A DNA stretch of 44,251 nucleotides from the NCBI RefSeq assembly GCF_019795155.1, contig NZ_JAILYN010000039.1, positions 1-44,251 on the forward strand, written 5' to 3'. Of the stretch, positions 1 to 44,251 are shown in pieces. Position numbers and translations under genes: made by a program. Numbering within the stretch: position 1 is the first letter of the stretch; each line of letters opens with the position of its first letter. Source of the DNA: Marinobacterium arenosum. GTDB taxonomy: Bacteria > Pseudomonadota > Gammaproteobacteria > Pseudomonadales > Balneatricaceae. The notes beneath the pieces are model-generated. The model saw nothing but the letters and a program-made list of their open reading frames with translations, had not been told where the DNA came from and did no database searches.

Positions 1-460
1 TCCAAAGACGGAGGTGCAGGTCTGTATCATCCATCAGATCCGCAACTCCATGAAGTACGTCGCCAGCAAGAACCAGAAGGCCTTCATGGCGGACCTCAAG
101 TGCGTCTACAAGGCGGCCACACTGAATGCGGCAGAACAGGCACTGGACGAGCTGGAGGCGAAATGGGGCCAACAGTATCCGTTGGTCATCAAATCCTGGC
201 GCAGCAAGTGGGACAACCTGTCGGTATACTTCAGCAGATCAGGCGGGCCATTTACACCACCAATGCGGTCGAGGCGGTACACCGCCAGTTCCGCAAACTG
301 ACTAAAACCAAGGGCGGAGACCAGCTTGTTGAAGCTGCTGTATGCGGGGATGCTGAAAGCCTCCGAGAAGTGGACTCATCCGGTACAAAACTGGAACCTG
401 ACGCTATCCCAGTTGACCATCCACTTCCCGGGCAGGGTGGATCAATATGTGGACCTGTAA
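1..460 (+). pseudogene. IS256-family (mutator-type) transposase, 3' remnant
   Basis: Stitched across frames, this reads as the C-terminal third of an IS256-family transposase: residues like HQIRNSMKYVASKNQKAF, then WDNLSVYF, then QIRRAIYTTNAVEAVHRQFR, then KLLYAGMLKASEKWTHPVQN, ending at a TAA at 458-460. At least two short deletions break the frame. One, near 231, removes the few residues usually found between SVYF and QIRRA; the other, near 320, lies between the TKTKGG and SLLKLL motifs. The N terminus lies outside the window. It cannot make an active transposase. It marks the left edge of the AT-rich island that follows. Confidence 0.88.
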
Positions 461-675
461 TTTACACTGACACAGAACTATGAACACCCTCCCCTGTGGT
501 TTAAATTCCATACCAAAAAATTGGTGTCTTAACCTTCAACGATGTCATATCCCATTGTTCAAGCCATTTGCTCCATTTCATATTTAGTGCCAACTATTCC
601 CGGAACGATTGTTAACGAACATTTCTCTACTATTGGATGGATTTACTGGCTTTCTATTCTGAAAAGCATCATCTA
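461..675. other. Intergenic, transposon end and island edge
   Basis: There is no convincing ORF. The first 30 bases after the transposase stop probably carry the decayed IS256 inverted repeat. Base composition then turns AT-rich, as in the island genes. I see no clear intrinsic terminator for the leftward operon that ends at 676. Confidence 0.4.
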
Positions 676-2697
676 CTACGGCTGAATCCCTGATATAGAC
701 TTAAGCCCTTTTAGGATAAGGTGTAAACACTCATCGACAAACGGTGAAGTCATTAAATGTAAATACTCTGACTTACTCAGACCAGACCTTTCAGCGAGAT
801 CTGAGTAATTTACAGACGAAAGCATACTGAATATTTCTGAGTAGTCGGCATTGTTACCATATGCTTTGGCAATTTCTTGTAATTCTGAGTAATAAGCTGT
901 ATGCATTCCCTGCCACTCTTCTGTCAATTGAAGAGGCTGTTCTTTACTCATAATGATTTTGGTAATATCTCCGACTACTCCTCCTGCACCTCCGAGGAGA
1001 TAGATCGGCTTTTCATATTCTAAAGCAATCATTACTTCTTCAAGAACACCAGGCATCTTTCCCTTAAAATTTGTTAACTTTCCTCCAGCACAGACTCTCG
1101 CATCTGACCCTGAAATAGAACGATAGCGCATTTCTGTTAAGCTTCTTGACCAAACATAAAGGTTTTCCGCACAGTTTGGAGGTAAGAATTTTGTGTTATC
1201 CAGCCCTTCTATAACATCTTCAGGGGGACTGTGCTGATGTGTTTTCATGACATGTCGATATTTAGCCCTCCAAGCTACTATTTCAGGATCTGAAATATAT
1301 TGCGGCCACGCTAAGTGGTTTTGAACTGGAGGAATATCGTTTTTTAAGCGGTCTTGTAAAACCATAGCTTCATCAAGGATAAACTCCGTAAAACCACCCT
1401 CTCTTAAGTCGCCGCCATACAGAAGAATAGCAGAGCGTGAAAGTAAGTTTCGTGCAACTTCCTGCGCCAAAAGTTTAAGAATACTGGGGTGTTGATGGTG
1501 CTTTTGAAAACCATCTGACTCAAAGTCAGATATTGAGATACCGACATTTAAATTTTTGAGCGATTCATTTTCTAATGAAGACCATAATGGTGTAAAAGCA
1601 TTAAAATCAAGTTGTTGATGCCAGTCTGCTTCATCGGGATAAATAGGTGGATCAGGATAGCAAGCCTTGTTAACACCAGCTTTTTTCCACTCTAAAACCT
1701 GTCTAATTTCAGGTGGCCGGGAAGTAATTGCACAATCCTTAGGTATCCGACCTTGATCTCTGAAGGACTCTAAAGTTTTAAAAGCATAGTTGTGCCTAAT
1801 AGTTTCAAGTAATGCTTCTGAAAGAATTTTAAGGATTTCATCCTTAGATAAACCCTGACTAACGTCAACGCGTATACGAGGAACATTAGATGCAGCAGGA
1901 AAGCCCCTATCTTCGTAGTTTTCCAAGGAATTAATGACTATTATGGGGCGCTGATTTTGTTTGGCACATAGAATTTCCCTCTGACACCAGTAACGAGATG
2001 AATATGCATCAGTTTCGATAACGATTAGAGTCGAGTTAGATATGTGCTTCTCAATTTCATCGTGAAAAGCAAAGCCAGGTGAGATTTCAGTAGAATCGAA
2101 GAATCGATTCATATTCGTATTATCTATAAATGACTTAATATTTTCTGAAATTACTACACCAGTATTTCCTGCCTTTGCATGACTTAGGAACAAGTTGATT
2201 GATGAGGCCTTTCCAGGTGCGTGTCCTTCAATGCTAGAGAAACCCTGTCTATGTATTTCATGAGCTAAATGAATTAGCGATAGTTGAACCCGTTGGGGCT
2301 CTGGCCAATCGTATACTCGAATGCAATTCAAAGAAGCAAGAGGTCCACCATGGCTTAAGCCAGATGTATCTAACGCAACTGGAACAAGACAGTGCGCTTC
2401 ACCTGATTCAATTTTATTGATATAGGCTTCCATTTGTGGCCTACCAATAGTGTTCTTACTTGTAAAAATAAAAGTAATATTTTTTTTAGCGACAGGTTTC
2501 GGTATACTTTCTGGTGTTTCTGCTTTGCTTTTAGAGCTGTAATAAAATATTGGAATATTCAGCCCACGAGAAAAAGGTCTGTCTATTTTTTTTACGAATG
2601 AGTTACGTATAAAATCGAGAATAGGTAGAACTTCATCATTATCTGATGGGTGCCATACGAAATTTAGAGCAAGTGGCGTTTGATAATTAGCTGTCAT
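676..2697 (-). CDS. TIR-SLOG protein, predicted NAD-cleaving or nucleotide-signalling effector
   Basis: A 673-residue cytosolic protein and the last gene of the island operon. Residues 165-300 form a TIR domain: the strand SSINLFLSHAK opens it, FFDSTEISPG follows, and the YWCQRE segment places the expected catalytic glutamate at E241. Residues about 380-580 look like a SLOG-type Rossmann domain, with NVGISISDF, AILLYGGDLREGGFTEFI, a GGK near 538-540 and PIYLLGGAGGVVGD. Residues 10-150 hold another alpha/beta region that may be a degenerate TIR-like fold (NFVWHPSDND near the start, ITFIFTS at 74-80). Bacterial TIR domains can hydrolyse NAD or make cyclic ADP-ribose isomers, and SLOG domains bind such nucleotides in the Thoeris effector ThsA. 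Whether one protein here both makes and senses a signal is inference. It follows Nmad2 after a 62-base gap. Confidence 0.82.
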   Translation of the reverse strand: MTANYQTPLALNFVWHPSDNDEVLPILDFIRNSFVKKIDRPFSRGLNIPIFYYSSKSKAETPESIPKPVAKKNITFIFTSKNTIGRPQMEAYINKIESGEAHCLVPVALDTSGLSHGGPLASLNCIRVYDWPEPQRVQLSLIHLAHEIHRQGFSSIEGHAPGKASSINLFLSHAKAGNTGVVISENIKSFIDNTNMNRFFDSTEISPGFAFHDEIEKHISNSTLIVIETDAYSSRYWCQREILCAKQNQRPIIVINSLENYEDRGFPAASNVPRIRVDVSQGLSKDEILKILSEALLETIRHNYAFKTLESFRDQGRIPKDCAITSRPPEIRQVLEWKKAGVNKACYPDPPIYPDEADWHQQLDFNAFTPLWSSLENESLKNLNVGISISDFESDGFQKHHQHPSILKLLAQEVARNLLSRSAILLYGGDLREGGFTEFILDEAMVLQDRLKNDIPPVQNHLAWPQYISDPEIVAWRAKYRHVMKTHQHSPPEDVIEGLDNTKFLPPNCAENLYVWSRSLTEMRYRSISGSDARVCAGGKLTNFKGKMPGVLEEVMIALEYEKPIYLLGGAGGVVGDITKIIMSKEQPLQLTEEWQGMHTAYYSELQEIAKAYGNNADYSEIFSMLSSVNYSDLAERSGLSKSEYLHLMTSPFVDECLHLILKGLKSISGIQP

Positions 2698-2759
2698 AAA
2701 TTTTATGGCTCCATAGCCTCTTCACAAATAAGATAGATAGCTTTTATAAAAAAGCAATC

Positions 2760-3425
2760 TTAAGTTATTTTACCTGTTTCTTGATTAACACGCTTATGTG
2801 AATCAATAAAATGAAAAGGGTCCCCTATCACTGTATTTCTATAGTTCTTAAACTCAGACGTAATTTTACTTATTAGTGCTTCACCATTACCAAATGGTAC
2901 AAGATATGTTTTTTTATAATCCCTAATCCTTCCGTAACCTATTGATTCAAGATCTATTGGTATAGCTTTATCGCCAAAATAAAAGAAAAAGTCTGATATT
3001 AAGACATTTTCTGTAGATCCCGTATCTCTATCAACATTTACATTGTTCATACTCCCATCGACATTACTATGATGGGAATCCTCTTGGATCCAGTTTCCGT
3101 CTATATCTTTATGGTAAATATTATCACCTAGAAGTTTTACTTGACTTCCATTGCGGCAAGGCCTTTTCAATATATACCTTTGATCTTCCCAGTACTCTTG
3201 AAAAGTTAGAACTTCTGTAACTTTCATGATAAATATACATTTTCTTTTAATCGGCTTGAGATTTGCTCCAGCAATACCGATTACCCAATCGCCAACTTTT
3301 GCCTTCTTGCGAATTCTAGGTTTACAAGTTGCTAGTGTACAAATTCCATGAAAAGGGTTTGGAGCGAACCCAAAGTCTCGAGAAATAGGATATGTATAAA
3401 GGGTTGACCCTGATTCAATCAACAT
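2760..3425 (-). CDS. Nmad2-family protein (nucleotide modification associated domain 2)
   Basis: A 221-residue protein that matches my memory of the Nmad2 family along most of its length: LYTYPISRDFGFAPNPF near the start, then GICTLATCKPRIR, KVGDWVIGIAG, a LTFQEYW segment, and GDNIYH followed by WIQEDSHHS. Nmad families were defined computationally by their linkage to DNA-base modification enzymes and conflict systems; the biochemical activity is not established. Its ATG lies inside the end of the upstream TIR gene (7-base overlap), so the two are probably translationally coupled. The conserved His/Asp/Ser-rich core argues for an enzyme or nucleotide-binding role, but I cannot name the reaction. 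Composition is AT-rich like its neighbours. Confidence 0.75.
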   Translation of the reverse strand: MLIESGSTLYTYPISRDFGFAPNPFHGICTLATCKPRIRKKAKVGDWVIGIAGANLKPIKRKCIFIMKVTEVLTFQEYWEDQRYILKRPCRNGSQVKLLGDNIYHKDIDGNWIQEDSHHSNVDGSMNNVNVDRDTGSTENVLISDFFFYFGDKAIPIDLESIGYGRIRDYKKTYLVPFGNGEALISKITSEFKNYRNTVIGDPFHFIDSHKRVNQETGKIT

Positions 3426-3907
3426 ACAACATTTCTCCCATCTATTTTTGGCATTGGTGAGCCCGTTGAATCTTGAAACTCACTGCCACCATCTAAAGCT
3501 CCAATGACTGAGTCAGCTTTCCAACCAACAATTGATGTTGCATATTTTTTTAAATTTTCTGGAATTTCAACTTGATCCTTTAGACCATTTTCATATACAC
3601 CTATTATCGGCTTGCCTAATTGATGCGCGGTTTTTATTTCCCAATCAACCCACCGTCTGCTATGTGTTTCTTTGCCAATCACTACTATAACTTGGCTTGC
3701 CCAACGCATCTTCATTTTGAGAAGTCTAGCTATCGTTCTATCACTTACTTTATTCTTATCAAGTCTACTTTGGTTTTCAGGTTTTACACGTATTGAACTA
3801 TTTCTGAATTGATAGCCTTTTCCTGAAACCATTTTGGTTAGGCCATCAACACTTGCATCATCTTTATGATGATGACTTACGAATACATTTCTTATTTTTT
3901 TTGTCAT
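3419..3907 (-). CDS. TIR-like protein (DUF1863/MTH538, ThsB-like)
   Basis: A 162-residue single-domain protein. It opens with IRNVFVSHHHKDD, the typical first strand of the DUF1863 branch of TIR domains, to which the Thoeris sensor ThsB belongs. The segment SQVIVVIGKETHSRRWVDWE supplies the second signature strand and a candidate catalytic glutamate at E90, followed by KTAHQLGKPIIGVY. ThsB proteins make a cyclic ADP-ribose isomer when phage infection is sensed. No SIR2-SLOG ThsA partner lies here; the only SLOG-type protein is the TIR-SLOG gene two positions downstream. The start is the ATG at 3907, 52 bases after the thymidylate-synthase-like gene. Its end overlaps the Nmad2 gene. Confidence 0.8.
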   Translation of the reverse strand: MTKKIRNVFVSHHHKDDASVDGLTKMVSGKGYQFRNSSIRVKPENQSRLDKNKVSDRTIARLLKMKMRWASQVIVVIGKETHSRRWVDWEIKTAHQLGKPIIGVYENGLKDQVEIPENLKKYATSIVGWKADSVIGALDGGSEFQDSTGSPMPKIDGRNVVC

Positions 3908-3959
3908 TTATGCTAAATCCCTTTATTTTTGGTTTAAATATTTCGAAGGTCATTAAGCC

Positions 3960-4973
3960 TTAATAGCTTGGCAAAGTGACTCTTTTCTCCCATTGTTCCC
4001 ATGCATGTACCAAGCACTCATTAGTGCATTTCGATATTGCATCAATACTATGTTCTGTCCACTGTCTTCTCCTCGCACTATCCGCGGCAACAACTAACAG
4101 CATATTGTAATAGCCTTCAGGCAATTTATTAGTTTCCAATAAAGAGGAAAACTCTTCCCGCCCCAAATCTGATGCGCGTAGTCGTTCCATTATCTCCTCA
4201 ATGAGCTGAAAAGCTTTCTGCGTCACTTCTTTTGATAGAGCTAAACTATCCGTATTGATTAAGGGCTTGGTTTGATCCGAAATTTGGTATTTTTCTAAAT
4301 CATCTAGATAAGCATGCAAGCTATTTGACATCTGGTAATATGAACCAACTTCCAGACCCAGCCAGCCTGCTAAGATTTCCTGTAAGCTTGTAAACTGAAC
4401 AAAGTTATGTGGAGTGCCCAGAAACAAGTCGTTACTCCGCATAATCTGAGTCCACTCAAGCCTGCCATTTCGGATATTTAACATTGAGCATATATTACAA
4501 GGTATATCCTTCGACGCTGGCGTCGCGTTTTCAGCTGGGAGATCTATCTTACCATCCCAAATTTGGAGCACAACTTGACGAGTATCAGGGTTTTTAGATA
4601 GTACCTGATAAGCTCTTTCTATCTGATCAATACCTATGTTGCGTCTCAAACGGTAACCATATGCACCATGATATTCACTGTCTTCACCACAAAATTTTGG
4701 TAGTACTGGATTCCAGAAATTTATGAAATCAGAATCATTCCTACCCTGCATAATCCACACAACTTCCGCGATAGCAAAAGCTGGATTAAGAGCTGGAATA
4801 CGAGAGTTAATCCAACGTTGACGTGGTTCTAGGATATGTAGATTTGAATGCAGAATTTCAGTCACAGGACCAAGCCTGCTTTTTTGTGAACATCCCTTAA
4901 AGCTATTTAACAGTTCTATTGCGGCCAATCGCCAAACTTCATCTGCTGTGTTGCTTTCAAAAAAGGCTGTCAC
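3960..4973 (-). CDS. Thymidylate-synthase-family pyrimidine C5 modifying enzyme
   Basis: A 337-residue ThyA-fold protein. The nucleophile sits in KDIPCNICSML (C159). The phosphate/substrate motif is MRSNDLFLGTPHN (R179, S180, D182, N190) and the HxY motif is SLHAYLDDL (H220, Y222). The Asn at 190 corresponds to the residue that selects uracil in thymidylate synthases; dCMP hydroxymethylases carry Asp there, so a dUMP-type substrate is more likely. The protein is longer and more divergent than a housekeeping ThyA (about 264 residues). Phage relatives either methylate dUMP or hydroxymethylate it to 5-hmdUMP, and the sequence alone does not tell which. Its start overlaps the upstream gene by 17 bases. 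The next-door aGPT-PPlase2 family gene favours a base-hypermodification role. Confidence 0.78.
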   Translation of the reverse strand: MTAFFESNTADEVWRLAAIELLNSFKGCSQKSRLGPVTEILHSNLHILEPRQRWINSRIPALNPAFAIAEVVWIMQGRNDSDFINFWNPVLPKFCGEDSEYHGAYGYRLRRNIGIDQIERAYQVLSKNPDTRQVVLQIWDGKIDLPAENATPASKDIPCNICSMLNIRNGRLEWTQIMRSNDLFLGTPHNFVQFTSLQEILAGWLGLEVGSYYQMSNSLHAYLDDLEKYQISDQTKPLINTDSLALSKEVTQKAFQLIEEIMERLRASDLGREEFSSLLETNKLPEGYYNMLLVVAADSARRRQWTEHSIDAISKCTNECLVHAWEQWEKRVTLPSY

Positions 4974-5964
4974 AATAGTGCTCCTTTATATTATCTACAG
5001 AATCATTGATGCCCCATTTTGGAGGAAACCAGTATTTTATAACTTCTCGGTTAGGCCTGAAAACCTGTTTAATTCGTTTCCTACCATCAAGACTACCGAC
5101 TTCGGGATGGAACACCCTTGCATATTTATCAACCTCACAAAAAAGGTTTTGGATATCAATCAAATGAAGAGGACGCCCCCATAGCTTCTTAAAACTCAAA
5201 TTACGAGCTTCCAAAAATTCATCCTGACGTTCTGTAACATATCTAATAATATCGCTTGCTGACGCATCACCAGTACTTTTAAAGCATTTCTGTATCCCAC
5301 GCAGAGCACCAGGACCCGGCATTACAAAGTCATTTTCTGAAAAATTTATTAATTCACTGTAATTAAGGTCAATGGCATACTGATAAGCTAAAAAGTCCCC
5401 AAAGCTTGGTTCGGATTTAAGCATATTAAAAACATCCTCAAGCGAAGATGCATCAGAAACTCGAGAAGGTAGTCGTTCACTCATCATCTTTTCTATTAAA
5501 CGAAGATGATTTTGGTGTTTTTTCTCATAACCGAAAGCTGATCGCCCAGATGCCATTATATAAGCAGCAGAATAAATAGCACATTTATTTTTCAAAGCGT
5601 TCGAGAGAATATCATTATAACGATCAAAGCTATATTCGCGCCATGATATCCCACCAAGCTGTCTATTAAGCAAATCCCAAGTTTCTATTTTATTAAACAG
5701 TTTAAACAAGATAATTCGAAAGAATGTTTCTTCAAATGAACTATCACCTGAATATATTACGTTTCGAATCAAGTACTGACTAACACGGTCGGAAGCTCTA
5801 TAGGCGTTAGTAAATTTGTGCTTAGCAAGAATAGGATCGTCGATCCACTTTTCTTCATTTGGACTTGTAATCCTCATAAAGAATACATCTTGACGTTTTA
5901 CCGCAAAGTCCCAGAATGTATCAAATACTTCAGTTGGCTTTATCTTCTGATCTAGCATTATCAT
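4957..5964 (-). CDS. 5-hmdU DNA kinase-type helical protein (aGPT-PPlase2 family)
   Basis: A 335-residue mostly helical protein. It resembles the clade 2 alpha-glutamyl/putrescinyl-thymine pyrophosphorylase family, later linked to 5-hydroxymethyl-dU DNA kinases of hypermodifying phages. Supporting features are a long helical N-terminal half with an FFRIILFKLFNKIETW stretch, then FGDFLAYQYAIDLNYSEL, and the HhH-like turn MPGPGALRGIQKCF (216-224 for its core). I see no P-loop of the GxxxxGKS/T type, so the separate nucleotide-kinase domain found in some phage proteins is missing. It may act on DNA or nucleotides made by the thymidylate-synthase-like neighbour. Its start overlaps the preceding gene by 35 bases, suggesting coupling. 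Confidence 0.7.
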   Translation of the reverse strand: MIMLDQKIKPTEVFDTFWDFAVKRQDVFFMRITSPNEEKWIDDPILAKHKFTNAYRASDRVSQYLIRNVIYSGDSSFEETFFRIILFKLFNKIETWDLLNRQLGGISWREYSFDRYNDILSNALKNKCAIYSAAYIMASGRSAFGYEKKHQNHLRLIEKMMSERLPSRVSDASSLEDVFNMLKSEPSFGDFLAYQYAIDLNYSELINFSENDFVMPGPGALRGIQKCFKSTGDASASDIIRYVTERQDEFLEARNLSFKKLWGRPLHLIDIQNLFCEVDKYARVFHPEVGSLDGRKRIKQVFRPNREVIKYWFPPKWGINDSVDNIKEHYCDSLF

Positions 5965-6703
5965 TATCTTTTTTAATATCGACTTGCTCGGTTACAGACT
6001 TGTCAGAAAAACCGTTTAATACTTTATCTTTCAACACAATCATACCAGCAGAGAATAAAAAACCCGCTAAGGAACCGATAAGCACAGAATATTTAAAAAC
6101 TTTCTTATCAAGCTTTTCAACTTTATCGTTTATATCTTTATCGATCTCAGCAATTCTCTCTGACAAACTATGTGCAGATTGAATTTCACCGCTAATCCCA
6201 TTTATTAAATCAGAATTAATTGACTCTAGAGGTTCGCTATTTTTCTTTCTTTCGGTCACGCGATCCAAATCAGCAAACCACATTAGAAATAGATCATCAC
6301 CACTCTTGATGTGCAAAGGCTTTGGCCCAGCATTAAAAACCGAAAAAATCAATCTGCCTTGAAATCCCGGATCTACGTGGAAGCCAGATACATTTATCAG
6401 TCCTCGAAATTTCAGTTTTGACTTCATCGAGATGAAAGCCATTGCATCATCAGGCATCAAAACTGATTCCTTAGTAAGTAGGAAACCAAATTGGCCTGCA
6501 GGTATAGCTATGGGATCACCTTTTTCCAATTTTACTGCTGTATGTCTAGATGGGTTCGGCACTTTGTGATCGGGTGTTATATATGCTTCTCCACCTACAG
6601 TTAATGTATATGCAGAACAGTCAATCTTATCTCTCACAAAGTCGCTACCAAAAACCTCTGGCAACCGTTCTTCTAATCTTTCTCCACTCCAAAAAGCCAT
6701 CAT
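5930..6703 (-). CDS. Membrane-anchored dUTPase/dCTP-deaminase-fold protein
   Basis: A 257-residue protein and the first gene of the island operon. Residues 20-150 have the trimeric dUTPase/Dcd jelly-roll signatures: FVRDKIDCSAYTLTVGGE, IPAGQFGFLLTKE, FISMKSKLKFRGLINVSGF and HVDPGFQGRLIFSVFNAG. Asp111 matches the conserved Asp of both families. The position of the Dcd catalytic Glu is Ser121, so deamination is doubtful and a dUTPase-like or binding role fits better. Residues 175-203 are charged and probably coiled coil. Residues 204-224 (YSVLIGSLAGFLFSAGMIVL) form one transmembrane helix, followed by a charged tail; a cytosolic catalytic head is expected. Two adjacent ATGs follow GAGGGA on the minus strand, and the second (6700) has the better spacing. 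Confidence 0.72.
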   Translation of the reverse strand: MMAFWSGERLEERLPEVFGSDFVRDKIDCSAYTLTVGGEAYITPDHKVPNPSRHTAVKLEKGDPIAIPAGQFGFLLTKESVLMPDDAMAFISMKSKLKFRGLINVSGFHVDPGFQGRLIFSVFNAGPKPLHIKSGDDLFLMWFADLDRVTERKKNSEPLESINSDLINGISGEIQSAHSLSERIAEIDKDINDKVEKLDKKVFKYSVLIGSLAGFLFSAGMIVLKDKVLNGFSDKSVTEQVDIKKDNDNARSEDKAN

Positions 6704-6817
6704 TCCCTCAATCTGAACTCAACATTCTTGTAAAATGATATTGTTATATCTGTCAGCAGAAACATTCTATCGAGCAAATTTGTTACGTACTAGGGAGTAC
6801 ACCAATAAGTTCTGCAT
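6704..6817 (-). promoter_or_regulatory. Presumed promoter region of the TIR/nucleotide island operon
   Basis: This AT-rich spacer lies between the first island gene and the IS21 end. On the minus strand it holds GAGGGA just before the start codons and several TATA-like and TTGACA-like words, but no pair I would call with confidence. The whole six-gene run most likely starts here, since the later gaps are at most 62 bases. Confidence 0.3.
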
Positions 6818-6860
6818 ATTCCGGTGAAAATGAACACCGATTCCGGACGAACGTGAACAC
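6818..6860 (-). repeat. IS21-family terminal repeats
   Basis: Two near-identical units of the form ATTCCGG-N6/7-GTGAACAC or TGAACAC stand side by side (6818-6837 and 6840-6860). On the minus strand they read GTGTTCA...CCGGAAT, the usual multiple terminal repeats of IS21-family elements. Their position downstream of istB fits the right end of the element. The left end is not visible. Confidence 0.65.
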
Positions 6861-6892
6861 CTGATTTCTCAACGCATCACGCCCCCGGATTA

Positions 6893-7555
6893 TTAGCCCA
6901 GGTGTTCATCTTCGGTCAACTGTCCGAGGATTTTTCTCATCGATTCTCCCCTCAGCTGCAACCGGTGGGCGTTGTGCATCCGCCGGTCCTGGATGGCGTC
7001 CGCCAGGGTGTTGTCGCCGATGCTGGCGTACCACTGATCGGTCGGCAGCTGGCTGATCACCAGCGTCGAGGGCTGGCCGTGGTGGTCGTCCATAATCTCC
7101 ATCAAGTCATTGCGGTGGGCCGGTTTCAGCGGCTCCAGTCCCCCAGTCGTCGATCATCAGCAACCGAACCTTTGCCAGGTATTTGAGCAGCTTGTGGTAG
7201 CTGCCATCGGCCTTGGCCTGGGTCAGCTCCAGCAGCAGGCGGGCGAGACGGTAGTAGCAGACACTGTAGCCCCTCAGGCAGGCGCTGTGCCCCAGCGCGC
7301 AGCCGAGCTAGGTCTTGCCTCTGCCGCAGGGCCCGGTGATCAGCAAGTTCTAAGCCCGGTCGATCCAGTCGCCCTGCGCCAGCTGGACAACCCGGGCCTG
7401 GCTAACGTTGCGCGGATGCTGGTAGTCGATGTCCTGTACCGTGGCGGCGAGCTTGAAGTGGGCCTAGCGGATCAGGCATTCGTACTTGCGATGCTCCCGG
7501 CTAGTTTTTTATGATCGACCAACAGTCCGAGCCGCTCGATGAACGGTAGGGCCTC
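6893..7555 (-). pseudogene. istB: istB, IS21-family helper ATPase remnant
   Basis: Read on the minus strand across frames, this is a decayed IstB: FIERLGLLVD near the start, ATVQDIDYQHPRN, a degenerate Walker A ITGPCGRGKT, CYYRLARLLLELTQAKADGS, VRLLMIDD, and the well-kept C terminus (LKPAHRNDLMEIMDDHHGQ, then TLVISQLPTDQWYASIGD). In-frame stops near 7466 and 7349 and a frameshift near 7140 disrupt it. No istA is present. IstB normally assists the IstA transposase, so this copy is dead. With the repeats at 6818-6860 it forms the right edge of the AT-rich island. Confidence 0.88.
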
Positions 7556-7704
7556 ATATCCGATTCTTGTTCATCGGCTCACGGTTTACGCTCCACGCTT
7601 CCTCCCCACGGTTGGTCGCCCTTCCGCAGTTGCGCTTCACTTCGTTCGCTGTGGCCAGCTTACGGGAGGACTTTCACCTCCAGGAGTGCGCCCGTGCCGG
7701 GCGC
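7556..7704 (-). mobile_element. Group II intron, 5' fragment (domain I remnant)
   Basis: On the minus strand this starts with a GCGCCCGG...CCGGGCGC-type hairpin directly after the poly-T of the terminator at 7705-7731. It continues with GGAGGTGAAAGTCCTCCC and a GCGAACGAAGTGAAGCGC segment, which I recognise as the 5' part of bacterial group II introns. Insertion just behind an intrinsic terminator is the known habit of class C introns. The fragment is cut off by the istB remnant; no reverse-transcriptase gene and no 3' domains are present. The family call is from memory of such sequences, not from a search. Confidence 0.6.
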
Positions 7705-7731
7705 AAAAAAAACGGCCCCGAAGGGCCGGCT
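7705..7731 (-). terminator. Intrinsic terminator of the thioesterase gene
   Basis: On the minus strand a GC-rich stem (CCGGCCC-TTC-GGGGCCG) is followed by eight T. It lies about 90 bases past the thioesterase stop codon and directly abuts the intron fragment. Confidence 0.8.
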
Positions 7732-7822
7732 GTAATAACGATGAATACAGAACACCAAGCAACTTGGTGACCTGGGTATGTCGGTGCCGGCATGGGGTCC
7801 TGCACCGGACATTCTTGCCGGC

Positions 7823-8269
7823 TCAGGCGGCCAGCACTGGCGCGATCGGTTCGCGTCTCAGCATAAATTCGCGGTAGGCCTCCGGTACCGGCGCCTTCTG
7901 GTTGGTGCGGTAGTCCAGGCAGACCAGCACCCCCTCCCCTTCGGCGGCGATACGGCCATGCTCCAGGCTGTAGACCACCTGCTGCATGGTGAACCGGTCC
8001 TGCTCGATGCGGGTCACCCGCGCCGCCGCAATCACATTGCCGGGGTAGGTCAGCGGAATCCGGTAACGGATCGAGCTGTCGCGCAGAATCGGGCCGACGC
8101 CGGTCTGCTCCTTCACCTCGGCGTAGTTGCAACACTCTAGGTAGGCCATGCGGGCCGATTCGAAATGGCGCAGGTACACCAGGTTGTTGACGTGCTGGAA
8201 GGCATCCATGTCGCCCCAGGCGATCGGGATCTCCAGCTGCACCGGGTAGTCGTTCAACAGCTCAATCAT
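7823..8269 (-). CDS. Acyl-CoA thioesterase, YbgC/4HBT hot-dog family
   Basis: A 148-residue hot-dog-fold thioesterase, cytosolic, that probably hydrolyses acyl-CoA. The family motif is IAWGDMDAFQHVNNLVYLRHF (about 17-37): the Asp after WG is the expected catalytic residue and HVNN is diagnostic. It continues with SIRYRIPLTYPG and MQQVVYSLEHGRIAAEGEGVLVC, typical central strands. Length is normal for the family. It is divergent from the LysR gene at 8431, which may regulate it, and it is followed by a clear terminator. The exact acyl substrate cannot be told from the sequence. Confidence 0.85.
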   Translation of the reverse strand: MIELLNDYPVQLEIPIAWGDMDAFQHVNNLVYLRHFESARMAYLECCNYAEVKEQTGVGPILRDSSIRYRIPLTYPGNVIAAARVTRIEQDRFTMQQVVYSLEHGRIAAEGEGVLVCLDYRTNQKAPVPEAYREFMLRREPIAPVLAA

Positions 8270-8430
8270 TTTGTTTACTCCTGTATAACCCTGCGCCGTC
8301 GGGTACTTTGCTTGAACACGAGTTAATTTTTAGCGCCAACGCCGAAATAAGTGAAATCTTTAATCTTTATATTTGAAATAAATCTGATTTATAGGATGAT
8401 CGAAAAACGTCCAACCAGTAGGAAACCAAG

Positions 8431-9303
8431 ATGGAGATTCGGCAGCTACGTTACTTTCTGGCAGTGCAGGAGAGCGGCAGCTTTACCCAGGCCGCCAAAC
8501 AGCTTTACGTCACCCAGCCGGCGCTGTCCGCCGCGATCAAGGCGCTGGAGGAGGAACTCGGTTGCGCGCTGCTGAAACGCCAACCGAAGCGGGTCACGCT
8601 GACGCCGGCGGGGCTGCGTTTTCGCGACCGGGCGTTCTCGATCCTGGCGGAGGTCAACGCCGCCCGTAAGGAGCTGAGCCAGCAGGCCGATCTGCGCAGC
8701 CTGCGTATCGGCGTGCTCGGCACCCTGAACGTGCCGCCGGTAAAACAGTTGCTGGCGGAGTTCGCCGCCACCTACCCGGAGATCGAACTGCAGCTGCAGA
8801 ACAGCAGCCTGGACGGCCTGGCCCAGCTGCTGGGCCAGGACAAGGTCGACCTGCTGCTGACCACCCTGACCGGCGACGAACGCTCCGACACTAGTCTGCC
8901 GCTGTTCCAGGAGCGCTACCTGATGCTGGTCTCCCGCCAGCACCCGCTGGCGACCCGCGCCAGCGTACACCTGGCCGACCTGCACGGCATCCCGTTCGTG
9001 TTGCGCAAGAATTGCGAGGTGTTGAGCGAGGCACAGCGGGTATTCCTGACCGAGCAGGCGCAGCCGCATATCAGCTGCCGCACCGACCAGGACGACTGGG
9101 CGCTGACCATGATCCGCGCCGGCCGGGCCGCCGGCATCATGGCGGAGAGTGTCGACAGCCCGGATCTGGTCAAGATACCGATCGTCGATTTCGGCCTGCT
9201 GCGTACCGTCGGCTGCCAGTGGCGCAGCCATTCCAGCCAGCCCTGCGTGCAGCAGTTCACTACCTTTGCCGCCCAGTACGACTGGCGTCGGTCAATTCGA
9301 TGA
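8431..9303 (+). CDS. LysR-family transcriptional regulator
   Basis: A 290-residue LysR regulator. The N-terminal winged helix-turn-helix covers residues 1-60 (MEIRQLRYFLAVQESGSFT, then AAKQLYVTQPALSAAIKALE). Residues 90-285 form the periplasmic-binding-protein-like effector domain beginning LRIGVLGTLN. It lies head-to-head with the thioesterase gene across a 160-base AT-rich gap, the usual layout for a LysR regulator and its target. The effector is unknown. Confidence 0.9.
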   Translation: MEIRQLRYFLAVQESGSFTQAAKQLYVTQPALSAAIKALEEELGCALLKRQPKRVTLTPAGLRFRDRAFSILAEVNAARKELSQQADLRSLRIGVLGTLNVPPVKQLLAEFAATYPEIELQLQNSSLDGLAQLLGQDKVDLLLTTLTGDERSDTSLPLFQERYLMLVSRQHPLATRASVHLADLHGIPFVLRKNCEVLSEAQRVFLTEQAQPHISCRTDQDDWALTMIRAGRAAGIMAESVDSPDLVKIPIVDFGLLRTVGCQWRSHSSQPCVQQFTTFAAQYDWRRSIR

Positions 9304-9376
9304 GATAACGCGAGCGGCCCGGTTCAACGACAGCAGATATTTCTGCCTATAAGTTCAAGTGATATGCTCTGCCGCT

Positions 9377-10321
9377 ATGGAACTGTCCCGTATCAACCTG
9401 AACCTGCTGCTGTCGCTTTACCAGCTATTGCGCACCCGTAGCGTCACCGCCGCCGCGGCGGCCCAGCATGTCACCCAACCGGCGATGAGCCGCAACCTGG
9501 CGCAATTGCGCCAGATCCTGGCCGATCCGCTGCTGGTACGGGTCGGCAACGAGATGCAGCGCACGCCGCGCGGCGAGGCGCTCTGGCAGCAGTTGCCGGA
9601 GCTGCTGAACCAGCTGGAGAGCCTGCTGGTGCCCAGCGAGTTTCAGCCGGCCGGCTATCGCGGCCAGTTCAATATCGCGGTGACCGACTACATCACCCAG
9701 CAGATCCTGCCGCCGCTGATCGCCGCATTGCAGGACGATGCGCCGGGCATCGACCTGCATTTCCACCTCTGGCAGCCGGGCATGCTGGAAGACCTGCGCC
9801 AGGGCCGGCTCGACCTGGCCGCCTGCATCCTCGACGAGGTGCCGGACGATATCTACGGCCGCCAGGTCGGCAAGGACGGCTTCAGCTGCCTGCTGTCGCC
9901 CGACCATCCGCTGGCCGGTCAACCGCTGCTGCTGGAGGACTATATCGAGCAGTCGCACCTGGCGGTCAGCGCCGGCGGCGACAAGAACCGCACCGTCGAC
10001 GAGGCGCTGGCCCGGCTCGGCCTGAGCCGCCGGGTCAAACTGACCGTACCGTTCATCCACTCGGCACTAGCGATCACCGCCCGCAGCCGCTACCTGCTGA
10101 CCCTGCCGAACCATATCGTGCACAACCTGCAGGCGCAGTACGGCCTGGTGCGCCAGCCGCTGCCGGCCGAGCTGCAGATCGACCCGACCCGCTACTACCT
10201 GATCTGGCACCGCCGTCAGCACCAGGACCCGGCCCACCGCTACCTGCGCGAGCGGCTGTTCGCCGCGCTGAACGACAGCCAGGCAGAGCCGATCGAGGTT
10301 CCGCTCGCTCGCAGCTCTTAA
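9377..10321 (+). CDS. LysR-family regulator, NodD/LeuO-like branch (copy 1)
   Basis: A 314-residue LysR regulator. I start it at the ATG at 9377, because the family consensus begins with MELSRINLNLLLSLYQLL; the GTG at 9359 adds six residues without homology. The helix-turn-helix contains VTQPAMSRNLAQLRQIL, followed by the branch motif DPLLVRVGNEM. The effector domain includes FNIAVTDYI and a SAGGDKNRTVDEAL loop. It is clearly paralogous to the gene at 12290-13219 (shared TDY, GGDK and DPAHR-LRE segments). It is followed by a LysE-type exporter in the same direction, its likely target. Confidence 0.9.
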   Translation: MELSRINLNLLLSLYQLLRTRSVTAAAAAQHVTQPAMSRNLAQLRQILADPLLVRVGNEMQRTPRGEALWQQLPELLNQLESLLVPSEFQPAGYRGQFNIAVTDYITQQILPPLIAALQDDAPGIDLHFHLWQPGMLEDLRQGRLDLAACILDEVPDDIYGRQVGKDGFSCLLSPDHPLAGQPLLLEDYIEQSHLAVSAGGDKNRTVDEALARLGLSRRVKLTVPFIHSALAITARSRYLLTLPNHIVHNLQAQYGLVRQPLPAELQIDPTRYYLIWHRRQHQDPAHRYLRERLFAALNDSQAEPIEVPLARSS

Positions 10322-10525
10322 CCAGCTCCTTGCTTACCGCTTGTAGCTAGCAGCTCCCGCAAGGTCATAACTCAGACTTATAACCTGCATCAGAATAGAG
10401 GATTAGTCCGCTATCGGCCTTCACTCTAGACTTGCGCCATAAGTTATCGGACAGCCGTTCAACATTTCGGTGAACGGACACCCGGTATCAATCTCTTCAA
10501 TTTCCGGTTCAGAAGGATGTAGACG

Positions 10526-11122
10526 ATGCTGGAATGGCTGTTGCTGGCGGGTGTGATGTTGATGGGCGCGATGATTCCCGGCGCCAATACCGCAGTGGTG
10601 TTGCGCAATACCCTGAACGGCTCGCAGCGCGACGGCATGATCACCGCGCTGGGTCTGGCGACCGCGCTGGCGATCCACGTCAGCCTGTCGATCGTCGGCC
10701 TGGCGGCGATCATCAGCGAAACCCCGTCGCTGTACCAGGCGATCCGTTGGCTGGGCAGCGCCTACCTGCTCTACATGGGCGTCACCTACATGCTGACCAA
10801 GCCGGCCGCCGACGGTAACGGCGGGGCCAGCCGCAGCCGCAACCCGTTCCTCAGCGGCCTGATGGTCAGCCTGTTCAACCCCAAGGTACTGATCATGTTC
10901 GTGGCGCTGTTCAGCCAGATCCTGCAGCAGGAACAGAGCTGGAGCCTGAAACTGCTGTACGGCGTCACCCCGGTGGTAATGGAGTTCACCTGGCTGACGC
11001 TGATCATCACCCTGCTGACCCGCCCGTCGGTACAGCAGGGGCTGCAGCGGGTCCGCAACCGGCTGGAGCGGACCATCGGCGCGGCGCTGGTACTGCTGGG
11101 GATCAAGCTGGGAATCGGTTAA
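10526..11122 (+). CDS. LysE/RhtB-family amino-acid exporter
   Basis: A 198-residue inner-membrane exporter with about six transmembrane helices. The N-terminal LysE signature appears as GAMIPGANTAVVLRNTLNG; note PGAN rather than the common PGPN. The central SGLMVSLFNPKVLIMFVALF motif is also typical. The start is the ATG at 10526, with AAGGA eight bases upstream. It lies downstream of the LysR gene at 9377. Substrates of the family are basic or hydroxy amino acids and other metabolites; none can be assigned here. The last codons (GIKLGIG plus stop) recur in the tandem repeat that follows. Confidence 0.88.
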   Translation: MLEWLLLAGVMLMGAMIPGANTAVVLRNTLNGSQRDGMITALGLATALAIHVSLSIVGLAAIISETPSLYQAIRWLGSAYLLYMGVTYMLTKPAADGNGGASRSRNPFLSGLMVSLFNPKVLIMFVALFSQILQQEQSWSLKLLYGVTPVVMEFTWLTLIITLLTRPSVQQGLQRVRNRLERTIGAALVLLGIKLGIG

Positions 11123-11482
11123 TTCGATTCCTGGCGCTAGCAGATGTGGGAGGCGCGCTCCGCATGGTCCGGCAATCCGGCGATTATTCCCGGTTCGTAG
11201 ATTGGGCTGAGCTCGGCGAAGCCCAACCTACCCTTCTGGGTATCAAGCAGGGAATCGGTTAATTCAGAGCCGGCAGGTACCTGCGGGAATTCGATGTGGG
11301 AGGCGAGCCCCGCGGCGATTATTCCCTGTTCGCAGATTGGGCTGAGCTCAGCGAAGCCCAACCTACCCTTCTGGGGATCAAGCTGGGAATTGGTTAATTC
11401 AGAGCCGGCAGATACCTGCGGGAGTTCGATGTGGAAGGCGTTCCCCGCGTTGTTCGGTAATCCGGCGATAATTCCACAATCG
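11095..11482. repeat. Tandem repeat of 135-140 bp, about three copies, seeded from the lysE tail
   Basis: A unit beginning TCTGGGGATCAAGC and GGGAATCGGTTAATTC occurs at 11095 (inside the exporter gene), 11235 and 11370. Each unit repeats the final codons and stop of the exporter. Copies 1 and 2 then carry a GATGTGGGAGGCG stretch, a GCGATTATTCCC stretch and a REP-like hairpin TTGGGCTGAGCT...AGCCCAACCTAC (11202-11230 and 11337-11365). Copy 3 is cut short before that hairpin. No gene is otherwise present between 11123 and 11549. Confidence 0.85.
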
Positions 11483-11549
11483 CCGCGAGACGCGCCTCCC
11501 ACTACTCTCCCACTACTCTTAGTTTTCCCGCCATCCCGCTTATAACTTG

Positions 11550-12161
11550 TCAGAGCGTCACCACCCGTACTGCCAGCGCCAGCATGATGCCGCCGGTGAT
11601 CCGGTCGAGCCATATCGACTGGCGCTGTAGCCGGCTCAGCACCGCCGAGTGCGACAGCAGCACCGCCACTAGCAGATACCAGCCGGCGTCGATCCCGGCA
11701 GCAGTAGCGGTCATCAGCAGCTGCGCCTGCAGCGAATCGGCCTGGCCGACGAACTGCGAGAACAGCGCGATGAAAAACAGCGCCAGTTTCGGATTCAGCA
11801 GCGAGATCATCAGCCCCTCCAGGCCGGCCTGCCAGACCGGCGCCGGTGCGCAATCCGCCACCTGCAGCGCGCCGCCACCGCCGGAGCGCAGCGCCTTGAT
11901 CCCCAGCCAGGCCAGATAGCCGGCACCGCCCCAGGTCAGCCACTGGAACAGCTGCGGCGACTGGCTCAGCAGCAGCGCCAATCCCCAGATGGTCAGCAGT
12001 GCCCAGAGGCCTACGCCGGCGCCGTGGCAGAGCGCCGCCGCCATGCCGTGGCGGCGCGAGTGCTTGACGGTCTGGCGCACCACCACCGCCAGGCTGGGGC
12101 CCGGCGTAATCGCTCCCAATAGACAGAGTGCGGCAATCGGCAGCCAGTGGCTCAGGGTCAT
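11550..12161 (-). CDS. LysE/RhtB-family amino-acid exporter
   Basis: A 203-residue membrane protein with about six transmembrane segments. The signature AITPGPSLAVVVRQTVKHSR is near the N terminus and GLMISLLNPKLALFFIALFSQF is central. It is a paralogue of the exporter at 10526 and faces it tail-to-tail across the tandem repeat. Upstream, in the same direction, lies the LysR gene at 12290-13219, its probable regulator. The substrate is unknown. Confidence 0.88.
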   Translation of the reverse strand: MTLSHWLPIAALCLLGAITPGPSLAVVVRQTVKHSRRHGMAAALCHGAGVGLWALLTIWGLALLLSQSPQLFQWLTWGGAGYLAWLGIKALRSGGGGALQVADCAPAPVWQAGLEGLMISLLNPKLALFFIALFSQFVGQADSLQAQLLMTATAAGIDAGWYLLVAVLLSHSAVLSRLQRQSIWLDRITGGIMLALAVRVVTL

Positions 12162-12289
12162 CGTCTTGCTCCTTGTACAAATAGACCGGCCGGTGACCGG
12201 CGATACGGCTCAAATAATTTTGAAAGCAGTCTACCGATTAGCAGGCCATGCAAGAAATGACGATTTTAGATTCGCATCATGATTCAATA

Positions 12290-13219
12290 TCATGACCTGA
12301 TTTGATGATCGCCCGGCGAATAGAGCGAGCTGCGCATCGCCTCGGCCAGCAGCTCGCGCAGCCAGCGGTGCGCCGGATCGTGATCGTGCAGCAGATGCCA
12401 GAACAGGTGGTAGCGGTTCTCCGGTACCGCCAGCGGTAGCGGCCGGCTGGTCAGCGGGTAATGACGGGCGGCATTGCGGGCGATATGGGCCGGCACCACC
12501 AGCAACCGGTCGCTGTCGGCCAGCACGCTGAACGCCGCCGAGAAGAACGGCACCTCGAAGGCGATCCGCCGGCTGAAGCCCTGGCTTTTCAGCGCCCGGT
12601 CGAGAAAGGAGTCCTTGTCGCCACCGCTGCTGATCCGGATGTAGGGATAACTCAGCAACGCCTCCAGCGTCGGGCGCGGCTCGGCCGTCAGCGGATGATC
12701 GGCCGCCATCAGGCAAACCGGATAATCCTGCCCCAGTGGGATGCTGCGTAGCGTGTCGGGTAACTGGTTATGAGTGGTGGAGGCCAGATCGATCGGCAGC
12801 TGGCCGAGCCGGCCGAGCCACTCCGGCTGCCACATCCGGTAGCTGATATCGAGCTGCGGCGCTTCACGGTGTAGCCGGCTCAGCACCGCCGGAAAGATGA
12901 ACTGGGCCACGTAGTCGGTGCAGGCAAACACGAAGCGGCGGCTGCACCGGGCCGGCTCGAACGGCGGCTCGCCACGCAGCTCGTCGACCCGCGCCAGGAT
13001 ATCGCACACCTGCGGTAACAGCTGCTGGGCACGGGCGGTCAACAGCAGGTCGTTGCCCTCACGCACTAGCAGCGGGTCTTGAAAGTAATCACGCAATTGC
13101 GCCAGCTGGCGGCTCATCGCCGACTGGGTCAAATGCAGTTGCTCGGCGGCGCGGGTCACGTGGCGCTCCTGCAACAGCTGCTTCAGTGCCCGCAACAGAT
13201 TCAGATTAAGCTGTTCCAT
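12290..13219 (-). CDS. LysR-family regulator, NodD/LeuO-like branch (copy 2)
   Basis: A 309-residue LysR regulator. The N terminus MEQLNLNLLRALKQLLQE leads to a helix-turn-helix with LTQSAMSRQLAQLRDYF and then DPLLVREGNDL. The effector domain carries FACTDYVAQF and SSGGDKDSFLDRAL. It shares the same landmark segments as the regulator at 9377, so the two probably arose by duplication along with their exporters. It sits between two leftward LysE-type genes, 34 bases after one and 128 bases before the other. Confidence 0.9.
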   Translation of the reverse strand: MEQLNLNLLRALKQLLQERHVTRAAEQLHLTQSAMSRQLAQLRDYFQDPLLVREGNDLLLTARAQQLLPQVCDILARVDELRGEPPFEPARCSRRFVFACTDYVAQFIFPAVLSRLHREAPQLDISYRMWQPEWLGRLGQLPIDLASTTHNQLPDTLRSIPLGQDYPVCLMAADHPLTAEPRPTLEALLSYPYIRISSGGDKDSFLDRALKSQGFSRRIAFEVPFFSAAFSVLADSDRLLVVPAHIARNAARHYPLTSRPLPLAVPENRYHLFWHLLHDHDPAHRWLRELLAEAMRSSLYSPGDHQIRS

Positions 13220-13252
13220 AGCGCTCCATTGCGCCCGTTCCCGCCGCCCGCG

Positions 13253-13888
13253 TCAAGCCAGCTGTTGCATCGCCCCGTTGGCCAGCAACATCAGCCCGAA
13301 GCCACCCAGCAGCAGCAGGGTCAGCTGTTGCAATCGCGTGGCCCACTGCTGCAGCCGCAGCTGTACCCAGCGCAGCCGCAGCAGACAGGCCAGCAGCGCG
13401 AACCAGAGCAGCGCCAGCAGGGTGAACTCGGCCACCAGCGCCTGCTTGAACCAATCCGGCATCTCGGCCGACAGCACCCCGGTCAGCAGGCTGATGAAAT
13501 ACAGGTAGGCCTTCGGGTTCAACAGGTTGCACAACAGGCCCTGGGTAAAGGCCCGGCGCGACGACAGCTGATCCTGTTCGCTGCGGTTCAGCTTGGGCGC
13601 ACTGAGGCCGCGCCAGCCCTGTACCGAGATCCACAGCAGGTAGCCGCCGCAGATCAACGGCAGCCACAGTTGCAGCATCGGCATCACCGCCAACAGCGGC
13701 TGGCCGGCGTAGACCACCAGCGCCGAATGCCAGAGGATCGCCACCGCGATACCGGCCGCCAGCGCGAAGGCCACCGGCAACCGGTTGCCCAGCGCGGTAC
13801 GCAGCATCAGCAGGAAGTCCGGTCCCGGCGCCATCAGCATCAGCCAGTGAAACAGCCCCAGTGCGATCAGTTGTTCGAGCAACCCCAT
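13253..13888 (-). CDS. LysE/RhtC-family exporter
   Basis: A 211-residue membrane exporter. The family motif is LMLMAPGPDFLLMLRTALGN (17-36), followed by a GIAVAILWHSALVVYAG helix and a central LLCNLLNPKAYLYFISLLTG. The C-terminal part is Leu/Gln-rich and ends in a hydrophobic helix. GAGAGGGG precedes the ATG at 13888. It is the first gene of a leftward run exporter-LysR-exporter. Amino-acid or homoserine-lactone-like efflux is the family role; specificity cannot be read. Confidence 0.87.
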   Translation of the reverse strand: MGLLEQLIALGLFHWLMLMAPGPDFLLMLRTALGNRLPVAFALAAGIAVAILWHSALVVYAGQPLLAVMPMLQLWLPLICGGYLLWISVQGWRGLSAPKLNRSEQDQLSSRRAFTQGLLCNLLNPKAYLYFISLLTGVLSAEMPDWFKQALVAEFTLLALLWFALLACLLRLRWVQLRLQQWATRLQQLTLLLLGGFGLMLLANGAMQQLA

Positions 13889-14347
13889 AGCAATCCCCTC
13901 TCTATCATTGGTAGCCGATTATGGCCGATCGCTTTACAGCGGCCTTGTAGAAAATTGCAGTGATTTTTTTGGTTTTGTCAGGTGTATAGCTCTTTGCATG
14001 GCCGGCCATGCCTAAAATACTGTTCGGTTAATACAATGCCGTTTGTGGATGAAGAAAATCCTGCTATCGGATTGGCCCTCATTGTAGGGCGTACTCGGTG
14101 TGCCCTTTGGGTATCAGTGCACCACCTCCGCAGGCGGTTATGGAGCCCTGCGGGCTCCTGGTCGACTGAAGTCAACCCTACACTCACCGTCGCCGTTACT
14201 TAAGTGAACTGCATTACGGGCATGCCCGGGTTGTTTTGACAGCCGCCACTTAAAAATATATTTTACTTACATCTTAAAGCCACACCCGCCACGAACAGCT
14301 CAGCCGGCAGGCTGATCTGTTCAACCGTTGCCAGGGAGAATCTGCTC
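13889..14347. repeat. Intergenic region with REP-like hairpins
   Basis: No supported gene in 459 bases. Positions about 14075-14195 hold a dense group of palindromes: GGAGCCC-TG-CGGGCTCC (14142-14158) and GTCGACTGAAGTCAAC (14161-14176), framed by TGTAGGG and CCCTACA ends (14084-14090 and 14176-14182). This pattern resembles widespread intergenic repeat units of gammaproteobacteria. AT-rich sequence at 14245-14275 may hold the norE promoter, but I cannot fix its boxes. Confidence 0.5.
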
Positions 14348-14947
14348 ATGCAAGCACCATCAATGGCCGCCAACGACACCTCCCTACCCGGCCCCCATCG
14401 TCTGCCCGGTGACCTGGTGATGTGGCTGTTCATCCTGATGGAATTAACCGTCTTTGCGATGATGTTCCTGCTGTTCAGCTGGATGCGCAGCAGCGAGCGG
14501 GAACTGTTCCTGGCCGGTCAGCAACTGCTTCACCCTCAGGCCGGACTGATCAACACCCTGGCGCTGATCAGCGCCAGCGGCCTGGTGGCCCAGGGGGTGA
14601 TCGACAACCGTCGTCAGCGCCAACGGCGCGCGGCGCTCTGGCTGTTCGGCTCACTGCTGGCCGCCTCGGTTTATGTGCTGGTCAAGTGCTGGGAGTACTG
14701 GCAGCTGGGCAGTGCCGGCTACGGCCTCAGCAGCAACCACTTTTTCATGGGGTACTTCCTGCTAACCGGCTTCCACCTGATGCACGTGCTGCTCGGCATG
14801 GTAATCCTGGCCTACATGGCACTGAAACTGAGACGCCATGGCTACGGCCCGGATGATGCCAACGGACTGGAGAGCGGCGCCTGCTACTGGCATATGGTCG
14901 ATCTGGTCTGGGTGCTCCTGTTCCCAATCGTCTACGTGATACGCTGA
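14348..14947 (+). CDS. norE: NorE, cytochrome c oxidase subunit III-like protein
   Basis: A 199-residue polytopic membrane protein of the heme-copper oxidase subunit III family, matching NorE in length. Landmarks are LPGDLVMWLFILMELTVFAM in helix 1, SSNHFFMGYFLLTGFHLMHVL in the middle, and ACYWHMVDLVWVLLFPIVYVIR at the end, giving about five helices. GGGAGA sits a short way before the ATG. NorE supports nitric oxide reductase activity in denitrifiers. No norCB, norQ or norD is in the window, so its partner lies elsewhere or it serves another terminal oxidase. Its stop overlaps norF by one base. Confidence 0.82.
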   Translation: MQAPSMAANDTSLPGPHRLPGDLVMWLFILMELTVFAMMFLLFSWMRSSERELFLAGQQLLHPQAGLINTLALISASGLVAQGVIDNRRQRQRRAALWLFGSLLAASVYVLVKCWEYWQLGSAGYGLSSNHFFMGYFLLTGFHLMHVLLGMVILAYMALKLRRHGYGPDDANGLESGACYWHMVDLVWVLLFPIVYVIR

Positions 14948-15192
14948 TGAACGCTCATACCCCCCTACTCTGGCTGACACTGATCCTACTGACGCTGATC
15001 AGCTACGCACTGACCGACAGCTCGACGCTGCCCTGGATCACCGGGGTCATTGTGGCGCTGACCGCCGTAAAAGGATTGATGATCGTCGATGGCTTTATGG
15101 AGTTGCGTGGCGTGCGTCATTGGCTGCGCCGCTGCATGAACCTGTACTGCCCGGTGCTGGGGCTGTTGATCTGGCTGCTGGTGAGCCGGTAA
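14947..15192 (+). CDS. norF: NorF-like small membrane protein (oxidase subunit IV type)
   Basis: An 81-residue membrane protein with three predicted helices (LLWLTLILLTLISYAL, ITGVIVALTAVKGLMIVDGF, YCPVLGLLIWLLV). The GLMIVDGFMELRG segment is typical of the NorF / prokaryotic oxidase subunit IV family. The ATG shares a base with the norE stop (TGATG), so the genes are translationally coupled. It is expected to act with NorE in the inner membrane. Confidence 0.78.
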   Translation: MNAHTPLLWLTLILLTLISYALTDSSTLPWITGVIVALTAVKGLMIVDGFMELRGVRHWLRRCMNLYCPVLGLLIWLLVSR

Positions 15193-15206
15193 ACGAACGC
15201 CCCCGA

Positions 15207-16022
15207 TCAGCTTTCGCTGTAATTGGACGGCGCCACGCCATTGGCCTTACGGAAGGCGCGTACGAAATGGCTCTGGTCGTAAAAGCCGGCCTGCATGGCG
15301 GCATCGCAGACCCGCTCGCCCCTCCGCAGCAGGCGGCGGCCATAGTCGATCCGCAATGACAGCAGGTAGGCGTGCGGCGTCATGCCGACGCTGGCGCGGA
15401 AGCGGCGCAGAAACTGGTAACTGCTCAGGCCGAACAATGCCGCCAGCTCCTCCAGCCGGTGCTTGCCGGCCAGATCGGCCATCAGGTAATCGCGCAACCG
15501 GGCCAACTGCGCCGGACTCAAGCCGTCGTTGATTTGCAGCGGTCGCAGGGCGGCATAGCGCGCGAACAGCTGCTCCATGCAGTCCAGGTACTCGGCCTGC
15601 CAGGCCAACGGTTGCAGCTCCGCCTGACGGGCCTGGCCATGCAGTTGCAGCAACCGCCGGTACAACAGCGGATCCTCCACCAGCGGCTGGCTGAACCAAA
15701 GCTCGCCATGTCGCTCCGCCAGTGCGGCATGCAGCTCACTGACCAGTTCCGGCTCCAGTCGCAGCACATGCACCTGATAACCGCGCTCGTCCCGGGCGAA
15801 CCCCTCATGCACCTCGTCGGGGTTGACCAACGCCAGGCTGTTCGGCGCCAGCGCATAACGGCGGTTGCGGTTGCTGTACAGCTGCACGCCGTAGCTGACG
15901 ATGCCGACATGGTAGTCGAGATGCACATGAGGATCGAAACTGAAACTGCGGATGTGCGCCTGCGCCAGTTCGAGGCCCGGGGTCAGCAGTGGCGTTCGGG
16001 TGTGGATCTGATCAACAGTCAT
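15207..16022 (-). CDS. AraC-family transcriptional regulator
   Basis: A 271-residue regulator. Residues 1-150 form an AraC-type cupin sensor domain (SFSFDPHVHLDYHVGIVSYG; then SLALVNPDEVHEGFARDERG). Residues 170-268 carry the double helix-turn-helix: LEELAALFGLSSYQFLRRFR and the second helix pair ending AGFYDQSHFVRAFRKANGV. It is tail-to-tail with norF and divergent from the LysR gene at 16212. Length is normal. The ligand is unknown; AraC proteins of this type often control exporters or small-molecule catabolism. Confidence 0.9.
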   Translation of the reverse strand: MTVDQIHTRTPLLTPGLELAQAHIRSFSFDPHVHLDYHVGIVSYGVQLYSNRNRRYALAPNSLALVNPDEVHEGFARDERGYQVHVLRLEPELVSELHAALAERHGELWFSQPLVEDPLLYRRLLQLHGQARQAELQPLAWQAEYLDCMEQLFARYAALRPLQINDGLSPAQLARLRDYLMADLAGKHRLEELAALFGLSSYQFLRRFRASVGMTPHAYLLSLRIDYGRRLLRRGERVCDAAMQAGFYDQSHFVRAFRKANGVAPSNYSES

Positions 16023-16211
16023 GGCATCAGCATCGGTAACGGGGCAGCTGTATCAAAGTTACGAATCCCAAGTCTAACCGAGCCAACGGGCTCTGCCTTG
16101 GAAAAAATTTCAGAGTTCGAACCCAACACTTGTTTTACTCGCCCTGCGGCCCAAAATAAGCACTTCCCGGCGCCTATCCTAGTAGTAGCGCCGGACTGTT
16201 CAGGAGTGATT

Positions 16212-17108
16212 ATGGATCGATTGAAAGCAATGCAGTTCTTCTGCAAGGTGGCCGAGCTTGGCAATTTCACCAGCGCCGCCGAACAGCTGCATGTCTCCAA
16301 AGGGGTGGTCAGCCGCCAGATCAGCGAGCTGGAAAGCCATCTGAACACCCGCCTGTTGAACCGCAGCACCCGACGGGTCAGCCTCACCGAAGCGGGCGAG
16401 CAGGTCTATCAGCAGGCCCAGCAGCTGCTCGATCAGTTCGACCAGCTGGAGAGTAGCCTGCGTTACGGCCAGGACACTCCGCACGGCCTGTTGAAGGTGT
16501 CGGCGCCGGACACCTTCGGTGCGGCCGACCTGGTGATGCTGGTCGAGCAGTTCTGCGAGCAGTACCCGCACCTGAAGGTGGAGCTGCTGCTGGACAACCA
16601 ACATATCGACCTGGTCAAGGAATCGGTCGACGTGGCATTGCGTTTTTCGGTCAAGCTGGCCGACTCCGACCTGATCGCCCGCAAACTGGCCGAGATCGAC
16701 CTGGCGTTCTACGCCTCGCCGGGCTATCTGGCCAAACATGGCGAACCGACCAGCATCGAGCAGCTCAGCAGCGACCACCAGGGCTTTCGCTTCACCCCCA
16801 ACCGCAACACCGCCCAGTGGAACGTCATCGAACAGGGCGAAACCGTCAGCCGGCCCAAGCGCTGGACCCTGGCGACCAATAACGGCCACTCGCTGATCAG
16901 TGCCGCGCTACGCGGTATGGGGGTATTGCAGTCACCGGCTCTGGCCGTCCAGCCGTACCTGGAAAACGGCGAACTGAAACGTATCCTGCCCAATTGCGAA
17001 ACACCCAAGCTGAGCGTTTACGCCGTCTACCAGAGTCGGCGCCACACCCCGGCCAAGGTCAGCCGTTTCGTCGAGTTCGTTCAGCAGTATTTCAATAACT
17101 ACAGCTGA
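16212..17108 (+). CDS. LysR-family regulator, DsdC/PecT-like single-gene type
   Basis: A 298-residue LysR regulator starting at the ATG at 16212, which has CAGGAG six bases upstream and gives the family N terminus MDRLKAMQFFCKVAELGNFT. An open frame extends upstream to 15372, but that part is antisense to the AraC gene and is not coding. The helix-turn-helix is AAEQLHVSKGVVSRQISELE; the effector domain starts LLKVSAPDTFGAADLVMLV. The target is unknown; the divergent AraC gene is the nearest candidate. Confidence 0.9.
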   Translation: MDRLKAMQFFCKVAELGNFTSAAEQLHVSKGVVSRQISELESHLNTRLLNRSTRRVSLTEAGEQVYQQAQQLLDQFDQLESSLRYGQDTPHGLLKVSAPDTFGAADLVMLVEQFCEQYPHLKVELLLDNQHIDLVKESVDVALRFSVKLADSDLIARKLAEIDLAFYASPGYLAKHGEPTSIEQLSSDHQGFRFTPNRNTAQWNVIEQGETVSRPKRWTLATNNGHSLISAALRGMGVLQSPALAVQPYLENGELKRILPNCETPKLSVYAVYQSRRHTPAKVSRFVEFVQQYFNNYS

Positions 17109-17124
17109 GCTACAACTGAGCCGC

Positions 17125-18078
17125 CTAGCGCGCAAAACCGGGTGGCGCCACCGGCGGTACGGTCTCGCGCAGCACCTCGGCGATCTGGCCGCGCACCCAG
17201 GCGCACATCGGGTCCTGATGGTGGCGGGCATGCCAATACATGTAGAAGATGATCTCGCGCTGCTTCAGCTCCTTGGGAACCTCGCGCAGCACCAGCGCCC
17301 GGCCACGGGCGATATGCTCGGCCAGTCGCTGCGGCAGCGTGAAGATCAGATCGGTCCCCTCGCAGAAGTCCGCCACCGGCATAAAGCTGGCCAGCCGCCG
17401 CATCACCCGGCGTGAACGTCCCAGTGCGGCCAGCTTATCATCCATGATGCCGGGCCCCCGGCCGGTAATCGACACCAGGCCGTGCAGCGCCTGGGCATAG
17501 CTGTCGACCGTCAGCGGGCCGACCGCCAGCGGATTGTGCCGGTCCATCAGGCAGACAGGGTCCATCCGGTCAACCACCATCCGGTGCAACTGATCGACGC
17601 CAGCGGTCGGTTGCAGGCCGGTCATAGTGAAATGCACCTCGCCACTGTCCAGTAGCTGGAACGGATCCTCCCGCAGCGGCTGCAGCTCCAGCCGCAGATT
17701 GGGCGCCACTTGATGCAGCCGTTTGCTGATCGGCGGTATATAGAGCGCCAACTCCAGATCCAGCCCGCTGATCCGCACCACATCATCCGCCGTGGCCGGG
17801 TCGAAACGCGGCGCGGCGATCAACCGGTTTACCCCCTGCAGCAGCGCGCTCAGCCGTGGCAGCAGCTCGTGGCCGCGGGCGCTGAGGTCATAGCCACTGG
17901 CGGTACGCACCAGCAGCGGATCATCGAAGGTGCCGCGCAGTCGCTGCAACGCCCGGCTGACCGCCGGCTGACTCATGCCCAGCCGGTCGGCGGCGCGGGA
18001 GACATGACGCTCCTCCAGCAGTGCCTGCAGCACCACCAGCAGATTCAGGTCAACCGATCTTAAATTCACTTCACGCAT
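17125..18078 (-). CDS. LysR-family regulator, NodD/LeuO-like branch
   Basis: A 317-residue LysR regulator. Its N terminus LRSVDLNLLVVLQALLEERH leads to the helix-turn-helix LGMSQPAVSRALQRLRGTF and then DPLLVRTASGYDL. The effector domain begins VVRISGLDLELALYIPPI. It is divergent from the flavodoxin-like gene at 18158 across 79 bases, so that gene is the likely target. Many LysR proteins in this layout control quinone- or flavin-linked reductases. Confidence 0.9.
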   Translation of the reverse strand: MREVNLRSVDLNLLVVLQALLEERHVSRAADRLGMSQPAVSRALQRLRGTFDDPLLVRTASGYDLSARGHELLPRLSALLQGVNRLIAAPRFDPATADDVVRISGLDLELALYIPPISKRLHQVAPNLRLELQPLREDPFQLLDSGEVHFTMTGLQPTAGVDQLHRMVVDRMDPVCLMDRHNPLAVGPLTVDSYAQALHGLVSITGRGPGIMDDKLAALGRSRRVMRRLASFMPVADFCEGTDLIFTLPQRLAEHIARGRALVLREVPKELKQREIIFYMYWHARHHQDPMCAWVRGQIAEVLRETVPPVAPPGFAR

Positions 18079-18157
18079 AGTAAAAATAAAGATAATGCAT
18101 TAGATGCATCAAAGCCACAGCTTTAGAGTGATACCTGTTCCCATTAAGAGAGACTGC

Positions 18158-18745
18158 ATGATTCAGGTCGCCATCGCTTACCACTCCGGATTCGGCCATA
18201 CCGAGGTACTGGCCCAGGCGGTCGCCGCCGGGGTCGAGCAGGCCGGCGCGGCGGCCCGACTGGTGCCGGTAGCGGAACTGGCACAGGTGGACTGGTGCAC
18301 GCTGAAAGCCGCCGATGCGATCATCTTCGGCAGCCCGACCTATATGGGCAATGTCAGCGGGCCGTTCAAATGCTTCATGGACGCCAGCGTGCGGATCTGG
18401 GGCGAACAGGGCTGGCAAGACAAGCTGGCCGCCGGTTTCACCAACTCGGCCAGCCAGAACGGCGACAAGCTCAACACGCTGATAGCGATGGCGTTGTTCG
18501 CCGCCCAGCACGGCATGCACTGGGTCAGCCTGGGACTGCTGCCCGGCAACAACAGCAGTACCGGCAGCGACGAGGACCTTAACCGGCTGGGCAGCTCGCT
18601 GGGCGCCATGGCACAGAGCAACGCCGACCAGGATCCGGCGCTGACGCCGCCACAGGCAGACCGCTGCACCGCCCGCCGGCTGGGGGAGCGGGTCGCGCTG
18701 GCCGCCGGTCGCTGGCGGCGCGGTGTCGAACAGGCAACGCTGTAA
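18158..18745 (+). CDS. WrbA-like flavodoxin-fold NAD(P)H:quinone oxidoreductase
   Basis: A 195-residue cytosolic flavoprotein. The FMN phosphate loop is YHSGFGHTEVLAQAV near residue 8, and the second FMN loop is FGSPTYMGNVSGPFKCFMD. GFTNSASQNGDKLNTL and HGMHWVSLGLLPGNN match the WrbA/flavodoxin_2-type core. I start at the ATG at 18158, with AAGAGAG upstream; an earlier ATG at 18104 adds 18 residues without homology and runs into the LysR promoter. It probably reduces quinones by two electrons. The C terminus is Arg-rich and ends in the 9-bp repeat. Confidence 0.82.
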   Translation: MIQVAIAYHSGFGHTEVLAQAVAAGVEQAGAAARLVPVAELAQVDWCTLKAADAIIFGSPTYMGNVSGPFKCFMDASVRIWGEQGWQDKLAAGFTNSASQNGDKLNTLIAMALFAAQHGMHWVSLGLLPGNNSSTGSDEDLNRLGSSLGAMAQSNADQDPALTPPQADRCTARRLGERVALAAGRWRRGVEQATL

Positions 18746-18771
18746 ACGCTGTAAACGCTGTAAACGCTGTA
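18736..18771 (+). repeat. 9-bp tandem repeat, four copies, containing the stop codon
   Basis: AACGCTGTA is repeated four times without a break, starting inside the last codons of the flavoprotein gene. Because the unit is nine bases and contains TAA in frame, every copy adds another in-frame stop, so slippage would not alter the protein. Confidence 0.95.
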
Positions 18772-18904
18772 ACAGCGCTATTGAGCGCAAAATGGCAACA
18801 AATTATTGAGAAGATCGATGAAACCCGAGCCGCGAAATCTGGTCACAGTCGGACTGAGCATCAAGGTCCAGCAGAGTTAAGCCAAGGGCTACAAGAGAGC
18901 AAAC

Positions 18905-19468
18905 ATGAAGTTCACCCATCGCATCCTCAACGATCGCGCCGGCTACGGCTGGGGCCCGATCCTAATGCACTGGCTGATCGCCCTGGCGATCATCGGCCTC
19001 TATCCGCTCGGCCTCTATATCACCGACCTGACCTATTACGACCCGGACTACCGAATCATGCCGCACTGGCATAAAAGCATCGGCCTGCTGGTGCTCGGCC
19101 TGCTGGCGCTGCGACTGGCCTGGCGTATGATCAACCGCCCGCCGCAGCCGCTGCCGCAGCCGAAACTGCTGACCGCCGCCACCCACCTGGTGCACAACCT
19201 GCTTTACCTGCTGCTGATCGTGGTGCTGGTCTCCGGCTACCTGATCTCGACCGCTGATGGCCGCGCTATCGATGTGTTCAACTGGTTCGCAGTGCCGGCA
19301 CTGCCGGCGCTGGTGGAAAACCAGGAAGATGTCGCCGGGGCGGTCCACTATTACAGCGCCACCGCGCTAATCGTACTGTCGGCCCTGCATGCCCTGGCCG
19401 CACTGAAACACCATTTTGTTAACAAAGACGACACCCTTAAACGGATGTTTGGATTGAGGAAGGCTTAA
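18905..19468 (+). CDS. Cytochrome b561-family membrane protein
   Basis: A 187-residue four-helix membrane protein. Conserved features of the bacterial cytochrome b561 family are YGWGPILMHWLIALAIIGLY, with a heme-ligand-type His in helix 1, MPHWHKSIGLLVLGLLALRL in helix 2, and HYYSATALIVLSALHALAALKHH in helix 4. It probably carries two b hemes and moves electrons between ubiquinol and an acceptor. It is followed after 2 bases by a YceI-family gene, a pairing seen widely in proteobacteria; the two should be one transcript ending at the terminator at 20071. Confidence 0.88.
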   Translation: MKFTHRILNDRAGYGWGPILMHWLIALAIIGLYPLGLYITDLTYYDPDYRIMPHWHKSIGLLVLGLLALRLAWRMINRPPQPLPQPKLLTAATHLVHNLLYLLLIVVLVSGYLISTADGRAIDVFNWFAVPALPALVENQEDVAGAVHYYSATALIVLSALHALAALKHHFVNKDDTLKRMFGLRKA

Positions 19469-19470
19469 CC

Positions 19471-20043
19471 ATGAAGAAACTGATCTCCGCGATCGCTCTG
19501 GCCGCTACCGCAGCTGCCACCCCGGCCCTGGCAGACGACTACCAGATCGACACCAAAGGCGCCCACGCTTCAATCAACTTCAAGATCGCCCACCTGGGTA
19601 CCAGCTGGCTGCTGGGCCGCTTCAACACTTTCAGCGGCGACTTCAGCTTCGACAACGACGATCCGTCGGCCGCCAAGATCGCCCTGGAGATCGATACCGC
19701 GTCCATCGACTCCAACCACGCCGAGCGTGACAAGCACCTGCGCAGCGACGAGTTCCTGCATGTTGCCAAGTATCCGAAGGCAACGTTCGTCAGCACCGGC
19801 TACCAGGACAACGGCAATGGCGGCGGCACCCTGAAAGGCGACCTGACCCTGCACGGCGTCACCAAGAACATCGAGATCGACGTCGAGAAAGTCGGTGAAG
19901 GCGCCGACCCCTGGGGCGGCTACCGGATGGGCTTCGCCGGCACCACCGAGCTGAAACTGAAGGATTTCGGCATTAACTACAACCTGGGCCCGGCCTCCGA
20001 AACAGTCTACATGGACCTGCATATCGAAGGCGTCCGCAAGTAA
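19471..20043 (+). CDS. YceI-family periplasmic lipid-binding protein
   Basis: A 190-residue protein with a Sec signal peptide (MKKLISAIALAATAAATPALA, cleavage before DDYQID). The mature part is a YceI lipocalin-like barrel: DTKGAHASINFKIAHLGTSW, FSGDFSFDNDDPSAAKIALE, SNHAERDKHLRSDEFLHVAK, YPKATFVSTGY and LTLHGVTKNIEIDVE. The family binds isoprenoid lipids such as polyprenols or quinones. The adjacent cytochrome b561 gene suggests a quinone-related role. Confidence 0.93.
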   Translation: MKKLISAIALAATAAATPALADDYQIDTKGAHASINFKIAHLGTSWLLGRFNTFSGDFSFDNDDPSAAKIALEIDTASIDSNHAERDKHLRSDEFLHVAKYPKATFVSTGYQDNGNGGGTLKGDLTLHGVTKNIEIDVEKVGEGADPWGGYRMGFAGTTELKLKDFGINYNLGPASETVYMDLHIEGVRK

Positions 20044-20070
20044 CCGCCCGACGTTCACGCATTCTCCCCC

Positions 20071-20107
20071 GCCGGCCTGCCCCACTGCAGGCCGGCTTTT
20101 TTATTTT
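20071..20107 (+). terminator. Intrinsic terminator of the cytochrome b561-yceI unit
   Basis: The stem GCCGGCCTGC...GCAGGCCGGC is followed by TTTTTTATTTTT, 27 bases after the yceI stop. Confidence 0.93.
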
Positions 20108-20244
20108 TGCCATCCTCGCTGCCTAGCCGCCCACACCACGCAGCCTCACCCCCAACGCTCCATTCCCCCCTTTATCCCGGCAAAAATTGAGCTGGCTACT
20201 ACCAAAGTCCAAAACACATCTGCTAACGTAAGCCCCATAACCAG

Positions 20245-20507
20245 GGAGCCTGTGAACAAGTCCCTTAGGCCTCTGGCTGTCGGAGCGATCAGAGATCAAG
20301 GCAACGATTACAGACGTACTGGTTGTCCGTCGAAAATCGTTAACGCAGAGCTCTGATTGCTCCGACAGCCCCGGAGGGCGGGCTCTATAACGGCCATCTG
20401 CTTTGTCAGGCAGCTTGGAAAGGACGCGTCATTCCGCTGCGCTGCCTTTCGCGCATCTGGCCGTTCTAGAGCCCGCAGAGAACATAAGGGACTTATTCAC
20501 AGGTTCC
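20245..20507 (+). mobile_element. MITE-like element, copy A (263 bp)
   Basis: Terminal inverted repeats GGAGCCTGTGAACAAGTCCC and GGGACTTATTCACAGGTTCC bound a gene-free body. Inside are two long hairpins: arms at 20275-20294 and 20351-20370 (GGCTGTCGGAGC / GCTCCGACAGCC), and arms at 20378-20395 and 20458-20476 (GCGGGCTCTA / TAGAGCCCGC). A second copy lies in opposite orientation at 38798-39089. The ends resemble those of IS5-type elements, but no transposase is present. Flanks CCAG and CTAA are not a perfect duplication. Confidence 0.88.
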
Positions 20508-20544
20508 CTAAAAATATATAACGACAACAAAGACACGCACCCAC

Positions 20545-22479
20545 ATGACACAGCATCTGAGTAAGCTCAGTAGCAGATTGCTACGTCCAATCCTGTTTGC
20601 GGTTATCGCAATCATCCTGGTTCAGGTGGCGATCCTGCTGTCGGTGACCCGCAGCAGCGTTTCCGACCTGGTCGACCAGGTCGTCACCACCCTCAACGAC
20701 GGCGGCAGCCAGATGTCCGCCCGGCTCGATAGCGCCGGCCAGAATGTCGGCAGTGCCATCCAGCAGCTGTCGGTAGACTCCGGCAGGGCGCTGACCCAAA
20801 CCCTTCAGACACAGCTCAGCCAGGAGCAGCAGAACGTCGAGAAGTTGCTGGTCAGCTCGGTCCAGGAAACCGCCAACGCCATGGCCCAATTGATGGCGGT
20901 CTCTGCGCCGGATGCGATCTGGGATCGCGACACCCCGGCGCTGACCAAGCTGGTGCGGATGCTGCACCGTAATCCGGATGTAGTGTTCGCCCGCTACTAC
21001 GATATGGAAGGCCAACCGCTGACCCGCTACCTCGACAAGCGCAAGCCGAAGATCAAGGAGCTGCTGAAGAACGGCAAGGGCAAAGGCTCGATGAACAAGG
21101 TGATCGACGCCGCCAAGCGCGACCCGAGCATCTATATGGTGGAGGTCGACATCAACCCGCGCGGCGCGGTGATCGGCCGCTTTCTGCTGGCGGTCTCCAA
21201 CGAGCAGGCCACCACTGCCAGCCAGCAACTGTCGCAGCGCTTCGACAGCCTGATCAGCGGCACCCGCGACCAGGTCAAGCAGGTGATCGACCAGCAGGCC
21301 AACCAGGCCAAGGGCGTGCTGCAGCAGGCGATCGCCGCGGCCAGCGAGCTTAACCGCAACACCAACCGGCAGACCGGACAGGAGATCGAACAGGCCTCGT
21401 CCGACCTGCTGCAGAGCCTGACGATGATCCTGATCGGTCTGGGCGTACTGATGGTACTGATCCTGGTGGCGATCATGACCGCCCGCATCACCAGTAAACT
21501 GGTGGCGCTGACCGGTTCGCTGCAGGAGCTGGCCGCCGGCGAAGGCGACCTGACCAAGCGGATCGACCTGCACAGCAACGACGAGATCGGCGACATGGCC
21601 GGCGCGATCAACTCGTTTATCGGCAAAACCCAGCAACTGGTGCAGCAGGCCAACAGCGCCGCGGAGAACACCGCGCTGCAGATCAACACCATCAACAGTG
21701 TCTCCAGCGACGCCAGCAACGCCGTCGAACGCCAGAACCAGCAGGTACACCAGGTCTCCGAAGCGATGACCGAGATGGTGCAGACCATCAACCAGGTGGC
21801 CGAGCGGATCCAGCACAACCTGAGCAATGTCGACCAGATCCGCCAGGCCGGCCATGAAGCCAGCGAAATCTCCGCCGACGTCAAGGGCACCATCGGCCAA
21901 CTGGCCGGCGAGGTCGCCAGCGCTGCCGAGGTGATCAACGGTGTGGCCGAGCAGAGCAGCCAGATCACCACCATCCTGGAGATGATCAGTGGCGTCGCCG
22001 AGCAGACCAACCTGCTGGCGCTGAACGCCGCCATCGAGGCCGCCCGGGCCGGCGACAAGGGCCGCGGCTTCGCAGTGGTAGCCGACGAGGTACGCGACCT
22101 GGCCAGCAAGACCCAGGCCTCCACCGAGGATATCCACCGCCAGATCGAAGCGCTGCAGAGCGGCGTACAGGGGGCGGTCAAGGTGATCGGCGCCGCCAGC
22201 AGCAAGGCCGACGCCAGCATTGCGGCGATCAACGGCTCCGACGAGCGGATCCAGAGCATCTCCGATGCGGTGCAGCGGTTGTTCGACTTCACCAACGAGA
22301 TCGCCGCGATGGCCGAACAGCAGTCGCAGGTCTCTTCCGAGGTCAACCAGTCAATCGAGCGGATCAGCGACGACGCCAACCTGACCGCCCAGTCGGTGCA
22401 GCAGAACGCCCAGGCCGCCGAGCAGCTCGACCAGTTGGCGCGTTCACTGAAAACCACCCTGGCCCAGTTCAAGGTCTGA
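20545..22479 (+). CDS. Methyl-accepting chemotaxis protein
   Basis: A 644-residue transmembrane receptor. An N-terminal helix (residues 15-35) and a second helix near 290-312 ([18 protein letters not shown]) enclose a periplasmic sensor region of about 250 residues, rich in helices. Next come a HAMP domain ([20 protein letters not shown]) and a cytoplasmic signalling domain whose hairpin tip is IVEMISG-type: [20 protein letters not shown] followed by [20 protein letters not shown]. It signals to CheA/CheW. No che genes are in the window. The gene stands alone between the MITE and a bidirectional terminator. The ligand is unknown. Confidence 0.95.
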
Positions 22480-22530
22480 TTTTCATAATCCCCCCGGCAG
22501 ATCGTTGCCGGGGCTTATACCGTCGAAGTC

Positions 22531-22745
22531 CCCTTGTAGGAGAGGCTCCAGCCGCGACCTTAACTTTCCAAGCCTGCAATGGCTCACTGGCAACGCAGGC
22601 ATTTGTCAGCCGCCGCGTGGGCACAAAAAACGTGCCCACCCTACAAAGCTGGGGATTGTGTCGTGCTTGGTATGCCCTTTGGGTGCTGCGGGCAACATGT
22701 GCCAACCCGGTCGCGGTCGGAGCCCGCTGCTACAGGGGAGTGTTT
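22531..22745. repeat. Composite of REP-like intergenic repeats
   Basis: A TTGTAGGAGAGGCTCCAGCC unit (22534) and its inverted relative GGTCGCGGTCGGAGCCCG (22709), which ends GCTACAGGGG, bracket an inner hairpin GTGGGCACAAAAAACGTGCC (22616) followed by CACCCTAC. No gene is supported between 22480 and 22908. Confidence 0.7.
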
Positions 22746-22816
22746 GGAAAGCTCAGAGTCGGTGTCGCGACAAGCTGATGACTGATGTGAATGTTTCCCG
22801 CTAACGCGCGAAAAAC

Positions 22817-22858
22817 CATAAAAAAACCGGCTGGTGCATGGCTCCAGCCGGTTTTTTT
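22817..22858. terminator. Bidirectional intrinsic terminator
   Basis: AAAAAAACCGGCTGG...CCAGCCGGTTTTTTT: the stem has A-tracts on one side and T-tracts on the other, so it can stop both the chemotaxis gene on the plus strand and the lipoprotein gene on the minus strand. Confidence 0.9.
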
Positions 22859-22908
22859 AGATTCTATCAGGTGGCCAGCCGCTGCTACGCCCAACCCCTT
22901 CAGCAGTC

Positions 22909-23463
22909 TTACAGGCCGTTGATCTGCTGGAACCTGGCCATCAGCTCGACCGGTTTCTGCTTCTTGTTGCTCTTGTTCAGCACGAAGACCACGGTCTGGC
23001 CCTGCGGGCCGGCGCCGATCTGGGTGTAGCGGAACACCGCTTCGCCCAATTCGCGCACGTCCTTCATATCTTCCAGGGTGCTGAATACGTACAGGCGGCC
23101 ATCTTCGCCACGCAGCTCACCGTAAAAATCCTCGGCGGCCGGCAGCTTGCCGTTGTACATATCGATACCGGCGATACCTTCCAGCTTCTTCTTGTCTTCA
23201 CCGCGCAGGCCGAATACCAGGGTCTCGCCGTGCGGGCCGCCGCCGATAAACACCTTGCGAAACGAAGTCTCACCGACCTGCAGGAACGACTGGTAGGTCT
23301 TGAAGTCGTCGAAAACATAGTGACGGCCTTCATGCGCTACTTCGTACAGGTCCTGATTGTTCAGTTGCGGCGCGGCAGCTGCACTCTTGGTTTCGGTGCT
23401 CTGGCAGCCGTACAGGCCGAGCATTGCGGCAGACAGCAGTGCGCCGGTGATCAGTTTCTTCAT
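22909..23463 (-). CDS. Predicted lipoprotein with an internal duplication
   Basis: A 184-residue exported lipoprotein of unknown function. The signal peptide MKKLITGALLSAAMLGLYGC ends in a lipobox (LYGC, Cys20), followed by Gln and a low-complexity Ala/Ser linker. The rest consists of two related units of about 55-60 residues: EGRHYVFDDFKTYQSF with GGGPHGETLVFGLRGEDKKK, and EDGRLYVFSTLEDMKDV with GAGPQGQTVVFVLNKSNKKQ. Residue 2 after Cys is Gln, which favours the outer membrane. I recognise no named family. It stands alone between terminator and pseudo-operon. Confidence 0.75.
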   Translation of the reverse strand: MKKLITGALLSAAMLGLYGCQSTETKSAAAAPQLNNQDLYEVAHEGRHYVFDDFKTYQSFLQVGETSFRKVFIGGGPHGETLVFGLRGEDKKKLEGIAGIDMYNGKLPAAEDFYGELRGEDGRLYVFSTLEDMKDVRELGEAVFRYTQIGAGPQGQTVVFVLNKSNKKQKPVELMARFQQINGL

Positions 23464-23606
23464 TCCTGGCCTCGCATTATCGGGTTATTTCAAATAACCG
23501 AGACTCTAGCCGCAATAAATGACAAAACTGTGTCAAAACGATTCAGACCGGCTTATCTAGTTGATTTTGCCGGCCTGAATCCACTGACAGGATGTTTTAA
23601 CCGCTG

Positions 23607-24713
23607 TTAGAGGTCAGCCACCGGATAGAGTACGGCATCCCGGTAACCGGTTATGACAGGAATAACACCGCTCATTTCCGAGTTCAGTGCCTGGTCGCCG
23701 CTGTCGACGATCAGCGGCCGGCCATCCAACTCCTTGAGCTTGGTCTTGGTGGCGATCAGCAGGATGTTGTCCTTGCCGAGCCGACGCAGCAGTTCCGGGC
23801 TGAGCTGCTGGTTGCCGCGACCGATAATATGGCCCTGGCCGCCGATCAGGGTGATCACCAGCCTGGCCGGGTGGCCGTCGGTCAGCTCCAGCAGTTGGGC
23901 GGCGGTGCAGTCGCTGGCGATCAGTTCGCCATTCTCCACCACATCGACCCCCAGCAGGGTGTTGTCCAGCCCCAGCTCGTCCATCACCGCCTGCACGGTG
24001 GAACCGGAGCCCATGATGTAACGCACATCGGGCTGCATCTCCTCCACCACGTGGGCGGCGATATCGTCCAGTACCAGCTCCTCGGACTCCCGGCCGCCCT
24101 GCTTGACGCTCTGCAGGTAGCGATGCTCCTGCGGTACCCGCAACTCGCCATAGTAACGCGCCCGCACCTTGCCCTCGCGGAACGCCTGCTCGTCGATGTC
24201 GCGTACCTCCTGGTCGCCCAAGGTCACCAGTTCACCGTTGACCAGCATCGCCACGATCTCACCGGCCGCCTTCGGCGTCACCGCATAGACCCCGGAGTGG
24301 ATCTTGACCCCGGCCGGAATGCCCAGCACCGGCACCCGCTCATCCAGCACGTTGCAGATATTGCGGGCGGTACCGTCGCCGCCGGCGAACAGCAACAGAT
24401 CGACTCCCGCCTCAACCATATCGCGGGCGGCCCGCTCGGTGTCCTCCGGCGTGGTGGCACCGGCCGCGATCCGGCCGATCACCTGCGGTTCGAAACCGGC
24501 GGCCCGGGCCGCGTCCTCGCCCATCTCGCCTGGATAGGTCACCAGCTGTACCGGCAGACCGGCCAGCACCGCCAGCGCCTGGCCGGTACGCTCGTTGGCG
24601 CGTGGCACCGCACCACGCGCCAACGCCGCCTCCGTGACGCCGTCACTGCCTTTCAACCCCACACTACCGCCCAACCCGGCCACCGGATTGACGATCAACC
24701 CCAACTTGAACAT
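23607..24713 (-). CDS. ATP-NAD kinase family protein (COG3199 type)
   Basis: A 368-residue cytosolic protein. The start MFKLGLIVNPVAGLGGSVGL and the GGDGTARNICNVL motif near 130 are those of the NAD-kinase/diacylglycerol-kinase superfamily; VLGIPAGVKIHSGVYAVTPK follows. Length and order fit the COG3199 subgroup often annotated as acetoin catabolism protein X-like, not housekeeping NadK (about 290 residues). Substrate is uncertain. Its ATG shares one base with the stop of the PilZ gene (TGATG), so translation is coupled. Confidence 0.82.
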   Translation of the reverse strand: MFKLGLIVNPVAGLGGSVGLKGSDGVTEAALARGAVPRANERTGQALAVLAGLPVQLVTYPGEMGEDAARAAGFEPQVIGRIAAGATTPEDTERAARDMVEAGVDLLLFAGGDGTARNICNVLDERVPVLGIPAGVKIHSGVYAVTPKAAGEIVAMLVNGELVTLGDQEVRDIDEQAFREGKVRARYYGELRVPQEHRYLQSVKQGGRESEELVLDDIAAHVVEEMQPDVRYIMGSGSTVQAVMDELGLDNTLLGVDVVENGELIASDCTAAQLLELTDGHPARLVITLIGGQGHIIGRGNQQLSPELLRRLGKDNILLIATKTKLKELDGRPLIVDSGDQALNSEMSGVIPVITGYRDAVLYPVADL

Positions 24714-25432
24714 CAGCGATTCACCTCCGCCAGATAGTCTCCATAACCCGCTTCCAGCAGGCTCTGCTGATACACAAAGCCGGCCAGTACCAGCCTGGCG
24801 TCCTCATCCAGATCAAAAAACTCCACCCCGCAGATCAGGCTGCCGGCGGCACCGCCATCGGGCTGCACATTGCGGATCAGCGCCGGGGTCAGCAGCACCT
24901 GATCCTCGCCGGCCACCGTCAGCCGCAGAGTGACATAAAGCCGCTCACCCACCTCACCCAGCGGCTGACTGCTGAGCAGGCTGGCGCCGCGCAGGCTGAT
25001 ATCGCGGCAGAACACCGTGCGCGGCCAGGACGCCATGCCCAGGCCCGCTTCGTCGTAGTCGTCGACCGATACCGCCAGGTTGACCGGTACCCGGGCATGC
25101 TGGCGAATACGGCTGACCTCGAGCGCCGGCGGATATTCCAGATGCCAGTGCGGATAAGGGTCGCGCGCCTGGGCCAGCAGCCGGGCGCTGAAGGTACAGA
25201 GCGACACGGCGGTGATCAGCCTGACGTTGAGCAGCGCGCCACTTTTCAGCACCACCCGGCGGCCAGCCTGTTTCGGTGTCGCCAGGATCAGGCTGCCCTG
25301 CTCCTGGTAACCCAGCAGGCGCGTACCTAACCGGCCCAGATCGGCGCTCTCCAGTTGTACCGGGCTGCCGATGGGCGGTTTCAGGGATGCCAGGGTGATT
25401 GCCGGGCGATGGTTCGCCAGCGCTTTACTCAT
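24713..25432 (-). CDS. PilZ-domain protein
   Basis: A 239-residue protein, starting at the ATG at 25432 (MSKALANHRP); a TTG four codons earlier is possible. An N-terminal YcgR-N-like part of about 100 residues is followed by a PilZ domain whose RxxxR-like site is RIRQHARVPVNLAVSV and whose DxSxxG motif is CRDISLRGASLL. PilZ domains bind cyclic-di-GMP and often adjust motility or surface behaviour; two chemotaxis receptors lie nearby. It is coupled to the NAD-kinase-like gene and follows pdxB after about 65 bases. Confidence 0.85.
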   Translation of the reverse strand: MSKALANHRPAITLASLKPPIGSPVQLESADLGRLGTRLLGYQEQGSLILATPKQAGRRVVLKSGALLNVRLITAVSLCTFSARLLAQARDPYPHWHLEYPPALEVSRIRQHARVPVNLAVSVDDYDEAGLGMASWPRTVFCRDISLRGASLLSSQPLGEVGERLYVTLRLTVAGEDQVLLTPALIRNVQPDGGAAGSLICGVEFFDLDEDARLVLAGFVYQQSLLEAGYGDYLAEVNR

Positions 25433-25496
25433 CGATAAATCCAAGGGACTCTGCCGAACTGCCTACCACTTCGCCGCTGTGTGCCGTGGCAACCGC

Positions 25497-26639
25497 TCAG
25501 TGGTCGACCAGCCGGAATCCCAGCCCGGCCAGCCACTGCCGTTGCGCCGCGTCACCACCGCGAAGGTTCAGGGTGGAAAATTCTCGTCGTACCGGATACT
25601 GCTTGCGCAACCGGTCGAATGCCTCTGCCCGGGCCTGCGGCGGCAGGTGCAGGGTCTGCCGCAACGCCCGGTCGTCGCGGTACGGATCGTAACATAAACG
25701 GACCGGGTCGAGCGTATCCGCCTGTTCGCCCAGCGCCAGCAGACTGACCGGTGCCGGCGGCAGGTAGTGCGCCAGCGGCTGTTCCGGCTGCCGGCCCTGG
25801 CTGCGACACCAAGCCTGATACAACATATAGGTGCCACGGATCTTGCCGTCGAGGCTGTAGCCGGCGATGTGCGGGGTGGCGATGGCACAGTGCGCGGCCA
25901 GCGCCCGATCGACCACCGGCTCATGTTCCCAGACATCCAGTACCAGGGTCAGATCCTGACGCGCATCGAGCCGTGCCAGCAGGGCGCGGTTGTCGATCAC
26001 CGGGCCGCGACCGGCATTGAGCAGGATCGCACCGGGCTTGAGCTGCGCCAGCCGTTCGGCATCGAACAGGTGGTGGGTCGGATAGTCGCCGCCGCGGGTC
26101 AGCGGGGTATGCAGACAGAGGATATCGGCCTCAGCGATCAACTGTTCCAGCGACACGAAGCCGGGCTCATGTTCGGCACGCGGTGGATCGTTCAGCAGTA
26201 CCTTTATACCCAACGCCTGCAGGCGCGCCTGCAGGCGGCCACCGACATTGCCGACCCCGACGATGCCAACGGTCTTGTCGGCCAACGAAAAGCCCCGCTC
26301 GGCGGCCAGGTGGCTCAGGCTGCTGAGTACATAGTCGACCACCGCGTCGGCGTTACAGCCGGGTGCCGCGCTGAAGGCGATCCCCTGCCCGGCCAGCCAG
26401 GCCTGGTCGACATGGTCGGTACCGATAGTGGCGGTACCGACGAAACGGACCTTGCTGCCGGCCAGCAGCCCGCCGTCGACACGGCTTACCGAGCGGACCA
26501 GCAGCAGGTCGGCATCGGCCACCTGAGTGGCGCTCAGGGTACGGCCCGGCAACCGCCGCACGGTGCCCAGATGACCAAACATCTGCTCCACCGCCGGCAT
26601 ATTTTCATCAGCAACAATCAACAGCTTAGGGTTCTGCAA
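25497..26639 (-). CDS. pdxB: Erythronate-4-phosphate dehydrogenase
   Basis: A 380-residue NAD-dependent dehydrogenase of the D-2-hydroxyacid family. It oxidises erythronate 4-phosphate in the DXP-dependent pyridoxal phosphate pathway. Motifs are LLVRSVSRVDGGLLAGSKVR and FVGTATIGTDHVD in the substrate domain, the NAD loop VGIVGVGNVGGRLQ, GAILLNAGRGPVIDN, and an active-site His in IATPHIAGYSLDGK. The extended C-terminal domain is the PdxB type. The start is TTG at 26639, supported by AGAGGAA about six bases upstream; no in-frame ATG precedes the conserved N terminus. Confidence 0.95.
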   Translation of the reverse strand: MQNPKLLIVADENMPAVEQMFGHLGTVRRLPGRTLSATQVADADLLLVRSVSRVDGGLLAGSKVRFVGTATIGTDHVDQAWLAGQGIAFSAAPGCNADAVVDYVLSSLSHLAAERGFSLADKTVGIVGVGNVGGRLQARLQALGIKVLLNDPPRAEHEPGFVSLEQLIAEADILCLHTPLTRGGDYPTHHLFDAERLAQLKPGAILLNAGRGPVIDNRALLARLDARQDLTLVLDVWEHEPVVDRALAAHCAIATPHIAGYSLDGKIRGTYMLYQAWCRSQGRQPEQPLAHYLPPAPVSLLALGEQADTLDPVRLCYDPYRDDRALRQTLHLPPQARAEAFDRLRKQYPVRREFSTLNLRGGDAAQRQWLAGLGFRLVDH

Positions 26640-26738
26640 GGGGATTCCTCTCCGGGTCTTTACAAACTAGCCGAGTTCAGGCTCAATGCGCCTCCGATTA
26701 TAAATCCCTGCAACCTTTCATAGAACGGTAATCCCCGC

Positions 26739-26987
26739 TTGATAGTCCGCTGGCATAAGGATCAGAACTATTTCATCGTCCGTATGTACCAGGACCTGAT
26801 GGGCGACTGGATCATCACCCAGAGCTGGGGACACTGCGGCGAGGATGAAGGCGAGTTCAGCCATACCGTCGCCGGCTCCTACGACCACGCCCGCGCACTG
26901 CTCAACCGTATCAACCAGCAGCAACGGGCCCGCGGCTTCCAGCTCAACGAACGGCGCGAAGAGCAGCTCTGGCTGGACTTCGGCTAA
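26739..26987 (+). CDS. Small WGR-like domain protein
   Basis: An 82-residue protein. The pattern of RWHKDQNYFIVRMYQDL, DWIITQSWGHCGEDEGEF and YDHARALLNRINQQQRARGF fits the small WGR domain that occurs in bacterial DNA-associated proteins and in PARPs; here the signature is WGHCG instead of WGR. The only start is a TTG at 26739, because a stop precedes it in frame, and no good ribosome site is seen. It is divergent from pdxB. The function is unknown; nucleic-acid binding is the family guess. Confidence 0.65.
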   Translation: MIVRWHKDQNYFIVRMYQDLMGDWIITQSWGHCGEDEGEFSHTVAGSYDHARALLNRINQQQRARGFQLNERREEQLWLDFG

Positions 26988-27233
26988 CATCGCTCTGCGG
27001 CTGAAAATTCCTCCCGCCACACTCCATTTCCAAGCGATAGCCCCCCCCGCAATATGCCTCAATATACCTGTTGTCAGCGGGCTCAAAGACGCGGCCGCGG
27101 CCTTCATCGGCCGACATACCCAACCCCTGAGACCAAAGCACAATAGCGCCCCCCTGCCCGGCTGTGGTTATAGTCTGTCAGATAACTACTATAAGACGCT
27201 GTAATCTACGTGCATCCGCTGTAAGGGCATAGT

Positions 27234-28874
27234 ATGAATGGATCTCTCCTCTCCCTGTTCGTCAGGGGCCTGCTGGTCGCCGCTGCGGCCAGCGCTCTGC
27301 TGCTGGCGATTTTCCTGCTCTACCTACCTCAAACGCCACTGTCGATCGGGCTGCTGTTCGTTGCCGTGCTGCTGATCACCGTGCTCAGCCTCTATCTCGG
27401 CCTGTTGCAACCGGTTCGTCGGGCGCTGCACGCCCTGCAGACCGGCGACCCGGAGGCGGCCGGCTGGCTCGCCGACCAACTGCAGCCGCTGTTGGCACGC
27501 AGCCGCTCCGGCCAGCAGGTGGGCGAGCGGTTGGCGCACTCCTCCAATACCAATGCGATCTCTGCCGCCGAGGTTTCCCATTCGGCCGATCAACTGAAGC
27601 TGAAACTGGACACTCAGGTCAGCGAGATCGCCCAGATCGCCGAAGCCTGCGAAGCGATCACCCATACGGTACAGCAGTCCGCCGAACAGGCCGCGCTGGC
27701 CGCCGAAGCCGCGCTGGATGCCAAGCAGACCAGCACCGAGGGTCAGCAGGCGCTGCAACAGGCGGCCCAGGGGGTACACCGGTTGAACGAGCAGTCCGGG
27801 CAGTCGCTGCAGCTGATCAGCCAGCTGAGCGAGAAGTCGGCCAAGATCCAGGAGGTCACCCATGTGATCGAGGAGATCGCCGACCAGACCAACCTGCTGG
27901 CGCTGAACGCCGCCATCGAGGCCGCCCGGGCCGGCGAACATGGTCGCGGCTTCGCGGTGGTGGCCGACGAAGTGCGTCAGCTGGCGGCCCGCACCGCCAA
28001 GGCGACCGGCGAGGTGGAGAGCATCGTCGAGGAGATCCAGCAGCACACCCGCCAGGCGCTGAGCCAGATCGAACACCTGTCGCAGGATGCCCGCGAAGGC
28101 AGCGAAGCGATGGAACAGGTCGGCAGCCGGCTGGGCGGCAGCGCCGAACAATCCGCCGCGCTGGAAGCCCAGATCAGCACCATTGCCGAAGGCGCCGGCA
28201 ACAACCAGCAGATGCTGGAGCAGGTATTCCAGTCGATCCAGACCGTGCAGCAGCAGCTGGAGGAGAGCGACCGCGAAGTACAGCAGCTGGCCAGCCAGGC
28301 CAGCCAGTTGATGGAGGTCGCCGAGCACTCCAGCGCGGTGCTGGCCGAGTTCAATGAGGGCAACTTCCACCAGCAGTTCTACCAGGTGGCCCGCGCCGCG
28401 GCCGACCAGGTCGGTGCGATGTTCGAGCAGGCGATCCAGATGGGTCAACTGCAACAGCGGGAGCTGTTCGACCGTAACTACCAGCCGGTCAGCAATACCA
28501 ACCCGCAGAAATACAGTACCGAGTACGATACCTTTACCGACAACGCCCTGCCGGCGATCCAGGAATCGCTGCTGCAGAGTCATCCGGCGCTGATCTACGC
28601 CATCGCCATCGACCCGAACGGCTACGTACCGACCCATAACAATCAGTTCGCCCACCCGTTGACCGGCGACTTCGACACCGACCTGGTGAAAAGCCGCAGC
28701 AAGCGGATCTTCAACGACCGCACCGGCCTGCGCTGCGGCTCCCATACCGAGAACATGCTGCTGCAAACCTACAAGCGCGACACCGGCGAGGTGATGCACG
28801 ACCTGTCGGTGCCGATCTACGTCAACGGCCGGCACTGGGGCGGCTTCCGCGTCGGCTACCGGCCGCAGGAGTAA
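27234..28874 (+). CDS. Methyl-accepting chemotaxis protein with C-terminal sensor-like domain
   Basis: A 546-residue receptor. Two N-terminal helices (residues 8-30 and 35-60) have almost no periplasmic loop. The signalling hairpin runs through [20 protein letters not shown] and [20 protein letters not shown]. After it, residues about 390-546 form a separate domain ending in [40 protein letters not shown] and [19 protein letters not shown]. This has the look of a Cache/PAS-like sensor placed behind the signalling domain, as in some soluble-sensing receptors. An ATG at 27234 opens the protein. The ligand is unknown and is probably cytoplasmic. Confidence 0.9.
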
Positions 28875-28899
28875 GTACCAGCGCCAACTACAACTAACT

Positions 28900-29040
28900 G
28901 GGGATCTCGAAAAACCGTTACGAGCGGCTCGATGGCGAGGCGCCCGGAGCACAGGAACCGGAGTGTATATGGCGTACATGAGGATTCCGAGCACCGCGCA
29001 ACGAAGCCAGCGAGCCGCGCAGTAGGTTATTCGAGGCCCC
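28900..29040. mobile_element. MITE-like element, 141 bp
   Basis: The ends GGGGATCTCGAAAAACC and GGTTATTCGAGGCCCC are imperfect inverted repeats of about 16-17 bases around a short gene-free body. Similar small elements are common in intergenic spaces of gammaproteobacteria. It lies between the chemotaxis gene and trpB. No clear target duplication is seen. Confidence 0.6.
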
Positions 29041-29046
29041 TAAATC

Positions 29047-29190
29047 GCCGGTTGGCAGGGTTGCCGACCGGCCGTATATTGCAATTTCGCATTCACCACA
29101 GGGAAGGCCGACGGCCCGGTTATTAAGCCGCGCAGCCGATAACCGACAGCCTTCCGCCGCAGCATCCGCCTGTGGCGAGCTTAGAGAGAG
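29047..29190 (+). promoter_or_regulatory. Highly structured 5' leader of trpB
   Basis: A hairpin GGTTGGCA...TGCCGACC (29051-29070) is followed by a nested structure: CCACAGG (29096-29102) pairs with CCTGTGG (29169-29175), GGAAGGC (29102-29108) with GCCTTCC (29149-29155), and CGGTTAT (29117-29123) with ATAACCG (29139-29145). There is no run of Trp codons and no poly-T, so it is not a classical trp attenuator. Confidence 0.55.
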
Positions 29191-29191
29191 A

Positions 29192-30397
29192 ATGATGAGC
29201 AAGTTTGATTTTGCCCCGATGCCGAACGCCGAGGGCTTCTTCGGCCAGTACGGCGGCCAGCTGATTCCGCCTGAACTGAAAAAGATCATGGACGACATCA
29301 ACCGGGCCTATGAAGAGATCCGCCAGCAGCCGGCGTTTCAGCAGGAGCTGGACCAGCTGTTCGCCGATTACGTCGGCCGCCCGAGCCCGATCTACCATGC
29401 CCGCCGCCTCAGCGAGCAACTCGGCGGCGCCCAGATCCACCTCAAGCGTGAAGACCTGAACCACACCGGCGCCCACAAGATCAACCACTGCCTCGGCGAG
29501 GCGCTGCTGGCCAAGTACATGGGCAAGACCAAGGTACTGGCCGAAACCGGCGCCGGTCAGCACGGCGTGGCCCTGGCCACCGCCTGCGCACTGGTCGGCA
29601 TCCCCTGCGAGATCCATATGGGTCAGGTGGATATCGAGAAGGAACACCCCAACGTCACCAAGATGAAGATCCTCGGTTGCAAGCTGGTGCCGGTGACCCG
29701 CGGCACCGCCACGCTGAAGGATGCCGTCGACAGCGCCTTCGAGGAGTACCTGAAGGACCCGGACAACTTCATCTACGCGATCGGCTCGGTGGTCGGCCCG
29801 CATCCGTTCCCGAAAATGGTACGCGACTTCCAGAGTATCATCGGCCGTGAGGCGCGCCAGCAGTTCCTCGACAAGCACGGCCGGCTGCCGGAGTACATCA
29901 GCGCCTGCGTCGGCGGTGGTTCCAACGCCATCGGCCTGTTCACCGAGTTCCTCAACGACGACGCGGTCAATATCGTCGGCGTCGAACCGGCCGGCAAGGG
30001 GCTGGATACCAAGGACCACTCCGCCACCCTGACCAAGGGCAAACCGGGCGAGATCCACGGCATGAAGTGCTACGTGCTGGAAGATGAGAACGGCCAGCCG
30101 ATGCCGGTCCACTCGATCGCCTCCGGACTGGATTACCCGGGCGTCGGCCCGCAGCACAGCTACCTGAAGGACCTCGGCCGGGTGCAGTACGAATCGGTCA
30201 CCGACGAGGAGTGCCTGAACGCCTTCATGACCCTGTCCCGCGTCGAAGGGATCATCCCGGCGCTGGAAAGCGCCCACGCCGTCGCCTGGGCGATGCGCGT
30301 CGCGCCGACCCTGCCGAAAGACCAGCATATCCTGGTCAACCTGTCCGGCCGCGGCGACAAGGACGCCGACTACGTCGCCGGCAAGCTGGGGCTGTAA
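29192..30397 (+). CDS. trpB: Tryptophan synthase beta chain (solitary)
   Basis: A 401-residue PLP enzyme that joins indole and serine to make tryptophan. The PLP lysine lies in [18 protein letters not shown]. The catalytic-loop motif [14 protein letters not shown], the GGGSNAIG phosphate cup and the C-terminal [11 protein letters not shown] are intact. Length matches canonical TrpB, not the longer TrpB2. Two adjacent ATGs (29192, 29195) follow AGAGAGAG. trpA and trpF are not next to it: upstream is a MITE and a folded leader, downstream an inverted repeat and purK in the other direction. Confidence 0.95.
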
Positions 30398-30407
30398 AAC
30401 CGGCACG

Positions 30408-30476
30408 AGCGAGAAAGGAATAGCCGTTTTAATTCAGTGCCTCGAGGCAATGGATAATTGCTGTTCCTTTCTCGCT
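30408..30476. repeat. Long inverted repeat after trpB
   Basis: The arms AGCGAGAAAGGAATAGC (30408-30424) and GCTGTTCCTTTCTCGCT (30460-30476) match over 17 bases with one mismatch. A perfect 12-base palindrome TGCCTCGAGGCA (30438-30449) sits inside the loop. No T-run follows, so a simple intrinsic terminator is not indicated. Confidence 0.75.
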
Positions 30477-30593
30477 GCCTCCCAATGGTTTGGCAAAAGT
30501 TGCACATTTATCGCACCCGCCAATCCGCGAGCCGTCTCTTAATACGCGGGCACTCCCTGCCCTGTCTGACGCCTCCGGTCGGCTGGCGCCGGC

Positions 30594-31700
30594 TCAGCCG
30601 CTGGGATGAAGCTGCGCGACTATCGCCGCCAGCTGTTGCTCCAGCGCAGCACGATCCCCGTGTACCAGGTTCAGATGCCCCATCTTGCGCCGCGCTCGAC
30701 TCGACTTGCCATACAGATGCGGATGCACATTTGGCTGGTTTAACACATCGGCAGGCGCCAGGTCGCCCAGCATATTTACCATTCCGGCATGTTGCAGAGG
30801 GTCGGTTGCACCGAGTGACATGCCGCAGACCGCCCGCAGATGGTTTTCGAACTGCGAACAGGCACTCCCCTGCTGGGACCAATGTCCACTGTTATGCACC
30901 CGTGGCGCCACCTCGTTGACGATCAGCCGCTCCTGGGCAACAAAGCACTCGATCGACAGCACCCCGACATAGTCCCAATGCGTTAGCAACCGCCGGGCAA
31001 TCCACTGCGCCTGTTCATGGAGCCCATCGCCGAGTCCGGCGGCCGGCGCAATTGAACTGATCAGGATGCCATCCCGATGCCGGTTCTCGGTCAGCGGATA
31101 ACAGCGCAGATCTCCCTGCCGACTGCGAACCGCGATAAGCGAGACCTCGCGTTCGAACGGCACCTGAGCCTCGACCACCAGATCGGTCAACCCGGCCTGC
31201 TCGGCCATGAACCGTTCCAGCCCCTGCGCATCGCTCAGCCGCCACTGGTTGCGGCCATCGTAACCGTTGCGGCAGGCCTTGATGAACACCGGATACCCCA
31301 ACTCGCCGACCGCGGCCGGCAGATCGTCCAGTTCATCAACCAGACGGTACGGAGCGGTGGTGATGCCGAGCCGGTTCAGGCAGCGCTTTTCCCGCCCGCG
31401 ATGCTGGCTGTCGGCAATCGCCTGCGGTGGCGGGTATACCACGCAGTGGTGCTGCAGCCCCGTCAGCAAAGTGACATCCACCTCCTCACGTTCGACCGTC
31501 ACCACATCGGGACAACCCAGTTTTTGAAACAGCAGCTCGGGCGATTCATCGCCAGCGACCTCGACGACGTCGCCGAGCCCTCGCACGCAGCGATCATCCT
31601 CACCCGGCGCCGCCAGAAAGCTGAAGCGCAGCCCCAGCGGCCAGCCTTCCAGCGCCATCATCCGTGCCAGCTGGCCACAGCCCACAATCGCGACGTGCAT
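30594..31700 (-). CDS. purK: N5-carboxyaminoimidazole ribonucleotide synthase
   Basis: A 368-residue ATP-grasp enzyme. It makes N5-CAIR from AIR, ATP and bicarbonate in purine synthesis. Recognisable segments are the Rossmann start VAIVGCGQLARMMALEGWPL, the ATP-grasp region YPVFIKACRNGYDGRNQWRL, ECFVAQERLIVNEVAPRVHN (metal and substrate site) and SGHWSQQGSACSQFENHLRA. I start at the ATG at 31700, which shares its A with the purE stop (TGATG); a TTG one codon earlier would also be open. It is the last gene of the leftward run. Confidence 0.95.
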   Translation of the reverse strand: MHVAIVGCGQLARMMALEGWPLGLRFSFLAAPGEDDRCVRGLGDVVEVAGDESPELLFQKLGCPDVVTVEREEVDVTLLTGLQHHCVVYPPPQAIADSQHRGREKRCLNRLGITTAPYRLVDELDDLPAAVGELGYPVFIKACRNGYDGRNQWRLSDAQGLERFMAEQAGLTDLVVEAQVPFEREVSLIAVRSRQGDLRCYPLTENRHRDGILISSIAPAAGLGDGLHEQAQWIARRLLTHWDYVGVLSIECFVAQERLIVNEVAPRVHNSGHWSQQGSACSQFENHLRAVCGMSLGATDPLQHAGMVNMLGDLAPADVLNQPNVHPHLYGKSSRARRKMGHLNLVHGDRAALEQQLAAIVAQLHPSG

Positions 31701-32182
31701 CAAACCACCTCGTGCGGCACACGCCGGGTCTGTTCGGCACGCCAGGCTTGCAGCCGATCACTCAAGTCGGCATCCGCCAACGCCAGTATCTGAGCCGCCA
31801 GCAAGCCGGCGTTATAGCCACCGGCTTCGCCGATCGCCTGGGTGGCGACCGCCACTCCCTTCGGCATTTGCACCATGGACAGCAGACTGTCCAGGCCATT
31901 CAGCTGCTTACTGCTGACCGGCACTGCGATCACCGGTAGATGCGTCATCGCGGCCACCATACCGGCCAGGTGCGCCGAGCCACCGGCACCGGCAATGATC
32001 ACCTGCACACCGCGGCTATGCGCCTCCTTGGCGTAGGCATAGAGACGATCGGGGGTGCGGTGTGCCGACACCACCTGGCTTTCGAAAGGTACGCCCAGTT
32101 CCTCCAGCGGCTGAGTGGCCTGCTGCATGGTCGGCCAGTCGGAACGGGAGCCCATGATGATACTGACGGTTGCTGTAGTCAT
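31700..32182 (-). CDS. purE: N5-CAIR mutase (class I PurE)
   Basis: A 160-residue enzyme that converts N5-CAIR to CAIR. Signature motifs are [14 protein letters not shown] near the start, [30 protein letters not shown] and [20 protein letters not shown]. The N5-CAIR-using class I type fits the presence of purK, to which it is translationally coupled. It follows the bicarbonate-transporter gene after 35 bases. Confidence 0.96.
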
Positions 32183-32217
32183 TGCTGTGGTATTACCTCG
32201 TTTTCGGTCTAAAAGAA

Positions 32218-33150
32218 TCAGGATGTGTAGGCGCCGATCAGCGCGCTGTAGAGCGGAATGCCCACGATCACGTTAAAGGGGAAGGTCACCGCCAGTGAGG
32301 CACTGATCGACAGGCCAGGATTGGCGGCTGGCAGGGCGACAGCCATGGCAGCCGGAACGGCGATGTAAGACGCGCTGGCGCCCAATGTTGCCATCAGTAC
32401 GATCCCCCCCGGGCTCAGTTGCAGCATTACCGCCAGAGCGGTGCCGGCAACCGCGCCGATCAGCGGCATCATGATGGCGAAGCAGACGATGAACGATCCC
32501 TGGCCGATCAGACTGTGGAAGCGGGCGGCCGCGACACGGCCCATTTCGAGCAAAAACAGCGCCAGCACGCCATGGAACAGCTGCCCGAAGAACGGCATCA
32601 CCGAGGCCGATCTCTCGCCAGCCCACCAGCCGATCAAAATCCCGCCACATAGCAGCAACACCCCCTGGTTCAACGCGACCTCGTGCAGCACCGCTCGGGG
32701 ATTGGCGAGCGATCCGCCCCGCAACGCCAACCACAACCCGATGCCAATTGCCGGCACCTCGAGCAACGCCACAAACAGCGGAAAGTAGGGTTCGTAGCCA
32801 ATCTGGTTGGCCTCCAGCAGCGCGATCGCGACGGCGAAGGTTGCCACACTGACCGAGCCGTAATGCGCCGCCACCGACGCCGAGTCGACCCGGTTGAAGC
32901 CGCCGATATGGTGCAACAAAGGGAACGCGATCAACGGCAGCAGCAAACCAAACGCGATTACCGCCAAGGACTGCCAAAGCAACGCCAACGAGCCATGACT
33001 GCTCAATGCCACGCCACCTTTCAGGCCGATCGCCAGCAGCAGGAACAGGGTCAGACTCTGATAGAGGCCGGCCGGTACTTTAATGGGCGCCTTCAGCGCC
33101 TGGGCAACGGCGCCCAGCAGGAAAAATGCGACGACGATATCAAGCTGCAT
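32218..33150 (-). CDS. SbtA-family sodium-dependent bicarbonate transporter
   Basis: A 310-residue membrane protein with about ten helices, of the SbtA/DUF897 family. Typical segments are [60 protein letters not shown] and the repeat-half counterpart [20 protein letters not shown]. In cyanobacteria SbtA brings in bicarbonate with sodium. Here it lies just before purE-purK, and PurK consumes bicarbonate. It follows a small membrane protein gene after 9 bases. A divergent LysR gene is probably its regulator. Confidence 0.85.
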
Positions 33151-33159
33151 AACCTGGCC

Positions 33160-33360
33160 TCAGCGACACTTGACCGACAGCGATACGACCTCGCCAACCA
33201 CGGCGCTGCGCTGCCGATAGCTCAGTGCGCTCAGGCCGGCAATCAATCCGCCGGCGCCCACCAGCCCCCAACCGGGCAGCTGCGTCGCTACCAGCACTGC
33301 GCCACAGCCCACCAGCAACAGCGCCGAACCCAACTCGAACCAGAATGCCCGTGTCAGCAT
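33160..33360 (-). CDS. Small two-helix membrane protein
   Basis: A 66-residue protein with two hydrophobic helices (SALLLVGCGAVLVATQL and GWGLVGAGGLIAGLSALSY) and a short polar tail. GGAGG precedes the ATG at 33360. It is the first gene of the run with the bicarbonate transporter, purE and purK, so it may accompany the transporter. I recognise no family. Confidence 0.65.
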   Translation of the reverse strand: MLTRAFWFELGSALLLVGCGAVLVATQLPGWGLVGAGGLIAGLSALSYRQRSAVVGEVVSLSVKCR

Positions 33361-33465
33361 CGTTTTCCTCCCGTTACAGAACCTAGATTTTCCGGGGGCT
33401 ATAATGCTTAAATCTCGGTATAGACAAAAATCGATATTCTTTATCTAATAAATAGATTTTCATCT

Positions 33466-34422
33466 ATGCAAAAATCACGATTACATGCCCATATAGGGAC
33501 TCTGCGCCAGCTGGAGATCTTGTTGGCCGTCGAGCAACAGGGTTCCATCACCGCTGCAGCCGAGCAGTTGCACCTGACTCAACCCACCGTATCGATTCAG
33601 TTGAAGAAACTTGCCGAGGCAATCGGTCTGCCGCTGTACGATCAGCTCGGCCGCCGGCTGGTATTTACCGAAGCCGGTCGCGCGGTCTGCGAAAGCGCCC
33701 GCGAAGTACTCGCCTGCTTCGAGCGGCTGGATATGACCCTCGCCGACCTCAAGGGCGTCAAGGCAGGTACGCTGAGACTGGCGGTCGTCACCACCTCCAA
33801 GTATTTCATCCCGCACCTGCTGGGCGGTTTCTGTCAGCGTTATCCGGAGATAGAGATCGTTTTCAAGGTGGGTAACCGGCAGCAGATCATCGAGCGAATG
33901 GATAGCGGGCTGGATGACTTCTACGTGTTCAGCCACCCGCCATCGGAGCGGGAGCTGGAACTACGGGAGTTTCTTCCGAACCCGCTGGTCGCTATCGCCG
34001 CCACCGGACACCCACTGGCGGATCAGCGGCAAATCCCGCTGGCGACGTTCGCCGCCGAGCCCTTTCTGATGCGCGAAGCCGGTTCCGGCACCCGTCATGC
34101 GATCGAGCGACACCTGGCTCAGCAGGGTGAAAAGCTGAATGTGCGCATGACAATCGAGAGCAACGAGGCGATCAAACACGCGGTAATGTCCGGCTTGGGC
34201 GTATCGCTGCTATCACGCCACAGCCTGGCGTTTGGCGGGCGCAGCGGTCTGGTCGAACTCGACGTCGATACGTTGCCGATTGAAACAAAGTGGTACCTGG
34301 CCAGCCTGCGGCACAAGAAGATGAGTATCGTTGGCCGCGCCTTTCTCGACTTTCTGAGCGACAGCGACATCTCTTATCTGCTGGCGGAGCTGGCGCCACA
34401 ACAGCTCGAATCCAGACCTTGA
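33466..34422 (+). CDS. LysR-family regulator, CbbR/CmpR-like
   Basis: A 318-residue LysR regulator. The N-terminal domain reads LRQLEILLAVEQQGSITAAA, then LHLTQPTVSIQLKKLAEAIG and GRRLVFTEAG. The effector domain opens LRLAVVTTSKYFIPHLLGGF and later has LMREAGSGTRHAIERHL. The TSKYF and MREAGSGTR segments are those of the CbbR/CmpR branch, which controls CO2 fixation and inorganic-carbon uptake. It is divergent from the bicarbonate-transporter run across 105 AT-rich bases, which fits. The ATG at 33466 lacks a strong ribosome site. Confidence 0.9.
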   Translation: MQKSRLHAHIGTLRQLEILLAVEQQGSITAAAEQLHLTQPTVSIQLKKLAEAIGLPLYDQLGRRLVFTEAGRAVCESAREVLACFERLDMTLADLKGVKAGTLRLAVVTTSKYFIPHLLGGFCQRYPEIEIVFKVGNRQQIIERMDSGLDDFYVFSHPPSERELELREFLPNPLVAIAATGHPLADQRQIPLATFAAEPFLMREAGSGTRHAIERHLAQQGEKLNVRMTIESNEAIKHAVMSGLGVSLLSRHSLAFGGRSGLVELDVDTLPIETKWYLASLRHKKMSIVGRAFLDFLSDSDISYLLAELAPQQLESRP

Positions 34423-34681
34423 CGGTCGCGCATTGCATCGAGTTTCCCAAAGGCGGTGGTTTGCAGGTAAAAAGGTTCGTCGCGGGTTAGCGTGAAATAG
34501 TTGAGAGAGGGTGGTGCTCGTCGTTCTTGGTGATCCATTCGATACCTCAGTCTGGTTGGAGGTCCCGGTGCGCCGACTGCGCCGTCCATACTGTGAACCC
34601 ATCCGCGAACATATTGGCTGTCGGCCAATCGTTATCGCTTAACCCAGGCGACGCTGCGCTGGGTCGAGCACGCTGGCTTAC
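34423..34681. other. Intergenic, degraded sequence
   Basis: No gene is supported. Short open frames here are not conserved-looking; part may belong to the decayed transposase that becomes recognisable from 34682. Confidence 0.3.
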
Positions 34682-34815
34682 ACCGCTAACGCCAGCTTCC
34701 GGTTGAACACCAGCGTCCAGGAAGGCACGCATAACCAGATCAAGGTCGTTGAACGGATGGCCTATGGATATCGCGATACGGCTTACGTCTTCCCGAAGAT
34801 CCGTACCACATTGCC
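34682..34815 (+). pseudogene. ISL3-type transposase, C-terminal fragment
   Basis: The plus-strand frame reads ASFRLNTSVQEGTHNQIKVV followed by ERMAYGYRDTAYVFPKIRTT. This resembles the C-terminal end of ISL3-family DDE transposases, which carry a VEGxNNKIKxLKRxAYGYRD-like stretch. Only about 45 residues remain and no start or terminal repeat is seen. Confidence 0.68.
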
Positions 34816-34824
34816 GTTAATCTG

Positions 34825-34856
34825 CAAAAAAGCGGCCTGTCCAAGGAGCAGGCCGC
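34825..34856 (-). terminator. Intrinsic terminator of dddD
   Basis: On the minus strand GCGGCCTG-CTCCTTGGA-CAGGCCGC is followed by TTTTTTGC. It lies about 30 bases after the dddD stop. Confidence 0.9.
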
Positions 34857-34884
34857 AAAAGTGGAGCGCCAGTCGTTCGGATTA

Positions 34885-37401
34885 TCAGCTTGGCAAGAAT
34901 TCGCGTCCCCAACCTTCTCCGGCAATGCCTCGGCTGATCATGGATTCGATTTCATCCGAACTGTAGCCGATGCTCTCCAGAATCAGGCGCGTAGAGTTGC
35001 CGAAGCGCTCGGTTTGCGGCAGCGCCAGGATCGCCGCTTCCTTTGGTCGAATCGAGTAGTGATCGATCAGCGTTACCCGGTGGCCACTGGGGTGATCGTT
35101 GTAGATCGAGAAGGCATAGCTGCCGCGATCGATCCCCACGGTACCATCGGCATCACGGCTATATTCGCCTCTAAGCTGTTCGATTCCCAGCGGCTCGGCA
35201 GCGGCAAAGTCCGCTTCATGCAGCACCTCGACCCAATACGCCGAAGGCGCAGCTTTTAACGCCTCGGTCAGGAAGGCGCCGATATCCGTTGCTTCGCTGA
35301 TACCGCTTAATCCTTCCACCGCTTCCAGATCAATCAGTTCAGACGGATCGGAATCGAGGTACAGCCAGCTGTCGCTGGTCCGGTAGAAGTGCGACAGCGC
35401 ATGGTTACCCAGCACCTCACGGCCGGAAGCTTCATCGAACGGTGCCCGCCCCTCGTAATCAAAGGCAAACTTCACCTGGGCCAGATTGGTGATCGCGGAC
35501 AGTGAGGTTCTGGACCGTGTCGCCTCGCCAGTTTTCAGCTTGTGATAGATCGAGACCGCCATCCCCAGCCCCGCGGCGAACCCGCAGTTCACATCCAGCG
35601 TGCCCAGGTGGGCATGCTCTTCCGGAGTGTCCGGACCGCCGAAACGGCTCATGATGCCGCTGTTGGCCTGGATGATATCGTCGTAGCCGATATAGCTGGT
35701 CTTCGGCCCGGGGCGCGGCCCACCCAGGCAGTCGAGACGGCAGAACAGCACTCCCGGATTGATCGCCTGCAGACTGTCGTGGTCAAGCCCCAGCGGTTTC
35801 ATCTGCCGCTCCGGTGCGTTAATCACCACCAGGTCGACCGAGCGGATCAGACGGTTAAGCGCTTCACGCCCCTCGTCGGTGGTGATATCCACCAGCGCAC
35901 TCTTCTTACCGATATTGGTCTGGAAGGTGAACAGGGTACCGATCAGCGGATCATACAGCGGTGTTACCGGATCGAGCTTGATCACCTCTGCGCCAAAGCG
36001 GCCCAGGAAAGCAGCTGAATGAGGGCCGGCAATCACGTTGGTCAAGTCCAGAACGCGCAAGCCATCGAGCCAGCCCTTACGGCTGACCGGTTTGATATCG
36101 ACGCCGGTTGGCCGAGTTAGCTGTTCCTGCTCCGCAACCGCAGTCAGCTCCGACAACGCTTCGTCAAAGCTGACGTTTTTGCGCGGGCGCGGTGTCAGCA
36201 TCTGCTCGGCACAGCTCTCCAGCCAGGCAATTGGCCCCGGCTGTTTCATCCGGCCATATTCCGGGTCGTCCACTTCGATGATCAGACCGGCGGCATTGGT
36301 ATGCTCATCGTTCACCCACTCCCGGGTGGTACGGTGCGGTGCCCCCGGAATCTGACCTTCGCCGAAGATAACGCCCCACTCGGCCGAGGTTTTGGTCAGG
36401 AACACCCGCTTCATCTTGGCGGAGATGATATCGGCCCACTTTTTCGGCAGCGGGTAAACGCCGATCGAGGTTTCGCCATCCCACTCCGCGATCGGCTGAT
36501 GAAGATCACTCACTTCCGGCAGGCCTTCTGCCTTCAGCTCTTCGTAGATGCCCAGCGCTTGCAGGCAGCGACGGGTGTGGTTGCGATGGGATGGGCAGAC
36601 TACGTAGAAATAGCGGCCGTCGGCGCACTCGTAAGTGCGATAGAACGGGTCCAGATATTCTTGCAGATCCTCGTAGCTGACATCCATCGGGATGTTATGA
36701 GCCTTGCGCCGGGCGATCTCATGTTCGCGCATGGTCAGATAGCGCTCCGGCATGTTCTCGATCACCACCGAGTTGTAGGAGAGCCCTTCCATCAGCGCCG
36801 CGGCAATGGGCACTTCGATAGTGTCGCCGCGGCCGGAATTCTCCCGCGCCACCAGTGCCATCACGACGGAGCTGGCCGCCAGTGTTGTGGCATAAGCGGA
36901 GCCCAGCGGCATCGGTGAGAAGCTGGGGTTCAGCCCCATCAGCACACGGTTGAAGCCCATGTCGGTGAACGCGCCCGAGGTGGCGGCGACGATCGCTTCG
37001 GTTGCTTTCCACTCCCGACGCAGCTGGTCATTGCTGGCAAAGCCCGGCAGCGACAGGGTGATCAGTTCGGGACGCTCTGCACGCAGCTGCTCAAAATCGA
37101 TGCCCAGCTTTTTCATCTTGCCGGGGCGGAAGCTTTCGATCACCACGTCGGCCTGCGCAATCAGGGCACGGGCCTGGTGTAGACCTGCCTCTGTTTTCAG
37201 ATCCAGTCGCAGACAGCTTTTATTGCGGTTAAGGATGGCATTTGCCGGGTGATCCCACTGGGGCCCCCGTGGCGGATCGACATGGATCACGGTTGCCCCC
37301 AGATCGGCCAGCACCATGGCTACCGCAGGGCCTGCGATCTGCTGGCCAAAATCAACCACGCGGACACCAGCCAAAGGCAACGCTGTATTGTTGTTTTTCA
37401 T
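34885..37401 (-). CDS. dddD: DddD, CoA-transferase/DMSP lyase
   Basis: An 838-residue fusion of two type III CoA-transferase (CaiB/BaiF) domains, the length and layout of Marinomonas DddD. It starts the breakdown of dimethylsulfoniopropionate, releasing DMS and a 3-hydroxypropionate-level CoA product. Domain 1 covers about 8-400 (LAGVRVVDFGQQIAGPAVAM; VVIESFRPGKMKKLGIDFEQ). Domain 2 covers about 445-838 (GLRVLDLTNVIAGPHSAAFL). The catalytic Asp of the family is in HLGTLDVNCGFAAGLGMAVS (D603); domain 1 has MPLGSAYATTLAAS in its place, so only domain 2 is catalytic, as known for DddD. AGGA lies upstream of the ATG. It is transcribed away from dddR, with the rest of the ddd genes rightward. Confidence 0.93.
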   Translation of the reverse strand: MKNNNTALPLAGVRVVDFGQQIAGPAVAMVLADLGATVIHVDPPRGPQWDHPANAILNRNKSCLRLDLKTEAGLHQARALIAQADVVIESFRPGKMKKLGIDFEQLRAERPELITLSLPGFASNDQLRREWKATEAIVAATSGAFTDMGFNRVLMGLNPSFSPMPLGSAYATTLAASSVVMALVARENSGRGDTIEVPIAAALMEGLSYNSVVIENMPERYLTMREHEIARRKAHNIPMDVSYEDLQEYLDPFYRTYECADGRYFYVVCPSHRNHTRRCLQALGIYEELKAEGLPEVSDLHQPIAEWDGETSIGVYPLPKKWADIISAKMKRVFLTKTSAEWGVIFGEGQIPGAPHRTTREWVNDEHTNAAGLIIEVDDPEYGRMKQPGPIAWLESCAEQMLTPRPRKNVSFDEALSELTAVAEQEQLTRPTGVDIKPVSRKGWLDGLRVLDLTNVIAGPHSAAFLGRFGAEVIKLDPVTPLYDPLIGTLFTFQTNIGKKSALVDITTDEGREALNRLIRSVDLVVINAPERQMKPLGLDHDSLQAINPGVLFCRLDCLGGPRPGPKTSYIGYDDIIQANSGIMSRFGGPDTPEEHAHLGTLDVNCGFAAGLGMAVSIYHKLKTGEATRSRTSLSAITNLAQVKFAFDYEGRAPFDEASGREVLGNHALSHFYRTSDSWLYLDSDPSELIDLEAVEGLSGISEATDIGAFLTEALKAAPSAYWVEVLHEADFAAAEPLGIEQLRGEYSRDADGTVGIDRGSYAFSIYNDHPSGHRVTLIDHYSIRPKEAAILALPQTERFGNSTRLILESIGYSSDEIESMISRGIAGEGWGREFLPS

Positions 37402-37761
37402 CTCAATCTATCCTATTCGGTCAATACCCACCGATACCGGTTCGGCTGGGTGGGTCAGGTGTTGTTTCGTATCGCTGTAACTGGATCGTTTTTCCCACTG
37501 ACGATGGACGCCAGGATCAACCGCCTTACTGGTAGCACCGGGCCAGCTGGGGATTCAGGCTATGCACGGGCTTCAGGATTGATTTAACGCCGCCAAGAAC
37601 AAGGTGCAGCTGTTAATCGACAGAGCGATACTAGGTTTAAAGAAAATGGGGAACCAGCAATAAAAAACCACCCAAAGCCATAAATTAATTTATACAAAAA
37701 CAAAAACCGAGATCACATATAAAAATATTTATTGAATCAGCTCATTTTTCTTATGACCAAA
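37402..37761. promoter_or_regulatory. dddD: dddD upstream region
   Basis: No gene is supported. The part next to dddD should hold its promoter and a LysR-type (T-N11-A) site for DddR, but I cannot pin one down. The far part (from about 37620) is AT-rich. Confidence 0.35.
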
Positions 37762-37799
37762 TAAAAACCGGTGACCGACTTAAAATCAGGCCACCGGCT
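37762..37799 (-). terminator. Intrinsic terminator of dddR
   Basis: On the minus strand GCCGGTGGCC...GGTCACCGG is followed by TTTTTATTT, about 45 bases past the dddR stop. Confidence 0.75.
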
Positions 37800-37844
37800 T
37801 ATAACTAAAGATGCTTATCTTTATCTAAAGAAATTATAAATGGT

Positions 37845-38756
37845 TTAGGCGTCAGGCTGGGAGGCGGACTGTGCAGCCTCCTCCAACAGCCAACTGCGGA
37901 AGGCATCGGCGTGAGGGTGTTTCAATTGCTGGGCCGGGTAGACCAGATAAAACGCCTCTTCGGTAGCCACCCGCTGCTCAAACGGCGCCACCAGCCGGCC
38001 CGACTCGATCATGTCATGGACCAGACTGCTGCGGCCCAGCGCCAGGCCCTCGCCGAGCACCGCCATCTCCAGCGCGGTGACCAGGGTATCGAACTGAAAT
38101 CCCTGGCTGATCGGGACGTTGTCATAACCGGTCTGGTTAAGCCAATAGCCCCATCCCTCCTCATAGCCGACCACATGCAACAGCGTATGGTGAACCAGAT
38201 CTTGCGGGCTATTCAACGGCTTATCCTGTTGCAGGTAAGCCGGACTGCAGACCGGAAACAGCTCGTCGCGGGTCAGCCGATCCGATTGCATCGACTCCCA
38301 GCCCCCCTTGCCATAACGGATCTCCATATCGGTTTCCACCGAGCGTTCACGCTCATCAACCCAGATATTGCTGGTGATCCGCAGGTTGATATCTGGATAC
38401 TGGGCACGAAAGCGGTGCAACCGGCGGGCCAGCCAGGTCATAAAGAACACCATGTTAACCCGTACGGTGAGCAGTTCCGTCCGCCGCTGGCCGAAGACCT
38501 CTTCGGTGGCAACGGTTAGACGCTCGATCGACTCCCGTACGGCCGGCAGGTAGGCGGCGCCGGCGTCGGTGAGCTCCAGCCCTCGCGGCAGTCGCTTGAA
38601 TAGCGCTGCGCCCAGCTGGGTCTCCAGCCCTTTCACCTGCTGGCTGATAGCCGCCTGGGTGAGGTTCAGCTCAGTAGCAGCATGTGTGAAACTCAGGTGT
38701 CGGGCAGACGCCTCAAAGGACCTGAGCCAGTTCAACGGGGGCAGCTTCTTCTTCAT
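37845..38756 (-). CDS. dddR: DddR, LysR-family regulator of DMSP catabolism
   Basis: A 303-residue LysR regulator of the GcvA-like branch: LPPLNWLRSFEASARHLSFT, then LNLTQAAISQQVKGLETQLG in the helix-turn-helix and LFKRLPRGLELTDAG. The effector domain contains VRVNMVFFMTWLARRLHRF and FPVCSPAYLQ. In Marinomonas a LysR regulator within the ddd cluster induces dddT-dddB-dddC in response to DMSP; the same position here supports the name. The MITE copy B begins about 40 bases upstream of its start codon. Confidence 0.82.
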   Translation of the reverse strand: MKKKLPPLNWLRSFEASARHLSFTHAATELNLTQAAISQQVKGLETQLGAALFKRLPRGLELTDAGAAYLPAVRESIERLTVATEEVFGQRRTELLTVRVNMVFFMTWLARRLHRFRAQYPDINLRITSNIWVDERERSVETDMEIRYGKGGWESMQSDRLTRDELFPVCSPAYLQQDKPLNSPQDLVHHTLLHVVGYEEGWGYWLNQTGYDNVPISQGFQFDTLVTALEMAVLGEGLALGRSSLVHDMIESGRLVAPFEQRVATEEAFYLVYPAQQLKHPHADAFRSWLLEEAAQSASQPDA

Positions 38757-38797
38757 CGTTCAGCTTCTTCTTACGCTTATCCATATCTTTTTATTAG

Positions 38798-39089
38798 GGA
38801 ACCTGTGAACAAGTCCCTTATGTTCTCTGCGGGCTCTAGAACGGCCAGATGCACGAAAGGCAGCGCAGCGGAATGACACGTCCTTTCCAAGCTGCCTGAC
38901 AAAGCAGATGGCCGTTCTAGAACCCGCCCTCCGGGGCTGTCGGTGGTCCGGCACCCGGGCGATCAGAGCTCTGCGTTAACGATTTACGTCCGGCCGGCGC
39001 TCCGGGGACAACCAGTACGCCTGTAATCGTTGCCTTGATCTCTGATCGCTCCGACAGCCAGAGGCCCAAGGGACTTATTCACAGGTTCC
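38798..39089 (-). mobile_element. MITE-like element, copy B (292 bp), between dddR and dddT
   Basis: Ends GGAACCTGTGAACAAGTCCC and GGGACTTATTCACAGGTTCC are flanked on both sides by TTAG (38794-38797 and 39090-39093), a target duplication of the IS5-type four-base kind. The interior is the reverse complement of copy A at 20245-20507 with few changes, plus about 30 extra bases (CCGGGCGGCCGG-like stretches near 38950 and 38995). It holds the same two long hairpins and no ORF of substance. Confidence 0.9.
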
Positions 39090-39093
39090 TTAG

Positions 39094-39491
39094 AGCCGGT
39101 AGCTATCGCTGTCGAGTGGGCGAGCCGTGCCGATCAGAGCGCCGCCGAGCTACCAGGCCGTTGTCCGGCGGATCCATTATTCCTCATAACCGACTTATAG
39201 ACATATAAATTATTTTATACCTTTGGGGCATTTTTTATTGCTTTTCATCTTTTTGCCGCTTGATAACAATCGACCTCGTATCGTTTTTCTCCACCGCATA
39301 TCGGTGAAACCGCATTTAGAGTTTGGTCTCTCAATACCCTTTAACCACAAACAAAACAGAATCAAAGCCATGAATAATAAATACAAGAACCTGTTGATTC
39401 AGACGGACAATCACTACCGCTACCAACGGTATGATCGCTTATCGCTTACTCCTGATGTCGCCCATCCAACTCATTCTGGGAGGGGCGCCTC
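39094..39491 (+). promoter_or_regulatory. dddT: dddT upstream region
   Basis: Mostly AT-rich (39180-39260 especially), with the presumed dddT promoter. A 41-codon frame from the ATG at 39370 (MNNKYKNLLIQTD...) ends in a TGA that overlaps the dddT ATG by four bases. Its ribosome site is poor, and I leave it as a possible leader peptide only. Confidence 0.35.
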
Positions 39492-41117
39492 ATGAACAGC
39501 AGAAAACTGACCTGCGACACCGGCCTGTTCGCCGGCGTCAACCCGGTGATGGTTATAGGCTCGGCAGTATTGGTGATCGCATTCGTGCTCTTTACCGTCA
39601 CCGATCCCGAATACGCCAATACTCTTTATGGCGCGGCGAAAGACTTTATAGCGTCCGACCTGGCCTGGTACTACATCGGTCTGATGAGCTTCTTCCTGTT
39701 CCTGTCGGTCTATCTGGTGTTCAGCCGTTACGGCGCGATCCGATTGGGGAAAGACGACGAGAAACCGGAGTTCAGCTTCTTCTCCTGGTTCTCAATGCTG
39801 TTCGGTGCCGGCATCGGTATCGGTATCCTGTTCTGGAGTATTGCCGAGCCGATCTACCACTTCCAAAGCAACCCGTTCATCGCTGAAGGGCAAGCGATGT
39901 CGGTTGAAGCGGCCCAGGTGGCGATGCGCATCAGTATCTTCCACTGGGGTCTGCATGGCTGGGGCCTGTTTGCCATCTGCGGTATGGCACTGGCCTATTT
40001 CAGCTATCGCAAAGGACTGCCGCTCTCCGTCCGTTCCGGCCTGTATCCGATCTTCGGTGAGCGGATCTACGGCCCGATCGGCCATGCGGCGGATCTGTTG
40101 GCGGTATTCGGTACCGTGTTCGGTATCGCCACCTCGCTAGGCCTCGGCGCTCAGCAGATGAATGCCGGCCTCAACTACCTGCTGGGGTTCGAGGTCTCGA
40201 CCACCAATCAGATCGTGCTGATCGTGATGGTCTCGATCATCGCCACCTTCTCGGTGCTGAGTGGGGTGCATAAGGGAATTCGTATTCTCAGCGAGCTGAA
40301 TATGCAGCTGACTGTGGTGATCCTGGCGTTCTTCGTGATCTTCGGCCCGACCGCTTATCTGCTGGGCGCGTTCTTCACCAACGTGGGTGATTACCTGCTG
40401 AATGTTGTTCCACTCGGCTTCTGGGTTGATCCGGACCCGAAAAGCCAATGGCAGGGTTGGTGGACCATCTTCTACTGGGGCTGGTGGATCGCCTGGGGGC
40501 CGTTTGTCGGGATGTTTATCGCCCGCATCTCCAAAGGCCGTACCATCCGCGAATTCGTGCTGGGCGTGCTGTTGGCGCCGACACTGCTGGGCGCATTCTG
40601 GATCACCATCTTCGGTAACACCGCGATGTTTATCGAGCTGTTCGGCGGTGGCGGCATCACTGAAGCGGTCAATAAGGATATCACCCTGGCGCTGTTCCAG
40701 ACCATGGAGCTGATGGATCTGGGGACTGCCCTGACCATGGTGGGCGCCACAATCTGCGTGATTATGCTGGTCACCTACTTCGTCACCTCGGCGGACTCCG
40801 CCACCTTGGTGATCTGTACCCTGCTCTCCATGGGCAATGAGCATCCGCCGGCACGTTTCCGGGTGTTCTGGGGGCTGGCGGTAGGTGCCGTGGCGGCGGT
40901 ATTGCTGCTGGCCGGCGGACTCAAGGCATTGCAGACCGCATCGATTGTTGCCGCCCTGCCCTACTCCGTGGTCGCCATCCTGACCACCTGGGGGCTGATC
41001 AAATCGCTACGCGCCGAGGCACTGCCGAGTGCCGCCAGTGCCGCCGCCCGAGTCGCGCAGATGGAGCGGGACGATAGCGATGTGCAGCAGCGCTCTTCGG
41101 TTACCAGTTCTTTGTAA
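39492..41117 (+). CDS. dddT: DddT, BCCT-family DMSP/betaine transporter
   Basis: A 541-residue secondary transporter of the betaine/carnitine/choline family with 12 predicted helices. Typical parts are DLAWYYIGLMSFFLFLSVYL, FSWFSMLFGAGIGIGILFWS, SIFHWGLHGWGLFAICGMAL and the Trp-rich substrate-site stretch WWTIFYWGWWIAWGPFVGMF. GGGAGGGG lies shortly before the ATG. In ddd clusters this gene imports DMSP. It leads a rightward run with dddB (about 140 bases on) and dddC. Confidence 0.92.
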   Translation: MNSRKLTCDTGLFAGVNPVMVIGSAVLVIAFVLFTVTDPEYANTLYGAAKDFIASDLAWYYIGLMSFFLFLSVYLVFSRYGAIRLGKDDEKPEFSFFSWFSMLFGAGIGIGILFWSIAEPIYHFQSNPFIAEGQAMSVEAAQVAMRISIFHWGLHGWGLFAICGMALAYFSYRKGLPLSVRSGLYPIFGERIYGPIGHAADLLAVFGTVFGIATSLGLGAQQMNAGLNYLLGFEVSTTNQIVLIVMVSIIATFSVLSGVHKGIRILSELNMQLTVVILAFFVIFGPTAYLLGAFFTNVGDYLLNVVPLGFWVDPDPKSQWQGWWTIFYWGWWIAWGPFVGMFIARISKGRTIREFVLGVLLAPTLLGAFWITIFGNTAMFIELFGGGGITEAVNKDITLALFQTMELMDLGTALTMVGATICVIMLVTYFVTSADSATLVICTLLSMGNEHPPARFRVFWGLAVGAVAAVLLLAGGLKALQTASIVAALPYSVVAILTTWGLIKSLRAEALPSAASAAARVAQMERDDSDVQQRSSVTSSL

Positions 41118-41259
41118 CGCAGCTTTATGAGGAATGCACGGTCACTTGGAGGGGACCGTGCCACCACTCCCAATCATGAACGCTATTACGCCAACAAAAC
41201 CCTGGTGGGGGCAACTGTGGCCGCTATTCCAGAGTTTTTTGATTAAGGAAATTCGAGCT

Positions 41260-42420
41260 ATGTCTACTCAAGTAATTCTGCCGCGCATCATGCAAGTGGG
41301 GGCCGGAGCCAGTCAGGAAATCCCCTCCGTATTGGAAAGTCTTAACTGCAAACGTCCGCTGATCGTCACCGATAAGGTGATGGTGGAACTGGGCTACGTG
41401 GGTCAGATTGAGCAAACACTGGCCAATCACATGGTCTTCTGCGAGGTGTTCGATAATACCGTGCCCGAGCCGACGGTTGGCTCTATTCAGGCCGGTGTCG
41501 AGAAGGCGCGCGACGGCGATTACGACTGCATTATCGCGGTTGGCGGCGGCAGCCCGATCGACAGCGCCAAGGCGATTGCGATCCTGGCCAAGTTTGGCGG
41601 CGAGATGCGGGATTATAAATTCCCCCGCGTGGTACTCGAGCAAGGACTGCCGGTAATCGCCGTGCCGACCACCGCTGGCACCGGTTCGGAGGTGACCCGC
41701 TTCACCATCATCACCGACGAAGCAAACGACGAGAAGATGCTCTGCGTCGGCATCGGCTTTATGCCGGTGGCTGCTCTGGTGGATTACAAGCTGACGCTGA
41801 GTCTGCCGGCGCGTATTACCGCCGATACCGGTATCGATGCCCTGACCCACGCGATCGAAGCCTACGTCAGCAAAAAAGCCAACCCATACAGCGACAGCCA
41901 GGCATTGGCGGCGATGAGTCTGCTCGGCCCGAATTTGCGCAAGGTTTACCACCACGGTTCCGATGCGGATGCACGAGAAGCGATGATGCTGGGCTCTACG
42001 CTGGCCGGTGTTGCGTTCTCCGCCGCTTCCGTCGCCCTGGTCCACGGCATGAGCCGGCCGATCGGCGCGTTCTTCCATGTGCCGCACGGCCTGTCTAACG
42101 CAATGCTGTTACCCAGCGTCACCGCGTTCTCCATTCCGGAGGCGCCGGAACGTTACGCCGATTGTGCGCGTGCCATGGGCGTTGCCAGCGAGCTGGATAG
42201 CACAGAGGTCGCCAACGGCAAACTGCTGGACGAATTGAAAGCGCTGAATGAAGAACTGTCGGTACCGACACCGGAGCAGTTCGGCATCGACCGCAACCAG
42301 TTCTTCGAGCTGCGCCAGACCATGGCGGAGCAGGCACTGGCATCCGGTTCACCGGGCAACAACCCGAAAGTGCCGAGCATTGAAGAGATGATGACGATCT
42401 ATACCGGCCTATGGGACTGA
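41260..42420 (+). CDS. dddB: DddB, iron-containing alcohol dehydrogenase
   Basis: A 386-residue group III alcohol dehydrogenase. Family motifs are IIAVGGGSPIDSAKAIAIL (NAD site), VPTTAGTGSEVTRFTII, ADTGIDALTHAIEAYVSKKA with the metal-binding His, and LVHGMSRPIGAFFHVPHGLS with two more His. I start at the ATG at 41260 (MSTQVILP), with AAGGAA upstream; the open frame back to 41134 adds a run without homology. In the DMSP pathway it oxidises 3-hydroxypropionate to malonate semialdehyde. Confidence 0.9.
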   Translation: MSTQVILPRIMQVGAGASQEIPSVLESLNCKRPLIVTDKVMVELGYVGQIEQTLANHMVFCEVFDNTVPEPTVGSIQAGVEKARDGDYDCIIAVGGGSPIDSAKAIAILAKFGGEMRDYKFPRVVLEQGLPVIAVPTTAGTGSEVTRFTIITDEANDEKMLCVGIGFMPVAALVDYKLTLSLPARITADTGIDALTHAIEAYVSKKANPYSDSQALAAMSLLGPNLRKVYHHGSDADAREAMMLGSTLAGVAFSAASVALVHGMSRPIGAFFHVPHGLSNAMLLPSVTAFSIPEAPERYADCARAMGVASELDSTEVANGKLLDELKALNEELSVPTPEQFGIDRNQFFELRQTMAEQALASGSPGNNPKVPSIEEMMTIYTGLWD

Positions 42421-42477
42421 CGCCGACGCTCCATATCACAGATCCAACGATTAAAAACAATTATTGAGGAAACCTTG

Positions 42478-43974
42478 ATGAACACCCTGGGACATCTGAT
42501 TAACGGTGAGATCAGCACCGAAGCGACTCGCACCCAAGACGTTTACAACCCATCCACCGGTCAGGTCGGCCGTCAGGTTGCGTTAGCGTCCAAGGCAACT
42601 GTCGAAGAGGCGATCGCCGTTGCTCAGGCCGCTTATCCGGCCTGGCGCGACACCCCGCCGATCAAACGCGCGCGCGTCATGTTCCGCTTCAAGGAACTGC
42701 TGGAAGCCAATGCCGACAAGATCTGCGAACTGATCGGCGAAGAGCACGGTAAGATCGCCCACGATGCCGCCGGTGAGCTGCAGCGCGGTATCGAGAATGT
42801 CGAATACGCCTGTGGCGTGCCGGAACTGCTCAAGGGTGAGCACAGCAAAAACGTCGGCCCGAACATCGACTCCTGGAGCGAATTCCAGCCGCTGGGCGTG
42901 GTGGCCGGCATCACCCCGTTTAACTTCCCGGTGATGGTGCCGCTGTGGATGTTCCCGATGGCGATCGCCTGCGGTAACACCTTCGTACTGAAGCCGTCTG
43001 AGCGTGACCCCAGCGCCACCCTGTTTATCGCCCAGTTGCTGCAGGAAGCCGGCTTGCCGAATGGCGTGCTCAATGTGGTGAACGGCGATAAAGAAGCGGT
43101 CGATACTCTGCTGCATGATGATCGCATCAAAGCGGTGAGCTTTGTCGGCTCCACCCCGATCGCCGAATACATCTACGCCACGGCCAATGCCAACGGCAAG
43201 CGCTGCCAAGCGCTGGGTGGAGCGAAGAACCATGCCATCGTGATGCCGGATGCGGATATGGATAACGCGGTCAATCAGTTGATCGGCGCCGCCTTCGGTT
43301 CCTCCGGTGAGCGCTGTATGGCTCTCTCGGTAGCGGTCGCCGTGGGAGACGCTGCAGGCGACGCGCTGGTGGCCAAAATGCGGCAGGCGATGAGTGATTT
43401 GAAAGTGGGTGCCTATAGCAATCGCGACAACGACTTCGGCCCGGTGATCACCAAGCAGCATCAGGAAAAAGTGGTCGGCTTTATCAACAGCGCTGAAGAA
43501 CAGGGCGCCACCGTGGTGGTGGACGGCCGCAACCCGCGGGTGGAAGGTTACGAGGCTGGCTTCTTCGTCGGCGGTACGCTGATCGACAATGTCACGCCGG
43601 AGATAGAGAGCTACCAAGCGGAGATCTTCGGTCCGGTGCTGCAGGTGGTCCGTGTGAACACAATGCAGGAAGCGATGGATCTGATCGATGCCCATGAGTA
43701 CGGCAACGGCACCTGTATCTTCACCCGCGATGGCGAAGCGGCTCGCTACTTCTCCGACAATATCCAGGTGGGCATGGTGGGGATCAATATCCCGCTGCCG
43801 GTACCGGTAGCCTATCACAGCTTCGGCGGCTGGAAACGCTCGCTGTTTGGTGACCTGCACGCCTACGGGCCAGATGCCGTACGCTTCTACACCAAGCGTA
43901 AGACTATCACTCAGCGCTGGCCTTCAGCCGGTGTACGTGAAGGCGTTGAGTTCTCCATGCCGACCATGAAGTGA
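42478..43974 (+). CDS. dddC: DddC, malonate/methylmalonate-semialdehyde dehydrogenase (CoA-acylating)
   Basis: A 498-residue aldehyde dehydrogenase of the MmsA/IolA type. ITPFNFPVMVPLWMFPMAIA and LKPSERDPSATLF line the NAD site. The nucleophile is C280 in FGSSGERCMALSV. IPLPVPVAYHSFGGWKRSLF is the diagnostic C-terminal signature of the CoA-acylating group. The ATG at 42478 follows GAGGAAACC. Here it should turn malonate semialdehyde into acetyl-CoA, closing the DMSP route. Confidence 0.93.
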   Translation: MNTLGHLINGEISTEATRTQDVYNPSTGQVGRQVALASKATVEEAIAVAQAAYPAWRDTPPIKRARVMFRFKELLEANADKICELIGEEHGKIAHDAAGELQRGIENVEYACGVPELLKGEHSKNVGPNIDSWSEFQPLGVVAGITPFNFPVMVPLWMFPMAIACGNTFVLKPSERDPSATLFIAQLLQEAGLPNGVLNVVNGDKEAVDTLLHDDRIKAVSFVGSTPIAEYIYATANANGKRCQALGGAKNHAIVMPDADMDNAVNQLIGAAFGSSGERCMALSVAVAVGDAAGDALVAKMRQAMSDLKVGAYSNRDNDFGPVITKQHQEKVVGFINSAEEQGATVVVDGRNPRVEGYEAGFFVGGTLIDNVTPEIESYQAEIFGPVLQVVRVNTMQEAMDLIDAHEYGNGTCIFTRDGEAARYFSDNIQVGMVGINIPLPVPVAYHSFGGWKRSLFGDLHAYGPDAVRFYTKRKTITQRWPSAGVREGVEFSMPTMK

Positions 43975-44004
43975 TGTGACATCGACCTTACATTAACCAT
44001 GCTT

Positions 44005-44045
44005 GGGCTACACCATGATCAATCAAGGTGTAGCCTTTTTCTTTG
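44005..44045 (+). terminator. Intrinsic terminator of dddT-dddB-dddC
   Basis: GGCTACACC-ATGATCAATCAA-GGTGTAGCC is followed by TTTTTCTTT, about 30 bases past the dddC stop. Confidence 0.93.
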
Positions 44046-44129
44046 GCATCTCACTGATTGCCGGGAGGATGGATGTGGTGTCGGCAAAAATCAGTAGCCA
44101 AGGTATTTCAAAAGCCCACTCTGCACAGA

Positions 44130-44251
44130 ATCGAGTAGGAGGAGGCCTCACGGCCTCCGTCCTCTCACACCACCGTACGTACGGTTCCGTATACGGCGGT
44201 TCATGTCATACATTTGAGCCGATGGTATTGTCCCATCAGCGATACCAGTCC
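44130..44251 (-). mobile_element. Group II intron, 3' end (domains V and VI)
   Basis: On the minus strand a domain V fold is visible at about 44166-44200: stem CCGCCGTA / TACGGTGG, a two-base CG bulge, and an upper stem TACG-GAAC-CGTA. Domain VI follows at about 44131-44163: GGAGGCC-GTGA-GGCCTCC, extended by AGGA/TCCT, with a bulged A before the closing CTC, the expected branch point. The intron ends near 44130 (…CTACTCGAT). The rest of the intron continues past the window. Confidence 0.85.
44201..44251 (-). CDS. ltrA: Group II intron reverse transcriptase/maturase, C-terminal end (partial)
   Basis: The minus-strand frame reads GLVSLMGQYHRLKCMT and a TGA at 44201-44203, directly before the domain V fold. 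This is what the end of an intron-encoded reverse transcriptase looks like. Only 16 codons are in the window. Confidence 0.65.
   Translation of the reverse strand, partial: GLVSLMGQYHRLKCMT

What the first reader, a model, noticed from the sequence alone, without database searches (positions are those of the whole stretch)
676..6703. Six-gene island joining thymidine/uridine nucleotide enzymes to two TIR proteins
All six genes run leftward with overlaps or gaps of at most 62 bases, and all are AT-rich against a GC-rich chromosome. Seen directly: a dUTPase/Dcd-fold protein, an aGPT-PPlase2/5-hmdU-kinase-type helical protein, a thymidylate-synthase homologue, a ThsB-like TIR, Nmad2 and TIR-SLOG. 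Established: Nmad and aGPT-PPlase families are tied to DNA base hypermodification; TIR and SLOG are tied to NAD-derived signalling in phage defence. Inference: the uracil-nucleotide enzymes either mark self DNA or guard the nucleotide pool, and disturbance by phage releases the TIR proteins to deplete NAD or make a cyclic signal. I know of no described system with this exact gene set.
Basis: partly seen in the sequence, partly recalled or inferred. Interest (0 to 1): 0.93.

Follow-up and report, generated by a model that had tools for sequence, protein, structure and literature searches.

The report
TIR immune operon reading modified bases
A six-gene bacterial operon, related versions of which recur across many phyla, seems to join enzymes like those of phage DNA-base chemistry to a reader-like protein and to NAD-consuming alarm proteins, which suggests an anti-phage system that watches the state of thymine-type bases.

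Summary
The set is conserved. Among the 80 best Nmad2 relatives (of 366 found) a ThsB-like TIR gene lies beside Nmad2 in 78. All 40 de-duplicated loci with good flanks have a nucleotide or base enzyme; 38 have an effector or membrane partner. Parts behave as exchangeable slots: HMUDK_hel (45 loci) and a UDG-like gene (26) never occur together, nor do TS (27) and MazG (45). Structure prediction recasts two genes: Nmad2 resembles YTH/EVE modified-base readers (modest score); the "5-hmdU kinase" gene has no P-loop and resembles a phage 5-PmdU glycinyltransferase and HhH DNA glycosylases. Best explanation: a Thoeris-like NAD-signalling anti-phage system in which Nmad2 reads a thymine- or uracil-type base or nucleotide handled by the operon's enzymes and gates the TIR; TIR-SLOG is the effector. 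Trigger and sign are unknown. "No described system" is only partly right: an E. coli relative (TS, dNMPk, HMUDK_hel, TIR, Nmad2) probably is a phage-blocking system of the 2026 DefensePredictor paper, which gives no mechanism for it in the sections read.

The parts
5930..6703 (-). DCD-like: dCTP deaminase/dUTPase-fold protein with C-terminal transmembrane-like helix (residues 206-224)
   Evidence: Pfam DCD 1.1e-13; best solved relative 8y1w 5.6e-11; TM-like segment in 16 of 17 aligned rows incl. window; the residue aligned to the Glu of solved dCTP deaminase 1xs1 (catalytic role recalled) is A/S/G in 17 of 17 rows, Asp of HVDP kept in 15 of 17
4957..5964 (-). HMUDK_hel protein: HhH-glycosylase-like fold, PUGT-like base enzyme, no P-loop
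3960..4973 (-). Divergent thymidylate-synthase-family enzyme (probable 5-substitution of dUMP)
   Evidence: Pfam 1.2e-22, phrog_5131 2.3e-63; best solved relative CMP 5-hydroxymethylase 5b6d 2.1e-24 (name MilA recalled); Cys159 in 32 of 32 and Asn190 in 31 of 32 rows; host has its own ThyA elsewhere, 4.5e-116
3419..3907 (-). ThsB-like TIR, candidate NAD-derived signal synthase; core with Nmad2
   Evidence: PADLOC ThsB model PDLC00418 5.2e-61 (residues 3-162); WxxxE Glu90 in 80 of 80 aligned rows; adjacent to Nmad2 in 78 of 80 loci
2760..3425 (-). Nmad2: YTH/EVE-like candidate modified-base reader
676..2697 (-). TIR-SLOG effector candidate (TIR about 170-260, SLOG LD_cluster2 380-645)
   Evidence: Pfam; Glu241 in 10 of 10 fused rows incl. 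window; fused TIR-SLOG is on the same strand and next to TIR-Nmad2, at most one TIR gene between, in 9 of 9 loci
14..483 (+). Remnant of a Mutator-family transposase at the contig edge, left flank
   Evidence: Pfam Transposase_mut 1.8e-15 for 14-301; the rest read by eye in another frame
6900..7560 (-). Frameshifted remnant, IstB-like (IS21), right flank; ends approximate
   Evidence: six-frame reading; family label recalled, not searched

Best explanation
The operon is a mobile, probably anti-phage, Thoeris-like NAD-signalling system whose sensing arm is a modified-base reader. Shown by sequence and prediction: a core pair of ThsB-like TIR and a YTH/EVE-like Nmad2; a base slot filled by an HhH-glycosylase-like HMUDK_hel protein (elsewhere a UDG); a nucleotide slot filled by a TS-family enzyme (elsewhere MazG), with a membrane-anchored Dcd/dUTPase-like helper; and an effector slot filled by TIR-SLOG. 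Inferred: the TS-family enzyme and the HMUDK_hel protein make, expose or release a particular 5-substituted or uracil-type pyrimidine in nucleotides or DNA; Nmad2 binds it; a change in that ligand during infection switches on the TIR, which makes an ADP-ribose-type signal; the SLOG domain of TIR-SLOG binds the signal and its TIR destroys NAD+, stopping the infected cell. Whether appearance or loss of the ligand is the trigger is not known.
For: TIR beside Nmad2 in 78 of 80 loci. 40 of 40 de-duplicated loci with 4 kb flanks carry a nucleotide/base enzyme and 38 of 40 an effector or membrane partner. HMUDK_hel and UDG: 45 and 26 loci, 0 together; TS and MazG: 27 and 45, 0 together; de-duplicated n=58 also 0 and 0; the labels changed repeatedly on the Nmad2 tree, at least 8 (HMUDK_hel) and 7 (UDG) changes forced by supported branches. 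Nmad2 fold like YTH readers; HMUDK_hel fold like PUGT and HhH glycosylases. Phage Epa43 has P-loop kinase, HMUDK_hel and TS genes in a row, so the window pair resembles a phage thymine-modification pair. HMUDK_hel relatives are in 437 of 50,697 phage records, Nmad2 in 0. In 6 of 80 loci a SIR2-STALD protein is near; the one tested is ThsA (PDLC00407 5.1e-190). An E. coli operon TS-dNMPk-HMUDK_hel-TIR-Nmad2 (16 of 5,426 genomes) fits the domain list of a validated phage-blocking system (PMC13092281, Fig. 3C legend).
Confidence: 0.6

Rival explanations
1. Guarded self-ligand (Panoptes-like): the operon's own enzymes constantly make a modified deoxyuridine or mark host DNA; Nmad2 bound to it holds the TIR off; phage takeover of nucleotides or host DNA removes it and fires the TIR.
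For: No locus with full flanks lacks the enzymes (0 of 40), and tailoring enzymes vary (TylF-type methyltransferase in 4 of 80 loci; radical SAM in L011 and L098), as if a defined ligand is synthesised; TS uses an ever-present host substrate (established knowledge).
Against: MazG+UDG loci (24 of 80) have no obvious maker of a modified base. No direct evidence of a constitutive product.
Confidence: 0.3
2. Excision alarm: HMUDK_hel or UDG removes modified or uracil bases from phage DNA or nucleotides, and Nmad2 senses the freed base, nucleotide or abasic site.
For: HhH-glycosylase and queuosine-salvage-enzyme (DUF2419) resemblance of HMUDK_hel and its clean exchange with UDG; antiviral glycosylases exist (PMC11078745 passages; PMC13160076 abstract).
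Against: Best structural match is a transferase (PUGT), not a glycosylase; the DUF2419 match has 6 A rmsd; TS is hard to place in this scheme.
Confidence: 0.35
3. Two neighbours, not one system: a Thoeris-like TIR plus TIR-SLOG pair beside an independent base-modification defence cassette.
For: TIR-SLOG sits near other TIR genes, with no Nmad2 found, on three plasmid stretches (L003-L005); HMUDK_hel-TS-MazG cassettes exist without TIR.
Against: TIR overlaps Nmad2 by 7 bp in the window and is adjacent in 78 of 80 loci; 40 of 40 loci with full flanks have a base or nucleotide enzyme; fused TIR-SLOG sits with TIR-Nmad2 in 9 of 9 loci.
Confidence: 0.2
4. Ordinary nucleotide-pool or plasmid maintenance genes with no role in defence.
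For: TS, dUTPase-like, MazG and kinases are metabolic families.
Against: Host has its own ThyA; TIR, SLOG, ThsA-type and patatin partners in the relatives; island composition; probable validated E. coli relative.
Confidence: 0.05

Closest known systems
DefensePredictor validated E. coli system with TS, dNMPk, 5hmdUk, NMAD (Science 2026, PMC13092281)
   Same: TS, HMUDK_hel and Nmad2 families; the E. coli operon of this make-up that I found also has the ThsB-like TIR
   Different: Window has a Dcd-like gene and a fused TIR-SLOG, no dNMP kinase; sections 5 and 7 of the paper give no mechanism for that system; its identity with the operon is inferred
Thoeris (ThsA/ThsB)
   Same: ThsB-like TIR with its conserved Glu; a SLOG-bearing effector candidate; SIR2-STALD proteins (one tested as ThsA) near 6 of 80 related loci
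   Different: Effector candidate is TIR-SLOG (LD_cluster2), not SIR2-STALD or TM-macro; Nmad2 and base enzymes added
Phage thymidine hypermodification (TS-family enzyme, 5-hmdU DNA kinase, PUGT; pathway recalled)
   Same: HMUDK_hel and TS-family genes side by side, as in phage Epa43
   Different: No P-loop 5-hmdU kinase; bacterial; tied to TIR and Nmad2
EVE/YTH (PUA-like) modified-base readers
   Same: Predicted fold of Nmad2
   Different: Partner is a TIR, not a nuclease; pocket not shown
Brig1/Brig3 antiviral glycosylases (PMC11078745, PMC13160076)
   Same: Base excision in defence; a UDG alternates with HMUDK_hel here
   Different: HMUDK_hel looks HhH-type; activity untested; coupled to signalling genes
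Panoptes (recalled; search listing only)
   Same: Possible logic of a self-made ligand that holds an effector off (a rival here)
   Different: No cyclic oligonucleotide enzyme family among the six proteins

Membership tests
Thoeris | ThsB TIR protein | tested here: met
   PADLOC PDLC00418 5.2e-61, Pfam ThsB_TIR 2.4e-22
Thoeris | ThsA effector (SIR2-SLOG/STALD or TM-macro) | tested here: not met
   No ThsA model among PADLOC hits of the six proteins; the effector candidate is TIR-SLOG LD_cluster2
Thoeris | cADPR-type signal made by TIR on infection | not testable with these tools
   biochemistry needed
DefensePredictor TS/dNMPk/5hmdUk/NMAD system | TS, HMUDK_hel and Nmad genes together | tested here: met
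   E. coli relative
DefensePredictor TS/dNMPk/5hmdUk/NMAD system | dNMP kinase gene | tested here: not met
   no dNMP or P-loop kinase family hit for any of the six window proteins
Phage thymidine hypermodification pathway | P-loop 5-hmdU DNA kinase | tested here: not met
   no P-loop family in the six proteins; phage Epa43 has a P-loop protein there (AAA_33 8.3e-07; 5-hmdU kinase model only 0.0074, below its cut-off)
Phage thymidine hypermodification pathway | PUGT/HMUDK_hel-type enzyme | tested here: met
Phage thymidine hypermodification pathway | TS-family dUMP hydroxymethylase | tested here: inconclusive
   Cys and Asn kept (roles recalled); best solved relative a CMP hydroxymethylase; product not known
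EVE/YTH-like reader | PUA-like EVE/YTH fold | tested here: met
EVE/YTH-like reader | aromatic base-binding pocket and modified-base binding | not tested
   Trp79 and Trp112 in 80 of 80 rows, Trp47 in 78 of 80, not mapped onto the pocket
Anti-phage dCTP deaminase | catalytic Glu of dCTP deaminase | tested here: not met
   Glu of solved deaminase 1xs1 aligns with Ser121 of the window; A/S/G in 17 of 17 rows. Catalytic role recalled; the two top solved hits, also deposited as dCTP deaminases, have Met there

The most novel reading that the evidence does not exclude
Bacteria have built an immune pathway in which a YTH/EVE-like reader gates a TIR enzyme: a captured phage-type thymine-modification module (TS-family enzyme plus PUGT/glycosylase-fold enzyme) makes or releases a modified pyrimidine that is itself the monitored ligand, so that infection-driven change of a DNA base or nucleotide, not a phage protein, is converted into an NAD-derived alarm. 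Base, nucleotide and effector modules are swapped around the near-invariant TIR-Nmad2 core.
Probability: 0.45. Interest if true: 0.9.

Novelty: new variant of a known kind. Interest (0 to 1): 0.74.

Why it matters
It would link two fields that are usually separate, modified-base recognition and TIR/NAD immune signalling, in one widespread modular system, and would suggest what the Nmad2 family does. The clean exchange of HMUDK_hel with UDG, and of TS with MazG, gives directly testable predictions about what the system senses. It also warns that the database name "5-hmdU kinase" may hide a glycosylase-fold enzyme.

Tried and rejected
Rejected: a P-loop kinase reading of gene 2; gene 1 as a working dCTP deaminase; the TS gene as the host's only thymidylate synthase; Nmad2 as a phage gene (0 of 50,697 phage records at E 1e-5; 9 relatives in the viral contigs by a motif scan). 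The whole-operon DNA search in E. coli genomes found nothing. Sequence profiles of Nmad2 and HMUDK_hel found no credible solved relative (best E 0.026 and 0.023). Promoter scan no better than shuffles (16 found, 19.9 expected); terminator scan 7 against 4.2. No tRNA in the window. The blast cluster first called patatin-like was mixed: proteins of 400 residues or more are patatin-type (Pfam Patatin in the three tested, L012, L034, L077; none in the shorter fragment L041), shorter ones are small proteins, with no family at cut-off in the three tested; they are counted apart. A tree of TIR proteins set the Nmad2-linked TIRs apart, but the two groups had been defined by profile score, so I do not use it.

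Literature: searches listed no paper that joins Nmad2 to a TIR gene by name; listings were capped (20 of 104, 20 of 27), and the library lacks most subscription papers. The paper looked up by DOI, which I recall as the 2015 'nucleotide-centric systems' survey and as relevant, is not held.
Full report
OBSERVATION. The six ORFs, their strand and coordinates are as stated. Adjacent genes overlap by 35, 17 and 7 bp or are separated by 52 and 62 bp. The island has GC 0.379 against 0.610 for 7001-44251, below all 313 same-size windows there (lowest 0.568). It lies between a Mutator transposase remnant at the contig edge and a frameshifted remnant that I read as IstB (label recalled). The window is contig C49 of a 4.8 Mb genome from its first base, so nothing to the left can be seen. 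The host has a separate ThyA at 4.5e-116.

IS THE SET A UNIT? A genome scan with the Nmad2 alignment found 366 relatives; the best 80 became loci. In these a ThsB-like TIR gene is directly beside Nmad2 in 78; the exceptions are L061, whose contig starts about 80 bp before Nmad2, and L086, where the TIR is three genes on. Within 8 kb: HMUDK_hel 45, MazG 45, TS 27, UDG 26, Dcd-like 14, dNMP kinase 8, thymidylate kinase 7, TylF-type methyltransferase 4. Near copies of the window set include L033 (HMUDK-TS-DCD-TIR-Nmad2), L029 (the same, its HMUDK cut by the contig edge), L030 (TMK-HMUDK-TS-TIR-Nmad2-TIRSLOG), L032 (TIR-Nmad2-TIRSLOG-HMUDK-TS) and L031, the one locus of 80 with all six families. 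Plasmids of Gloeothece, Rhodococcus, Rhizobium, Sinorhizobium, Parabacteroides and Mesorhizobium carry related sets.

SLOTS. HMUDK_hel and UDG never share a locus (45, 26, 0 of 80; Fisher 9.2e-14), nor do TS and MazG (27, 45, 0; 1.5e-14), nor TS and UDG (27, 26, 0). After removing Nmad2 copies at 75% identity (n=58) the counts are 34, 17, 0 and 19, 32, 0. The first two results hold for distances of 3 to 20 kb. Fisher tests ignore descent: on the Nmad2 tree supported branches force at least 7 changes of UDG and 8 of HMUDK_hel, and in independent pairs the partner never moves the same way, but the sign tests reach only median p 0.06 and 0.03. TS occurs with HMUDK_hel in 26 of 27 loci; UDG with MazG in 24 of 26, the other two having a Dcd-like gene. 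Of 40 de-duplicated loci with more than 4 kb on both sides, 40 have the TIR, 40 a nucleotide or base gene and 38 an effector or membrane partner. Of all 80, three (L043, L051, L055, contigs of 4 to 5 kb) show no nucleotide gene. Effector candidates over all 80: TIR-SLOG 26 (9 of them fused), SLOG3 with a TIR 21, small membrane-type protein 16, patatin 14, a second membrane protein 7, SIR2 6, none recognised 5; some loci hold two. Of the six SIR2 proteins, which share one profile, the one tested (L052) is ThsA (5.1e-190). The fused TIR-SLOG is on the same strand and next to TIR-Nmad2, with at most one TIR gene between, in 9 of 9 loci.

LIMITS OF THE SURVEY. The 80 loci are those most like the window and were found with the motif GFAPNPF, so the invariance of that motif means nothing. 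In 398 genomes of the phylum Nmad2 occurs in 6; two (own and G336) have the TIR and HMUDK_hel, four lower-scoring ones do not, and two of those sit beside Nmad3. Three further genomes have HMUDK_hel without Nmad2. TIR-less cassettes in Sinorhizobium fredii and Allocoleopsis hold genes annotated TS together with HMUDK_hel and MazG, so the TS/MazG exclusion is claimed for TIR-Nmad2 loci only. Some models were built from the loci they were then searched against.

PRIOR ART. The DefensePredictor paper (abstract in the listing; sections 5 and 7 and passages read) reports 42 cloned E. coli systems that reduce phage plating or plaque size; the Fig. 3C legend lists TS, dNMPk, 5hmdUk and NMAD. A DNA search with the Buttiauxella operon finds the arrangement TS, dNMPk, HMUDK_hel, TIR, Nmad2 in 16 of 5,426 complete E. 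coli genomes, one of them with an IS1 inside; in the one I opened (families checked) it stands beside conjugation genes and is followed by an oppositely oriented TIR/SLOG set. I infer that this is the validated system; its table was not readable. Sections 5 and 7 give no mechanism for it. The EVE-domain survey PMC7641849 does not contain Nmad, TIR or Thoeris as whole words.

MECHANISM. Shown: conservation, slots, predicted folds, conserved residues. Inferred: Nmad2 reads a thymine- or uracil-type base or nucleotide; the enzymes of the operon make, expose or release it; the TIR answers with an ADP-ribose-type signal; TIR-SLOG destroys NAD+. For dependence on the operon's own enzymes speaks that no locus with full flanks lacks them. 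The sign (appearance or loss of ligand) cannot be told. A constantly made activating ligand would be toxic, which favours a guarded ligand; the exchange with UDG favours excision. I keep both as rivals.

VERDICT. Real, conserved and probably defensive; a new variant of TIR/SLOG signalling, with a probable experimental relative already in print but no published mechanism found in my searches.

Noticed in passing
window 34885-43974: Looks like a DMSP catabolism cluster: DddD-like double CoA-transferase, BCCT transporter, iron alcohol dehydrogenase, methylmalonate-semialdehyde dehydrogenase (labels recalled from the translations, not searched).
   Followed up: no
window 7511-7625 and 44130-44201, minus strand: Two Rfam group II intron matches above the gathering score, one right beside the island's right edge.
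   Followed up: no
L118-L121 (G260, G062, G054, G162): Lower-scoring Nmad2 proteins without TIR; two of the four (L119, L120) stand beside Nmad3, one (L121) beside a ParA-like and a SIR2 protein: apparently other Nmad2 systems.
   Followed up: partly
L013 5345-12715 and L014 6521-10616: TIR-less cassettes HTH, ImmA/IrrE, TS, HMUDK_hel, MazG on plasmids of Sinorhizobium fredii and Allocoleopsis, possibly a separate defence system.
   Followed up: no
L098 6989-7489: Small membrane protein before TIR-Nmad2 matches PADLOC candidate PDC-M50A (1.3e-21), while the window TIR matches PDC-M50B (2.1e-16): the PDC-M50 candidate may be a cousin of this system.
   Followed up: partly
L068 3782-4924: The MazG protein here carries the MazG_C domain (2.2e-76), of unknown activity to me; the same cluster is found in 45 of 80 loci.
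   Followed up: no
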